A stretch of 64,000 nt of DNA, taken from Aurantiochytrium sp. KH105. Its lineage: Eukaryota > Sar > Bigyra > Thraustochytrida > Thraustochytriidae. A model generated the notes under the pieces. The model was given only the letters and a program-made list of their open reading frames with translations. It had not been told where the DNA came from and searched no databases. The position numbers were made by a program, and so were the translations under genes. Positions within the stretch are counted from its first letter, which is position 1. The number at the start of each line of letters is the position of its first letter. This document shows positions 1 through 64,000 of this stretch, in pieces. The DNA is taken from the NCBI GenBank assembly GCA_003116975.1, contig BGKB01000020.1:744001-808000 (forward strand), in the 5' to 3' direction.

Positions 1-2
1 AA

Positions 3-1214
3 TTTGGCGGACTGCAGCAAGTCAAGGAGCTTGGCTTGCTTGACCTGGCGCGTTACGTACGCATGTATAGGAACTCTACAACCGCTTCAACTCCGGCACT
101 GAAAGATACCAACGAGCAAGAGCATGACAAAGATGAGAGCTCGTTGGCTCTGCAAACTTCAAATCCACGCGGGCCGCTCTCGCCGCGCAAGGGCGAACCC
201 GGATCAGTTATGCCCGAGTCCAAAACATCTGCGAGCATTGACTCCAGCAATGGGACGGGTGTGATTTTGCAGGTGCGCATGGACATGACAATTCACGCAC
301 TCTTGCTTCTGAATCAGCTCGCGAGCCAGGGCGACGCGTACCACCAAGCCATCCTCGCGGCAGACTATAGCGCGGACCTACACTACCTTCTTGGATATCC
401 GAATGCCATTGTGCGCTCAGAAACATGCAGACTCTTTGGGAAACTTTGCAAGAACTCGTCTCTCTTTTACCCAGCACTTGCGCGGAGCTTTTCGTCTGGT
501 CCGACATTGGGCAAGAACAACCCCTCGGGGTCCAAGGCGGAAAAGGGAGTCAACAATGATGTTGACCAAACGGAGTCATTGGCAGCATCTTCGTCGTCCT
601 TTTCACCGCCAGCAGCAAGTTCTCCGCCTCAAGCAACGACTTCTTCTACTTCTTCTGCTTCTACTTCTTCTTCGACACCCGCGACTACCCTTTTAGGGCG
701 ACTCGTGGCCTGTTGCCAAGACGAGGACCCAGAAACACGGAAGCTTGCGTGCTTTGCCGTGGGCAATGCTGCGTATCACTCGGACTATTTGTACAAGCTT
801 TTGGCGCCGGCCGTTCCTCTTTTGGTTCATCTTCTGAGCGACCGAGAAAAGAAAACACGTGCGAACGCTGCGGGAGCGCTCGGAAATCTCGTGCGTAATT
901 CAAGTGTTTTGAGCGCTGCACTTTTGGACGCTGACGCCCATGTTAATCTTTTATGGCTGGTTGCAAGAGACCCCGCCATTCAGCCCCAGCGTATGGCGCT
1001 CTTTTCCATGGGCAATCTTTTGGCCCACAAGGACTGTCGCGAGGCGCTTCTGGCAGCGTGTGCAAAAGACGCTGTCCCTCTGGAAGAGTGGCTGGAAGAT
1101 CTCGAAGAGTCGGCCTCAGACAAAGTTCTGCGCTCATACGCCTCGCGAGCACTCGCCAAGCTCCGTGCTGCACCTCGTTCACCACCAACGCGACCTGCTT
1201 CCATCTCTGCATGA
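3..1214 (+). CDS. ARM-repeat C-terminus of a Fused/STK36-like protein (5' partial)
   Basis: The reading frame is open from base 3 through the left edge and stops with TGA at 1212-1214, so the N-terminal part (and any kinase domain) lies outside the window. The visible ~400 residues have a Ser/Thr-rich spacer (about nt 500-690) between armadillo-type helical repeats. Segments such as CFAVGNAAYHSDYLYKLL and KTRANAAGALGNLVRNSS are what I remember as typical of the C-terminal ARM region of Fused-family kinases (STK36 in animals, TIO in plants), which act in ciliary central-pair assembly or cytokinesis. The ARM fold is clear from sequence; the Fused assignment is inference because the kinase domain is not visible. 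Other ARM proteins, such as ULK4-like ones, remain possible. Confidence 0.6.
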   Translation, partial: FGGLQQVKELGLLDLARYVRMYRNSTTASTPALKDTNEQEHDKDESSLALQTSNPRGPLSPRKGEPGSVMPESKTSASIDSSNGTGVILQVRMDMTIHALLLLNQLASQGDAYHQAILAADYSADLHYLLGYPNAIVRSETCRLFGKLCKNSSLFYPALARSFSSGPTLGKNNPSGSKAEKGVNNDVDQTESLAASSSSFSPPAASSPPQATTSSTSSASTSSSTPATTLLGRLVACCQDEDPETRKLACFAVGNAAYHSDYLYKLLAPAVPLLVHLLSDREKKTRANAAGALGNLVRNSSVLSAALLDADAHVNLLWLVARDPAIQPQRMALFSMGNLLAHKDCREALLAACAKDAVPLEEWLEDLEESASDKVLRSYASRALAKLRAAPRSPPTRPASISA

Positions 1215-1750
1215 CCACAAGTACAGCATACTTGCCATGACTTTTTTTACCTTTTTTTCTTTTTCTCTTTCTCTTACTGGCTTTTTCTTTTTGCTATTTT
1301 TTGTTTCCTTGATGACATGGCGGGCAGGGACGATGGGAAAAGGGTCCTCTGCGGGCTGGGTGTCTGGCTGGCTCATGGGACCATTCCTTGGCCACCTCAA
1401 GCCGCCTCACAAACAACTTACTCACTGACCATCGACTAAACGACTGTGGATAATGTCCCGGAACAGAACTCGAACGTAAAGAGAACGTTCCGGATGCGTT
1501 CCAAGAAAAAATCACGATGGTTTTTTTCTTTTTCTTTTCTTTTTTTGAGCGCAGCGGCGCTTGCAAAGCTCGAGCAAAAACGAATCGCAAGCGAACGAAC
1601 GTAGAAAAGCAAACAAGTCGAAGGCTAGCAGCAGCGCACCAAGACCAAGACAGAGAGACACCCATCTACGCACGCGCACAAAGTCTTGAGGCAAGTCGCC
1701 TCAGGTCGACGTTGTCAAGCTTCAAGTTGCTCGCGACAGCTCGAAGGGTG
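1215..1750. other. intergenic spacer / probable 5' UTR
   Basis: This holds T-rich tracts (1245-1310, 1517-1550) and no gene I can support. The reading frame of the next gene stays open from 1517, but the extra 78 residues begin with a run of Phe encoded by poly-T and resemble no domain, so I treat them as leader. Confidence 0.5.
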
Positions 1751-3070
1751 ATGGAAAGCCCCATGGAAACCCCGACGAGACCACCGGTGCCACCACAACC
1801 CAAACTTTTCGACAGGGAGCATCTCGCGCAAACAACTGAGAAAATGCGAGAGGAGCTCGGACAAAATGCTACGACAGACCTTGTTTCGATCTTTTCGTGG
1901 AATATTCTTGCAAACTCTATGGCCCTGACACGGCACGGCAGAATAATCTACTCCAACTGCGCTACAGAAACAGTCCCGTGGACGTGGCGCATGCCACGGA
2001 TTCTTACAGAGTTGGCGTCGGTAAAGGCCGACATCATCATGCTCCAAGAGGTCGAGCCTGAGTTTTATGCAGACCAGCTTGCGCCGCTCATGCAGGCATG
2101 TGGCTACGAGGGCGAGTACGAAATACGAAACAAGACAACAGCGAATGAAGTCGTCGCCACGATCCCGTCGTGCGCGACATTCTATCAAAGCGAGCGCTTT
2201 GCACTCGCGTGGAAAGAATTGCCCTTTCGCGGCCTTGTTCTCGGGCTGCAACTGAAGCAAGGTCCGCACAAGAATGCAATTCTCGCCATCGCAAATAGCC
2301 ACCTCGAAGGGCATCCAGAACGGACGACACATCGCCATAATCAGATTCGCTCCGTGTGGAAACGCATCGACAAGCGCCAGCCAGAGTTTATGGTTCTCGG
2401 GGGTGACTACAATGATGGGGCTGGAAGTGAGCTCTGTCGAGAGCACATGCGCGGACTTCGAAATGCATACAATGGATCTGTAGCGCGCGATGCGACCTGT
2501 GTTGTCGGCGTCAATCCCGACGCCCACAAGGATTATACTCGCGTCGATCATCTTTTTCTTGACGAGAAATCGATTGTGCTGCGCGGACTTCAAAACGTAA
2601 TGCACTCGTCTTGGGATCGTGATGCCGTGCTCGCCGCTGGACTTCCAGGTCACGTATGTCCCTCCGATCATCTTAGCATTGCTGTGGTTGCCGAACTTGT
2701 TGCATTCACGAAGCACGCGAGTGCCGCGAGAACGGAAGCGAGCGCAGACGAACCATGCGCTGCGGTATTGCTTGCTTCTTCGCCACTTTCAGAGGATCAG
2801 ATGGCGGTTTGGAAAGCGCTTCGCGAAGCAAGTCCAAGACCATCGTCGTCAGAGATAAAAGGTCTCTCGGCCGAAGAAAAGCGCCAATTGACCAAACGAA
2901 TGGGTATGGAGCGCAAGGAGCAACGTCATGCGTTTCTTGCTTCACTTGAATCGGATGAGGCGCGTGCGTTTGTGAAGCAGGTAGAATCAAAGCTAAAGCA
3001 GGAGGCCAAGGCCCAGGCCAAGATGGCCAAGCAGGCTGCGGCTGAGCGCCAGCAAACCAATGCTAAATAG
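1751..3070 (+). CDS. endonuclease/exonuclease/phosphatase family protein (CCR4/nocturnin-like)
   Basis: This is an EEP-fold Mg-dependent hydrolase, probably a CCR4/nocturnin/PDE12-type nuclease or nucleotide phosphatase. The ordered catalytic motifs are visible: SWNILAN (about nt 1898), LQEVEPEFY with the metal-binding Glu (about 2043), NSHLEGHP (about 2296), GGDYND (about 2399), the DYTRVDHLF block (about 2532) and CPSDHLS near the end of the domain (about 2658). The C-terminal ~70 residues are a charged Lys/Ala/Gln-rich helix. I chose the ATG at 1751 (protein begins MESPMETP) over the in-frame ATG at 1517, because the upstream part is poly-Phe and basic low complexity. If the longer form is used, a mitochondrial presequence is conceivable. 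The substrate (poly(A), NADPH, 2'-5' oligoadenylate) cannot be read from sequence. Confidence 0.8.
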   Translation: MESPMETPTRPPVPPQPKLFDREHLAQTTEKMREELGQNATTDLVSIFSWNILANSMALTRHGRIIYSNCATETVPWTWRMPRILTELASVKADIIMLQEVEPEFYADQLAPLMQACGYEGEYEIRNKTTANEVVATIPSCATFYQSERFALAWKELPFRGLVLGLQLKQGPHKNAILAIANSHLEGHPERTTHRHNQIRSVWKRIDKRQPEFMVLGGDYNDGAGSELCREHMRGLRNAYNGSVARDATCVVGVNPDAHKDYTRVDHLFLDEKSIVLRGLQNVMHSSWDRDAVLAAGLPGHVCPSDHLSIAVVAELVAFTKHASAARTEASADEPCAAVLLASSPLSEDQMAVWKALREASPRPSSSEIKGLSAEEKRQLTKRMGMERKEQRHAFLASLESDEARAFVKQVESKLKQEAKAQAKMAKQAAAERQQTNAK

Positions 3071-3149
3071 TTGATGCGAGTAGATTACATAAAATGATCT
3101 TTCTCTCTCTCTCTCCCTCTCTTTCTTCCATTCTCTCATTTTGGCCGCA

Positions 3150-4145
3150 TCAACTTCGTTCTCGATACGTCTGTTGACGAGAGCGCGAAGTTTCAATGAC
3201 TTCCCGTTGCAAATCAAAGTTCAGATTGTATTGGTCGCGAAACTTGGTCTCTAGACGCTCACGCTCCCGGGCCCAAAGACGTTTGTCCTCTTCTCTTCGC
3301 TTGCGCTCGGTCTCTATAGCCCGCTGTAGCCTCTTGCTCTCGGATTGCAACTTTGAGGTGCCATCACTTGCTGCTCGTAGACGTTGCGCCGTAGCTACAG
3401 CATCATCAGCACGTTTGGTTTCTCGTGCGACGACGCCGCGAAGCTCGCGAATTTCGTTCTGCAAGTTCAATATTGTGTCGTCTTGCTCGCGAAGGTCGTC
3501 CTCCACTGACTCAAGCGCAGCGCGATACTCGTCACCTGATCGCCGAGCGAGGAAATACCTTTTCTCGAGCTCGCGAATCTTTTCCAAGTCCTCGTCAAGC
3601 TCTGGCGCATCTTGGTCTGTTTCAAGCAAGTCTGCAACACGAAACTTGCCCCGCATGCGTGCTCTGCGTGCCTCGGAGTCCCCAAGCACGCGTACGCTTA
3701 GCGCGTCACCGATTTTGCGCGCAAGATCAATTGGCCGTTGTCCTCGTCTATTTAGTGCATCACGATCAGCGCCGACAGCCACGAGCATTTGCACAGCGCG
3801 AGCGAGGCCTCTAGCTGCTGCCTTATGCAGTGCAGTCTCGCCCAGCAAGCCGTCTTTGAGGTCGGGGTCGGCGCCTTTGCGTAGGATGAATCCGACGATG
3901 CTTTCCTTGCGCTGCGCACATGCTAGGTGAAGAATGCTCTGCCCCGACACGGGGTGGACATCGTCGACGTGATGCAGGTCGAGGCGCAGCAGTTCTCGCA
4001 AACGCGCTTCGTCCCCGCGCAGAGTTGCTGACCACGCGTCCATCCTGTTCTTCGGTTCTGCTGTCTCAAACTTGGTGGAGTACACACCATTTTTTCCGCG
4101 CCGAGGGCACTTTCTTGGCCAACTAACAAGGCCGAACTTCGTCAA
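3150..4145 (-). CDS. ankyrin-repeat / coiled-coil protein
   Basis: Two or more ankyrin repeats are readable near the N-terminus (GQSILHLACAQRKESIVGF, then GETALHKAAARGLARAVQML and a partial GQRPIDLARKIGD). They are followed by a highly charged heptad-like region rich in Glu, Arg and Leu that runs to the C-terminus and predicts a long coiled coil. The function is unknown; such proteins usually act as scaffolds. The ATG at 4145 gives 331 residues; an internal ATG at 4043 (MDAWSATLRGDE) starts right at the ankyrin region and is an equally good start. The gene converges on the EEP gene with only about 80 bp between stop codons and diverges from the phosphatase gene. Confidence 0.75.
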   Translation of the reverse strand: MTKFGLVSWPRKCPRRGKNGVYSTKFETAEPKNRMDAWSATLRGDEARLRELLRLDLHHVDDVHPVSGQSILHLACAQRKESIVGFILRKGADPDLKDGLLGETALHKAAARGLARAVQMLVAVGADRDALNRRGQRPIDLARKIGDALSVRVLGDSEARRARMRGKFRVADLLETDQDAPELDEDLEKIRELEKRYFLARRSGDEYRAALESVEDDLREQDDTILNLQNEIRELRGVVARETKRADDAVATAQRLRAASDGTSKLQSESKRLQRAIETERKRREEDKRLWARERERLETKFRDQYNLNFDLQREVIETSRSRQQTYRERS

Positions 4146-4585
4146 AGTTCATTCATCTCTAAGGCCACACGAGAGACCCAGCGCGAGAGCCCTCGCGCAA
4201 GCCACTTGAAGACGGGCGAGAGAGTCCACACGAGAGTTCTTCTTGGTGCCTGCCTGGAGAGAATGAAAGTTTATCTCAGCAGTTGAAACATGCGAGTCGC
4301 CAAAACGAAGGAAAGATGCAAATGAGAGCTTCTTGGTGTGCCATGGGGATTCCGCCACTCCCGCCCACCTGTTGCAAGTAATTTCCTTTCCAAGTAGGCC
4401 TAGCCCGAAAATGTGTCGCGAGAGCAAAGTTTTCACAAGTGAGGTAGATCTTGGCCAAGATGGGAAAAGTGCGCTATAGAACCTTTGCGTATCGTATCGA
4501 GAACTTGCTGCGCTGTGCTACCACGTATAGCATGCGTGCGCGCGGGACGAGTAATAACTTGCAAACGGGATTGGGTGAGAGAGAA
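4146..4585. other. divergent intergenic region
   Basis: About 440 bp lie between two divergent genes and presumably hold both promoters. I found no recognisable element. A frame for the phosphatase is open from an ATG at 4451, but I prefer the start at 4586. Confidence 0.4.
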
Positions 4586-5152
4586 ATGCCTCGCCGCGGC
4601 AAAAGAAAGAGCGCGAAGCGCAATGCAACGCTAAGCGGACGCATGTCCGAAGTCGTCCCTGGCGTTTGGGTGGGCAATCGAAGTGCAGCCGGTGATCGAG
4701 CGGCGTTAGATGCTGCGGGCATCAAAGGCATCATCAGCATCGGCGGAGGACCGGTACAGCAACCAGACTTGATCTTTGTCAAGTATGGTATCAAGGACAA
4801 TACAAGGGACGCAAGCATTCCTGGTCTCATGGTTGATGCCTCAATGCGAATCGCAGCAATTCGAAGCGAGTCTGGCGGAGCAGTCTTGGTCCACTGCATG
4901 GCCGGGATGTCCAGATCACCGGCCTTTGTCGTTGCTTTTTGCGTACTCGTCCTCGTGATGACCAAGGAGCAGGCTTTTTCTGTCATGCGCGAGGCACGGC
5001 CCATCGTCCGCATCCAGAAGCCCTTGCTTGAAGCACTCGATACAGTATGTGCTCGTGGAAAACTATTTACTGATTCGCAAAGCTTACAGAATCATCACGT
5101 CGACGAGATTCAGGATAAAGTTCACGAATGTAGTTCTCCTGACAGGATATAA
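4586..5152 (+). CDS. dual-specificity protein phosphatase
   Basis: This is a cysteine-based phosphatase of the DUSP/atypical DUSP type. The signature loop VHCMAGMSRSPA carries the nucleophile Cys (residue 104 of the 188-residue form) and the phosphate-binding Arg (110), fitting HCx5R. A conserved Asp in the segment GIKDNTRDA (about residue 71) is placed where the general acid normally lies. The N-terminal strand PGVWVGNRSAAGD is the usual beginning of the DUSP fold. I chose the ATG at 4586 because it precedes a short basic leader and the domain; the ATG at 4451 would add 45 residues without recognisable features. The substrate (MAPK, lipid or RNA) is not determinable. Confidence 0.85.
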   Translation: MPRRGKRKSAKRNATLSGRMSEVVPGVWVGNRSAAGDRAALDAAGIKGIISIGGGPVQQPDLIFVKYGIKDNTRDASIPGLMVDASMRIAAIRSESGGAVLVHCMAGMSRSPAFVVAFCVLVLVMTKEQAFSVMREARPIVRIQKPLLEALDTVCARGKLFTDSQSLQNHHVDEIQDKVHECSSPDRI

Positions 5153-5402
5153 AAAGTAGCAGTTAAGCCCCCGCCTAGTCATTGGCGTTTAAAAAACTCT
5201 GCACAATAAGTCGAAGCCGGTGTGCTTCTTCGAAAAAAATAGATTGTCAGCCACACATGCGACCACCGCAGATGCTATCAGAATGTTCCTTTTTCCTGCA
5301 TCAAGTAGCTCGGCAACGGCTATCCTTTGCACCCAAGGCAGGTGCGAAGTCGCGAAGGACTCCTGAAATGAATGCAAACGCGCTTTGTCGAGCGGCTCGG
5401 GC

Positions 5403-5462
5403 CCTTCCTTTCCTTTCCTTTCCTTTCCTTTCCTTTCCTTTCCTTTCCTTTCCTTTCCTTTC
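5403..5462. repeat. (CCTTT)n pentanucleotide microsatellite
   Basis: About twelve nearly perfect CCTTT units lie in the spacer downstream of the phosphatase gene and 3' of the convergent UXS1 gene. It has no coding role. Confidence 0.95.
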
Positions 5463-5538
5463 TCTTCGACAAAGTTGCAAGTATTATTGCTTCACAATCA
5501 ATCTATCGAACGGCCTCATTGCCGATCATGAAAGTCAT

Positions 5539-6867
5539 TCAGTTACCCTTCCCACTCTTCTTGGCAACAAAGCCCTTGAGCTCATCTGGTTTAATGGGAG
5601 AAAATTTGCCCGTTCTCTCGAGCTCGTGACGAAAGTACTCAATGGTCCTTTCCAGACCTGTCCGTACGTGCACCTTGGGCTCCCAGCCGAGAACCCGTTT
5701 TGCCAGCGAGATGTCTGGCTTGCGACGTGACGGATCGTCCTGCGTTGATGGCAAATGCACAATTTTGCTCTTGGTGCCTACCATTTGCACAATCATTTCT
5801 GCAAACTCGCGAATGGTGTACTCGTCAGGGTTGCCGAGGTTCACAGGACCGTCGTAGTCGGAGTTCATGAGCTTGACGAGACCAGAAACAAGATCTTCGA
5901 CATATTGAAACGAGCGTGTTTGCTTGCCGTCACCGTAAATGGTAATGTCCTTGCCTTGCAGGGCTTGAATGATAAAGTTCGAGACAACGCGACCGTCATC
6001 TGGGTGCATATTTTCTCCAAAGGTATTGAAGATGCGAGCCACGCGAATGTCGACGCCGTCTTGTTTCTTGTAAGCGTACATCATGGTCTCGGCCACGCGT
6101 TTGCCCTCGTCATAACAGGCCCGTGGGCCAGTGATGCTCACCCGGCCGTGATATGTCTCACTTTGAGGGTGAACTTCTGGATCACCGTAAACTTCGCTCG
6201 TGGAAGTCAGGAGAACGCGTGCCTTTGTTCGCTTGGCTAGACCGAGCATGTTGAGCGTCCCTTCAACAGAGGTTTTGATTGTTTTGACGGGGTTGTACTG
6301 ATAATGGGGCGGCGAGGCTGGGCACGCGAGATTGTAAATTTGATCGACTTCGATCATGTACGGATTCACGACATCATGGTGGATCAGCTCAAAGTTTGGG
6401 TGACCGATCCAGGCCTCGACGTTCTCCTTTCGGCCCGTGAAAAAGTTGTCGAGCGCGTAGACGATGTGGCCCTGGCGCATCAATCTGTCAACGAGGTGCG
6501 AGCCCACAAAGCCGGCACCGCCCGTCACAAGAATGCGTTTTTGCTGCGTTGTCAGAAGCTTTTCCGTCGGCGGGAATTGCTTGACCACGCCAGGCTGCGC
6601 GTTGATTGTGGTGATGACTCGGGTCACCTCACGATCTACCATTGAGCGCACGTGGTTCTCGAGCGCTTCGCTATTGGAGATCTCCGCGGCGATATCAATG
6701 GGCCCATGGTGAGAATCTCTTGGCAAGGGGTTGATTCTCCACAGTGCCACGGCGAGCACGGCCAAGAGCGCCATCGAGGCCTGTGCCCAAAAGGGGATTT
6801 TGCGTCCTCGTATGCTCGTCGCAGACCCAAGTCTGGCGCGAGGCCGTGACTGGTTCGGGAGCACCAT
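5539..6867 (-). CDS. UXS1: UDP-glucuronic acid decarboxylase (UDP-xylose synthase)
   Basis: It converts UDP-glucuronate to UDP-xylose with bound NAD+, supplying xylose for glycans in the Golgi. The 442-residue protein has a short basic N-terminus and one membrane segment (about residues 27-43), giving type II Golgi topology as in animal UXS1. The extended-SDR domain follows: the nucleotide-binding GGAGFVG (116-122), [10 protein letters not shown] with the catalytic Thr/Ser (221-230), and the YxxxK pair Tyr252/Lys256 in [24 protein letters not shown] and [16 protein letters not shown] are UXS-type motifs. Length and order match the family (human about 420 residues), and no catalytic residue is missing. 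The gene points away from the CHAT gene, with a 1.7 kb spacer between them. Confidence 0.95.
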
Positions 6868-8574
6868 GATCGCTATGTGGATATTCTACTACGTTTCTGC
6901 GCGGTGTCTCCCCCCGCCGCTCCGCAAGCCTACCTTGCCAAAGCGCGCGCGCGCCTTGCCGTTTTCTCGCGACTGCGTCTCGCCCGTCGAGCCGGTCAAG
7001 CTGCCGCGTCGTGCCGTGCAAGGTCGCAGCCACACACCACCACACCACGACGCCGCCGCCGCCGACGACAACGCCGCTGGACGAGCCTCTGCGCGGTCGG
7101 GCTGCCGGCCAGGCGCACGAGAGAAGCCCCGCGCTCCAGCGGCGGAGAAGAGGCGCCCCGCGATGCGTCTTTGGTGACGACGGTCTGGCTGCGCTGCTCT
7201 GCGCTGCTGTGCTCTGCGCCGACTGTGTGAGTTGATATGCGCAAGCAGGGCCGAGGGAGGCCGCCAGGACGGTGTCCGGTGACCACGGCAAGAGCACGAC
7301 TCCCGCCGATCTCGTGGTCTGCGCCGGCCTCGCTTCGGGAGGCGGAGATGGCCGCCTCCAGCGATCGGCCGCCCGGCAGGCCAGCGGCCTCGACAATCTG
7401 CGCGATGATCGATCGTTGCAGAGAAGCTGGCATGCGATGGTTGAAGGCGCGCGATAATCGGCGAAGCACCGCGCACCATGCACGCACGCTGCAGCTGCAG
7501 CTGCAGCTGAGGGAGCGAAAGATCTTGAATGACCATGAGGATAACGCGAGGCTTGCTGTGATGGCTTGCGAGTGGCGTCCGGCATGGTTCGGACTGCTGG
7601 TTCTCTTCTCCGAAAGCTGGCTGGCTTTTGCGGGACAACGCGACGAAGAAAGAGATAGGCTGAGGCCAGTCATCAACTTTCCTCTCCCTTCACTTCTAGC
7701 CGAGGCCTAGGCCTAGCAAAGATGATGACGACGACGATGAGAATGGCGTGGCAGCACGTACACATCATCATTTCTTCGCCATTCATCTCGTCTTTTCCAT
7801 CACCGTCAAGATCCATCCCCAAGTCACCCTCGTCATTCGACGGCGACACATCCAGCCAGCATCCACTCCACCACGGCATGCACGCACGCCTTCTCCTTCC
7901 CTGCACTTCGTCCAGGCACCAAACAAGACCTCCCGCCATCGGCGCCACGCCCAGCCACCCCAGAGGCAGCTGCAGCAATGACGCCTTCCTTCTCCTCGGC
8001 TCCGAGTCCCCGGGAGAGTCCCTCTCGGAGCGAGTCCCTTCCTTGCCTCTCCTCGCACATACTACTCACAGTCAGTAGACTGACTGCTCGTTAGTACTAC
8101 ACGCAGTGAGCGATAGATAGAACCAGAACAGACCAGGCGCGGTCCCGGCGCGGCACCCCTCGCTCCGGCGCCGGAGAGAGGCAAGGCTCGCAGACGGGGC
8201 CGAGCCCGCGCGGGCGGGAGGCGGCGGCAGTCCCCTTCCTTCGCTCGCTCGCAGGCGCGGCGGAGCGCAGAGCAGCGCAGAGCAGCGGAGAAGCGGCGCA
8301 TTGCGCATTTTCGCAGCCCATCGCAACTCCGCCGCGAGGACTCGCGGCGCCGGCCGCGCGGAGCGGCGCGCGGCGCGCGGCGCGCGAGCGCGAGCGCGAG
8401 CGAGCCCGAGGCCGCGCGCCGGCCGGCGGGCCGGCCGGCGGCAGGCCCGCGCGGCCGCGCGGCGAGGGTCGAGGCCGGATTTGAAATTTTCCGTGGCGCG
8501 AGCGGCCTCGATCGACTCCGGCCAGACGCACGAACGACCACGCCGGCCACGCCGCGACGCCTGCGCTTGGCGGG
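6868..8574. other. long divergent spacer between UXS1 and the CHAT gene
   Basis: About 1.7 kb lie between two divergent genes. I see no gene. The open frames here are GC-rich low-complexity shadows. Visible structure includes a GCTGCA-type palindromic repeat near 7488-7509, a CCTAGGCCTAGG stretch near 7700, and a very GC-rich block (8200-8560) just ahead of the CHAT gene start, probably its 5' UTR or promoter. Confidence 0.6.
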
Positions 8575-11484
8575 ATGCACGCGCACGCGCACGCAGACGC
8601 GGAGACGGACGCGGAGGCGGTCGCCGCGGTGCCGTCGACGCCGACGCTGGCGCCGAAGGCGATGTCGTCGTGGATGGCGGCCGACAAGAAGGAGGGCGAA
8701 GACGAGGACGAGAACGAGGAGGACGAGGAGGGCCCGCCGCAGCTCTTTGCGTTTCTGTACGCGTCGCCGCTGACGCAGCGGGGCCAGGACGGGAGCTCGG
8801 AGGAGACCGCTGAGGAGGAGGAGGAAGTCGAGGGCCTCGATGTGATCCGCGAGGCCGAAGACCTCAAGCACATTTTCGAGGACAAAGGCCAGGCGCTCTC
8901 GATCAGGGTCGAGGCCGCGACGCGAGAGTCCCTGCGACGCACGCTGCAAGCCAAGGGCGTAAAGTGCGCCGCCGAGGTCCTCCACTTTACGTGTCACGGA
9001 CTCCCCGACGGCTTCCTTGCACTCGAGGACAGCGCCGGTCAGCTCGACAGGCTGAGCGCCTCGGACCTTGAGGCCATGCTGGACAGAGACCGCATGCCCG
9101 ATGTTGTCTTTGTGAGCGCCTGCTTTTCGCATCCCATTGGTGACATATTCGTTCAGGCTGGCGTCAAGCACGTTGTGGCCGTGCGAAGAGACTCGAGAGT
9201 TGCGGATCAGGTGGGCAGAGACTTTGCCAAATTCTTCTATGACCGTCTCGTGTCTGGAGATACGGTGCAAGATGCCTTCGATTACGCCCAACAGTGTATT
9301 CAGCTCACGCCCGGAAAAGACGACGCGTGGCGGACACGTCAAGAGAAAAAGTTTCTTCTTTTACCAAAGCAGGGCGTCGACCACGCGGTTCCCGTCTTTG
9401 ACCCGGGGCGAGTCGGAGAGGTTCGGGACGAGACGCCGCCGCCGACTATTAATTCGTGTCGTCGCATCACAAGTCGTGCCATCGGGCGCAAGGTGATTAT
9501 GCAGCGAATCGTGCAAGTGTTGGCAGCACAGTCTATGCCATCTGCGCAGCCGCGCCAATCTGCGCCCTCGCGCTGGCTCACCATTTGCGGCGCCGAGGGC
9601 ATTGGCAAGACGACTTGCGCTATCGCGGCGTGCAATTTTCTCAGCAAACGGAGACACTGCAAGGGCGTCTGCTATGTGCCTCTTGTTAGAGATTCTGGTG
9701 CAAGAGGCGTGCTACGGAGCGCCAGTGAAGCGCGGGCGACCTTGGTCGAGGCCTTTTGCACGAGCGGCCCAAGAGCCCTCTGCGCCGCAGATTCAGAACC
9801 TGCTCTTTTTGCAGGTCTCAATGCTATCACCAGTGAATTCGAAGCGTACCCGGGCAATCTCATCGTCCTTCTCGACGGTTGTGAGCAGTGGGCAGGGAGG
9901 GACCGCTCAGCGGCATCGTGGACGGCGCTCGCGGGATTCATACGCGACCTTTTGGTCGCGTGTCCGCACGTGGCAGTACTATGTACGAGTCGCAATGCAA
10001 TAAATTCCGAGAGTCCGTCTGCGGGCGTGTCTGCGTCATCTTCGTTTCTTAGCGCAAGTGTTTGGAATGCCAGTGCTCAGGGAGTTGCAGGGAGCTTGGC
10101 CGATGCTGCTCTTCAGGAATCTGTTTTGGAAGTGAGCGAGCTCAGCGCACAATACGCTGCGCAGCTTCTTTTGCATCTGAGCCCTCGATCGCTGACTGAG
10201 GTTGAGGTAATGGATGGAGTGGCGGGCGGACACTTTGCAAAACTTAGCAGTCGTCAACGACTCCAGGCGCTCGCCAGCCATCGCGTCGTGCGTGAATGTC
10301 GAGGCCATCCCATTGTAATTGGGCAAGTTGCGGAAAACTTACACAGCCAGCATCTTCATGATTTGTCTAACTTTGCGCGAGGTGCCGCGCGCACCTTTTT
10401 TGGTACCGATCTTACGTCGCCAATGCGACCTGCTGTCCCGATGGCGCCTTCTTCAAGCGTGCGAAGGCAGACGCCCTCCGCGCCAAGCATGCAAATGCAG
10501 ACGCCCTCCGCGTCAAGCCTGCAAGTGCAGTCGCCCTCTGCAGCACCGTCTCTGCTCGCATCTCGGAACATGGCTGTGCCGAACTCCGCGCTTGGCCGCG
10601 ACGGCGCCAACGTGGGTGGCTTTGCGGGGCCTTCAACGAGCTGTTTGCAGGCCCGGTTCGGCGTGCCGACGGCGTCCTCGTCGTCGTTTGGATCGACGCA
10701 GTCGTCTTCTTTCTCAACCGTGTCGGCCTCTTCGGACGAGGACTGGGCTCGTTCATTGGTGAAAACTGCCTGTGCGAGAATCTCCGTGCTCGTTCGACCC
10801 GATGATGCGGACGCACAGTGGTCCGCCGTTCTCAAATCAACCGAGGAGATTCTGCCCGAGGCGCTGTACAAATATCCAAGTATCAATCGCAAGTTTTCCG
10901 AACAGGACCTCGCGCGCCTACGCGCTGTGTATGAACGAATTGCTGGGTCCGGCCAAGGTCGCGCGCAGAAGCCTGTAAGGGATGTTGTCAAGGCCTTTGC
11001 AGCCTGGCTTGAGGCCTCAACAGCCTCGCTATTGAGCAACAGCGAGTACTGGAACCAGGGTGTCATCTTTGGGCTCGTCTCCAAAGAGCAGGTCAACGAG
11101 ATACTCTTGTCTCGGTCCTCGGGGACGTTTCTCATTCGAATAAGCGAATCTGTTCCAGGTAATTTGGCCGTGGCCTACGTGGTGGCAGCACCATGCGGCA
11201 CGTCTCGTCGCGTTGTGCACTCATTGGTTGTACCCGGGCGTGATGGGGGCGTCTCGCTCGAGTTCAGGAATGGACGCAAGCGCTTCGAGTCCCTCGGGGC
11301 CTTTCTGCTTGCGCACGACATCTTTTGCCACCTTTGGCCGGACAGAAACAAGAAAGAGGTTTTGCAAGCGGTCTTTTCGTCGATGGCGGTGTCGTCAGCA
11401 GCAACATCGTTTTCGGCCTCGCATGGGCGACTGCCCTCGGCTTCGGCCATGAATTCTCCGCGGTCGCTTGCTTCGGTATCATGA
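8575..11484 (+). CDS. CHAT protease - NB-ARC-like NTPase - STAT-type linker/SH2 fusion protein
   Basis: This 969-residue protein has three readable modules. (1) CHAT caspase-like protease, about residues 55-270: the His motif LHFTCHGLPDG (His141) and the Cys motif VVFVSACFS (Cys183), followed by the family-typical AGVKHVVAV strand, so the dyad is intact. (2) STAND/NB-ARC-like NTPase, about 300-600: P-loop GAEGIGKTT (339-347), Walker B LIVLLDGCE (429-437), sensor-type VAVLCTSR (466-473) and CRGHPIVIG (575-583), matching the GLPLA position of NB-ARC. (3) After a Ser-rich linker, about 800-935: YWNQGVIFGLVSKEQ, the linker/SH2 junction typical of STAT proteins, then GTFLIRISES with the phosphotyrosine-binding Arg855. 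No STAT coiled-coil or DNA-binding domain and no C-terminal Tyr are present. It probably acts as an inducible protease or signalling receptor. Domain calls are by motif; the role is inference. Confidence 0.8.
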   Translation: MHAHAHADAETDAEAVAAVPSTPTLAPKAMSSWMAADKKEGEDEDENEEDEEGPPQLFAFLYASPLTQRGQDGSSEETAEEEEEVEGLDVIREAEDLKHIFEDKGQALSIRVEAATRESLRRTLQAKGVKCAAEVLHFTCHGLPDGFLALEDSAGQLDRLSASDLEAMLDRDRMPDVVFVSACFSHPIGDIFVQAGVKHVVAVRRDSRVADQVGRDFAKFFYDRLVSGDTVQDAFDYAQQCIQLTPGKDDAWRTRQEKKFLLLPKQGVDHAVPVFDPGRVGEVRDETPPPTINSCRRITSRAIGRKVIMQRIVQVLAAQSMPSAQPRQSAPSRWLTICGAEGIGKTTCAIAACNFLSKRRHCKGVCYVPLVRDSGARGVLRSASEARATLVEAFCTSGPRALCAADSEPALFAGLNAITSEFEAYPGNLIVLLDGCEQWAGRDRSAASWTALAGFIRDLLVACPHVAVLCTSRNAINSESPSAGVSASSSFLSASVWNASAQGVAGSLADAALQESVLEVSELSAQYAAQLLLHLSPRSLTEVEVMDGVAGGHFAKLSSRQRLQALASHRVVRECRGHPIVIGQVAENLHSQHLHDLSNFARGAARTFFGTDLTSPMRPAVPMAPSSSVRRQTPSAPSMQMQTPSASSLQVQSPSAAPSLLASRNMAVPNSALGRDGANVGGFAGPSTSCLQARFGVPTASSSSFGSTQSSSFSTVSASSDEDWARSLVKTACARISVLVRPDDADAQWSAVLKSTEEILPEALYKYPSINRKFSEQDLARLRAVYERIAGSGQGRAQKPVRDVVKAFAAWLEASTASLLSNSEYWNQGVIFGLVSKEQVNEILLSRSSGTFLIRISESVPGNLAVAYVVAAPCGTSRRVVHSLVVPGRDGGVSLEFRNGRKRFESLGAFLLAHDIFCHLWPDRNKKEVLQAVFSSMAVSSAATSFSASHGRLPSASAMNSPRSLASVS
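10465..10555 (+). repeat. 30-bp in-frame tandem repeat in the CHAT gene linker
   Basis: Three imperfect copies of a 30-bp unit encode ten-residue repeats of the type QTPSAPSMQM. They lie in the disordered linker between the NTPase and the STAT-like SH2 module. The reading frame is kept. Confidence 0.8.
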
Positions 11485-12135
11485 TAATGAAAACTACGAC
11501 CATTCAAGTCAGCAAGGCTTACGGATTGGCTTGCGGGCTGGGGAGGCAAAATGCAAAAAAGGGTGGAAGGATGCTGTGAGAGAGGAGATCTGACTTGGTC
11601 AAGGTATCGGCTGAAAGGTGTCCACGCCCGACAACAATGGGTGCGAGAAGCGGTGCGGCGGCGAAGTGAGAGAGTGCTTCCAGCTGAATGATTGGGCATT
11701 CGTGAGTTCGTATTTTCGAAACAAAAGTAGGGGGAAATTCAACAAAAACGTATGAAGCGATGAATCGGAAGACAACGAAGGCACCCCGCCTCGTTTGTGG
11801 CCGCCACGAAGCAAGATGAAGCGCAAGATGAAGCGAAAGAAGAAGATAAAGGATGATTTTTTTTTAAAACTGCGATCTGTGTGTGTGTCTTCCTCGTAAA
11901 AAGAGTGAGTCTTGAGACAGGCGTCTGTTCGTTCGTTCGTTCGTTTGTCCGTCCGTCATACAGAGTTAGTTAATTGATTGGTTGATTGATTGTAATCGCA
12001 ACTGCAACAACAAGCTTGACCACCAACGTGGCAAGAAGATTTTCTTACAACTTGCGGCAGGCAGGCAGGCGTGCAGGCAGGCAGTGTAGCAGCTCGCTTT
12101 TTTGGTTTCAACGAAAAAGTACAGGCATCACATTT
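11485..12135. other. convergent intergenic region
   Basis: About 650 bp lie between the stops of the CHAT gene and the Ctf4 gene. They contain short tetranucleotide runs (GTTC near 11925-11950, TTGA near 11970-11990, GGCA near 12057-12083) and an A-rich tract near 11840-11870. No gene is seen. Confidence 0.6.
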
Positions 12136-15100
12136 CTACAGCCGGCGACGTTTCGACGCACTCGTTGGCTTCTTTGGCTTGGTCGAGAGAGCTTCTTGCG
12201 TAAATGTGGATTGACGGTTGAGCTTGGGAGTGAGAACCGGAGCCTTTTTAAAGGCGGACATGATGCTCTGGCCATTCGCACTAGTTTCCGTGTTCTCCGA
12301 GGCCTTCTTGGAGAGAGCAAAGGGATTCCGCTTCTTTTTCATCTGCGTTGAAGGCGAGGACATCTCGCTCGCGAGCACGGGCGGATCCGAGGTTGCCTCG
12401 GACGATCCAGGAGAGCTCGCGACACTCGCGGACGAGGCGTTGACGCGGTGTTTAATCTTAGACCTGCGATCGTCCTCATAGCTTGCCTCGCTGCGAAGAT
12501 CATCCTCACTGTCAGAGGGTTCCTGAATCGAAAGTGTGCGGAGCGCCGAGGCAGGGGCCTGGGCAGCAAGGCGTTTACGCATTTTGTTCACAGGCGTCCG
12601 CCGTTGTCGCTGGCGCGTCTCTGTGGGCTCGACGACGCCAAACTCGGCATCGTCCCCAGACATATCATCGTCTTCTTCGCCATCCTCATCCGACGACGAG
12701 GCGTCGTCGCCATCATCTTCGGCCAGACGGGCAGCTTGCTCGCGAATAGCAATAAGTCGCTCGATGCGCTGGAGCAGATTGAGGTCAGCGCCAGCCTGCT
12801 GAGCTTGCTGGTGCGCAATTTGGAGCGAGCGGTCCAGGCGAAGACGCTTGACGAGGCCAAAGGCTCGCGCGCTGCGATTGAGCTTTACTGCAAGGATCAT
12901 GTGCTTGAGCACGCCGGCGTCGAGCTGGGCCTCGGCCTCGAGCAGCTTCTGATCGCCAAGACGAAGGGCATCCACGTCTGCCGTAGTGTCTGGAATCGCC
13001 TTTGCGACCCACTTGAGCTGCTCCAGCACAAGGTGAGAGCGCACCGTCTCCTCCTCGAGCTTGTATTTAAGGCTTCCTGTGGACAAGTTGAGCCCAGCAA
13101 GGGGGACAGAAAGGTCGAACGACGTAAGGACCGGCCGCGGGTAAATTTCCGGGAAGCCGGCATGAGCACCCTTGCCCTTGAGCAAGATTCCATTGAGTTT
13201 GCCAAGCTGAATGCTCACAGGCCAGAGCACGTCATGCTTGGAGCGTCGCAGCGTGTTTTCGTCCAGGACCGGGACCCAATTCCAGGCAACTGCCTTGGAC
13301 AGGACCATGAGCGTGCCCTTGGAGTCCATGCAGGCGGGCATGAATCCCATGGATTTATCACAAAGACCAACCCATTTGAGCGGCTTGGGCTCCCCATGGG
13401 GCATGGGCAGACGTCCACTGGCCGCAATGCTAGTAATTCCGCCTCCGGCCGCGCCCTCAACGCCGACATCGATGAGCTGGAAACCCATATACTGCGTGCC
13501 ATCCGCGCTTGGGGCACCCGTGTGGTACACCACGAACAAAAAGACGCCGGCGCCCGACATGGAGAGAATGGGACCAGGGAGCACGAGAGGGGCCTCTTGG
13601 AGACCACTGGGGCGGAAGATTCGCAAGGTACGCCGGTTTGTAGCCACCGCTGCGAAAGATGCGCCAGCAGCCACGGCGCGCGCCTTCTCGCTCACCGGCA
13701 GCCTGGCGGTCCAGTCCGCATTATTGGAGCGCGAATCGAACGACTTGTAAAACAATGTCGAGCATGTACCGTAGCGTGCCTCCATGCGGTCTGCCAGCGT
13801 CGAATTCTTTGACGTGGCACCGCCCAGTAACTTTTCAGGAGCCACACCAGCGGCGTCAGCTTGCTCGGCAAGATCCATGTATGTCTGGAGGAGACCGTGC
13901 TCGCTTTGCCTTGCGCGAAGCTCCTCCTGCATGTCGTCCTCGGGAAGACCGGGGTCCCAGTCCGTATCATCACCATTCTTTCTCGAGGTCGCAGATGCGG
14001 GGCCCTTGGAAGGGTCGTTGCTCGAGCTTCCGTAGGACTGGGCGAGTGAGCCACTGTTCGCCTCTCCAAGCTCACCTGGCGTGGCAAAGAGAGCGCCGCT
14101 CTCTCCGAGGGCAGCCATCGTGAACCCATAATGGTCGGAGAAGCGTACGCGGCGATGATCAACTGTGTTGGCAAAGTCAATCTCGACCGAGTTATGCGTT
14201 TCTTCCGTGCGAAGGGTAACGCTTCCTACCGAGTTCCAGGCGAGAAATCTGCGCTCCTCCGAGTCGGGCGTTGCACTCGGCATGAGTACGCCTTGTCTCT
14301 GGAATTGCGCCGGCTGAGCGTCCTCGATGGCACGCTTGATGCGGGCGTCGAGCTGTTGGCTGGAGACAAGCCCCCCTGCGCTTGTGGGTCCGCCGTAGAG
14401 ACCGGTTCCTTCATCTTGGTCATCGAGGTCGTCGTTCATGTCGAGCTCATCTCCCATGTGATGATCATCGCCATCGACGCTGTCCACATCGCCAGCTTCC
14501 TTGTTTCCATCGATGTTGTCCTCGCCGTCCTCTTGACTGGAAGCCTGTTTTTTAGAACCTCCTCCTTCCGCGTTGTCCGCAGTTTGTTCCTTGTCGCCTG
14601 CAATTGACTTTTCAGACTCGATCTGGGTGCCGGACTCTTTGGAGGAAGAAGAAGAAGAAGAAGAAGAAGTCGGGGTGTTTAGCGCGTCATCGAGACCCTC
14701 GGGAATGAGGCTGGCAAACCAATGCACATTACCATCCATGGATAGCGCGAGAGCCCCGCGACGGCGCGACGGCCAGACGATACGTTGTACAGGGCTGGCG
14801 TATTGGTTCGCAATAGACGAAAGGTCAAATTTATCAAGACGCGTGCCTGCATCGGCGTTCTTACGGGTGTCGAGGAGACGAATCTCGCCACGCGCGTTGG
14901 CAAAAAGCAGGTAGACACCATTCGGAGACCATGCCAACGCGGTGGGAACGGTCTCCTTCTTGGCGCTTCCGGAACCCCCACACGGTGCCATAATCTTTTG
15001 CGACCACGTATCACGCGACAATAGAATGATACCTTCGGCCGCTGTGAGCGCGAGCACCTCTCCAGAGGTTTCCCAGGCGAGCTGCACGGGCTCAGTCTTG

Positions 15101-15931
15101 TCGGGATCCTCGACAGTATCAGCCAAAGTGGTGCCGCGTGCAAGCTTTTTCAGCGCCTTGCTGTCGGGTACGGACCAAATGATGACCTGACCGTTTGTAG
15201 CTGCGGAAGCCAAAAGATCCCCTTGTGGAGCCCATGAAAGAGCTTTGACGGCGGCCGAGTGGCCCTTGAGCTCTTTGAATGCAGCAGGCTTTGCGAGTTC
15301 GATGACGCGAATTACATTTTCGTCCAGAGCAACAGCAAGGTGTTCGCCATTTGGGCTAAAGGAGACATCGCGAATTGGACCCGGCGCGCGGTGCAGCAGT
15401 TCCTTGAGCTCGCCAGAGGGTGAGCGAACAAGACGCACCTGGCCGTTTTTGGCCCCGCAGGCGACCAGGTCGCCTGCAGGATGCACGTCAACGCAGAGGG
15501 CGTCTTCGATCTCCACAAGATCCTTTTCGACTTCGCGCTTGTTGACGTCGAGCAGTCGTACGCCGAGCGAGCCCGCTGCAAAGGCGTGCGAGGCGTCCGA
15601 GCTCACTGCAAGACCTGCGCGGCCGGGCGGGAGGACAACTCGCGAAACGTGCGCTGGTTGCTTGTCCGAAGGCTCACCAAAGATGGCGCTGCCCTTTGCC
15701 TCGCGAGAGCTCTCCATTTCCTCGCCAACGTCTAGCGTCTCCATAATATCGGCATCCTCATCGTTGTTGGCGGAGTTGCTCTTGTTGTTCGGGCTTTGCA
15801 CGGTGGTCTCTGGCTGCGTATTGTTCATCTTTCTGCCAATCTGGTCGCTCTCCTCGTTATCGTTCTGGCTCTGCGACATTTCGAGGGCGTCATCTGCGTC
15901 GAGCTCTTGCTGCATGGCGAGCATCTCAGCA

Positions 15932-15973
<42 letters not shown>

Positions 15974-16419
15974 CCGTGGACGACGTTGTAACTGGTAGAC
16001 TCGTTATGATCGTTGGCTTCGTCTTCATTTTCGTCGTTACTGCTCCGTTGCTGTTTCTTCTTGTCCGCGTCGCTCTTGGTCTTGGCTACAGTTACGAGGT
16101 CCTCAACCTCGTCGTCGATCTCGTCATCATCGCCTTGGCTCTGGGACGCAAGGACCTGCTGTGTGGCCTCCATCGAGGTGTCCTCGAGATCCATCGCATG
16201 CATGCTGTTTTGCGTTTCCTCGAGCAGGGTGTCCGGGATGGCTGAGGCGTCTTGAGACGCCTCAACGGCGTCTTGTGACTCCGGGATCGCCGCGTCCTGC
16301 ACCTCTGTCGGCGCGAGATCGGTGGCCTCCTTGACGTTGGTCTGCGAGGCTGCTTGCACGTCCGGGTCGAGCGTCGCCGCGGACCCGACGGAGAGCTCGT
16401 CGTCGTCGTGCTCAACCAT
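12136..16419 (-). CDS. WDHD1: Ctf4 / WDHD1 (AND-1) replisome adaptor
   Basis: Ctf4/WDHD1 is a trimeric hub linking the CMG helicase to DNA polymerase alpha and other clients at replication forks. Visible here: an acidic N-terminal extension of about 250 residues with an uninterrupted Asp tract; a WD40 propeller starting near residue 265 (GHSAAVKALSWAPQGDLLA and VSFSPNGEHLAVALDENV are WD blades); a second acidic linker; then the SepB/Ctf4 central beta-propeller and helical region (STLFYKSFDSRS, LPVSEKARAVAAG and later PLKWVGLCDKSMGFM) with a helical C-terminal bundle; and a basic tail ending in KRRRL that looks like a nuclear signal. I see no HMG box, unlike vertebrate WDHD1, so it is closer to fungal Ctf4. 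I chose the ATG at 16419 (MVEHDDDE), ten codons inside the longest frame (16449). It is long for the family because of acidic insertions. Confidence 0.85.
15931..15974 (-). repeat. trinucleotide repeat encoding poly-Asp in Ctf4
   Basis: An in-frame run of CATCGT-type triplets on the + strand encodes about 14 consecutive Asp residues on the - strand. It lies in the acidic N-terminal extension and is probably length-variable. Confidence 0.9.
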
Positions 16420-16930
16420 GGCGGCCCGCTCCGGTCCCCGTTTCCGCACCTCTCGCTCCCGCTGCTCGAGCGAGGGCTAGGTTCTGGCTGGGACGCGAGA
16501 GGAGAGCGGCAAACTCCGGCGCTGCGTGCGCGTGCGCGTGCGCGTGCGCACGTGACGTCGCTCGCGCCGCGACTGATCGACCGATCGATCGCTCGCGCGC
16601 TTGCTCGCTCTGTCGAAGAAGCAATCAATCGACTTTGCCGTCTCGTGCTCGAACTCCAAGTGGTCGTTAGGCGAGGCTCGAGCCTAACGACGAATTTGAA
16701 TTGGGGGTTGCGCTCGCGTCAGATCTCCCAGAAGTTCCAGAGGGTACAGACAGGAAATGCAGGAACTCGCTGGCAAACTCTGGCTCGACGCGATAAGCAT
16801 GGGACCCAGAGGCTCAGCACCTTCTCATTAGCGTTTTCTGCAAGTTGAGGTGGGCAAAGAATAAAGGAAAAAATGTTAGAGAGAACGGGATGGGATACAG
16901 GGATGCCAGGAAAGAGAAACAAGTGAAAAA
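16420..16930. other. spacer between the Ctf4 start and the EGF-TM gene end
   Basis: About 510 bp. It contains a GTGCGC alternating purine-pyrimidine run (16520-16548) and a CGATCGATCG run near 16576-16592. It presumably holds the Ctf4 promoter. No gene is seen. Confidence 0.5.
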
Positions 16931-18196
16931 TTAAACGTAGTCTGAGTTCTCGTCAAGACTGAATGCATCGTCGCTGTCGTCCTCGCCAGGATTTGCCTTA
17001 TCTGGTGAGAAAAAGACACTTGCTTTGGCGGAAAAATTCTGCAAGCTGACCGGAGCAGGTCGATCGACGGTAGAGGTCGACGACACCGAGGTAGCCGCAC
17101 TGCTGACAACATTGGTCGTTGCTGCAATTCCATTCCTTGTGCCTGTGCGAGCCGTCCTTGCCGTAGTGTCTGAGCTGGAGCTTGCAGGTTTGTAAGCAGC
17201 GCTGGTTCTGATGAGGTTTCGAAAAATCTCGTTGCCACCAATCCAGCTGATGGGCATAAAGTACTCGTGCTTGTTGTAAAAGTACGGAATCAGAAGAAAG
17301 GTAAGAAAGATGACACCTTGCACGGTGGCCTGGAAAAGAATGACTCGTTGAAATGAGACCATTCTCTTTCGGATTTGATCCGAAGCGCTGTCCTTACGCA
17401 CATCATTCTCGGACATGAGCTGATTAAACTTGTACTGGATACCAAAGGCCTGGGTGCCATACACGGTCAAGGCTACCACATTGAGCGAAAAGTAGGACAT
17501 GTAGACTGCCTGAGCTGTCACGTCTCGCCCATCGCTAAACAGAAGCGTGATGAAAGGGAGCGCTGCGGCAATGATGGAAAAGGAAAGGCTTGCTAGACCC
17601 CAGTTTTTCGCTGCCTGCACGACGGACTCCTTTGCACGGCATCCACGAAGAATGAGAGCTAAGAGCTGAGGCTGAAAGAAGAAGACCATGAGATAGAAAC
17701 CGAGCGATACCAGAAAGAAAAGGATCGTGACGCCCCACGAGAGACCAACACGCTGATCCTCAGTCGCCATCATGATGACGCCAAGAAGAAACCCTGCTGG
17801 GGCGTCAAGCAGCAGAAAAACGAGAATGGCGAGGAGTCCCCTGTTGTCGCGAATACGATACCTTTGTCCGCGCGCCTCGTGTTTCTCGACCTGTTCCCAA
17901 TGCCTTTTCCACCTGCTATGAATGATGTGCCGTGTCGACCCAATGGACCAAGCTAGAGAGGCGAAATTAAAGAACCAGAGCACATGTACGGCTACGTCGC
18001 TCACATCGCAGGTGATGTCTTCTGTGTTGATAAAGTCGCTGCGACCGGTCCAGCCGGCGTCACATACGCACACCCCATCGACACACGTCCCGTGACCTCC
18101 ACAGACACCGCCCCAGGGCTGGGGATAAATATTGGCCAAGTTGTTCAGGTAGGCGGCCGTATTGTCGCAAAGAACCTCCCCAGTCGACTGGTTCAT
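16931..18196 (-). CDS. EGF-like, multi-pass membrane protein
   Basis: The N-terminus carries an EGF-like module (about residues 32-63: CGGHGTC, then VCVCDAGWTG and a final Cys63). It is followed by about six, possibly seven, hydrophobic membrane segments (near 68-86, 112-136, 146-170, 195-216, 228-250, 285-310). A basic, Trp-rich loop after the first segment fits a cytosolic side, putting the EGF module outside the cell or in the lumen. The C-terminal ~110 residues are Ser/Thr-rich then acidic. I do not recognise the family; a receptor or sensor is possible. No signal peptide is present in the readable frame, which is closed by a TGA seven codons upstream of the ATG, so either the first membrane segment drives insertion or an upstream exon is missing. 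Confidence 0.65.
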   Translation of the reverse strand: MNQSTGEVLCDNTAAYLNNLANIYPQPWGGVCGGHGTCVDGVCVCDAGWTGRSDFINTEDITCDVSDVAVHVLWFFNFASLAWSIGSTRHIIHSRWKRHWEQVEKHEARGQRYRIRDNRGLLAILVFLLLDAPAGFLLGVIMMATEDQRVGLSWGVTILFFLVSLGFYLMVFFFQPQLLALILRGCRAKESVVQAAKNWGLASLSFSIIAAALPFITLLFSDGRDVTAQAVYMSYFSLNVVALTVYGTQAFGIQYKFNQLMSENDVRKDSASDQIRKRMVSFQRVILFQATVQGVIFLTFLLIPYFYNKHEYFMPISWIGGNEIFRNLIRTSAAYKPASSSSDTTARTARTGTRNGIAATTNVVSSAATSVSSTSTVDRPAPVSLQNFSAKASVFFSPDKANPGEDDSDDAFSLDENSDYV

Positions 18197-18864
18197 TGTG
18201 GCGTTGTGAATCGATCACTACTACAAAGCGTGCGTGCAGAGGCCCTTTCGTCGACGACGCGACGGGACGGGCCCAGTGCCTGGAGCAAAGGAACACGACG
18301 TCAGCACCCTTTGCTTTGCTTTGCTCTGCTTTGTTGTGCTTTGCTTTGCTTTGTTGTGCGTCGCTGGCAGAGGTTGCTCCTTCCGCCTTGGCGTCGAAAA
18401 CGATATTCGTTTGGGTCCCCCACGAGTTCATCTGATTGCTGGGAAGAAGAAGAAGGCAAGGCAAGGCGAGAGCAAAGCACAGCAAAGCACAGCAAAGCAC
18501 AGCACAAAGAAGCAGTTCAAGAAGGCCAATTAAGCAAGACAATCGACTTGGAGCATGCGGATGTTCCAAGTCCACTTTCAATCCCTCTTCTGGCTGACTG
18601 GCTGAGTCCGCGCGGCAAGGACATGGACACGGTTATATAACACGCAGAAAGGCTGCAGCCTCTTTTTTTTATTTCATTTTTTTACTTTTTGCGGAATCCA
18701 TTTTGTGACGGTGGTAGTAGTAGGCCAAGTAGTAGATGGTAGTAGTAGTAGTAGTAAAACACGCGAAACGCAAAATGCGAAGTTGGACGGCCGGGTGGGC
18801 ATTCGGTGAAGTAAGGAGGAAGATGAACCCGCATTGGGGTAAGGAACTGGAGGGGTCTAGGGCT
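18197..18864. other. spacer with inverted AGCAAAG-type repeats
   Basis: About 670 bp upstream of the EGF-TM gene and downstream of the TMEM260-like gene. It has a CTTTG-rich run (18303-18357) and a roughly complementary AGCAAAGCAC run (18473-18510), plus a GTA repeat (18714-18757). No gene is supported. Confidence 0.7.
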
Positions 18865-21357
18865 TCAACTTGGATTCTTGTCTTGGTCTTTGCCTGAGTC
18901 CGCGGTCGACGACTTGGCACTTTTCTCCAGAATGTTGCGGATCGCGGCGACCGTGGCTTCGATCGTCTCGCGCTGCGAGTCGGTTTTGGCGGCAGGAGTT
19001 TCGAGATACTCCTGCCAGTAAAGAACAGTCAGTCGAGCACACTGGTCGTGCCAGGCATTGGACGGGAGATTGCGAAAGGCCGTGCGAACGTGCTGATCAC
19101 GAAGAGGCTCGAGAGCAGAATTTCGGGCGAGATCAATCCCGCCTTCGGCGTTTGGATGAGGAAGCATGCGCGCCAGAGACATGAACGCAAGTCCGAGATT
19201 CTTGAGATTAATATCGGAAAGCCCGTCGCGATCATTTTCATACCCGTTGCGAAACGAAGCGGCCGCGAATATGATGAGGTCCACATCCTTTACTTCGACG
19301 CCATGCTCGAGAATAAGCTGCGCATCAGAGTATAGGTGATCAAAGAGATCTCGTCGAAGGGTCCATTCCCATGTCTCCGGCGAATACTTTTCTAGTGGCG
19401 GAAGCTCCGAGCCAAGTTCGGCCGTGGCCTTTTCCCAGGCTTTCAAAGAGTCCTTGAGCCACTCTTGAAAAGGCTTTTCCTCTGCTCGAGGCACGATTCG
19501 CGTGACAAAGCCAAAGCTTTGCAAAGAAAAGGTCTCATTGTAGGCGGTATCGGTGGCGTAGTTCAACTTGCCCGTAAAGTAAACGCCTCCAGGGCAGCTT
19601 CTTGTGTTCTTGTCCAAAAGTTCGACCGTGGAGTACCCTTGCCCGTCTGCATACATTTGAGAGTTGCTGTGGACCCAAGATCCATAAGGGATCTCGGCAC
19701 ACTTGCCCCAGTTCGCGTATGCTTCATGATAGGCATCTTGCCAGGTATAAGTAAGCATGGGGCCATTGAGAATGGCCACGTCGGGACGGAAACCCTCGCA
19801 CTTTTGAAGGTAGCGAAGAGCGGTCCAATGCTGGTCGTATCCGACAATGAGAAGCGACTGCGCCGGGATCCCGGCGACCAAGGCCTTGGCGTATCTTTCC
19901 ATGTACATGTTTGTCGATTGATCCGAAATGTCGTGGTAGATGATCCATTGGTATGCGGAAAGCGCCAACGCGAGGGCCGAGGCGACTGCGAGAGTGATCA
20001 TCGGTGCTATCGAAGGAGGCGCGGCGTCACGAAAGGTTGAGAGCTGTGAAGCGAGTGGAACGATGGCAAGTAAGAAGACAATGAGATTGGGTTGCATCCA
20101 AAAGCGAGCTTGGATACCGCGCAAAAGAGCCTGGTCCATGGGCATGTTGCTGAGAAAATGAAAGACAATAACGTAAAAGGTCAAAGCCGCCACGAGCATA
20201 GGGCCGGCCAGCGCTTGGCGTTCCCTCGCTTCCCTGACGTCATCTGTGTCTCCGCTTGCCTCTTTGCTGCTCTCTCGCCGAGAGGGAGCGGCCATGTTGG
20301 ACTCGGATTGCGAATTTGCGTTCGCGTTTTTGCTCTTTTTCGCGCCAGTGCGCTGCTGCTTTGCAAGCGCGCGAGGCAACTTGTTCTTTGCTGCGCTCGT
20401 CGACGCTGGCTGTGCAAAGGCTTGTATGACCAGCATGGTTGCCCCTGCAATGGCTAAGAAGGGGATCAAGACAGCACCTTGCCTCACGACAAGGTCGTCA
20501 ACGTACAATCCTATACGGCCGAACATGCCCATATCTCCATCTTTGCTTCTGGTGAAGAGCCGGAACGTGCCGTAATCTCCGCGTCGAAGATGGTGGATAA
20601 AGCCGGATATCGTGGTGGTGTCACCCCAAGCTCCAGGCTGACGATTGGTTATCAAGGTCAGAGGAAGATAGACGTACGGGAGGAGACCAAGAAGGAAGAG
20701 AATCGACCAGCGCACGAGTTGAACAGTTCCAACGCGGCCGCGTCGGAATTCCTGGGCGAGAATGCAGGCAATAAGTGGCACTTCAAAGAGAATGGCCGTA
20801 TGCTGATTGCAGAGCGCCAGACCGGACCAAAAGGCCCCGAGGTTGATGTAAAAATCTCGTGTCCGCGATGAAGATGCGCCCAAGTAGCGCAGAGTGAGCC
20901 AGAGAAGGACAACGACGAGCAGATTATTGAGTGCGAAGACCTCGGCGCCTGTTGAGTACAACCAGACGAGTGGGGAGAGTGCATACGCAGTGGCAAGGCC
21001 AGCTGACAGGACAGCGTGTTCGAGCCGCGGGGTGATTCCATAGTGGGCGATGAGCTCAACTCCGCAGGCCTGGAGCACGCCAGCGGCCAGAGCTCCGAGG
21101 ATGCATGTCGTTGCGTTGGCGCGCCATGCCGGCGACCCTGGGAGCTCTTGTTGGTGCACAATGGCGTGGTACAGCAGCGTGAAGAGAGGGTAGCCGGGCG
21201 GATGCGCGTGCCCGAGCGTGCAGGCCTCTGCCACGAGCTCGCCGCTGTCGCCGCCCGGAATTGAGGCAAAGGCCGTCTTCAGGTATGCGCCGGCGACGAT
21301 GGCAACGGTCGCGCCGCTCATGGCTGCAGAGCCAGTGGTGCCGACGTCAAGGCCCAT
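18865..21357 (-). CDS. TMEM260: TMEM260-type DUF2723 membrane protein (probable protein O-mannosyltransferase)
   Basis: The N-terminal motif ASIPGGDSGELVAEACTLGH followed by AHPPGYPLFTLLYH (residues 31-64 of the chosen form) is the diagnostic block of DUF2723. About ten or more hydrophobic helices follow, with an Arg/Lys-rich Ser-rich cytosolic loop (about nt 20200-20400), and then a soluble helical C-terminal region of about 300 residues. Human TMEM260 is an ER GT-C-fold enzyme that O-mannosylates plexin and MET IPT domains; the acidic GGDSGE loop would be the catalytic site. I chose ATG 21357 (MGLDVGTTG), because the 78 upstream residues from 21591 are not conserved-looking, though they are hydrophobic and could be a leader. 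The protist acceptor protein is unknown. Confidence 0.85.
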   Translation of the reverse strand: MGLDVGTTGSAAMSGATVAIVAGAYLKTAFASIPGGDSGELVAEACTLGHAHPPGYPLFTLLYHAIVHQQELPGSPAWRANATTCILGALAAGVLQACGVELIAHYGITPRLEHAVLSAGLATAYALSPLVWLYSTGAEVFALNNLLVVVLLWLTLRYLGASSSRTRDFYINLGAFWSGLALCNQHTAILFEVPLIACILAQEFRRGRVGTVQLVRWSILFLLGLLPYVYLPLTLITNRQPGAWGDTTTISGFIHHLRRGDYGTFRLFTRSKDGDMGMFGRIGLYVDDLVVRQGAVLIPFLAIAGATMLVIQAFAQPASTSAAKNKLPRALAKQQRTGAKKSKNANANSQSESNMAAPSRRESSKEASGDTDDVREARERQALAGPMLVAALTFYVIVFHFLSNMPMDQALLRGIQARFWMQPNLIVFLLAIVPLASQLSTFRDAAPPSIAPMITLAVASALALALSAYQWIIYHDISDQSTNMYMERYAKALVAGIPAQSLLIVGYDQHWTALRYLQKCEGFRPDVAILNGPMLTYTWQDAYHEAYANWGKCAEIPYGSWVHSNSQMYADGQGYSTVELLDKNTRSCPGGVYFTGKLNYATDTAYNETFSLQSFGFVTRIVPRAEEKPFQEWLKDSLKAWEKATAELGSELPPLEKYSPETWEWTLRRDLFDHLYSDAQLILEHGVEVKDVDLIIFAAASFRNGYENDRDGLSDINLKNLGLAFMSLARMLPHPNAEGGIDLARNSALEPLRDQHVRTAFRNLPSNAWHDQCARLTVLYWQEYLETPAAKTDSQRETIEATVAAIRNILEKSAKSSTADSGKDQDKNPS

Positions 21358-21926
21358 GGTGGGCCGAGCGACTGCGTGCTCGCTCCGCGTCTGACCAGAT
21401 TTTCCGTCGCGGAAGACGTGGAGCGACTCGCGTCTGGACGAGATGGTTGCAGTTCTTTTGAAATAAATTTTACTCGTACTTCCTAAGCGAAAACGGTTTG
21501 GGACGCGGAAAAACAACAGCAAACGGGAACCAAAGAGGACGGTGGCCGAGCAAAACAAGCAATAAAGAAGATACTCTGACGTCAAGATCATGTTCTAAAA
21601 GGTGACACTTGTCGTCATCACTTGTTCAGCAAGTGCCACATGCCACTGCCAGCAGCCAGGCGGCTGCGGCAGCGGTTCTTTGGATCTTACCTGATGACCA
21701 CTGCAGCTGTCAGTGTGCAGCTGTGCAGCTCACAAACGTAAAATGCAAGGATAAAGATAAGAAATTGCAAAGGTCAAAATTGGTTACGAAAGCGCTCCGC
21801 TTACTCCTGAACTCTGTGCATTGACCACGTGCTGCTAAGCGATGCGGCCAGGGCGTCCTCGAGCGGAGCGCAAAGGAAACCTAATCAAATAATTGAGGAA
21901 AAGGTGGGAGAATTGGGGCAAAGTTT
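21358..21926. other. spacer / 5' UTR of the TMEM260-like gene
   Basis: About 570 bp. The TMEM260 frame stays open to 21591. No other gene or strong repeat is visible apart from a GCAGCT-rich stretch near 21650-21730. Confidence 0.4.
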
Positions 21927-22628
21927 TCAGGCGTCAATCTTGGCGCGCATCTCCTGGTCCTCCATATGCTTCTTGTACACAAGCTCCACCTCGGGCATAT
22001 TTTCGTCGATGAAGCGGTCGATCTGCTCGATGAGCGGATCGTCACCCTTGCGGGAGTCATGAAGGCCCTCCTTGACGATGCACTTGTCAAGGGCCTTGGC
22101 GAAGGCCTCCTTGTTGAGCGAAGACTGCTGCTTGACAAAGTGCTTGGCGAGATCGGGGAGGTCACCCTTGAGCGAGAAGAAGACAAGCTCCGCGAGGTGC
22201 TCGGTGGCGAAGTTGGGGAGCTTGTGGTCGCAGACGCTCTCGAAGACGGCACCGTTGCGGTCTTTCTGGTCCTGCTTGATGAGGTTGAGGATCACCTCGT
22301 AGAGGTCCTTGGCCTCGTTGTCGGTGACGACGGTCAGCAGCTCGTGGAGCATGCCCATGTCCTTCTCCGAGATGGCGGTGGCCAGCTCCGTCTTAAACGA
22401 GGGCTTGTGCGAGCCGTCGCGCGCCTTGGGGTTGTGGTCGAGGTTGACCATGTTGGCCATGCCGCCGTGGTTCTGGTGGATGTCGGGCCTATCGCCTCCC
22501 TTCTTGGAGATTTCGTTGCGCACGCCGCCGAAGCCCGCCATGGACTTGCCCTTGGGCGCGCCCTTGTTTTGAATATCCTGCTGCACCTGCTGGGGCGACT
22601 TGCCCATGAACATCTGTCCCTTGGCCAT
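21927..22628 (-). CDS. conserved-looking helical protein of unknown function
   Basis: I do not recognise this protein. From the ATG at 22628 (MAKGQMFMGKSPQQ) it has 233 residues: a Gly/Lys-rich, probably disordered ~70-residue N-terminus, then a compact mostly helical domain (LATAISEKDMGMLHELLT, KDLYEVILNLIKQDQ, HLAELVFFSLKGDLPDLAK). It is soluble with no signal peptide or membrane segment. Codon use is strongly GC-ending with few low-complexity runs, which suggests good expression. The frame remains open upstream to an ATG at 22883, but that extension is Glu/Gln repeats and GC-rich filler. The helices weakly resemble TPR/HEAT-like packing; this is a guess. Confidence 0.7.
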   Translation of the reverse strand: MAKGQMFMGKSPQQVQQDIQNKGAPKGKSMAGFGGVRNEISKKGGDRPDIHQNHGGMANMVNLDHNPKARDGSHKPSFKTELATAISEKDMGMLHELLTVVTDNEAKDLYEVILNLIKQDQKDRNGAVFESVCDHKLPNFATEHLAELVFFSLKGDLPDLAKHFVKQQSSLNKEAFAKALDKCIVKEGLHDSRKGDDPLIEQIDRFIDENMPEVELVYKKHMEDQEMRAKIDA

Positions 22629-22659
22629 CCTGCTCTTCGAGGCTTTCCTTCCCTGCTCT

Positions 22660-22735
22660 TGCTCTAGCTCTTGCTCTTGCTGATGCTCTTGCTGATGCTC
22701 TTGCTGTTTCTCTTGCTCTTGCTCTTGCTCTGGAG
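22660..22735. repeat. hexanucleotide CTCTTG/CTGATG repeat
   Basis: Imperfect hexamers of CTCTTG and TGATGC type lie just upstream of the unknown helical protein. If translated on the - strand they give Glu-Gln and His-Gln-Gln-Glu repeats. I take them as 5' leader. Confidence 0.8.
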
Positions 22736-24205
22736 TTGCGGTTTTGCTGTCGCCGGCCCGCGCAGGACCGGCCCCCGGGCGCGCCGGAATGCGCCCAGAA
22801 GGATGAGGCACCGCCGCCGGGCTGAGCTGCACGCTCGCACGCACGCACGCCCCCGCACCGGCCTCCGAAGCCCACAGCCTCACCCGCAGCCGGCCTGCCT
22901 CGTCGAAGTCCCTGTCAGCCCGGCCAGAACAGGAAAGATCAAACCGGCTACGGCCACCAAATCGGTTCGAATCGGGTCAAACCGACCGGCAAGTCCACGA
23001 ACCCAATCAGCTCGACTTGGGCGCACGCGCAGTCAGCCGACTGGCGAGTCAAATCAACGCCCGCCAGAACAGCAGCAGCTGGCTGCAGCAACAGCAAAGC
23101 CAACTAAGCTGGCAACTGCTGGCTCCTGGCCTGATCTTCACCCGCGCTCGGCCGCTTCGCCCCGCCTTCCTACCCGGCGCGGCCGTTCTCGCTTTTCTCG
23201 GCATTTGCTGCAGCTGCATCCATTGCGGAAGGCGGTGCGGCCGCTGCCCTGCGATCTCGCGCAACGCGGGGCGCAACAAATGAATAGCGGCGGCCACTGC
23301 CAGCAGGCCATGGCGGCAGGCGGCTGATCTTCACCGCCGCGTCCTGGTCGCTTCCCGCGCCTGCCGCGCTTTTTCTCGCGGGAGAGCAGGCGGCGCTGCG
23401 GGAGACTCGTGGCGGCGGCTGTGGCCCGCAGCCGCGCAGGGCTGCTCGGTCGCGGTGAACAAGGGAAACAAAGTGTGGAATGGCGCGGCGCAAGTGGGCT
23501 TTGGCGCGGCGCAAGTGCGCGGGGGACGCCGGCCCGACTTGCGGCGCGGGGGACGCGAAAGGCGCAAGCGCAGGGACGCGCGACGCGCGTCCCTCTCTTC
23601 TTGCGTTCCGGGGGAAAGTTCCTGAGCCTCGGGTCGCGTTCGCAGCGGTGCGATGAGGTGGGCGAGGGGGAACGGCGAAGCTCTGGTGACACAGGTGTGG
23701 CTTCTTATGCTTTTCTATGCTTTTCCAGCCTGCAGTGGTGGCGCGCGGCTGCGGGGAGGGGAGGTACCGCAAATGAGCCCGCAGCGCAGCGGGCTCCCCC
23801 CTCCGCAGCAACGAACGCTGCGGCCTGGCGTTCGAAGCTGAGACTGTTCCCGCCCGCTTCCGGACATGAAGCTCTCGCGACTGTAGGCAATTCGTGCACC
23901 CGCAGCTGCAGCAAGATCCAATTGATCCGTTGCGGGGCAGAAATGCGTTGCGTACACGGGAACGTGGGGAACCTGCTGTTTTGCGTCGTCGGCAACACCG
24001 CTGCGCCTTCTTCGCTCTCGAGCGTCTTTCGTGTTTCCTTTTGATCTTCTTGCTTCTGTCTCCAAGGCTCGCCGTTGTGTTGGTCATTTCGTTCATGCTC
24101 AACTTGCTTGCACTGCTGCAGCGAGGCCTTTTTCCGTTCAACTTGAACTTGCACTTGCAACAGCCCTGGGGAGAAGCAAGTTGAACTTTCTTCTTTCCTT
24201 TCAAC

Positions 24206-24267
24206 CAAGCAAAGCAAAGCAAAGCGAAAGCAAAGCGAAAGCAAAGCAAAGCAAAGCAAAGCAAAGG
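24206..24267. repeat. AGCAA/GCGAA pentanucleotide-type repeat
   Basis: An imperfect run of GCAAA/GCGAA units lies about 170 bp upstream of the next gene's ATG. The same unit family recurs near 18303-18510 in inverted orientation. Confidence 0.9.
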
Positions 24268-24438
24268 TGCCGCCCGTTCTCTCGAGAGAACGGCGGCGCA
24301 CGGTTCGCGTGGAGCGAGCGAGCGAGCGAGCAATAACCGTCGACGCCGCCGGCAGCGACGCGCAGAGACCGACGGCGCGAGGCGAGGATGCTCTGAGCGC
24401 CGCCGCGCGCAGACCGGACCGTTCGTTCCTCACACGGC

Positions 24439-27400
24439 ATGGGCATCTTCACCAGGACCACGAGGAGGAGAAGAGGCAGCCTCGGGAGCAACAGCGGCGG
24501 CCGCCTCGTGCACCCGGACCCGGAAGACGTGCTGCGCGAGCTCGAGGCGGCGGACGCGCTGCGGCAGGACGAGGGGACCGCCGAGGGCGACAACGGGTCT
24601 GAGGGGTCCTTCGAAGGGAGCCACGCCTCGCGCCCCAAGCGGGGCACGATTCTGCAGAAATTCAGACGGCAGCTCTCCGGGTCCGTGTCCGAGGCCTCGC
24701 TGCGCAGCGAGATCAGCGATGCGAGCGGGGCGACGACGGCGGCAGCGGGCGCGTCGCGCGCATTGCAGCAGCGCGAGCTCGAGATCAAGTACTGCAGCAA
24801 GTTCGACGCCACCGAGTTCTCCATGCTCCGCTCGCGGCAGCGCATTGAGCTCTTTGAGGACTTTGCAGATGACGCTCGGCGCTTCCCCGAACGTCTGCAG
24901 CGTCTTGCTGTCGCAGCAAGTCTGTGCAAGCTCCTTGATCGCGTCTCACGTCGAACTGGGCACGAAATGATGCGCCCCGCCGTGCAGGCACTCGAAACCT
25001 TGCTGTCCAGCGAGACGAGTATCCGCGAGGCCTTTCTGGCGGACGTCGCGCGCCTCGGCACCTTGCCCTTTGCGGCTTCCAAGCTTGGCGCAGCCGCCAT
25101 CGCGCAGATCGAGACCGCAAATGGCCATGAAAGCGCATGCGCCTGGCTGTACGTGGCACTTTCCTGGCTCCAAATCATGGCGCTTGTCGCGCCGTGCAGC
25201 AAGGCGGTGCGCGAGATATGGGCAACACAGGAGACCTTCGCCTTTGCCTTTGCCGCCCACGACCGCACCCAGCGTATGCGCTTCGAGTCCGGCACTGAGG
25301 CCCTGCGCGTGCGCGAGCGCGCCGATGTCAGTCTCTTGCATTTTTTAGCTGCCATGGCCGGCGACAGACACGGTGCTGAGGTCCTGGCCACCAGCATGGA
25401 CGGGCAGCTGGTCAAGACGCTTGCGACGCGTGCAAGCCATCTCGGTTTCGCCAAGAACCCTAGGACTATCGATGCCGCCGCAAAGGCGCTCTCAAACCTC
25501 GTCACGCGCTCGCGCTCGCTCGCCCTTGATTCTATTGCCGCGCGAGAACTTGCGGAGGCGGTGCTCCGCCTCCTTACTATGCAGCTCGCCGGGCCCGTAG
25601 ATGAGCTCCTGGAACGAGACGATGCCGAACAGGAGCGTCACGAGAGCCTCGACAATGTGATTTCTGGACCTGGTGCACAAGGCGCAGGAGGCGCGACAGC
25701 TCGAGCGACAGCCAGGGAAGACCCAACTACAGCGCAAAACCTCTCGACCTCACGCAATGCCAGCGGCCGCAATCGGAAAATCGCTCCTGCTGCGCGAGCG
25801 CGGTCTCTTTTTCACACCCAGGCGGGCCCCGGCGAAGACGGAAGGTCCCAGGAGCCCTGTGTGTCTGCGTTTCTCGACCTCCTGCGGGCCGCGCTCGCCC
25901 TGGCTCCGGAGACGCTGCTTCTCGCAGGCGCTGCTCTGGCAGATGCCGACGGCAAGTCCGCCGTGCCGCAGCCCTCGAGACGGCCCGTGTCGTCCGCACG
26001 CGAAAATGCGGAAGGCGCGCTCCTCTCGCGAGTCCGCGAGCTCAAGGACCAGGTGCTGCGCGATCCGGCGCTCGCAGAAAACGCCGTGGGCCACCTTTGG
26101 GCCCACCTTTTGCGGGTCGAGGAGATCCGTCACAAGAACGCTGCTCTTCTTGACGCCGACGGCGAAGGCCGCCTCTCGCGCCCCGCGTTCTACGCTCCCT
26201 TGCTCGGCACCTGCCGCAACTTTACGCCTTGCACACAGGCCTGCGAAATTACCCAAAAGCTGCTCGTCGACGAGGCGGCCCATTGCCGTCCTGGGGAACC
26301 GGATCAAATCCAGCTGCAGACGCTCTTGGAACTCGTCGAGCGTCTCGTGCTTCGCGATCCGCTCGCCTCGGTTCAAGAGCTTATGGAGTCTCTGCATAGA
26401 TTGCTGACGCAACGAAGCGATTTCGATGTTGAGACTCTCGAGCGGGCAGCGCTGGTGTACGAGCGTCTCGGCGCAACAATGACGACAGAGGCTCTGCGCC
26501 GTGTGGTCGCTCCTCTCATTGTCGACCTCGTGTCGTTGCCAGGAACGCAGGTCTTTCGCTGGGTGCTCCTCACAAGTCTACAAGAGGCCCTCTTTGCAAA
26601 GACGGAGACCGAGGTGTCTTTAGGTGAGGGCCAACAGCATCGATGGGCTCGCGCGCTCCTCTCGGCAGGTCTCCTTCGCACCATAAGGTCAGACCTACAA
26701 CTCGACGAGCCAGAGCATCTATCGCTGATTCAATTCCTCGTTGCTCTGACCTCTTGCTGCTGCGAGAGGCTTCTGGAGCGACCCGGTACTGAAGTCGGCA
26801 AAGGTTTCGAGATCGCCACCACACCTGACGCCGACGCTTCCGAGACTCATTTGGCGATCCAGGCGGCAGCTTCGAGCACTTGCAGAACAGTCCTCCTGCT
26901 ATTGAACAAAAATCAACAAGCTTCCGATTCAATCGGGAGCGCACCGGACTATGTCAGCGATGATGGTGCAAGAAAATTACATTGTGGATCTGGGCTCGTG
27001 CAGATTGGCGAGAATCTTTTGCGTCTCGAGAGCAAGGAGCGGCGGCGCGAAATTATTATGGACGAAAGTTCACCTGCAAATCTTGGTACGCTTGCACGCG
27101 CGCTATCTATGCGCCTTCGCGTCTTTCGCGGCGAGATTCCCATCGCGCTTGACAGAGACGCGGACACAATATTTTCAAGCATCTCGGCTCTGGTTTATTG
27201 GCTGTCTGAAATGGCAGACGTGAGTGCTTTCGATCGCTGTCGCGACGAAGCCGACGCACTTCAAGGCCTTTACAGCGATGTTCTCTCAATGCTTCTCATC
27301 AATGGACTCCCGGAGACCGACCCAGAACTGCACCGCCGCATTCTATACATACTTTTTCGCTTACTACGTTGCACTCACGTGAACCACGCTGCTTCGCTGA

Positions 27401-28650
27401 CTTTTGAAGTTAACGACCAGCGACGATTTCTCGCGTCCATTCTCCTCGGTACACTTACGCTAGGTCTCGACAAAGCACGTTCTTCGACGGCCTTGCCGCA
27501 AGAAATGACTGCTTCTGGTGAACGTCGCGGTTTAACAGCGCTCGTTCTCTTGCACTTGACGAGGGCTTCGCAGCCCTTTTGCAGTACCTTGCTCGAGGCA
27601 AAGTCGCTCGAAACTGTGCCCAAAGCCCTTCTTCTTTCTCTGGAAACCTCTCAAGACAAGCCGGAGACAAGTGAAGTCTCACCACCAAGTGGTGAAGCCT
27701 CACCAAAAAGTAGTGGAGCCTCACTCAAAAGTAGTGAAGCAGAGATGAATTCGTTTCAGCTTTCTCTGGCAGCTGTTCTCTATTCACTTCTCGGGCACCA
27801 AGATGTTGAGAGACTGCTTTGTAACGAAGTCTGCGTGCGCGACATTATCAAGGTAATGCAGGCGTACTGTGCTCGTACAGAGAGCCTCGGCATGGAGTCT
27901 GGTGCTCCGACTGAAAGCTTCGTGCTCTTCCTCGGCGTTATTCACAAGCTCGCCGATAATCTTGAGCTTGTGAAAAAGGGCCCAACACGAGCAGCGCATC
28001 GCGGGCAGCTTGACGAGATGCGTGGGCTCTTATCTGACCTCATCCGTCTTCAGAATACTCTCAAGCAGTCGGCTGACCTTGGAAGACATGCAGCAATCAT
28101 CTCCGACCGTGGCGATCCGGAAGGCGCGAGACGCGTACTCGATCTAGTTGTTGCGGCGAAACAAGCCATCATGGAGATTCTTGCCATGTTGCCTGCACGC
28201 GATCCTCGTGCGTTGCGGAGAAGACGGTATCAGCTGCTCTTGAGCGAGATTCCTCCAGGTCTTTGCACGATTGAATCGCTTCTTCGTCTTCAGCATGCGC
28301 GCTTGGCAAAGGCCGAGCACCGCGACGTCAAGGCAAAGCCCAGTACCGAAATGGATATGTGGACACAGGCGTATCACGAACTATTACTTGCCTCGCCCGA
28401 GGTAGAGGCAAGCCTTCGGGCATGCGAGGCAGAGGCACGAGCCGAGGCATCTCTGGCAGCGAGACACATACTCAGAGATGCAAGAACCAAACTTGCACCG
28501 CCCATTCCCGAGGAACAGGAGCGAGCAAAGCCATTGCATCGAGATCTCGATATCTTTTTTCGTGAGACGATTTTCACTCGTGGAATCGTCGACATGGACG
28601 CAGAGGAGCGAGCGCGGTTTGATCTCGCAGCATTGACAAAACAAACTTAA
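24439..28650 (+). CDS. large helical (ARM/HEAT-like) protein of unknown function
   Basis: A single frame of 1403 residues with no family I recognise. The first ~110 residues are basic and Ser/Gly-rich (MGIFTRTTRRRRG). From about residue 115 the sequence is almost wholly amphipathic helix with Leu/Ala repeats (LAVAASLCKLLDRVSRR, ALETLLSSETSIREAFL, LDLLRAALALAPETLLLAGA). This suggests an alpha-solenoid of the ARM/HEAT type, and no catalytic motif is seen. A short in-frame ~24-bp repeat (nt 27665-27740) interrupts it with Ser/Pro/Glu-rich residues. No membrane segments or signal peptide are seen. The C-terminal ~60 residues are charged (RDLDIFFRETIFTRGIVDM). A scaffold role in the nuclear pore, trafficking or cytoskeleton is possible but unsupported. 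Confidence 0.8.
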   Translation: MGIFTRTTRRRRGSLGSNSGGRLVHPDPEDVLRELEAADALRQDEGTAEGDNGSEGSFEGSHASRPKRGTILQKFRRQLSGSVSEASLRSEISDASGATTAAAGASRALQQRELEIKYCSKFDATEFSMLRSRQRIELFEDFADDARRFPERLQRLAVAASLCKLLDRVSRRTGHEMMRPAVQALETLLSSETSIREAFLADVARLGTLPFAASKLGAAAIAQIETANGHESACAWLYVALSWLQIMALVAPCSKAVREIWATQETFAFAFAAHDRTQRMRFESGTEALRVRERADVSLLHFLAAMAGDRHGAEVLATSMDGQLVKTLATRASHLGFAKNPRTIDAAAKALSNLVTRSRSLALDSIAARELAEAVLRLLTMQLAGPVDELLERDDAEQERHESLDNVISGPGAQGAGGATARATAREDPTTAQNLSTSRNASGRNRKIAPAARARSLFHTQAGPGEDGRSQEPCVSAFLDLLRAALALAPETLLLAGAALADADGKSAVPQPSRRPVSSARENAEGALLSRVRELKDQVLRDPALAENAVGHLWAHLLRVEEIRHKNAALLDADGEGRLSRPAFYAPLLGTCRNFTPCTQACEITQKLLVDEAAHCRPGEPDQIQLQTLLELVERLVLRDPLASVQELMESLHRLLTQRSDFDVETLERAALVYERLGATMTTEALRRVVAPLIVDLVSLPGTQVFRWVLLTSLQEALFAKTETEVSLGEGQQHRWARALLSAGLLRTIRSDLQLDEPEHLSLIQFLVALTSCCCERLLERPGTEVGKGFEIATTPDADASETHLAIQAAASSTCRTVLLLLNKNQQASDSIGSAPDYVSDDGARKLHCGSGLVQIGENLLRLESKERRREIIMDESSPANLGTLARALSMRLRVFRGEIPIALDRDADTIFSSISALVYWLSEMADVSAFDRCRDEADALQGLYSDVLSMLLINGLPETDPELHRRILYILFRLLRCTHVNHAASLTFEVNDQRRFLASILLGTLTLGLDKARSSTALPQEMTASGERRGLTALVLLHLTRASQPFCSTLLEAKSLETVPKALLLSLETSQDKPETSEVSPPSGEASPKSSGASLKSSEAEMNSFQLSLAAVLYSLLGHQDVERLLCNEVCVRDIIKVMQAYCARTESLGMESGAPTESFVLFLGVIHKLADNLELVKKGPTRAAHRGQLDEMRGLLSDLIRLQNTLKQSADLGRHAAIISDRGDPEGARRVLDLVVAAKQAIMEILAMLPARDPRALRRRRYQLLLSEIPPGLCTIESLLRLQHARLAKAEHRDVKAKPSTEMDMWTQAYHELLLASPEVEASLRACEAEARAEASLAARHILRDARTKLAPPIPEEQERAKPLHRDLDIFFRETIFTRGIVDMDAEERARFDLAALTKQT
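27665..27740 (+). repeat. ~24-bp in-frame tandem repeat
   Basis: About three imperfect copies of a unit resembling GTGAAGCCTCACCAAAAAGT encode Ser-Gly-Glu-Ala-Ser-Pro-like octapeptides within the large helical protein. This is a coding minisatellite. Confidence 0.8.
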
Positions 28651-28854
28651 TTTTTTTCGCATCTTTTGTATTAGTTTTCTCATTGTCATCATCATCGTCA
28701 TCTGTCGTTTTCTTCTTGTTTAATAATTTTCCCATTACGACGATGATCCTGCTTTTAATCCATTGCTTTCAAAGGAAATGAGTCCGAGTCACTGTTCATG
28801 CGCACATTTTATACTTAATTAGCTTCCTCTTCATCATTCTATTCCCCGTTTTGA

Positions 28855-31800
28855 TCAGTCATGACGCTGAAGACGCAGAATCTCTTCAAAGGCACCAATC
28901 CATTCTCCCCGGAGCTCGCCATCATCTGCCTCGAGATCCAAAGTACGGTCCTTTCCATGCAGGGAAAAGCATAGGGAGCGTTTAATCTCTACACCGCTGT
29001 CCGAAGAAACCGATCCCGAACGCCGACGAAGATGCCAAGGGCCCGTATTGGGTTTGAGCAAACGTTGCAGACGGTCTGTTTGCAAGCCATCCGTAACCTG
29101 CGTAATTTCTTGCACTGCGAGCGAACGCGCACGGACACGGGGTCCTGATTTGGACGGTTTGCGGTCCACGGGACACCAATATACCCGCTGGAGGCGTTCG
29201 TCGCACCACACAAAGCGACGGTGTGGGTAGCCCCGCCGACCATGCTTGAGAAATACCCCACCGTGGCAAAGTAACTCATACGTCGGCTGGCTTACACGTC
29301 CCAGGAGATCGACTGAAGCCAGGGTGAGCGAGCCGTCCGCATTGTCACTGAGGTGCGGGATCTGGCTGTTCTGCGCCTCACTCGTTGATATGCCCGATGT
29401 GGGCCCTCCTGCGCTCGATTTGGCCATGCTCCGTTTCGACCGCAACGTTGACGTGTCAGCATCGTCGCTCGAGCTGTCCATCTCTGAGTCGCAGCTGTTG
29501 TCTTTCTCCTCGCTGTCGAGACATCCCGACGGATCGTTCGGTTTTTCGACAGACCCGTCGCGGTCGCCGCCAATGGTTTTGTCTGCGGACAGTTCCGTGG
29601 CGCTCGCGCGCTTCGGGGCGTCGATGGGCTTGAGGCCAAAGTCCCGCGGACTCTGCGTGCTCACGGAGCAGCGCGGAGATGTCTTTCCGTTCGGATCCAC
29701 GTCCGCGGAGCTGTCGCGCGCCAGGAGCCCTTTGGACTCGCCCGCGCGCGCAGGCGAGTGCGCCAGAGAGCCTCCTTGCGCGAGCTTTGTGTTGCCAAGA
29801 GAGCCGTCGTGGCCGAGGGTAAAGGGAGACTGCTGTCCCCGCAGGGGGTCTTGGTCACTTCCGAAGAGTCCCTCGAGACGATGCTCGACGCCCTCGGCAT
29901 CATCCTCGTCGTCGCCGTCGAGGAGCCCAAAGGCAGAGCGAGACCTCTCGCGCATGGCCTGCTGCTGCTGCTGGTCGTGAGTCGGCGAGCGGTCCTGGAG
30001 CCCGAGCAGCGCGGCGACAGCGGGTCCATTCGGGTTTCCTCCAGCCGTGCGTGCCTCTTCGGCGGCGACGAGCTGCTCGAGGACGCGGCGCCCGTCCCCA
30101 AGAAATGACGCGGCGTGGTCGCGGCGATTCGACGCAGAGCCGCCAGACCGTTTTGTCCCTGCGCTGAGGCTGCGTCGCCGGTTTGCAGGCGGCGAGGCCC
30201 AGTCGCTGGCGCGGGAAAGTGCCCCCGGGGTCAGTGGCGCGGACGCGGCGTTGCCCAAAGCCTGGTCAGGATCCGTTACCTGGTACACGGCATTGTTGTC
30301 TTCATCGTCGGAAAGATCTTCGTCGGAAAGATAATCGGGCTGGCCATCGTGTTTCCACATGTCCACGTAGCGCTTGTAGAGCATCTTGGTTCCGGAAAGT
30401 AGCCCATGCGGGTACTTGCTGACGTCTTTACGTTTCTCGACAATGTCCATGACGTATGATTTGCGAAGGCACTTGGAAAAGTGCTGCACAAGAGCCTTGA
30501 CCGCCAGCTCAGGCCGCCGGCCTGTGGCCAGGTCCGGAAACGCGTACCATGCCACGCGAAGAAGCGCGCCGAGAAACTGACCAAAGCGCATGGTTGGACG
30601 TTCCCATATTGGATCGCCCGAGGCGTGCTGCAAGAGGTATCTCTGCTGCGTCATAAGGGGCTGCGACCGCTCGGGCTCATCGGCATCTTCGTAGGCGAAC
30701 CCGAGTTTGGCGCCCTGAGAAGACGACGCGCGACCTTTGAGTGGCAGGGGGATTTGGCTCGCAGCGCAAACGTAAATTTCAGCAAGCCATGGGCGGATGT
30801 TGAGTTCGGCAAACTGAAAATCGAGAGAAAAGGTCGAAAAGGTTGGCCAATAAAAACAGGCATCGGTTTCCATGTCGAGCTTGTTGGAGGGTACTGCAGG
30901 CGCGTAAAAGCCGAAGATCTCGTAAAAGGGCTTGACAAAGGGCTGCAGCGTGGCAAGGACCTCGGGTCGCTCGGCGAGGTCGGCATGCATGTCCCATTTG
31001 CGCAAGTTCCACGTAGCTGCGCGAGGAAGTATCACGTGCGTGAGCAGCTGCACAAAGCTCGCCAGGATAGTATACTCCTCCTGGGCCTTTTCTGCTGCGG
31101 TGAGATGGCGCTGACTCGGAGAAGCTGGAGGTTTACGTGCGGTCTGTTTTTGTCGAATTTTACGCGCAAGCATCATGAGAGCGTCGAGAAAGTCGGCAAA
31201 GCACATGCGGTTGCTGCGCGAACCGCTTTTGCACGTCGCGGTGAAGATGAGGTTGAGTTTGGCAGGAGTAAAGCTGTGATCGTCCACGAGATTACAGTCC
31301 TGCAAAAAACCATAGAAACCTCGCCGGTCCATGCTGAAAGGCCTGTTCGAGTCAATCTGGGCGCAGTAATACGTAAAGGCGCGCCACAGATCCGCATAAC
31401 GTTCCATCACCACATTGGCAGCGGTAGTGCCACCCGCGTGTGGCGTGGAAGGTCCGTGGGCCCCTGGCGAGAGTAGAGACTCGCTACGCTCCTCGCAAGA
31501 AAGGCCATCGCGGATCGTATCCTCTGCGTGTTCCTCGCCGGTGCCACCTTCAGGTCCGTCCCCGCCATCGCCCAGAGTTTCTCTTTCGTCAAAAGCTGCG
31601 ACTTGTATCTCGGTATACACGTCCTCTTCGTCATCTGTGTGGCTATTCTTGCTATTGAGACCGCCCGAGGCACCATTTTGCCCGTCGACACGCCCTGGAA
31701 CGGCCTCGGTGTCACTCTCGCTGGGTTGAGAGAGCACTTCGATGACCTCTGTATCGCCGCGCAGAGGATATTGCCGTGTCTGTTGATGGTGGCGCGAAAG

Positions 31801-32766
31801 GGTCGACACTTCGCGTCGCTCAGGATCCGTACTCAATGGCGCTGAAAACGCTCCCGCGCGCGGAGAAATGGAGGTGTCGAGAGAGAGCGCGGCCCCAGCT
31901 GCATGATGTGGAGAGCGAGGCCCGCTGCGAGATGTTCGAATGCCAGGTCCGGCTCGTGGGCTGTCCGAGTGCCGCAAGGTCTTGCGAAATTCAGGCCGCA
32001 CAAGTGAGCCTTCATGATCGAGCATGGTTCCTGGCTTGCGCACGAGCAAGATCTCGCGACGATCAAGCATTCCTGTTGCCAGAACAGCGCTGATAATCGC
32101 TGAGTCTGGCCACGCGCAGCCATCCTCGTCCATGAGCACAACTTGGTCCGAGGGAAAGCTCCAATACCGCGCGGCTTCTCGCCGGAGCTGGGCAAACGTG
32201 TATCCAGTGGTGACCCAAAGGTGATAGGGCTCGCCAAGAAAGCTGACTGTGACCTTGCTGCTTACATAGCTTCCACTTTGGGCATGCTGATGAAGCGGAC
32301 GATGAAATGGCGCTGTCAGGGTTGACTGCCGAATCGGATCCTGCATGCTTGAGGGGCCACCTGCACCTGCACCTGTGCCTGTGCTTGTGCCTGCACCAGT
32401 GCCTGTGCCTGCGCCCGAACCTGCGCTTGCACTGGCGCCAGTAGGGGTCCGAGAACCTTGTCGGTGGTGCGCAGACTCCCGAGTGCGCAAATGAATTACC
32501 GGAAGGAACTCGCGTGCAAGGATGCAAGCCTCTTGCTTGCGCGAGATGGGGACTCCGTCGGGTAGCTGGAACTGAAAGGTGTTTGTGTCCGAGAGACCAT
32601 CAACTTCGGCCACAATCTTTTGGCGAGCATCCGCCAAGTTACTCGAGGACCCGACCTCGACAAAACCGATGATGCCTTTGCCTTCTACGCTGATGCGGAG
32701 CACGTCGGTGCTTGACCAAGCGGACGGCCCTGTCGGCGCCGCGCCGACGAGAGGCGCCATCGTCAA
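28855..32766 (-). CDS. Ubl-like / p25-alpha-like / PH-domain multidomain protein
   Basis: A 1303-residue single-frame protein. Two ubiquitin-like beta-grasp segments seem present near the N-terminus (about residues 22-94 and 170-245), separated by a Gly-Thr repeat tract. Residues about 455-540 (YADLWRAFTYYCAQ, FYGFLQDCNLVDDHSFT, MCFADFLDALMMLARKI) match the p25-alpha/TPPP pattern, an EF-hand-like fold that binds tubulin. A second half with similar spacing may follow (about 575-760). The C-terminal ~110 residues (GGVFLKHGRRGYPHRRFVW ... GEWIGAFEEILRLQ) read as a PH domain. The long middle is acidic, Ser/Pro-rich and disordered. Together this suggests a membrane/cytoskeleton scaffold. The Ubl calls are the weakest; p25-alpha and PH are moderately firm. 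Confidence 0.7.
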   Translation of the reverse strand: MTMAPLVGAAPTGPSAWSSTDVLRISVEGKGIIGFVEVGSSSNLADARQKIVAEVDGLSDTNTFQFQLPDGVPISRKQEACILAREFLPVIHLRTRESAHHRQGSRTPTGASASAGSGAGTGTGAGTSTGTGAGAGGPSSMQDPIRQSTLTAPFHRPLHQHAQSGSYVSSKVTVSFLGEPYHLWVTTGYTFAQLRREAARYWSFPSDQVVLMDEDGCAWPDSAIISAVLATGMLDRREILLVRKPGTMLDHEGSLVRPEFRKTLRHSDSPRAGPGIRTSRSGPRSPHHAAGAALSLDTSISPRAGAFSAPLSTDPERREVSTLSRHHQQTRQYPLRGDTEVIEVLSQPSESDTEAVPGRVDGQNGASGGLNSKNSHTDDEEDVYTEIQVAAFDERETLGDGGDGPEGGTGEEHAEDTIRDGLSCEERSESLLSPGAHGPSTPHAGGTTAANVVMERYADLWRAFTYYCAQIDSNRPFSMDRRGFYGFLQDCNLVDDHSFTPAKLNLIFTATCKSGSRSNRMCFADFLDALMMLARKIRQKQTARKPPASPSQRHLTAAEKAQEEYTILASFVQLLTHVILPRAATWNLRKWDMHADLAERPEVLATLQPFVKPFYEIFGFYAPAVPSNKLDMETDACFYWPTFSTFSLDFQFAELNIRPWLAEIYVCAASQIPLPLKGRASSSQGAKLGFAYEDADEPERSQPLMTQQRYLLQHASGDPIWERPTMRFGQFLGALLRVAWYAFPDLATGRRPELAVKALVQHFSKCLRKSYVMDIVEKRKDVSKYPHGLLSGTKMLYKRYVDMWKHDGQPDYLSDEDLSDDEDNNAVYQVTDPDQALGNAASAPLTPGALSRASDWASPPANRRRSLSAGTKRSGGSASNRRDHAASFLGDGRRVLEQLVAAEEARTAGGNPNGPAVAALLGLQDRSPTHDQQQQQAMRERSRSAFGLLDGDDEDDAEGVEHRLEGLFGSDQDPLRGQQSPFTLGHDGSLGNTKLAQGGSLAHSPARAGESKGLLARDSSADVDPNGKTSPRCSVSTQSPRDFGLKPIDAPKRASATELSADKTIGGDRDGSVEKPNDPSGCLDSEEKDNSCDSEMDSSSDDADTSTLRSKRSMAKSSAGGPTSGISTSEAQNSQIPHLSDNADGSLTLASVDLLGRVSQPTYELLCHGGVFLKHGRRGYPHRRFVWCDERLQRVYWCPVDRKPSKSGPRVRARSLAVQEITQVTDGLQTDRLQRLLKPNTGPWHLRRRSGSVSSDSGVEIKRSLCFSLHGKDRTLDLEADDGELRGEWIGAFEEILRLQRHD

Positions 32767-33894
32767 TGGCTTGCTGCCTCAGGTCTCGATACCAAATAGG
32801 CTTTCCTTTTTATTTGCTTGTTTACTCTGTCTTGCGACAGCTGCACGTCGTAGGTTTCGTTGTCCGCCACGATTGCGTGTGAGCGGAGCGTGCGTGCAGA
32901 GGTAGGTGGTGGCTACTCGTGCCGATGCAAAGCGTGACGCGTCCGTACGCGTCCGTCGAAGGTGTTTGTGCCCAAGCGCCCAAAGCGCCTTCTCGCGCGC
33001 ACGGCACCTCGAGGTATTCGTGCTCGAGGCCTTCGCGCCCCGGCCGCGAAACAGGTGTGCACGCTGCTTCTGGCGAACGAACGTTGCAAGGGAGCGACGG
33101 TACTCTTGGTAGACAATCAATCACAAATAAGGTATAAGGTAAACAACCCGTTGGCTTGTACGAGTCCTGCAGTGGATTCGTGCTGCTCCCACTACTGTCT
33201 TGGCTGACTGCGAATGGACCAAAGCCTGCTCCAGCAAAAAGCACAGCACAGCACAGCACAGCACAGCACAGCACAAGCCTGGTATATGGTGGGTATAAAC
33301 TATGGCATCAAAGCCGTTCAACGGATAGCCGGGTTGCGCAGTCTCGATGAATCCGGCGAAGAAAACGGGGACACGGACTCCCCCCTTCGACTGGTTCAAG
33401 GCTTGCTGGGTGGTTGATTGGCCGATTGACTGGAGAGCGGGATAATGTAGCGGGCGCGCACAGGGGGAGAGTGCGCTACGTTTGTTTGGAAAGATCTCTG
33501 GTGCGTCTCTAGCTGGCTGCACGTGCCGCGAAGAGCTGTTGCAAAAAAAATGGGGGAAAAAATGGATGCTCTGGTCGGATGTGCTAGTGAGATGAGATCA
33601 GAAGCAGCGGGATGTCGCACTGCGAAGACATCATGAGGATTTGCTTTGCGACGCAAGCAATGGAAGGCAGTCGAAACACAATTAAAAACGAAAGAGGCGA
33701 AGAGGATATTGATGGCCGAATATCGGAAGGCATCGCTGTCTTGCGAGCAGAGCAAGTAGGCCAAGAGTCAAGCAAACAAATAGATAGAGAGACTCATCTT
33801 GTGCTCGGACGGCCTACGTCTACGAACAGACCAGAGATCCGCACCTCGCACGCAAGACGAGGTTCCTTCATCCATTTGCATCCGGGTCTGAGCG
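32767..33894. other. 1.1 kb divergent spacer
   Basis: It lies between the p25/PH gene and the TTLL gene and presumably holds both promoters. It contains a GCACA/AGCAC pentanucleotide run (33240-33272) and an A-tract (33542-33562). No gene is seen. Confidence 0.6.
33240..33272. repeat. (GCACA)n pentanucleotide repeat
   Basis: About six GCACA units in the spacer upstream of the TTLL gene. Non-coding. Confidence 0.9.
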
Positions 33895-35421
33895 ATGCCG
33901 CCCTACGAAAAGATGGCGTCGAGGGCAATGGAGAAGCGGCATACGAAGATGGCCATTGAAGATAAAGATCGTAGCAGCGGACTCTGCGTGTGCGTGTTTG
34001 CAGGAAACTCCGCGGTGATGCGTGATGCATTTGACGGTCTGGTGGAGTGCGAGAATGGTGGCGAGGTACTCGCGCCGAGTGCGCGTCAGGGCGATGAGGA
34101 TGAAGCCCTCCGGAAACGCATCGAGCGCGGCATGGTTGACCTCATCTGGAAACCGACCCTAGCCTATCGGAGTGAAGCTCGACCGCACGCACGCACGATC
34201 TTTGACGCTGTCGTTCCAAACTACGCGCGCATGCCGGTAATCAATCATTTCCCGCGCAACTCGAGCTTATGCACCAAGGTTGGTTTGTTCCGGAGCTTGT
34301 CGCGCTTCTACACGCAACGGCGCATTGAGACCGACGAAGTTCTACCAGGGACATGGGTGATATCTTCCTATGCATGTGCGGCTTGGCCAGCACTGAAACG
34401 GGCCGTTACGAGTGCAGAAAAGGGCGCAGCGTGGATCTGCAAGCCTTCTGCGCTCAATTGTGGGCGAGGAATCGAGGTCTATCGTTCACTTGACGACATC
34501 AAGGCCTACGTGGAGAAGAGCGACGGGAAGCATGTTGTAGTCCAACGATACATTTCCAATCCTTTGCTCTGGCCGCATGGTAATCGCAAATTTGACATTC
34601 GAATCTGGGCATTGGTGCTGGACACGGGTAAGATCTTCGTGGCCAAGGAAGGCTATCTGCGCACGTGCTCTGAGCCATTTTCGATGGACACGATTCACGA
34701 TGCAAGTGCTCATCTGAGTAACTACTGCCTGCAACGTAAAAGTCCCAAATTAGGCCAGTACGAAGCGGGCAACACGCTCTCCTTTGCAGATTTGCAGACC
34801 ATGTTTGACGAGAACCAAGACTTGCAGGACACGGATGTATGTCGCGATCTCGTGCCTCGTTTTCAGACGCTGATTTTGGACGCAGTACGTGCTAGTTTGA
34901 AGGACATGAATCTCCCGACCCCAGGTGTACGTAAGTTTGAGTTGTTTGGATTTGATCTCATGCTCGATCAAGATCTCAAGCCGTGGCTCATCGAAGCCAA
35001 CACGAACCCCTTTCTCGGGGTGCAGAACGAGTGGCACGCCACGTTGTTGCGTCGCCTTGGTGAGGATGTTACCGCCGTGATTAGGCGCGAATACTACGGA
35101 CATGCAGCGCCGGACCTCACACTCTTGGAGAGGATTGACCAGCGACCGCTGCACGCACCTCGGGGCCGAGGTCGCGTCTTTGAAAAATGGCTTCGCCTCG
35201 GAACTCATTGTCGTCCCGGGACGGGTGTCTCCGAGGAAACGCGAGGCGGGGCTGCAAGAGTAGGTCTCAAGATTCGTCCTCGTCGCGCGTCTTCCTCCTC
35301 GTCAACTTCGTCGACAAGGTCGTCGGTCTCTGTCACGTCGGCGCCTCGGCGTCGCGAATCTTTCGAGGAGAAGAGCATGGAGGAAAAGGATGAGGGGATG
35401 TCCACGAGTTCTTCGTTCTGA
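33895..35421 (+). CDS. tubulin-tyrosine-ligase-like protein (TTLL family)
   Basis: An ATP-grasp amino-acid ligase that would add tyrosine, glutamate or glycine to tubulin or related proteins. Family motifs in order: the N-terminal segment PVINHFPRNSSLCTKVGLF; WICKPSALNCGRGIEV (ATP-binding loop); VVVQRYISNPLLWPHGNRKF then DIRIWALV; and FELFGFDLMLD ... PWLIEANTNPFLG with the metal-binding Glu/Asn pair. It has 508 residues; the last ~80 are Ser/Arg/Glu-rich and disordered. The ATG at 33895 is used, with another at 33913. The family usually acts at cilia or cytoplasmic microtubules. Which amino acid is added cannot be told from sequence. Confidence 0.9.
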   Translation: MPPYEKMASRAMEKRHTKMAIEDKDRSSGLCVCVFAGNSAVMRDAFDGLVECENGGEVLAPSARQGDEDEALRKRIERGMVDLIWKPTLAYRSEARPHARTIFDAVVPNYARMPVINHFPRNSSLCTKVGLFRSLSRFYTQRRIETDEVLPGTWVISSYACAAWPALKRAVTSAEKGAAWICKPSALNCGRGIEVYRSLDDIKAYVEKSDGKHVVVQRYISNPLLWPHGNRKFDIRIWALVLDTGKIFVAKEGYLRTCSEPFSMDTIHDASAHLSNYCLQRKSPKLGQYEAGNTLSFADLQTMFDENQDLQDTDVCRDLVPRFQTLILDAVRASLKDMNLPTPGVRKFELFGFDLMLDQDLKPWLIEANTNPFLGVQNEWHATLLRRLGEDVTAVIRREYYGHAAPDLTLLERIDQRPLHAPRGRGRVFEKWLRLGTHCRPGTGVSEETRGGAARVGLKIRPRRASSSSSTSSTRSSVSVTSAPRRRESFEEKSMEEKDEGMSTSSSF

Positions 35422-35620
35422 TGCTGATGAAGAGAGAAAAAAGGGAAGGGAGAAAGGGAGGGAGGGAGGGAGGAATGGGTGTTAGGCCAATTCTGATTTA
35501 GATTTGTTAGATTGTAAAGATTGATGCATTTGTTGAGAGAACGAGACATAGTCGAGCAAATCTAAAAGGGAAAATGCGCAGGCGCAAGAAAATTCATGTA
35601 CAAGGAGCATCGCTAGCTAG

Positions 35621-36590
35621 CTAGTCGTCAAGGACAATAGGGTCCTGAGGAGTGCCAGAACCAGACATACGCACACGAGGGGCAGATTGTCCCCATAGAC
35701 TTTGGGGGTCGAAATGCTCCGTGAGGCTTTGGAAAATGCGCGCGAACATGATGCGTTCTTCTCTTGCAATTGCGGAAGCCTCGGGGAAAAAAAGTTCCTC
35801 GAGAGCCTGCTGGGAGGCCATGCTGGCGTCTTGCTGTACTGCTCCATGGCGCAGTGTGGAGGGTTCCTCATATGGCGAGGCTGCAGCCTCGCTTCGTGGA
35901 CGGCGACGACGCGGCCTCGAAGCGGAGTCAGCGGTCTGCGCGGAAGCCGTGCGGCGAGAAGGCAGGGACCCGTCATTGGCAAGCGCCGCTTGGTAAGGAG
36001 CCCGATCCGGATTAGGCGTGGCATCTGGAACCAGAATTGGGTCCTCGAAAGCGTCGCCGCTTGGCACGTGGAATAAGGGATGCAAACCTTCATGAACATG
36101 ATCCGGGTACAAGGTGTCAAGTTCGGTGCGGTGGACATAGTTGAGACGAAGCCCCAGTGAACGGGCCACGAGTGCGATGTTGTCCATGAAGTCGTGAATG
36201 TCATCGTCGGACTCTTCGTCCTCGCGCTCGAGCGTGTCGCGGAGCTCGCGACGAGCCACGCTCTTGGTAACGCCAGTTTTGCTCGAGGTGAGACTCTTGA
36301 CCACGCGTTTGCAGTGTGGGCATCTGCAACTACGCTGGAGCCATGTGTCGATGCAACCAAAGCAGAATTTGTGCTCGCACGAGCTCAGAACTCCACGCTC
36401 CTCGATGTTATCGAAACAAATGCCGCAGGCTTCAGCCTCAGCGTCGCCAGAGGCCCCTGTGGACTTGCTGGTCGAGGCTACAGGAGCAGGTTTGCTCGTG
36501 ACGATAGTGTCGTTGTCAATCTTTCTCGACTGTGCGAGACGGGGCTGTTTCAGGACCCTTGCATCGGAGATATCGCATACGTAACTGCTA

Positions 36591-36637
<47 letters not shown>

Positions 36638-36641
36638 GCTG

Positions 36642-36685
<44 letters not shown>

Positions 36686-37372
36686 AGCGGTGGCAGAGGT
36701 ACTGTTCCACGCGCGCTTGGCCAGTCGTGGCGCGCCAAAAGCGGTCGCACCTGACGCGCACGCGCTAGCGCAAGGCCCCGCGGCGGCCTCGGCGGCCTCG
36801 GTGGCCTCACGCAAACGCCGAGTATCCGCGGCAGCAGTGGCCGAGGCGACTGCAGGCCGAAGTGGATGCGAGGGGGGCGACTCGCGGGCCAAGGTAGCGA
36901 ATCCCTGCGCCGAGGAAGATGGGGTCTTGGAGAGCTTGCGCTTTTTATTCGCAAAACGCATCTGCGAGGCGCGCAGCTTGTCTTCGCCGGGCGCAGCCGC
37001 GCAGTATGATCTCGCGAGGTCCATGCCCATCTGATGCTGGGAATGCAGATGCTGGCGCGCGAGGCTCCGCGCCGGTGTCGACGACGCGATGCAGGAGCTC
37101 TCGCGGCTCAGGTCGTACTCGCGGACCAAGACGGGGTCCTTGGTCTCGTTTGCGGCTGCGTTACGCTCTTCGGCGGCGCGCCTGCGTTTCCGGCGCCGCA
37201 GGCCCGCGCCGGCGCCCGGGCCGACACCGGCGCCGTCGTTGCCGGCGTGCGCGCGCGCAGACATGTCTTGCGCGAGGGCGAGAGCGCAGCGGTCTTGGCC
37301 GCCAAGGTGCTGGCGGCGCGAGTTCGATTGTTCCGCCAGCTGTTGCTCTTGCCGCTGCTGCTCTTGTTGTCC

Positions 37373-37418
<46 letters not shown>

Positions 37419-37570
37419 AGGCGCGGCTCGCGGCGCTTGCCCTCGCTGGCGGCGCGCACCAGCCTGCGGACGCCCCGCGCCTGCTCGCCCAGCGCGCTGT
37501 GCCGCTGCCGCTGCGCCTGCGCGCCGGCGCCCGGGGTGGGCGAGTCTTGCTGCCGTCGCGCCTGCTTCAT
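35621..37570 (-). CDS. RING-finger (C3HC4) E3 ligase-like protein with homopolymer tracts
   Basis: A RING motif is encoded at about nt 36305-36432 (ACGICFDNIEERGVLSS, CEHKFCFGCIDTWLQ, CRCPHCKRVV), matching C3HC4 zinc ligands. After it comes a basic, then acidic, helical region and a Ser/Pro-rich tail ending in PQDPIVLDD. Ahead of it are a long poly-Ser tract, an Ala-rich block and a poly-Gln tract. The frame is open to an ATG at 38083, but the first ~170 residues of that form include Cys-Leu dipeptides from a TGTCTG-type repeat, so I prefer the ATG at 37570 (MKQARRQQD). The start is uncertain; 37033 (MGMDLARSY, codon near residue 352 of the longest form) is another option. It probably transfers ubiquitin from an E2; targets are unknown. 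Confidence 0.75.
36584..36686 (-). repeat. (CTG)n tract encoding poly-Ser
   Basis: An interrupted GCT/ACT triplet run on the + strand encodes about 31 Ser codons (AGC/AGT) on the - strand, within the RING protein. Confidence 0.9.
37375..37420 (-). repeat. (CTG)n tract encoding poly-Gln
   Basis: About 15 pure CTG units on the + strand read as CAG (Gln) on the - strand near the N-terminus of the RING protein. Confidence 0.95.
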
Positions 37571-38083
37571 CCTCCGCCGCCCGCCTGCCGCGCGCCCGCC
37601 CGCCGCAGGCCGCCGCGCCGCCTCGCCGCCTCGCCTCGCGCCGCGCCGCGCCCGCCGCCCGCAGAGCGCGCTCGCCCGCTCCTTCGCGCTCTGCCGCCCC
37701 GAGTCTGCCTCGCCGAGCTCGCTCGCAAGGTCGCAGACAGAGGGAGACAGACGCAGACACAGACACAGACACAGACATAGTGCACTTGAACAAATGGAGA
37801 ACAAACAACAGACAGACAAACAAACGTACGGTCGAAGGAGGAGCGTGTGGGAGCTTGCGTTGCGCGCGAGCAGCCGGCTCGAAGAGCTGCGTGGCGGCGA
37901 CAGGGGAGCAAGAGCTCCTCGCCGTGGAGAAGATGTTGCCGTGGAGCAAGACGTTGACGGGCCGACTTGGGTATGCACATCGTGATGATTGGTACACATG
38001 ATCGTCAGCGGCGGGAAGTTCATGCCTAGACCTAGACTTGGTGGCTTGCTCGTTGCATCTTCAAGTTCTTGCACGTCGCACAA

Positions 38084-38881
38084 GCTAGCGCTGACAGCTC
38101 GCGGTCTCAGTGCGCAGAACGTACGGGGACGCCAGGGTCAACATCATCATCATTGTGTGAGAGAGAGAGAGAGAGAGAGAGCGTGGTAGGATGCGAAAAG
38201 TAACTTGTGAGGAAGTACCTATGGGGAGGGCTTATGATGAAGATGATAAAAACGTTTCGCAGAGAGCGCGTTTGAGGCTGACAGTGAGTGGCACCCGAGC
38301 GGAAGAATGTGCAACCAGCTAGCTGGCTGCTTGTCTACATCGTGCACTCTGTCTGGATCAAGGACGTACCGTTGCGAGCTTGCTGTAGATCATGTCACGC
38401 CAGACGTTGCCCGATGACTTGAAACATTCACAAAGGAGGAAAAGAAAGGAGAAGAAGGCGGCGAGTAATAAAAAAAAAAGGTAGAAAAATGGCAGGTTAA
38501 GCAACTTATGATGTGCTGAGGGCGGAGCGAGCCCTTGCGTGCATTCAAGGCACGAAGGGACGCAAAGGCTGACCAGATTCAGCAAGAGTTTTCAATAAAC
38601 CAAAAAAAGCCTGCAGGAACAAGAAAGCAAGCTTTGCGGAGTCTGGTGTCGCCGATCAGAGCGTCATCCGCCCGTCCGCCCATCCATCCATCCGTACGAA
38701 CGTACGAACATACATAGATGCATGCATGCGGATATACATACGTATGCGTGCGTCCGCTTTGTCAGTCAGTCAATCAAACAGTAAATCAATGTCGGTATGA
38801 TCATCGCAGAGCGCGAGGCGACCGTTTCCCCCGATCGCACAAAGCGCCCCGCAGGTGTGTATATTGTGTGACAGTGATCAC
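38084..38881. other. spacer between the RING gene and the UTX-like gene
   Basis: About 800 bp. It contains a pure GA run (38158-38182), an A-tract (38470-38480) and short tetranucleotide runs of the CATA/CATC type near 38680-38750. No gene is seen. Confidence 0.6.
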
Positions 38882-41800
38882 TCAGCAGATCTCCGTGAGC
38901 CATTCGGAGAAGTCAGTATTGGCCAGAGAGACGGCGACAGGGCCCACTGAAATGGCAGACTCGCCCGAAGAAGGAACGCGGTCACCATCGGCGGAAACCT
39001 GCACATCCATGAGTGGGTCCACCACGGACATGTGCGACATGCCAAAGTCGTTCTCGTCAAAGATGGACACCGAATCAGGATCCGAACCGACGCCGACGTC
39101 TTGGGCCTCGGCAGCCGCAACAGCGGCTGCGACGGCCGCCGCGGCAGTTGCGTCGTCCGTGACCGGGTCGTCGAAAAAGCTTGCGCTCGACGAGTCCGAA
39201 ATCTCTCGCTTCATGTCCAAGAGCTGCTGCACCTCCTCGTTGCTAGCAGCCGCGCTCGTGAGACTCGAAACGCTCTTGCTGTCATCATCCAGGGAAAACA
39301 GGGCGCGCTCCGTGTCGTCAGCAAGCAAAAATGAGTTCCACCCCGGCGAATCCGGAATGGAACATTGGTCGAGATCGCTCACGATGCTCGACGAAGACAC
39401 TGGTCCAGTGAAGCCGCCCTTGAGAGGCGAGGCTTCGAAGGGATCCAATGGCAAAAAGGGCAACGAACTTGCGCTCGCGCTCGCGCGAATAAGGGAGGGC
39501 CCGCGCGTCGCCTTGGGGGTCGTCAAGATTGACGGATGCAGAGGCTGCAGCGGCTGCGGCTCCGGCTTCATTTGCGGAGTTCTCGGCGCGCTCACAGACG
39601 TCTCGGACCGAGGAAGGTTCGAAGCCGCCGCAGGGTTCTGCACTTGCGTGCGCGAGTTGAGCGCCTGCGGGGGGTGTTGCTGGCGAGGAGGAGGGGGGAC
39701 GCCAGAAACTTTCTTGCGGCGCTTTGGGCACGCGCTGGCTTGAACGGCAGCCATCTTCTTCTTTTTGTTGTTAAGGTCCTTGGCGGATTGTACGCTGCAC
39801 GAACTCGGGCCGCGCGACATGACAACAGGACCCACCTTGGTGCGATTCGCGAGCGCGGCCGTTGTTGCTGTTGTTGTTGTTGCGGCGGCAGCTTTGGCCG
39901 CCATTTGAGCAGAAGGCGCCATGGGCGGGATGGGCGCGACGGACGGCTTGGCGTTGGCCGTGGCAGCGACTGCCGTGGCAGGCCCGCTCTTATTGCCATT
40001 CGCCAGGGCACTTTTGGCAGCCACGGGCACCACAGTGGCGTTGCTGGTCGCCGACGTTGTGGCTGCGCTCGTCGAGGCGGTCGCCGAAGAGGCAACGCTA
40101 GATGCCATCTTCTTGACACGTTGCTGTTCAGTGTGCCAGACCCTAATGCACAAATCGCGGTCCACCACGCCGGCAATGATGGGCTTCATAACAGACGTGA
40201 TGGGGTGCGGCATTTGGTTCGGGGCAACGCGTCGGGGCGCGAGATCGGGGCGCGCGAGCGAAGAGCGCGCGACCGGAACGTCGCGCGCACGCGCAAGATG
40301 CACATTGCCGAGCATCTCCTCGATTGTCGTCGGGGGCTTGACCACAAGGTGCTCAATGCTGGCGGTCCGGGTCCGCAAAAGCTGCGCGACCTCTTGCACA
40401 CGCATGCGCAAGTCTTCGAGGTACCAGCGCTCGAGACAGAGAGTGAGATGGCCATTGTGTTGTGCGCGATGGCGTTGCCAGCACTCGGAGCAAAAGACGG
40501 CGGGGCGCGACCGGAGGACCTTTCGCAATTCCTGAGGGACCGCAGCGGGAATTGGGCCCGGCTTGGCGGCGGCGGCAGCAACAGCAGTCGTCGCATGAGC
40601 CGAGGCCTTGCTTTTGTCGACCGCGACGCCAGTCTTGTCCGGCGTCGAAACGTTCTGCGGCTGCTGCTGCTGCTGCACGGGCGGGCGTCCTTGGACAGGA
40701 GGTCCACCCATGGGACGCGCAGTCTGCGCCGCAGCGGCATAACCAGGGCGTGCGGCGACGGGGTAAGCGCCAGGACGCTGTTGCTGCATGTGAGGGTGGG
40801 GTTGACGCGCTTGCGTGGGTCCGCCAGCCCATTGAGGACGAGAAGGCTGCGAAGACATGCCAGGATGTGAACGTGCTTGCGGGTGCATTCCCACGTGACT
40901 CATGCCCGGACGCACCCCGGCATGACCACCGAGGACACCAGACATGCGGCAGGGGTTTGCGACGGCATTGGCAATGGCACAGGCCGAGGATGAGGAGCGC
41001 GCCATGTGGTCGTCCTTTCCAAGAGGGCCACCAGGCTTGCCATATGCCATACCATGCATGCCAAGAGGAGGGCAAGGCGGGAGAATCTTGCCACCAGGAA
41101 AGCTGCCACCCACGAGCTCGCGCCAGGTGGCAATGGAATCCGGCGAAGTGCCAAGCATCTCAGCCTCTTGTTCGGAGCATGAAAAGACCACGTTGCTGCG
41201 GACCGCCGCGGGCGAGCTGAGTCCGTTCCGGCGCTTGAGGACTGTCTTGGTGGTGCCATCGAGCTGTACCGTATAAAAGCCATGACCACTCTTTGTGACG
41301 GTACCGATCTGGCCCGAGTCGTTGACAATGACACGACTATCTACACGGAGCCAAGTAGGAACGGGGGATCGAGGCTTTCGCCTCGAAGCCGTCTTCTTTT
41401 CGGGTCCTGCAAGAGTATTGATCTTGCCTAGGCTCGATTTATGAGCCATGGCCCCGTTAGACATGCCCGGACGATGCATGCCCGGTGCCATCGTGCCAGT
41501 CCCCATGGGTCTATGCATGCTTGAGTTCGCCATGACAGGGCGTGCATAGGTCGAGGAGGATGCCGTGGAGGCGGTGAGAGGAGGACGCTGTCCACCAGGA
41601 AGCATGGTCTTGGACGACGCGTTCATCGGACCCGACATACCGGGGCGCTGCTGCTGCTGCTGCGGCTGTTGTTGGCGCTGCACCTCGGCCTTGAGGGCAG
41701 GTTCGCTCTTGACCGAAGTGCTGGAGCCTCCATTGCATCCTGAAGTTGGCGCGGAGGAAGAGGAAGATACAGTGCGTACAGGTTCACCAGGCTCGCTTCT

Positions 41801-44800
41801 TGTCTCGAGATCACGAGCCGCAGGGCGCTCGGTCTTGATTGGATGCTGCATGCCGCCACGAGGATTGGAAAAGGCAGATCGGCGCTGCGCGTCAAGCTGC
41901 ACATGAGTGGGGCGCATGACATTGCCGGCCGCATTTACAGCCTGTGGGTTCTTCGCATGCATGGCAGCCTGTTGCTGCGATGGCACCGGGCGGACCATGC
42001 CTCCCGGCGCCGGACGGCGACTCGCAAAGGCGGTAGGACGAGGCTTGCCGGCAAGTATGGCCGTCGCTGATGGACCGTGGGTCGAAGCAGACCCGGTAGC
42101 CAGATGCGAGGGAAGCTGCGCCTTTTTACTGGCAGCAATAATGGCCAAGGCCGCGTGGTTCAGCGTGGCCGTGGTGCCGGTGGCATTGAGATCCATGCTC
42201 TTTTCGGGTCCAAGACAGTCGCAGGTGCTGCAGTAAAAGTAGTGATGAAAGAGCTCGCGATGGCAGTCCTCGCAGTGGGTCGCATTGGAACCAACAGGTT
42301 CCGGTGCGGGCCTAAATTGGTGTTCAAGAGCCTGACGGCGAATGGACTCTTCGCGATCGAGCGCGTGCTCGAGCTGCGAGGTGAGGAGGCCAAGCAGAGG
42401 GTTGGAGAGAGTGGCCGACTTTTGTTTGGCGGCCTCGAGCTCGGTGATGGCAAGGTCGAGCGCCAAGTTGATCATGGGCCTGACCTCGGAGGCGAGACGA
42501 AACGAAGAGACGGCGCGCTCGAGAAAATTCCACGAGGAGGACACCATGTCGCCACGCGCCATGGTCCAGAAAACGGTGCCAGGGCTAATGCCCACGAGCT
42601 CCTTGCGCTGAAGAAGACCGTACATGACGGGGATTCCGTTGCGAATCAGGTAGCCGACATTGGGAAAGATTTTGCCAAAGTCACTGCCATAGAGTTGGCG
42701 CGCGGCCTCGGCGTGCGACGCGGCGACGGCACCCCACTCCTCTTGACCGGGCCCGTGGTTGATGCTAAAGGTACGGTATCGGTTGGTACCTTCACGAAGG
42801 GGCGAGCAGACGCCGGTCTCCTTGATCGAGAGCTGTGGGCCAATCTTGAGCGTCGACGACTGATGAATGTGAAGAACATTGACAGGACTGGTGAAGCGGA
42901 TGCACTCGGGAAGTTTCTGCAGCTCGAGGCGTTGAAGCTTCCAGTTTTCATTATTGTGGCCGAGCGATTGCCTGGCGCAGCGGACATGTGTAGACTCCTT
43001 GGACGACGCTTCGTTCTCTGCTCTCTTGCGCTTGAGTGCACGATCTGCTGCCGCAACATTGCCTGCGCTGGGTGCCACGCCGGAAGCAGGTTTTGCTGTG
43101 GTTGAAATTGCAGTGGGACTGTTTGAGGGAGCGTTGGCAGCTTCATTGTCGCCCTCCTCGTTGTCATCACCAGCAGGGGCGTCGTCAGCAGAGGCAGAGG
43201 CGGCATCGTCGATTTGCGAAGAGGTGGTGTCAGCGGCAGACTTTGCGGTCTTTGCTTCCTTTGCCGCGGCAGCTGCAGCCGCGCGCGTGGAGATGCGACG
43301 CGTGGCAGGCCGTTTCGCCTCGGCAGCGAGGGACTCCTTGGCGCGTTCCTGTGCCTCTTGCTCGGCCTGCTTGACAGCGAGCTTGTGCACTGCGTTACTC
43401 AGGGAGACCGTTCCGACGCGCTCCTCGCGGATCTTGCAGGGCCCCGAAACGGCGGAATGCTTGAAAACAGCGACGGGGACGCTCGCTTTGGGAGTGTCTG
43501 CGTCCGCGGCGGCAGCAGCAGCAGCGGGATCCGACGAAGACTTCGCTGCTGCTGTACTCGAGGAGAACGAGGAAGTGGTGTTGCTGGACGCCGTGGACTT
43601 GCGCTTGGGCATGCGACGGGCGGGCTTCGTGGGTCCAGTGACCTTTTCGAGACTGGCGAAGCTAAAGAGGTCGTTGCTGAGACCCGATGCTTCAAGGAGA
43701 CCTTCGACGATGGTGATATTCTTGGCGAGAACGCTTGCGCCAAATCTCTCGGAATCAAGGTTGCCGTGATCTTCCTCCTTTACGCGCTGGCGATCAATGC
43801 GGGAAAGGAGGTTATTCCTCTTGGCTAGATTCATACATTCTTCGTGCATGGTACACCCGAGCACGCGAACGAACGAGGTGGAGTTGACCTTTGGAAAGTC
43901 AATCTTGGGCAACGCCTTGACGGCGGGAGCGTTGACGCCAGAGACAATGGGAGCCGTGCGGGCCATCTTGTTGGGGGGCTGGCCGTACGGGTGGCCGGGG
44001 CGCACACGGTAGCCAGGGCGGGCCATGTGAGCGTTGGGCACGCCACGATGGTGTTGGTATTGGGGTGGGATACTCCGATGCATCATGTTGGGATGAGCAC
44101 CAGATCCGGGAGCGCCAGGTCTCGGACCGGCGGCGTGCATGGGGGCCATGGGCCTCGATGCCGGCACGGCATTGGTGAGTCTGTTGTTGTTGTTGTTGTT
44201 GGCACTGACAGACTGCTGTGGATGTGGATTGGGCCGCGGTGCGCCAGCCGGTGTAGACGTCAGGGTTGTGGTCGCTTTTGTTGCCGCAACAGGTGTGGAT
44301 GTGGCGGCGGGAGCGGCTGTGGAGGTATTGGCAGGGACTCCTCTCGCAGCGGGAGGGACTCCCGGCTTAGACGCAGAGGTTGCGGCAGAAGAAGCGGCCG
44401 TCGAAGAAGGGACGGGCTGTCCTGGTTTGGAGGCAGCAGGGATCGCCGTGGCTGCAGGCTTGGAAGGGGTATTGATGGTGGCTGCTGCTGGCTTCGCTGC
44501 TACTGCTGTTCCCGAGGGTGTATTTTGCGCAGTTGTTGTCGACGAAGCTGGCGTGGATGCTGGTGAAGCCACTGTACCGGAGTTGGGCGCCGCCGCCGCC
44601 GCCGCCGAAGACATTTGCGTTGGTGGCGGAGGAAGATCCGGCCCGAGGCACAGACAACATCGATAGCGAATGGCGGGAGGTTTTACGATGGGAGCTGCGC
44701 TGGCAGCCTGTCTGGCCTGTTGCTGCTGTTGCGGCGCGACGCCTGCTTCGGACTTGACTTGCACGTTGGCAGCCGGCGTTTGGCCTTGTTTAGTGCTACT

Positions 44801-44882
44801 CGGTGCCGACGCGCCAGAAGATACGACGACGCTTGATGCATGCTGTGGCTTGCGTTGCTGCGTCAGCGCCTGCTGAGGTTGC

Positions 44883-44922
<40 letters not shown>

Positions 44923-45181
44923 GCTGCTGTTGCTGCTGCTGCGGCTGCGGCTGCGCGAGCGTTTGCTTCGGAGCGGCCGCCTGTTGCTGGTGCTGGTGGT
45001 GGAGAGGCTGCTTGACGTGCGTCATGGGCGCCTCATGCTCCCCGGCGGTAACCGCTTCGACCATGGTGTCTTTGGCTCCGCACTGCTGCTGCTGCTGCTG
45101 CTGCTGCGCGGGCAGCGCCCTGCGCACGACGAGCGACTTGCGCGCGGCGGCGGCGTCCTCGGCCGCGCAGGGCCCAGGCAT
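38882..45181 (-). CDS. UTX/KDM6-like JmjC protein with apparently lost iron ligands
   Basis: A 2099-residue single-frame protein. The N-terminal ~400 residues are poly-Gln, Pro, Ser, Thr and Ala low complexity. Residues ~426-990 follow the order of the catalytic C-terminus of UTX/KDM6: DFPKVNSTSFVRVLG; NWKLQRLELQKLPECIRF; then LSIKETG, RYRTFSINHGPGQEEWGAV (GPG at 810-812), GIPVMYGLLQRKELVGISPG and TVFWTMARGDMVSSSWNF; and a C-x2-C ... C-x2-C zinc-finger-like block (HCEDCHRELF, FYCSTCDC) as in the UTX C-terminal domain. The HxE iron ligands expected before SIN and the distal His (here Phe871) are absent. A KOW/Tudor-like segment (VNDSGQIGTVTKSGHGFYT, ~1280-1325), another Cys/His cluster and an acidic C-terminus follow. 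It is probably a chromatin-associated pseudo-demethylase or scaffold. Confidence 0.75.
44879..44945 (-). repeat. CTG-rich tract encoding poly-Gln (UTX-like protein)
   Basis: GCTGCTGTTGTTGCTGCTGC-type triplets encode more than 20 Gln residues on the - strand. A second, shorter run lies at about 45082-45107. Confidence 0.9.
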
Positions 45182-45864
45182 CCGCGCGGTTTGTTTGGCG
45201 GCTCTGCTCCGTGTCTCCCCTCCTCTATTCTATCCTGCGCGCGTTTCCGCCGCTTGAAATGGAATGAAATGTAATCGCCGAAATGGGTGATGGAGAGACA
45301 AGGGGAGAAAGGAGGCGCGAGCGAACGGGGCCCGCGAAGGCGGAGAGGGGGAGGGAGGGAGGGGGAGAGAGGGATGGAAGAAAGACGCGGGGAGGGGGGA
45401 GAGAGGGAGAGAGGTGGAGGGCGCGGAAGGTGCGGCCGCGAAGAAAGAAAGGGAGGAAGGAAGGAAGGAAGGAAGGAAGATAGGAGGAAGTGAGAGAAGA
45501 AAGAGGTTTTTTTTGGTTTTTTTTTCCTGTGTCCTCTTTCCGTCTTTCTCGCTTTTTTCCTTTTTTCCTTTTTCTTTTTTCCTTTTTACTTTTCTTTTAC
45601 TTTTTCAAAACGTGCAATTGCAATCCTTCCCTTCCCTTCTCTCGCGGACGCCACGCCTCGCGTCGCGCTGCACCGCGCTCGCCGGTCGCACGCGCACGTG
45701 TGCCTCGCCCACCGGCCTGCCTGCCTGCCTGCCTGCCTGCGTTGCTGGCTCGCCGCGGGCTGCGCTGGCGCCTCCGCCTGCAGGCCGGCGCCTCGCCGGG
45801 TCCGTCAGGCTGCGGCGCGGCTCGGGCGCGCTCGTGTTGGGGGTTTGTTTCTTTCTTTACTTTT

Positions 45865-45935
45865 TCTTTCTTTCTTTCTTTCTTTCTTTCTCTCCCTTTT
45901 TCTCCTTTCTTTCTTTTCTTTCTTTTCTTTCTCTG
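45865..45935. repeat. (TTTC)n pyrimidine tract
   Basis: A polypyrimidine run of TTTC/TTCT units, partly interrupted, in the gene-poor region upstream of the UTX-like gene. Confidence 0.9.
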
Positions 45936-46343
45936 CGTGTCTGTTTGCTCCTGCGCAAGAGTAGTACTACTGGCAGATAGATGACGCCTCTGAAGGGACT
46001 ATGCAGGGGCCAGTAAGTAAGTAAGCCGCCACCTCATGAATGGACAGTAGAGGCGATGTACGTCACGCTATGTTATCTTATGTTACAATGTAGAGTGGCA
46101 CGTTATGGATGGACGTAGGGATGCACGCACCGCGACGCAACGCACAAGCGAGCGCCCGAGCCCGGGCTCGCCGCCTGCGCCGCGCCCATCAGCGGCAGCG
46201 CGCAGCTCCGCCTGGCGAGGCCTTGCTTGCCCGGTCCGATGTCTGCCCTTGGCTTGCCTTGGCTTGGCTTGCCTTGGCTTGGCTTGGCTTGCCTGTGGCT
46301 CGTGCGTCGGAAGCGAGCATCGCCTCCTCAACCCAGACGCCAC

Positions 46344-46374
<31 letters not shown>

Positions 46375-46826
46375 CGCACCCACGCAACCGCACACGCACG
46401 CACGCAAGGCAAGCGCCCCGCACCGCGGCCTCGCCGCCGTGCACCGCGGAAGAGGGCCGCGGGCTCGCCAGGCCTCGCCCGCCGCGCCGCGAGCGCTCTC
46501 GGTGCGCCGCGAGGAGAAGTCCGCGGAGCCGTGCGCGCGCTGGCTGCCCCAAAGTCGCAGGCGCCGTGCGTGCAGTGCGGCACTCTATCTCCATCTATCT
46601 ATTCAGCTACTGGCTATCTATCTATCTCTCTCCACCATCCGCAGCCGTCGATCTGTGAAGACCCATCGCCGTGCCGCGCGCTCTTGCGCTCGCCCTTGCG
46701 CTTGCGCGCCTGCGCTCGCTCGCGGGTCTTCAGAGTCGCTCGCGGCCGGCGTCATCGGCGTCGCCGCGTCGGCGCGGGCGTCGTGCTAGGCGTCGGCGGT
46801 GTGATGCATGTCGCGGACGGTGTGAG

Positions 46827-46856
46827 CAGAGCAGAGCAGAGCAGAGCAGAGCAGGA
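46827..46856. repeat. (AGAGC)n pentanucleotide repeat
   Basis: About six AGAGC units in the gene-poor region. Confidence 0.9.
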
Positions 46857-47289
46857 GAGGAGAGGAGAACGAAGGGAGTCGGAGACGACGGGCGAGCAGC
46901 CCGGGCTCGCTGTGCGGTGCGGCGCGGTGCACCAGGCAGGCGCGGAGAGCACAGGCTTGTTGCCGCGGCGTCCGCTTCTGGCGACGGACGCCGGTGGAAA
47001 GCGATGGCGTGGAAGGCAGCGCAGTGCGAAGCGATGCGATGCAAAGCGAAGCGATGCGAAGCGTGCACACGCGGCCGGCCTCCTCTGTAAGCTTGTACGC
47101 ATGATACCACACACCCCTAGCTTTCGCTATGGCGAGGCCACTCACTCACTCACTCACTCACTCCACTCGCTCACCCACTCACCTCACGTGAGTCACGTCA
47201 GTCCGGGTCCTCGTCCACCGACCACTGATTGATTGATCCCTACGCTCCTCGGCAGCGTGGGCGAAGCGAAGCGAGGCTGGCAGTTTTCG

Positions 47290-47326
<37 letters not shown>

Positions 47327-48187
47327 GACCGCATCCTCTCCTTCCCAGGCCGCATGGCATACGCGGCACAGCAGTTTCTTTTCTTGTTCGTCCACCCACC
47401 CATCCTCGCCGCGTTTGCCGCAGTCCAGGGCAACCTTTGCGAGGCTTCGTCACTCCATCGCATCGCATCGCATCGATCGCATCGCATCGCATCGCATCTA
47501 TCCATGCATGCACGTAAGAAACCAATCAGCGTGAACTCGCGTGAAGATCCGCCGCCCCTCCTTTGGCCGTCCCATTCATCGGCCGTCCATCCATCCTGCG
47601 CGTCTCTCTCTCCGGGTCAGCAGTGCGGCGCCTTCCTTCCTCCTGGCCCCGCCCTCCTTCCTGCAAGATACTTGCCGCCTTCGACCCCGAAACTACCTCG
47701 CGCCCTTCCGCTTCCTACCCCTTTCTCTCCCTCTCTCTCTGTCTGTCTCCGCAGGTGCCCTTAAAACAAATAACCAGCGAGGCCTCGCTCGCACTGCGCG
47801 GTTGGTCGCCGCGCGGTCTCCGAGCCTGCGCCGCGCTCGAGGTCCGACGGGGCGGGCTTGGTCTGACTTGGCTTGGCGCAGCGCGGCGCAGCGTGCGACG
47901 GACGGTTGTCTTGTTTTGTTTTGTCTTGGCTTGTCTTGTCTTGTCTTGGCTTGTCTTGGCTTGGCCGGGCTCGGCGCGGCGCGGCGGGAGGGGACAGAGT
48001 GCGAAGATAGCCGAGCGGAGGTAGGGAGGGAAGGAGGGAACCTTGCTCGCGCGTCCGGGCTCGGACGCAGGGAGACCGCTCGGCACGGGGTCGGTGTTTG
48101 GCTAGTGTTACTACTATCCTTTTCTCTCCTTTTCGAAAATCGTGATCTTTTCTCCTCGCTCGTGTGCATGCCGTACAGGGCAACGCA

Positions 48188-48292
48188 ACGCATTGCATTG
48201 CATTGCATTGCATTGCATTGCATTGCATTGCATTGCATTGCATTGCATTGCATTGTATTGCATTGTATTGCATTGTATTGCATTGTATTGCA
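48188..48292. repeat. (ATTGC)n pentanucleotide microsatellite
   Basis: About 20 tandem pentamers, the first dozen or more pure ATTGC and the rest alternating with ATTGT. It is the longest microsatellite in the window. Translation of it creates spurious His-Cys-Ile-Ala-Leu repeats. Confidence 0.97.
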
Positions 48293-51018
48293 CGGCACCG
48301 CCATGATCTCTCGGTGCAATGCCAAGTCGAAATCCTCGAAATCCGCAGCCGGGTGCAGGCAGCTTGCGCGAGCGCGCAGGCTCGCAGACGCACGCACGCA
48401 CTCTCACTGTCGGCCAATAAGCAAGCAACCTACCGCCGTCCGCCTCGTAGCCTTCATTCATTCATCAGCCAGGGCGGGAAGGAGGCGCGAAACCGCGCGA
48501 GGACTCGACTCGGAAGTAAATCCAGCCAGCAGCCAGGCGAATCGTGCCGAGGCGCGCGTTGCTCGCTCGCGTGCTCTGGTCGCCGTCGCTGTCGCTTTCC
48601 CTCCTCGATGCACGTGTCAAATGGCATGTAAAACCAGCACATCGTGACCTAAACCAAAGTTGCGCGGCGATCGTCTCGCTTGCTCGGCGACCCACGCTCG
48701 CGCCGCGCCGCGCCGCGCGGCTGGCCGGCGCTGCCTCCGAGGGAGCTAGCTAGCTAGCTAGCAGCCTTCTGCCGGCCAGCCTGGCGGGCCCCGCACGAGC
48801 GACTACGAGTCTTCCGTGCGCCGGCGCCTCCGCGTGTAACGCCTAACAAATGAATTAACGCCTGCCCTCGCGGCGAACCGGGCGAGGGCCGCCCATCGCA
48901 ACAGCTTTCGAGCAACCGCAAGAGCGAAAGGCTGGCGCTGCGGCTGCAGCTTCTAGTAGAAACGCTCGCCGCCTGGCGCCACGCCGCCGGACGTCCTGCC
49001 GTCCGCAGCGTATCCCGCTCAGGATCCTCGGGGGGAGCGCGGTGGGAGCCCGCCTTTTTGGGCGTGGCCGTATGATCGACCACTGCGAGCTGTCAGTCGC
49101 ACTAGGCCTAGGCAGAGGCCATCCCACCTGCTGAACAGCGCGCGTCATGGCGCTCACGAGTGCGCCCCTGCCTGCCACGGCCTCGGCGCCGCACAGCAAG
49201 CAACAAAGGGGTCGCCGGCCGGCGCCTTCTGGGCGCCAGCCCCTGGCCTGGGGGGCTGGCAGTGGCCAGTGGCCATGGTGGCTGGCGGGCGGGCTTGTGG
49301 CGGTCGATGCGAGCGATGAGATGAAAAGGAGGAGTTTGGAGCAAGCGGCGGCAGAGATTTGGCCAGGAGTCAGCGGTGGCTGGACCAGACTCGCCGGAGA
49401 GAGAAAAGCCAAAGCCTCCAGGCGGCGGTCAGGTCTGGCTTGTGGCAGCAGTGCAGCCAGTGTAGACTGCGGCGAGGCAGGCAGGAGAAGCCAAAGATGC
49501 AGTGATCGTCGCCGACTCTGCACGACTTTGACTTTCTCTGTTGACTGGCCGTGGGTGGAGGAAGAACAAGAGAAAATAACTCCAGCGCAGCTCCAACTTG
49601 GCGCTGACTGTGAGGCCATTCACTGAAGCAAAATGAGCACCGACAACTGGCTGCAAGCGAGGAACGCAACTACGAGCAACGCAAGAGAAACAGGCAAAAC
49701 GAAGTAAGCTTGGATAAAAGCAAGCAATAGCAACAGCAACAGCAACAGCAACCAACTCATTTCACAACAAGCTTGCGAAGAAGCCAAAAGATGATCGCAC
49801 AGCACAGCTAGCAAGCATATCCAGCAGACCAAGCTTCAAGTTGCTCCGAAGTTGCCTTTGTGTGTTTCTTGTTCGACGGCATCTCGCATCTGTGATGCCA
49901 TCCATCCCGCGCCGGGAACCAGAGGCCATCTCATCCTGAAAATCATTAAAAGAAAAGAAAAAGCGCCCGTTGCACGCACGCATGCAACCCTCGGGGACCA
50001 CCGACGACCGTTGCACGCGCGCACTCGTGCTTGCACACGCAAGGCTCCCCTCGGCGACGTCGCCCGTTCTTGTCCACGCGTAGTACGAGGGCGAACCCGC
50101 GAGGCAACGCTGGTCCTACTACTCTTTCTTTCACGTTTTTCTTCTTTTTGATCTTTTTTCTTTTTTTCCTTTTCGACTTCTTTTTCTGCCGCCACCGCCG
50201 TCCCTTCTTCCTCTTTTCTTCTTTTCCCGAATCTTTAAAGGCGCGCCGCCCCCACACCCCGCTCACACCCCGCGTGAAAACGAGCAGACACAACCACTGG
50301 ACGGACCCGATCTGTCCACGGCCTCGCGTCCGCACGATTTACTAGGCCCACACTTACCGGAAACGCTACGGGTCCGCGCGGCGCCCGCGTGCCGCCCGGA
50401 CCGCGCTTTGGGCCCGGCCGGGCGCGTTCTTGGACCGCGCGAAGCCGCGAGCGCGCGCGAGGCTTCCCTTACGGGCTCTTCTGCTTTCCCTTTCCGCGTC
50501 GAGCCGCGAAGCGCGACCTGGCCCGGCCTGGCTGGCTCGCTGCGTCCTGCTGGCTGGCGAGCAGGCCACCCGAGAACTCCCGGCCGGCGGGCCTCAAATC
50601 CACATCTTCTCGCATCACACACGTCCACAGAACGAGACGAGCGCATCCGCGAAAAATCCTGTGGAATTGGAAGAGAGCGGGCCGAGAGCGGGCCTCGGAA
50701 AGGAGGGGGAGATCTAAAAAAGGAAAGGAAAGGAGAGCCAAAAAGAGAAAGAAAAGAAAAGGGCGCCCGCCCTGCCACTGTGGCTCGACGAATGCGGGGA
50801 CAAGGTTGACTTTTGGAGGAGGACAAATGGGCCTGTGCGGCCGTTTGCAAGTGCGCTCGGACGGGTGCATGGATTTATTGGAGTAGTGCTGGTCACCATT
50901 TCCCGCTGCGTTGCGTGCGTGACCGAGGACCGTTTGAAAGCAGATGGCGGCCGGTCCACAAGTACGATGGAAAAGCCTCGAGGACTCCGTGACTTGGGCG
51001 AGACGCTCAGTCGTGCCG

Positions 51019-51020
<2 letters not shown>

Positions 51021-51057
<37 letters not shown>

Positions 51058-51058
51058 A
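51021..51058. repeat. (CTG)n trinucleotide repeat
   Basis: About twelve CTG units in a region with no supported gene. On the + strand they would read as Ala within a short Asp/Glu-rich open frame (50952-51140) that I do not call. Confidence 0.9.
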
Positions 51059-51664
51059 CGACGATGATTTTGATGATGACGAAGAGAAGGGGGATGATGA
51101 TGTCATGATGGGCCGGAAAGAGACGCTGAGAGGGAGCTAGCTCTCTGCATTGCGGCGCTTTGCTTGATTTGATATGGCCACCTGCTCTCGAAATGTCAAC
51201 AAGACTGCATACGCCAGACCGATCCGGGATTTGGTTTGCCGGCTGCAAGCAATGCAGAGGAGAGATACTATTTTTCTGACTCGGACTCACTCACTGGCTG
51301 TGCGAAGAGGGAATGAACAGCGTGCTGTTGCAGTTTGGACCAAGCGGGAGTTTCCTTGCACCAAAAGTAGCCAGATCGAGTGCCAGCTGCTGCTGCAGCG
51401 AGCAGCTGGGGCTCTTCTGAGGTCTTGGTATGCGGATGGCACAGTAGAAGAGTCGCGCTTCACAACGGAATGAACTGTTGGTTTTGGTTCTTTGCCTGGC
51501 CTGCCAGCTATGCGTCGCCAGACGATCTGCATTGACAGTGTATTGACAGTGTAGAAGGAAAGCACACGCGAAGGTCAGGCGTCAGACGTTGGACCTACCC
51601 GATAGCGGACTTGAGCTTTGCAACACGAGTCCCCCCCTCTTCTCCCCCCGGCTCCTGGCCTTGT

Positions 51665-52230
51665 TTGACGCCTGACGCCGCGTCTTCGAGAAAGTGACGT
51701 TTAGCCAGGATTGTCAAGGGGGACGGCGACAGATAGTTGTATGCCAGCTGACCTAGCGTTTGATGCATCATTATCATGAGCCTGTTGGTGCTGCTGGCCT
51801 TGTTCGTCTCCAGACGCCGCGTCTTTGGGAAAGTGACGTTGATCCAGGATTGTCAAGAGGGACGACGACAGATAGTTGTATGCCAAGCGTCTGCCAGCTG
51901 ACCTAGCGTTTGATGCATCATTATCATGAGCCTGTTGATGCTACTTGTCGTGTTTAACACCAGACGCTAGGTTTGTGGATCTGTCACGTCGAGCCAGAAT
52001 TGTCAAAAGCGACAGCAGTAGATAGTTGCATGCCAAGCTTCTGCCGAATGATCCAGCATTGGATGCATTTCATAAATAGGTTTGCTGTTGCTGCTAGCCT
52101 AATTCGAATCCAAACCCTGCGTTTGTGGATCTGTGAGGGCCCCAGTGGCAACCGTCCGCTTGTCAAGCCTCTCTCCGATGATCCAGGATTAGAAGCGTTC
52201 CATGCATGCGGCCCCAAACGTTGCGTCTCT
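51665..52230. repeat. ~140-150 bp imperfect tandem repeat array
   Basis: Three fairly complete copies and one degraded copy. Anchor sequences recur at about 51681 (CGTCTTCGAGAAAGTGACGTT), 51820 (CGTCTTTGGGAAAGTGACGTT), 51971 (GTTTGTGGATCTGTCACGTC) and 52121 (GTTTGTGGATCTGTGAG), giving spacings of 139, 151 and 150 bp. Copies share AGCCAGGATTGTCAA, GACAGATAGTTGTATGCCA and a GATGCATCATTATCATGAGC segment; copy 2 carries an extra ~12 bp. Copies become more diverged to the right. There is no coding signal. Confidence 0.85.
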
Positions 52231-52555
52231 GCAGCGAAGACGGAACAAAACGATGGACGAGAGATTTCTCTATATGAGTGGATTCTCTTTGGCAAACCTT
52301 TAAAAAGCCTTGCGACGATTCCGGTCGCTGCCTACACGTTCCATTCCTTTGGATGATCACCATTTCTACTTGGCAACTACTGTTTTCTTTTACTTTGCAA
52401 CGTATTCGTTTGCAGACATGTGAGGTTGATTAGATGGTGAATTATGTTTTACTGTTGAAATCAAAGATGCGTATACAAAGAATTGCCAAACGTCAGCCGC
52501 AGGACCTAGAGTCAGGTGTATCGCACAGACAGCTAGCTGTAAGCTCGGCCAAAAG

Positions 52556-52720
52556 CCCCTTTGCTTCACACAAGCGTGAAAGATTCTCCTTGAATCGCAA
52601 ACAAAACGTAGGCCTAGTAGCAGGACAGCCCCAACCAACACCCCTTTGTTTCACACAAACGTGAGAGATTCTCCTTGAATCACAAACAAAACGTAGTAGT
52701 AGGACAGCCCTAACCAGCCC
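52556..52720. repeat. 85-bp tandem duplication
   Basis: Two copies begin at 52556 and 52641 with CCCCTTTG(C/T)TTCACACAA and share AGATTCTCCTTGAATC and ACAAACAAAACGTAG. A few substitutions and one small gap separate them. It lies just 3' of the rhomboid gene's stop codon. Confidence 0.9.
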
Positions 52721-52722
52721 CC

Positions 52723-53877
52723 TTAACAGACCTCTTGACAGAGCCCAATGAGCAAGTTGTTGTTGTCTGCGAGTCCATCCGGCGCAGTAGCGTTAACCGC
52801 AGGACTTGACGGGCAGTACACCGTGACGGTGGTGGAGTTTACAAAATAGGCCGTGACGCCCGCATCCGAACACTCGTCACAGGTCCACCAGGGCGAGTCA
52901 CCCGGTGGAAAGGGAACACACGAGAGATATCGGCACCACGTGCACCACTCGTCCGCATCGACACCTAGATACAAGACCAAGAGCGAAACGACCACCAGCA
53001 GCGGCGTAATGAGCACAGACAAGCTCTGCAAGACAACCTGATACCGCTTGCGCTCCTTGAGCTCCCCCCATCGAGTGAATCGATTTGAAACCAAAACGCC
53101 AAAACCAACCAAAATGCCCGTCACGAATCCAGCAATGTGAGCAAAGTTGTCCAGAAAAGGCATGAGGCCCAGCATGAGGTTCACCGCCGTGGCCAGGACG
53201 AGCTGCGTAATGGAAATGCAGTGTTGGCCTTTGTACAGCGACCAGTTGAGAATGAGCTCGCTCCACGCGCTGCCAAAGAGCGCAAAGATTGCTCCCGAGG
53301 CACCCACGCCAACCGTGACGGGACTCAAAATTGCACTCCACACAACGCCCTGGAAACCACCCAAAAGGATGATGAGCGCGGCCGCAAGACTTCCAAACTG
53401 GTTCTCAAGCGGGAAACCAATCTGCCAGAGCGCGAACATGTTGAAAAGGTAATGCAGAATCCCCGCGTGCAGGAAAATGGGCGCAATGAGACGATACCAG
53501 TCTCCCTCCAAGATGAGATCTGCGCGCTTGGCGCCCAGCTCCAGCAAGGTGCTCACTGAGACGCCAATGGTGGGGTTTGTTGAGAACGACTCAAGTTCCC
53601 AGTTGTTCACTGCAAACTCAATCACGAGCATTACACTGCAGCACAAAAACAGCGTCATACACACCAGTGGCCGTCCTGTCTTGAACATCGACTTGGGTTC
53701 ATCTGCATGCTGGATCTGGAACGCACCGTACGAGGACGCTGCGCGCAAAAGTCGTCGGTACGTCTTGGGAGTTGCCAGCGTCTCGCCCTCGACGCCCGTC
53801 TCCGCCGTGTCGACGGCCGGCGTCGCCACGGGCGTCGCGGGCCGCGTCTGCTCCACTCCCGCGGACGACGACGCCAT
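52723..53877 (-). CDS. rhomboid-family intramembrane serine protease
   Basis: A 384-residue polytopic protein. The cytosolic N-terminus (~65 residues) is followed by the rhomboid core: WYRLIAPIFLHAGILHYLFN (residues 127-146) with the L1-loop Trp-Arg and membrane His residues, the catalytic Ser194 in GVGASGAIFALFG, and the catalytic His247 in DNFAHIAGFVTGI. Both dyad residues are present, so it should cleave membrane-spanning substrates within the bilayer. A later hydrophobic segment ends near residue 310, and the last ~75 residues form a Cys-rich tail (EWCTWCRYLSC, WWTCDEC, final CQEVC) with Asn-x-Ser/Thr sites. This suggests a disulfide-bonded domain outside the cytosol. The overall layout fits secretase-type rhomboids; the Cys-rich tail is unusual. 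Confidence 0.9.
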   Translation of the reverse strand: MASSSAGVEQTRPATPVATPAVDTAETGVEGETLATPKTYRRLLRAASSYGAFQIQHADEPKSMFKTGRPLVCMTLFLCCSVMLVIEFAVNNWELESFSTNPTIGVSVSTLLELGAKRADLILEGDWYRLIAPIFLHAGILHYLFNMFALWQIGFPLENQFGSLAAALIILLGGFQGVVWSAILSPVTVGVGASGAIFALFGSAWSELILNWSLYKGQHCISITQLVLATAVNLMLGLMPFLDNFAHIAGFVTGILVGFGVLVSNRFTRWGELKERKRYQVVLQSLSVLITPLLVVVSLLVLYLGVDADEWCTWCRYLSCVPFPPGDSPWWTCDECSDAGVTAYFVNSTTVTVYCPSSPAVNATAPDGLADNNNLLIGLCQEVC

Positions 53878-54973
53878 GGCGCTCTTCTCCTCGCGCGCGA
53901 GGCTGCTTGCGCCTCGCGCCTTACTCGACCCGAAAAGAGAAAAGGAAACCAGACCTCGCCACCCTTGAGAGGTCAGTCAGTCAGTCAGATGGCCGACCGA
54001 GCCCGCCGGGCCCGCGCGCTCGCTCAGTTCTCCGCTCACGCACTGCGGCGCCGCGGCGCGCACGGAGCCGTCCCTCGTCGCCCCGCGCAGGTCCTCCGCG
54101 GCGGCCTCGCGTCTCTCCTCCCACGCACGCACGCACGCACGCACGCACCCGGACGCCGCACGATGAGATGCGCGCGCGCGTGTTCTCGTTCTGGGTGCTC
54201 AAAGAAAGGGAGACTGCGAAAGTGGCGCGGGCTCCTCCGACGCCTCTCTCGTATCTGGTTCGCGTCGCACACCTTGGACGTCATGCTATCAGCCGTACCA
54301 GACACGGCGCGGCATGTACCGGATAGCCCAAGTCTCTCCAACCCGTGCAAGAGGCCGGCTCTCGACGCTGAAAACGACCTCGACAACCTTCGGCTTCCAG
54401 TGCACGCACTCCAAATGCGCCAAAAACCGTCGGGAGCGTCGTCTTCGCGCGGGTTTGGGCGCACGGTTTGCTTTTTTCGGGTGGCTCTTTCGCCGCTGCC
54501 ACGCGAGCCGGCGTACACTAGCGTGCGGCTCTTCGTGGTCTCTGTGCCCCCCTCCCAGCCTTGGTCCCTTCATCGACCTCGTTACACTCGTGGCTTATCA
54601 CCACCGCGGGGGGCATACTGGAAGCGTTTATCTATTCTTAAATACTCCCCTACCGGGGAACGTTTCATGCGTAGCTCGAAGACCGAAGGGGGGCACAATG
54701 GGTATTTGCGGGAACGTTGGAGAATAGACCTCTTTCCAGGATAGACCTCATCTTCGCGGCGGCGCAGACTGACAACGACCGCTAGCGAGCTAGCTTCTTC
54801 GCTTTCCTTGCCTCGCCCGCGCGCGCGGTCGCCGACCTTGACGCACGCGGACGAACGCCAAGAGAACAGGGCTGCCTCGCGTGCGCCGCTCTCTACTCCG
54901 CTTCCGCCCTCGCCCCGCGTAGAGCCGACGTGCTCGGGTCGCGCAAAGAAAGAGTGCTTCGAGCCCAGCAACC
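53878..54973. other. divergent spacer between the rhomboid gene and PFDN5
   Basis: About 1.1 kb. It contains a CAGT run near 53973-53988 and a GCAC run near 54125-54147. The open frames here are GC-rich with no domain. It probably holds both promoters. Confidence 0.55.
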
Positions 54974-55837
54974 ATGTCGACGCCCCAGACGGACCCGACC
55001 AAAATCCCGCTGCAGCAGCTGCAGCAGCAGCGCAATATCATGCAACAGGTACGTTGAAGCTCCCGCTCTTTACTCGTGCTGGACTGAAAATGCAAATGTA
55101 AACGTGTGAACGTCTGCAGACGAACTGACATTGCAACTGCCTACACCAGGAGCTGCAAGAGATGAAGACCCGTCACAGGAGCATGATGACTGCCTCAAAG
55201 CGCTATCTTGAGTCTCTGCGCACTGTTGAGATGGTCGAAAGCGCCCAGGACGGTACGTTTCTTTTCCTTTTTCTTTTCTTCGTCTTGCATTTGCAAAAGC
55301 CATCTGTCGCGACGGTTGACGCCCTAACGCGCCTCTTTTTTCTGTTTATCTCGTGCTGTCCGCATCTTCAATCCCGGCTGATCTTGCAAACGCTCTCGTT
55401 TCTTCTCTGTTTTCTCTTTGCGCAGGTCAAAAAATGCTTGTTCCTATGAATGATTCCATCTTTGTTCCTGGAGAGCTTACCAACACTTCACATGTCACTG
55501 TTGAAATTGGCACGGGCTTCTTCGTCAAGCGCACCATCCCGGACGCCAAAGAGTACCTCGAGCGCAAGGTAAGTCTCATGCGCGGAAAGTCTTTTATCTG
55601 CTGGCATATGCCCTCGCCCCTTCTCCACTCGCCAAAAAACAATGAACTAACGTCAAGAGCTCTCGCGCGTTATTCCTTCTTTTCGCCTTGCAGGTCAAGA
55701 ATGTTCAACTTTACATTGAACGCGTGGGCGTGAATATTCTTGCCCAAGAGAACAACCTTTCTCAGATTGACGAAATCTTCCGCGCAAGGGTACAGATGGT
55801 CAGAGAGCAGGCCGATGCTGCCGAGCAGCAAGCCTGA
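54974..55837 (+). CDS. PFDN5: prefoldin subunit 5 (four exons)
   Basis: Exons 54974-55048, 55150-55252, 55426-55568 and 55694-55837 join in frame to 154 residues, near the usual length. Prefoldin is the hexameric jellyfish co-chaperone that hands nascent actin and tubulin to CCT; PFDN5 is an alpha-type subunit. The product has an N-terminal coiled-coil helix (IPLQQLQQQRNIMQQELQEM), the beta-hairpin core with KMLVPMNDSIFVPGEL and VTVEIGTGFFVKRT (the human counterpart reads LLVPLTSSMYVPGKL, VLIDVGTGYYVEKT), DAKEYLERKV and a C-terminal helix. Introns of 101, 173 and 125 bp have donors GTACGT, GTACGT and GTAAGT and acceptors ending CCAG, GCAG and GCAG. No single open frame covers the gene. The join is my reading, unconfirmed by RNA data. 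Confidence 0.93.
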
Positions 55838-56323
55838 GAACAAGAGAAAAGAAAATGTCCTCGTTTGTTTTATCTGCCCTCTCGCCGAGAATCAACAAAG
55901 TAGTCAAGCTCGGGTCGGCCAAAGCCCTTTTGCCTGGGAGGGAGAGCCTTGTCGCCGCTCCTCTATGCAAGCCTATTACAAAGAAACACCCTTTTTTTCT
56001 TCTTCTTTTTTTTTTTAACCCCCTAGACTCTCTCTCGAGCCCAGGTCTCATTTGCTTTTCTTTTTTTTCTCCAGGAGTCATCTTTGATTCGATGCTGGTC
56101 ATCATTGTGATCGGAAAAGGGACGAACAATTGTCCAGTCTCTTCTCTTCCTCGTTGCTCTTGATCTTTGTCGGTCTTCCTGTCTCTCGTCGTGTGAAAAA
56201 AAAAAAATGTGGTCGGCAGAGGCAGGCCGGCCGGCCCGGACCGAGCCACTGCAACCAGCAATTCATGTACAAAGACTCGGAGTCACCAAAGGACGAAGGG
56301 CTCTGGGTGCGTGCGCTTACACG
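55838..56323. other. spacer between PFDN5 and the PhyH-like gene
   Basis: About 490 bp, including T-rich runs (55990-56018, 56060-56070) and an A-tract (56197-56208). The next gene's frame is open from an ATG at 56207. No other gene is seen. Confidence 0.5.
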
Positions 56324-57628
56324 ATGGCGTCTGCTCGCGGAGAGGCGATGGCAGACATGCCCCTCCCCTCGCCCAAAGCCACAGGCGAGGTGAGCGAGGA
56401 CATGCGCGCTGACGAGCAGCTCATGGAGACTCTCGAGGACGCCGCGTACTGGCGCAAGGTCTGCCCACACCTTCACGTAGGCGAGCATGAACGCGTGCAG
56501 GAGGCCGCGCAAGCCGCCAAAGAACGCGTCGCAAACTGGCAAACCCAGGCCGAAACGAAGCGCGGGGAGTTCGCAGAAAATGGGTTTTTCCACATGACTC
56601 CCCAAGACTTGGGCCTCGGCGAGGACGACTACCTCGAGCGCATTCACGCGCTTGCACTTGGCGTCGTTCGTCTCATGCAGCATGGTTGGCCCGCTTCTTT
56701 TATCTTCATCTATGACGAGGCCTGGATTCTCGTGGCCGGTGCCTCGGCGCGCCTCGAGGCGGCCACCGGCGGCTCGGGCTTCATTGGCGACATGTACGCC
56801 TGGTATGTCGAGCCAGACCACGGACAGCGCGGCTGGGGACCCCATCGAGACCGCATGGGTTCTGGTCCCGAGTCTTTCCGGGCCGACGGCACTTCAAAGC
56901 TCAGTACAACGTGGCTCGCGCTCACCGACGCTGGGCCCAACAATTCTTGTCTCTATGTTGTTCCGGCAACCGCGGACCCGCTCTTTCACAAGGCGGATCG
57001 CCAGGACGTCGACCCGCTCGCCGAGATCTTCGCCAACGATCCCCAAGCCTATCAGAGCATTCGCGCGCTGCCGGCCCCAGCAGGCTGCGCTTGGCACTTT
57101 TCGCACCGCATCATTCATTGGGGGTCTCACGTGGCGCGCCGCTCCTCGCTTGGACCGGCGCGACCACCACAGCCCCGCATCGCCATGAGCTGGGTGGTCG
57201 GCGACGCCGCCTACGAGGATCCGGCCTTTCCTCGAGAGGCAAATCTGCCCTCGCCCCCCGTGCATCTGCGTGTCGCCTTTGTTGCTGGACAAATTGTGGC
57301 CTATGGCGGACAGACCAAGCTCCGCAAGGGGTTCCGGACCATGTGCTTTCGGTTCTTCAAAAAGCACAGTCAGCTCTTTACGGAATTTTACCGCGACAAG
57401 GTTGAGTTCATTCACTTTTGCCGTCCTGCGCCTGCTCCCGAAGTTCACCTCAAGGAGTCTTCGCGCAAGGCGCTGGAGACCGTCGACGTCTCCAAGCTCG
57501 AGTTTGCCACACCGCAGGACGATTCCAAGCTTGATGGCATCAAAGGTATGTTCGGGTCCGATTCCAGCAGCGAAGACGAAGACGATAACGACGACGAGGA
57601 GGAGGAGGAGGAGGAGGATAACATGTAG
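56324..57628 (+). CDS. phytanoyl-CoA dioxygenase (PhyH)-like protein
   Basis: An Fe(II)/2-oxoglutarate oxygenase-like protein. In the 434-residue form the iron-binding HxD appears in WGPHRDRMGSG (His174, Asp176) and the distal His in SHRIIHWGSHVARRSS (about His265), with a 2-OG-binding Arg nearby. Between them lie the typical strands STTWLALTDAGPNNSCLYVV. All three metal ligands look intact. The C-terminus is acidic (SSEDEDDNDDEEE) and disordered, which is unusual for peroxisomal PhyH; no PTS1 is seen at the end (EDNM). The start at 56324 (MASARGEAM) is preferred over 56207, whose extra 39 residues look like leader. The substrate is unknown; hydroxylation of a lipid or amino-acid derivative is possible. 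Confidence 0.78.
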   Translation: MASARGEAMADMPLPSPKATGEVSEDMRADEQLMETLEDAAYWRKVCPHLHVGEHERVQEAAQAAKERVANWQTQAETKRGEFAENGFFHMTPQDLGLGEDDYLERIHALALGVVRLMQHGWPASFIFIYDEAWILVAGASARLEAATGGSGFIGDMYAWYVEPDHGQRGWGPHRDRMGSGPESFRADGTSKLSTTWLALTDAGPNNSCLYVVPATADPLFHKADRQDVDPLAEIFANDPQAYQSIRALPAPAGCAWHFSHRIIHWGSHVARRSSLGPARPPQPRIAMSWVVGDAAYEDPAFPREANLPSPPVHLRVAFVAGQIVAYGGQTKLRKGFRTMCFRFFKKHSQLFTEFYRDKVEFIHFCRPAPAPEVHLKESSRKALETVDVSKLEFATPQDDSKLDGIKGMFGSDSSSEDEDDNDDEEEEEEEDNM

Positions 57629-57999
57629 AGTTTTGTCGAGTGACAGACAGATGGACCCAAAAACCCCATCACTCGCCCGTAGCGCTGTACACAGATAATA
57701 CAACTTCCTGAACAATCTCAACTCTTGGCGAAGCGAAACGTTCCAAGAAAGGTCGACTCCCTCCCCTCCCCCCCCCCCCAAAAAAAAAAAAATGAATGAA
57801 TGACTTCAGGTTGCCTTCGTTTCTCTCAGAACATCATCATGAGGAGACACGGAAACTCAATTTTTCTTTGGATTCTTCTGCATCAGTTGCTGTTGATCTC
57901 AGGATAGCTGACCGGAACACATTGGATGCTTGGATTTCCGCTGAACCTCACAAATCTCAAGGCTTCTTTGTTTTGAATTTGATTTTATTAGCTTTTTGT
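57629..57999. other. convergent spacer
   Basis: About 370 bp between the PhyH-like and OSCA-like stop codons, with a poly-C/poly-A tract (57763-57793). No gene is seen. Confidence 0.5.
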
Positions 58000-60402
58000 T
58001 TACAAGACGCGGACGGCAGCCTCCCGGTCTTCACAGTGTGGTCTGTGCGCGGGCAAGTGATATCCTTGCTGTGCGAATTGCCCTGGCTGCGGAAAAGTTT
58101 TCGCATCCAGGCCAAAATTGTAGTCGCCAAAAGATATACTCACCTCTCGAAAAGATGTTGCACCTGGATGCCCCGACAAGGTCGCGTCCGCCTTATCAAA
58201 GACGACACCTGTAGATCCGTGCAACGCTTCAGAGGGTGATACACCTTCGTGTATATCCATTTCAGCAAGATTGGAAGGCGGTGATCGGAAAAGTGCAGGC
58301 CGGGCGGTTTCCATGTACACCCAAGCTAAAACAAAAGCCAGCGAGAGGCCGCACATGAGCATGGAAAAAAAGAGTGCTCGCCCGTCGATCGTGTCGTATG
58401 GGACAAAGGTATCTGCAGAGGCCAAGAGATGAAGCAGCGTCGGTAGCATTACCACAATGCAAGCCAACTTGGCAAGCACTCGAAGTGCAATCACAGCAAC
58501 ATTGGGCCCAAGCTGTGGAGCCACATGCGACGATGCAAGTGCTGCCGCATTGTGCGTACGGGAGAGTCTGGCAATAAAGTCCTCAATGAAAAGTCGCGCA
58601 ATACTTCCGAAAGCCGCCCATGCCAGCACGGTAGTGCCCCAGGGAGACGATGACGCGAGCGCCGGCAAGATCACAAGCATGCATGCTTCGGCATGCATCA
58701 GCGCCAAGGGAGGTGGGGCCAAAGTATTTGACGCTGCCGATACTGTGCCGCTTTGTGTCCATGTGCCCATGGCTGGTGGCGCAGACTGATGCATCGCCTT
58801 GGAAAAAAGACGAGCCAAGGCGCGAGAAATGCTAACTGCCTCAAAAACCAGTGAGGCGATCACAAGTACCCTCATCCCGCTCCTCGCCTGCGCCGACAAC
58901 GCCAGCGAAGTAAGAAAGCATAGCGCCATAAGAACGGATACGCGGAATCGCTCGCCATGTTCCTGTGAAAAGGTTAGCACAGGACGTTCCGGGAGCAGAC
59001 CCTGATGCGGATGCGGGAGAATGAGCAGCGCGTAAAGGGCCAGCGCTGCAGCGGCACCAAGCAGGGCTTCCGCAAAACTTGTGGTTTCTTTCAAATGGAA
59101 GGGTTGCGCAGCAGCCCCAACGACGAGCCCGACCGAAACCAAGAGAGCGCAAGAAAAAATAATCACAAAGCTGCGCAGCTTGGTCTGCCGTCCGAAATCG
59201 ACACCAGGGCGCATAGCCTCAAAGTTGATATCCTCTGGTGCTGGTGCAGACCGGACAAAGATGGGCTGCATGTCCTCGCCGAACTTTGAGCGGAGCTCGC
59301 GCGAAGGAGGGAACCACCAACGCTCGGCGTGGTCGCGCTGCGTGCCATGCGGCGCCCCCGCAGATCCAAGACCTGGGCGTGGCGATTGCAGCGACGCCCC
59401 TTCTCGAAGCAGAGAGCTCGGCTCATCGTCGAAAAAGATGGCATCCTCGTCCTCTTCACCCAAGCCAGCCATGTGAATGTACTCGAGTGAGTCGCGCAGG
59501 ACCGCCTTGGCGTCCACGATGCGCTCAAAGGTGACCACAGCACATCCCAAAGCTTCGACATGATGCGTCGATTCCAGACGGGCAAGCTTTTCGTCAATTT
59601 TCTCCATCCAACGCCGATACCGGTCCTGGCGGCGGTCGCCAGCTCGTCGTGCCATGCGTCGACACATCCTGCAGCACAATAAACGAGGAACAACACCATG
59701 CAAAGGCCGCCAGCGTTGTTGTTCGCGCTCCGCAGCTCTTGACATGGCTCGGAGCTCATTGCGCAGGCGTCGCAGGCGCACAATTTGCCCAATGTCTAGA
59801 AGCGTTAAAACGTTATCGACAGGGCCATACTTTTCAGCAAAAAAATCCGCCAAACGCGGGCCGTCAGGGACTAAACCCACGGAGCCTTGAAAGGCCGGGC
59901 AGCTCACCAAGACGCTGCGTGCCGCGACGCCGTCCACCTCCCAGTGCTGGCGCGTATCTCTGTAAAATATAATGGTGAGCACGATGAGCAACAGGCTCAT
60001 CCACGCTGGCCGCAAAAGTGGGCCAGCCTTGGGCTCTGCGGCGTCCACGAGCCATCCTCCACATGCCGCCAGACAAAGGGTCGCTGCAGACAGCTGCAAA
60101 AAGATCACAAGCAGGGCTTGGCCGCTGCCCCAATTGGCCGCGGCCTTTCGCGCAGTGACTCCGGGCAGCTGCAAGACGTTGCTACAGCTGTGCTCCCCAG
60201 TGCCAAGATTTTTGTGTGTTCGTGACGGCGACTGTGGCTGCGGCTGCGACTGCGGCTGCGCGTGCCCTTGCGCACGCGTCTGTTTCTGCATCTCCTCATC
60301 GTCTCTCCACGCAGCGTGCGCGTCGTGCTTGCTCGCGTGCAGGAGGCCGCACGTCTCCCCGTCGACGTCCGGGCCGCCGGCATCCACGAGATCCTCTCGC
60401 AT
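58000..60402 (-). CDS. OSCA/TMEM63-like membrane channel (CSC1 family)
   Basis: About ten membrane helices are readable: two at the N-terminal side (LLVIFLQLSAATLCLAACGG and a second near SLLLIVLTIIFY), then a ~200-residue cytosolic domain, then eight more. The cytosolic domain has the family's layout: an RNA-recognition-like fold with LVSCPAFQGSVGLVPDGPRL and EALGCAVVTFERIVDAKAVL. It ends in FVRSAPAPEDINFEAMRPG, matching the APEPxDIxWxN block that precedes the pore helices in OSCA/TMEM63. These are mechanosensitive or osmosensitive cation channels. It has 800 residues from ATG 60402 (MREDLVDAGG); the frame is open to 60675, but the extra 91 residues are Arg-rich filler. Conductance cannot be inferred. 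The family call rests on the cytosolic signature and topology. Confidence 0.7.
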   Translation of the reverse strand: MREDLVDAGGPDVDGETCGLLHASKHDAHAAWRDDEEMQKQTRAQGHAQPQSQPQPQSPSRTHKNLGTGEHSCSNVLQLPGVTARKAAANWGSGQALLVIFLQLSAATLCLAACGGWLVDAAEPKAGPLLRPAWMSLLLIVLTIIFYRDTRQHWEVDGVAARSVLVSCPAFQGSVGLVPDGPRLADFFAEKYGPVDNVLTLLDIGQIVRLRRLRNELRAMSRAAEREQQRWRPLHGVVPRLLCCRMCRRMARRAGDRRQDRYRRWMEKIDEKLARLESTHHVEALGCAVVTFERIVDAKAVLRDSLEYIHMAGLGEEDEDAIFFDDEPSSLLREGASLQSPRPGLGSAGAPHGTQRDHAERWWFPPSRELRSKFGEDMQPIFVRSAPAPEDINFEAMRPGVDFGRQTKLRSFVIIFSCALLVSVGLVVGAAAQPFHLKETTSFAEALLGAAAALALYALLILPHPHQGLLPERPVLTFSQEHGERFRVSVLMALCFLTSLALSAQARSGMRVLVIASLVFEAVSISRALARLFSKAMHQSAPPAMGTWTQSGTVSAASNTLAPPPLALMHAEACMLVILPALASSSPWGTTVLAWAAFGSIARLFIEDFIARLSRTHNAAALASSHVAPQLGPNVAVIALRVLAKLACIVVMLPTLLHLLASADTFVPYDTIDGRALFFSMLMCGLSLAFVLAWVYMETARPALFRSPPSNLAEMDIHEGVSPSEALHGSTGVVFDKADATLSGHPGATSFREVSISFGDYNFGLDAKTFPQPGQFAQQGYHLPAHRPHCEDREAAVRVL

Positions 60403-61347
60403 CCCGGCAAACGGGCCCGAGGCCCGGCCGGCCGGCTGGCTGCACGCACGTTTGTGCCCGGCGGGCTCGAGCGGCCGCGACGGCGAGCACGGCTGCGCAA
60501 GACACCGGCTGCGCGCAACGCTGTCGCGATCGCTCTGCAACGCGCGCGCACGCGCCTCTCGTTTGGTGTCTGGACAGAGACGAAGAGAAGACACTCTTGA
60601 AGATTTTTGAGGCGCCTTCCGAGTCCTTCCTCCTATGCTTCTTCTCCTTCTTCGCCTTCCCAACTCCCGCTGCACAACTTGATCCTGGTCACGACTTCTT
60701 GTGCCGGTTGGCCAGGAGACCTTTGCTGCCAGCCAGGCAGAGGCTGGCTATCCTGCCGACCAGGACTGTCGGCAAGCTGCGGACGAGGAAGGAAGGGGCT
60801 GCGCGTGGATCCGGGCTGGCAACAGACGACTCGGGGAGCTCGTTGCCAGCGTCGACAAATAGCAACTCCTCCTCTCTCGCCTAGCGTATACGCTGGGTCG
60901 ATCGATGGTCACAGTCCAGGATGGTGATGAGCATGGATAGTGATGATGAGAAATGGTGCTCTGCAATGCTCGTTTGCCCAGCCTGAGGAGATGCCAAGGC
61001 CACGGGATGACACGAAAAGTAGCCCGATCGACTTTATTTAGAAGGAAACGAGGAAAAGGCGAGAAGAAGGCGAGACACCGTTTCGGCAACAGGAAACTGC
61101 CGGCACGCGCTGCGAGGAGAAGCGGTCCGACTCGGAGCTTGGCAAGAAGCACTGATGAGAGAAAAAAAAAAAACGTCGCGTCGTGTCGCGATCCATCCAT
61201 CAACAAGTACCCGGAAATGAGGAGGACACTCGTGATTCCGAATTGATCTTGATTTTCCGCAACGAGGCGTGCAAATTAATTGGGGCGCTCGAAGGCAGCG
61301 ACGATCTTCGATGAAAAGCAAACAAGCTTTCTTTTCTTTTGATTAAT
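60403..61347. other. spacer / 5' leader upstream of the OSCA-like gene
   Basis: About 950 bp, with an A-tract (61162-61173) and no supported gene. Confidence 0.5.
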
Positions 61348-63993
61348 TTAGTTGAGGAGTTCGAGGATTTCGTCGTCGGGGCCGTCGTTGTCCACCTGGT
61401 CGAGAAAGGCGTCGAGATCAAGACTACCCAAGCTACCGAGCTCACTTATGTCGTCGGCGGTGGTGGTCACAGTTTTGTCGCCCATCTTGACACGAATGAC
61501 GCCACTTCCCGAGGAACCTGGACTCTTGGGCTCCGGGGTCCGGGTTCCCCGGGACGCAGGCGGCCTCAAAAGGATTGCAGGAGGAGGCGGACTATTGTCC
61601 TCCTTGTTCTTGTGAACAATGAGACCAATTGGAGGATTCCATGTAGGCACGGCGGACGATTTAGAGGTCGCTGTGGCCGGGGACCTGGGCGCCGAGGGCG
61701 ACCGGGACAACATGCTCACGCGAAGCTTCGGGCCTTTGCCCGGTAGAATGTTTGACGAGCTATGGGTGGCTGTTAGACTACTTCTCTCGAGGTCCAGCAA
61801 CGGGGGAAGGTCGCCGGCATCGCTCCCGGAGTCGCTCCCCCCCGAGACTCGCTGCGCCTTGAGCACGCGACGATGAGACTCATTGCCGTGGCGAGGGTGG
61901 TCGTCTTCGTCGTCGCTTTTGCTTTCCACCACTTCGTCGGCATCGTTCGCCGTGGTCGCAGAGGCGGACGCCTTTTCTGGAACCCGGGCTGTGGGCCCAG
62001 TGTCTGTGCCCTTGGGTGCGAGCGCCTTCGCGTTGGGCTGTAGACGCACGGCCTCCGTCTTCGACTCTGTTTTGGTCTCGGCCTTGGCGTGTTCCGCCTC
62101 CTTGGAGCGCGCGATTGCTTTCTTGGGCTCTGCTCTTGCCGAGCCAGCTGGTCGAGTGAGGTCAGCAATGCGTTTGGGTGCGGGAAGGTCATCCAGTGAG
62201 GACGACGTGGAGGAGGAAGACGACGAGGAAGAAGACGAGGAGGAAGACGAAGCCGATGACGATGACGACCCTGACGATGACGAGGAGCCCGAAGATCGGG
62301 ACGACCCAGACGACGACGAAGAGCCCGAGGATGAGTCCGAAGCAGAAGAGCCCGACGAGGCATCCGACGCAGAAGAACGCGAAGATGACGATGACGCCGA
62401 AGAGCTCGAAGAGCTCGAGGAACCCGAAGACGAAGATGACGCCGCAGAAGCCGCGCTCAATGCCGATCGTGGCGAGGCCACGGTGCAAACAGACTTTGCG
62501 TCAACATGCTCTTCTTCGCTGCGAATGGTAGATGCACTGCTTGCAGAGGTGTCGACTTCCAAGGAGCGATCGGACATCGATTTCTTCGTCTGGGCCGCTC
62601 GGGCCTCCGCTCGGGCCTCTTCTTCAGCCTCACGCTGACGACGTCGCTGTCTGCGTATCTCGTCGCGGCTAGCCCGCCAAACAGAGGTGGAAGCTTCGTC
62701 GCTAAAGACGGATTCAACATCGAAATTCGATGGAGATCCCGCACGGTTCGTCGCGGACCCAGGGTGCCAGGCTCCGAGTTTTGGTTTTTGTTCGAGCTTT
62801 GCACGAGGCGAAAGCGCCTCCAAGAGAGCCGGAGGCGAGCGTGGGGAGCGCGGTGACACCCCCTTGGCCTGGAGCATAATATCTCGCGCCTTGCGCACAT
62901 CAAAGGCCGACGGACTTGCGGCCCGGGCTTGGTCAATAATATCGATGGTATCGGAAGAGAAACGCGTTTCGTTGCGGGCGCGCTCCTCGTTGTCCAGCGT
63001 GCTGCGCACGGTCTCCAGGGCGTTCTGGATGTCTTGATGGCGCTCGTGCATGGCCACAAGGTGAGTTTGTTGGTCGTCGGGCGAGCGTGGCGAAATGAGG
63101 TTTTCGGGTGAGATCGGGCCGTCCCGGCGCATCTCTTGGTCCACGGTAGTGATGTTGAGTGCACTGAAGCGAATGTTGCGCTTCTCTTGCTCTTGTACGC
63201 GCAAGTGGTGATACAATCGCTCCTTGCGCTCATCGATGCGGCGCGCGTCCTCGTAGAGACGCATTGTTTGGTCATGGTCGCTCTTGTGCTTGCGCTGTCT
63301 CTGGAGCGTCGGCGAAGTCGCATCAAAGGCAGTGGCAGCCGCCTCGTCGATACGCGCTTGATCTTCCACTTTGAGCTCGTCGAGATGGAGCTGAAGCCGG
63401 CGCGCGTCCTTGTAAAGACGAATGTGTCGCGGCGAACTTGCCGTTTCAGGATCACAGCGATGTAATAAGAGCGCGTCGAGCTTTTCCGAAACAGCGCCGA
63501 CCCGAGGCGCAAAGGAGCACTCTTTGAGATCACTGAGTTCGCGTGCAATGTCGAGCGAGTGCCGAAAGTTAGGATCGCTTGCCCGCGCGCGCCGCTGAGC
63601 AAGAATTTCGGTACCCGAGGTGTAAAGGAAGTTGATGCGCTGCATGTTCCATTTGCTCAGATGTCTGTGCACTGAAGCTGCGGCGCTCTCGGCCAGGGCG
63701 CTCTCACGCAAGAGTCTGTGCTTGGCTTCGAGAAGTTTTGCGTCAGAGTACAGGCGCATGGTGAGCTTTCGAACATGCTCGGCGTCGAGCACAAGCGGCC
63801 CCGGCTTTCGCGGCGCCTCGCCAGCGCTGTGCCGCCGCACCGAACTTTGTGGGGTGAACGTGCACTCGAGCCTCTCGCGTTCCTCGAGTTGGGCGCGAAG
63901 AGCCTGTCGTCGTGCCTCGCGTTTTTCAAGAACGGCTGTTCGACGAATTTCGAGCGGAGTGATGCGGTCGGGAAGAGACCGTCGCGCGACCAT
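61348..63993 (-). CDS. low-complexity protein with repeated RLYxDA motifs (right edge)
   Basis: An 881-residue frame starting seven bases from the window end; the true N-terminus may lie outside. The N-terminal ~400 residues carry three spaced copies of a motif, MRLYSDAKLLEAKHRLL, IRLYKDARRLQLHLDEL and MRLYEDARRIDERKERL, alternating with short ECTFTPQ/ECSFAPR-like segments. This organisation occurs in several protist cytoskeletal or flagellar proteins, but I do not know a named family. The middle is a long Ser-rich tract followed by a Glu/Lys/Ala-rich acidic region. The C-terminus is acidic with LGSLGSLDLDAFLDQV. No membrane or catalytic signature is seen; it is probably structural. Confidence 0.7.
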   Translation of the reverse strand: MVARRSLPDRITPLEIRRTAVLEKREARRQALRAQLEERERLECTFTPQSSVRRHSAGEAPRKPGPLVLDAEHVRKLTMRLYSDAKLLEAKHRLLRESALAESAAASVHRHLSKWNMQRINFLYTSGTEILAQRRARASDPNFRHSLDIARELSDLKECSFAPRVGAVSEKLDALLLHRCDPETASSPRHIRLYKDARRLQLHLDELKVEDQARIDEAAATAFDATSPTLQRQRKHKSDHDQTMRLYEDARRIDERKERLYHHLRVQEQEKRNIRFSALNITTVDQEMRRDGPISPENLISPRSPDDQQTHLVAMHERHQDIQNALETVRSTLDNEERARNETRFSSDTIDIIDQARAASPSAFDVRKARDIMLQAKGVSPRSPRSPPALLEALSPRAKLEQKPKLGAWHPGSATNRAGSPSNFDVESVFSDEASTSVWRASRDEIRRQRRRQREAEEEARAEARAAQTKKSMSDRSLEVDTSASSASTIRSEEEHVDAKSVCTVASPRSALSAASAASSSSSGSSSSSSSSASSSSSRSSASDASSGSSASDSSSGSSSSSGSSRSSGSSSSSGSSSSSASSSSSSSSSSSSSSTSSSLDDLPAPKRIADLTRPAGSARAEPKKAIARSKEAEHAKAETKTESKTEAVRLQPNAKALAPKGTDTGPTARVPEKASASATTANDADEVVESKSDDEDDHPRHGNESHRRVLKAQRVSGGSDSGSDAGDLPPLLDLERSSLTATHSSSNILPGKGPKLRVSMLSRSPSAPRSPATATSKSSAVPTWNPPIGLIVHKNKEDNSPPPPAILLRPPASRGTRTPEPKSPGSSGSGVIRVKMGDKTVTTTADDISELGSLGSLDLDAFLDQVDNDGPDDEILELLN

Positions 63994-64000
63994 GACGGGT

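Follow-up and report, generated by a model that had tools for sequence, protein, structure and literature searches.

A single open reading frame in the thraustochytrid Aurantiochytrium sp. KH105, a marine protist, raises the question of whether a caspase-like protease, an NLR-type NTPase and a phosphotyrosine reader are joined in one protein, and what such a protein would do. The frame lies in a 64,000-nt stretch of contig BGKB01000020.1 (the window). The first-pass annotation had read it as a CHAT protease, an NTPase and a STAT-type linker-SH2 fused in this order. The identity of the modules, their order and their place in a single gene are borne out by profiles, by fold search, by conservation between alleles and by a relative known from a transcript (Table 1). 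The best explanation, to which we assign a probability of about 0.55, is a CHAT-NLR-like switch in which a STAT-type linker-SH2 would replace the usual repeat sensor.

Table 1. Features of the 969-aa protein and its gene, with residues in brackets and nucleotide positions in the window.
Feature	Position	Strand	Basis or remark
Whole frame	8575-11484	+	969 aa plus stop, uninterrupted; CHAT, STAND NTPase, STAT-type linker-SH2
N-terminus, acidic, predicted disordered (1-56)	8575-8742	+	pLDDT <50 at 1-52
CHAT caspase-like protease domain (about 58-280)	8746-9414	+	Pfam CHAT; Foldseek 8tl0
Catalytic-type His141 (HFTCHG)	8995-8997	+	aligned with His of 8tl0
Catalytic-type Cys183 (FVSACFS)	9121-9123	+	aligned with Cys of 8tl0
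STAND/NB-ARC-type NTPase, NBD and helical part (about 295-610)	9457-10404	+	profile A5, model
P-loop GAEGIGKT (339-346)	9589-9612	+	motif alignment
Walker B strand LIVLLDG (429-435)	9859-9879	+	motif alignment; L433-D434 in place
GxP-type motif GHP (577-579)	10303-10311	+	motif alignment
Ser-rich predicted disordered stretch, without tyrosine (611-721)	10405-10737	+	pLDDT <50
STAT-type helical linker (about 722-826)	10738-11052	+	profile against STATa; helices in model
SH2 domain (about 827-920)	11053-11334	+	Pfam SH2; Foldseek 1uus
Phosphotyrosine-pocket Arg855 (GTFLIRISES)	11137-11139	+	invariant in 7/7 rows of alignment A4
C-terminal tail, without tyrosine (936-969)	11380-11481	+	tyrosine list

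Reading frame and relatives

In 300 first-order Markov sequences modelled on window positions 8000-12000, the longest ATG frame averages 188 aa and never exceeds 417 aa, compared with 969 in the real frame. The second allele (L020:5243-8161) aligns over 969 codons. Allele dN/dS is 0.22 overall, 0.12 in the CHAT domain (2 of 7 changes nonsynonymous) and 0.05 in the linker-SH2 (2 of 14). The two alleles agree well in the domains, and their lengths differ at the acidic N-terminus. The start codon is uncertain, and a later Met, for example residue 30 or 34, is possible. Confidence in the structure model of the protein is moderate (mean pLDDT 65.4, pTM 0.49, 8-row alignment).

Three database proteins, P0002, P0003 and P0004, share the CHAT-NTPase-SH2 order, and all three keep His141 and Cys183, the P-loop Lys and the SH2 Arg. 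The record of P0002 (972 aa) bears the name of an MMETSP transcript that is flagged as complete. A splitting of the frame by RNA data, which had been raised as a concern, is not seen in this record, which is continuous through the three modules and is that of a relative, not own-species reads. Scoring in the large protein set was limited to the 8000 candidates sharing the most words, and further relatives may exist; among the best candidates scored, the genome has at least two CHAT-NTPase-SH2 genes. Viral contigs give 13 pattern matches and no confirmed relatives. The PADLOC and NCBIfam scan of the 969-aa protein returns no families.

In the tree of 10 cut-out CHAT-NTPase cores, the window protein and P0002 form a firm group (100/99), as do these two with P0003 and P0004 (99/98). 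Two Chloroflexota proteins group at 100/100. P0005 and a pseudo-CHAT paralogue from the same genome as the window are joined at 51/59 only, and both are flagged as long branches. On this weak placement we make no claim about where the paralogue came from.

Protease and NTPase modules

The 969-aa protein is a CHAT family member with a predicted intact dyad. The Pfam CHAT profile (PF12770) matches residues 90-247 (E 5.8e-14, 52.6 bits against a cut-off of 24), covering profile positions 106-271 of 289, and Foldseek matches the domain to SAVED-CHAT 8tl0 (E 2.9e-09). His141 and Cys183, which the first reading had called intact, are present and align with the His and Cys of this solved structure.

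The second module contains all four motifs of the NB-ARC/STAND kind: the P-loop, Walker B, a sensor-like LCTSR at residues 469-473, and GxP. Pfam scores of the window protein are all below the cut-offs (NB-ARC 16.6 against 23.5, AAA_16 16.5 against 32.6, NACHT 14.7 against 26.7). The NB-ARC cut-off is passed by P0004 (28.0) and not by P0002 (15.2) or P0003 (11.9), and P0003 passes that of AAA_16 (37.3). The family profile A5 matches the plant NLR At5g66900 (E 1.4e-05) and AfsR (E 3.7e-04), and other P-loop proteins match it too. Foldseek matches to the NTPase are general AAA+ proteins with large rmsd and were given no weight as evidence of an NB-ARC.

Typical NB-ARC switches carry a winged helix. 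In the model, none is found after the helical part; instead, helix 597-609 leads into the disordered stretch 611-721. The proposed NB-ARC-like NTPase, whose motif set is present, is corrected here to an NBD with its helical part. Gating by ADP/ATP may therefore differ from that of typical NB-ARC switches.

STAT-type linker and SH2 domain

The C-terminus is placed with STAT linker-SH2 structures by fold search (1uus, E 3.0e-04 over 173 columns), and the profile comparison agrees with this earlier assignment. Positions 592-739 of A5 align to Dictyostelium STATa chain 268-415 (E 4.9e-18). Pfam SH2 matches residues 832-907 (E 1.9e-05, 25.1 bits against a cut-off of 21, profile 3-70 of 77), and EYWNQGVIFG (824-833) forms the linker/SH2 boundary. 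As in STATa (1uur/1uus), the linker is followed by an SH2 with the phosphotyrosine Arg, and the predicted domain probably serves as a phosphotyrosine reader. NLR-type C-terminal superstructure repeats are not found in the window protein, and the linker-SH2 stands in their place. The last tyrosine is residue 868, within the SH2. Since none follows it, the protein most likely reads phosphotyrosine elsewhere and does not form STAT-style reciprocal self-dimers.

Genome context

The same genome contains a candidate tyrosine kinase as writer, a SAM-kinase at C15 with HRDIAARN that is assigned by motif alone. The HRDxAARN-type pattern occurs at two places, taken as two alleles, compared with none in the reversed control; the search used this one pattern, and kinases that are split by introns or have other motifs may escape it. 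PTP domains (best 210.9 bits) are candidate erasers. Pfam gasdermin gives no match in the genome up to E 1, in a search without a positive control that would miss divergent gasdermins; among 14 control genomes only E. coli gave a match, below the cut-off. The two flanking frames scanned, an epimerase and a WDHD1/Ctf4-like protein, are housekeeping in appearance, so the position suggests no partner.

Alternative explanations

A protist STAT-like transcription factor with accessory CHAT and NTPase parts would fit the linker-SH2, which is clearly of the STAT kind, and the name of a record from the close relative Hondaea (P0001, "STAT A"). However, the best STAT match starts only at the linker of STATa. 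A coiled coil and a DNA-binding domain are not found, as no STAT domain is among the 9 Pfam families listed, and the tail has no tyrosine. The only STAT_bind match in the genome scores 16.5 bits against a cut-off of 27, in a search that had no positive control. Unlike STAT proteins, the window protein carries a protease and an NTPase. P0001 lacks residues 439-735 (297 residues, about 9880-10780 in the window), a stretch that is open in the window gene and present in P0002. STAT family membership was rejected, the transcription factor reading is very improbable, and the domain analysis corrects the public record name. A read-through fusion of neighbouring genes, an assembly error or a spurious frame deserves almost no credence. 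Its sole point is the differing Hondaea gene model; the second allele with its low dN/dS, the length of the frame relative to Markov sequences and the same order in three database proteins, one with a transcript name flagged as complete, make a fusion artefact or split genes unlikely.

The SH2 might also be an intramolecular or phosphoserine-type scaffold, for which the SH2 of Spt6 is a precedent, with the trigger in the Ser-rich stretch or in a direct NTPase ligand. Residues 611-721 offer phosphoserine sites. Phosphotyrosine signalling also looks sparse in related oomycetes: in the part of the source available, Phytophthora infestans has two tyrosine kinases, and four of its proteins are plausible SH2 proteins (PMC3019232). 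Against this, Arg855 and the S-E-S run at 857-859 are unchanged in all 7 rows of A4, which hold 5 clearly different proteins and include the paralogue, and the genome has PTPs and a motif-level tyrosine kinase. We regard a scaffold as unlikely. Somewhat less unlikely is a CHAT domain that acts mainly as a platform or in regulated cleavage outside death and immunity, such as developmental or stress proteolysis. One relative of CHAT, separase, works in the cell cycle. The gene is conserved with low dN/dS, there is no expansion like that of many immune receptor families (2 genes among the best candidates scored), and the genome gives no Pfam gasdermin match. However, the available text of the sources ties fungal CHAT-STAND fusions, and the CHAT of bacterial gasdermin systems, to cell death and conflict (PMC12881547, PMC10197012).

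Comparison with known systems

According to the accessible parts of two reports, N-terminal CHAT proteases occur in some fungal NLR-like proteins, part of which lie in clusters with gasdermin genes, and in Podospora a gasdermin is activated by a TPR-bearing CHAT protease (PMC12881547, PMC10197012). The window protein likewise has an N-terminal CHAT and a STAND/NB-ARC-type NTPase on a single chain. It differs from these fungal proteins in its C-terminus, a STAT linker-SH2 in place of WD40, TPR or ANK. Unlike the CHAT-gasdermin systems described there, its genome has no Pfam gasdermin match. The cA3-activated SAVED-CHAT operates via a proteolytic cascade, as the source puts it in its available part (PMC11229360). 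The CHAT fold and the aligned His/Cys are common to both, whereas SAVED-CHAT has a SAVED sensor for cA3, with no NTPase or SH2 described in that part.

The complete Chloroflexota protein L035 has the order EAD7-CHAT-NB-ARC-TPR. The CHAT-NTPase cores of L035 and a second Chloroflexota protein, L034, share 29-30% identity with that of the window protein where they align and have the same motifs. The N-terminal EAD7 and C-terminal TPR of L035 are absent from the window protein, and L035 has no SH2; L034 ends at the edge of the fetched stretch, and the domain scan covered L035. Judged by sequence, the core of the window protein is of a bacterial kind, and L035 shows it to be a ready-made CHAT-STAND unit. 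A literature search, with most subscription papers outside it, found none combining an SH2 domain with a CHAT domain and none joining CHAT, STAND NTPase and NB-ARC. Under the proposed reading, phosphotyrosine would gate an NLR-like protease in cis, a case for which we know no second example.

Proposed mechanism

As the first-pass annotation proposed, the protein may be a protease receptor of immunity or cell death with phosphotyrosine as its gate. In the resting state, a closed NTPase would go with an inactive protease. Once a tyrosine kinase had phosphorylated a partner (receptor, adaptor or bait), the SH2 would dock on it, concentrating the molecules. The NTPase would then exchange nucleotide and oligomerise, bringing the CHAT domains together to cut a substrate. 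The output of the CHAT-NLR-like switch may be cell death or regulated cleavage. The paralogue, which would not cleave, may enter these assemblies and regulate them. More tentatively, a unicellular stramenopile may have joined a bacterial-type CHAT-STAND unit to a STAT-type reader and so gained a one-protein path from tyrosine kinase signal to caspase-like proteolysis, with the dead-protease paralogue as its built-in regulator.

In animals, immunity and cell death draw on caspase-like proteases, on switches of the NLR type and on SH2 domains of the STAT type, in separate proteins; here a CHAT protease, such a switch and such an SH2 are on a single chain. If the mechanism is true, phosphotyrosine would switch a caspase-like protease directly in this protein, in a setting simple enough to test. 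It would show a eukaryotic reader fitted onto a bacterial-type conflict unit and would reveal roles of STAT-type SH2 domains without STAT transcription.

Candidate pseudo-protease paralogue

The paralogue (L025, on C178/C74) has the CHAT-NTPase-SH2 order, and both catalytic residues are lost in both alleles. The P-loop and SH2 Arg are retained, and allele dN/dS is 0.147. By hhalign it is homologous over CHAT and NTPase (99.6%, E 8.1e-24). The paralogue is a candidate pseudo-protease partner, and a proposed non-cleaving regulator, of the window protein. The pair would then parallel caspase-8 and its inactive relative cFLIP. Tyrosine 733 of the paralogue lies just after the SH2. P0002 has a tyrosine at the matching place, the window protein and P0003 have Trp, and P0004 has Phe. 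A tyrosine-tail partner is therefore possible for the family. PADLOC and NCBIfam give weak NTPase matches or TPR for the paralogue and L035. Foldseek with the paralogue model has NOD2 and CED-4 among the 50 matches listed, with large rmsd.

Window frame and alleles

The window gene is a single open frame, flanked by two scanned frames on the same stretch (table below). Among 300 sequences drawn from a first-order Markov model of window positions 8000-12000, the longest ATG frame is 417 aa. The window is part of contig C20 in a 76-Mb assembly, and each CHAT or SH2 match occurs as two near-identical places on separate contigs, as in a diploid. Contig C121 carries the second allele of the window gene. 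All 969 codons can be aligned with it, and the two differ in length by 4 codons within the acidic N-terminus. The alleles differ by 48 synonymous and 33 nonsynonymous changes (dN/dS 0.22). By part, dN/dS is 0.41 in the N-terminus, 0.12 in CHAT, 0.27 in the NTPase, 0.42 in the Ser-rich part and 0.05 in the linker-SH2. Among the large parts, CHAT and the linker-SH2 are the best kept between alleles, on small counts. The frame is very unlikely to be an artefact. Elsewhere in the window, positions 44001-46000 have a strong AT skew (-0.295) and a GC skew of +0.155, and lie partly within a 2099-aa frame (38882-45181, minus strand).

Coordinates of the genes, frames and protein modules discussed
Feature	Location	Strand	Description
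NAD-dependent epimerase	window 5539-6867		flanking frame, scanned
Window gene	window 8575-11484	+	single frame, 969 codons
CHAT	residues about 58-280		Pfam E 5.8e-14
P-loop NTPase	residues about 295-610		profile and model
STAT-type linker and SH2	residues about 722-920		phmmer, profile and Foldseek
WDHD1/Ctf4-like gene	window 12136-16449		flanking frame, scanned
Paralogue	L025:2910-5228		773 aa; CHAT-like N-terminus, P-loop NTPase (AAA_16 47.1 bits), SH2 (24 bits)
L019 CHAT gene	L019:3250-6543	-	1098-aa frame; allele on C194
L021 CHAT gene	L021:162-6920	+	frame >2250 aa, start beyond the stretch examined; allele on C33
SAM-domain kinase with HRDIAARN	L029, frame to 2028	+	C15 and C247

Domain assignments

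The first-pass annotation proposed a CHAT protease, an NB-ARC-like NTPase and a STAT-type linker-SH2 in one protein. The CHAT module is borne out by Pfam and by fold search. In the Foldseek search with the window protein model (mean pLDDT 65.4, pTM 0.49, 8 sequences), rows 1-5 are chains of the SAVED-CHAT structure 8tl0 (E 2.9e-09 to 1.9e-08). In the family profile alignment, His141 and Cys183 line up with one His and one Cys of 8tl0. The C-terminus is a STAT-type linker-SH2, also in the fold search that the annotation had asked for. Foldseek matches the Dictyostelium STATa structure 1uus (E 3.0e-04 across 173 columns), and the family profile matches STATa across linker and SH2 (E 4.9e-18). 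The window protein alone matches STATa at E 1.9e-07 with phmmer. Arg855 is invariant in all seven rows of the family alignment; two of these rows, the allele and P0001, differ little from the window protein.

The NTPase assignment stands in part. The module is a P-loop NTPase, and the eight-row family profile matches At5g66900, an NLR of plants, at E 1.4e-05 and AfsR, a STAND protein, at E 3.7e-04. These matches speak for STAND but do not suffice by themselves, because RecA, ComA, ClpB and other P-loop proteins are also matched, with E-values weaker than that of At5g66900. The window protein and P0002 fall below the Pfam cut-offs for NB-ARC, NACHT and AAA_16, and the window protein model contains no winged helix. 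Its final helix stops at 609, and residues 611-721 are predicted to be disordered. Among the relatives, P0004 passes the NB-ARC cut-off, and P0003 and the paralogue pass that for AAA_16.

Database relatives

Two family searches covered 5.8 billion proteins, and the 8000 candidates with the most shared words were scored. Among these, at least five different proteins (P0001-P0005) group with the window family, which may be larger because scoring covered just these candidates. The domain order recurs in three of them: P0002 (972 aa; JGI, and an MMETSP transcript name), P0003 (868 aa; JGI) and P0004 (707 aa; JGI; starting within CHAT) each carry CHAT, NTPase and linker-SH2 in that order. P0005 is distant and is taken to be bacterial. 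It contains CHAT, an AAA_16-like NTPase, Cdc37-C over its cut-off and a weak TPR match; the Pfam scan of this protein gives no SH2 match.

P0001, from the thraustochytrid stramenopile Hondaea fermentalgiana, matches the window protein at 92-96%. Its gene model lacks residues 439-735, a stretch that is open in the window and present in P0002. By eye, the model takes its start from sequence some 1.8 kb further upstream, on the strand opposite the beginning of the epimerase gene. The record's name, STAT A, conceals a CHAT protease.

CHAT-NLR proteins are a known kind. A STAT-type SH2 within one was not met in the literature searched, which covered few subscription journals.

A paralogue without the dyad

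The genome SH2 search returns 10 places, which are five domains in two copies each. Two of the five lie in tandem in one protein, and the other three belong one each to the window gene, the 773-aa paralogue on C178/C74 and a protein that by eye is Spt6-like. The tandem-SH2 protein (L023:3058-5154, plus strand; allele on C43) has 699 aa, with SH2 at 68.9 bits and Cbl_N3 at 27.4 (cut-off 25).

Pfam CHAT has no match in the paralogue up to E 1. With hhalign, the paralogue matches the four-row family across CHAT and NTPase (99.6%, E 8.1e-24). BLASTP gives E 3e-09 from CHAT to the P-loop and 7e-07 over the linker-SH2. The paralogue model (mean pLDDT 60.0, pTM 0.39) matches 8tl0 at E 4.2e-05, at rank 11 behind AAA+ and STAND proteins; its input alignment contained CHAT rows, and this match is not independent. 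The dyad positions read LHFVGSG and VFVSAQG in either allele. Allele dN/dS is 0.147, and 0.06 in the CHAT-like part (2 of 13 changes nonsynonymous). Loss of the dyad in both alleles, together with the dN/dS of 0.147, argues for a kept pseudo-protease and against a pseudogene in decay. Among the 8000 best word-sharing candidates scored, one database protein matches it, Hondaea P0008 (100% over 79% of the query).

Proposed mechanism

The cited sources describe several related systems. STAND proteins pass from a closed ADP to an open ATP form and then assemble (MalT, PMC4381067). Some fungal NLR-like proteins bear a CHAT protease as N-terminal module, and in Podospora a TPR-bearing CHAT protease activates a gasdermin (PMC12881547, PMC10197012). 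In SAVED-CHAT, the sensor binds cA3 and immunity proceeds via a proteolytic cascade (PMC11229360). By analogy, we infer that the window protein would be concentrated and opened once its SH2 docks onto a partner bearing phosphotyrosine, and that CHAT would then cut. Pfam gasdermin has no match in the genome.

The last tyrosine of the window protein is residue 868; with none in its tail, the protein is unlikely to self-dimerise in the STAT manner, through a tail tyrosine. The place of Trp921, directly after the SH2, is a tyrosine in P0002 and the paralogue. The paralogue and the window protein may bind each other via the paralogue tail tyrosine.

HRDIAARN is the tyrosine-kinase form of its motif, according to PMC3019232, and the SAM-domain kinase of this thraustochytrid on L029 is a candidate for a true tyrosine kinase. 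PTP domains match at 12 places (E up to 0.001), four strongly (104.8 to 210.9 bits) and eight at about 25 bits. At the sequence level, the ingredients of phosphotyrosine signalling are thus present in this genome.

Origin of the CHAT-NTPase core

The genome CHAT search returns eight places, which are four genes in two copies each: the window gene, the separase-like L022 (named by eye), and two CHAT-NTPase genes with other fronts, L019 and L021. In the L019 product, an EGF-like part (EGF_Teneurin passes its cut-off) and a stretch that by eye is hydrophobic and membrane-like precede CHAT (63.7 bits) and the NTPase; the frame finishes shortly past the GxP part. The product resembles a membrane receptor that carries its CHAT-NTPase in the cytosol. 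Beside this gene on the opposite strand, frame 271-2649 (plus, 793 aa) resembles by eye a mariner/IS630-type DDE transposase. In the L021 product, CHAT (32.7 bits) and the NTPase lie at the C-terminus, behind weak LRR matches that stay below cut-off.

Bacterial and archaeal genomes scanned with two short patterns give 18 matches, two of which are relatives, both from Chloroflexota and 97% identical to one another over the core. They match residues 58-478 of the window protein at 30% (E 4e-24 and 3e-23), and the complete one (L035) is EAD7-CHAT-NB-ARC-TPR. Across the aligned core, identity to the two Chloroflexota proteins is 27-31% for the four SH2 proteins, 30-32% for the two other thraustochytrid cores and 26% for the pseudo-CHAT paralogue. 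This is most simply explained by a CHAT-STAND unit of bacterial type that was joined to varied sensors, with the STAT-type linker-SH2 in one branch.

NB-ARC is also just over cut-off in L027 (C295, 1148-aa frame) and L028 (C64, 1209-aa frame), on contigs with no CHAT or SH2 match. These two are probably a further STAND-type protein pair.
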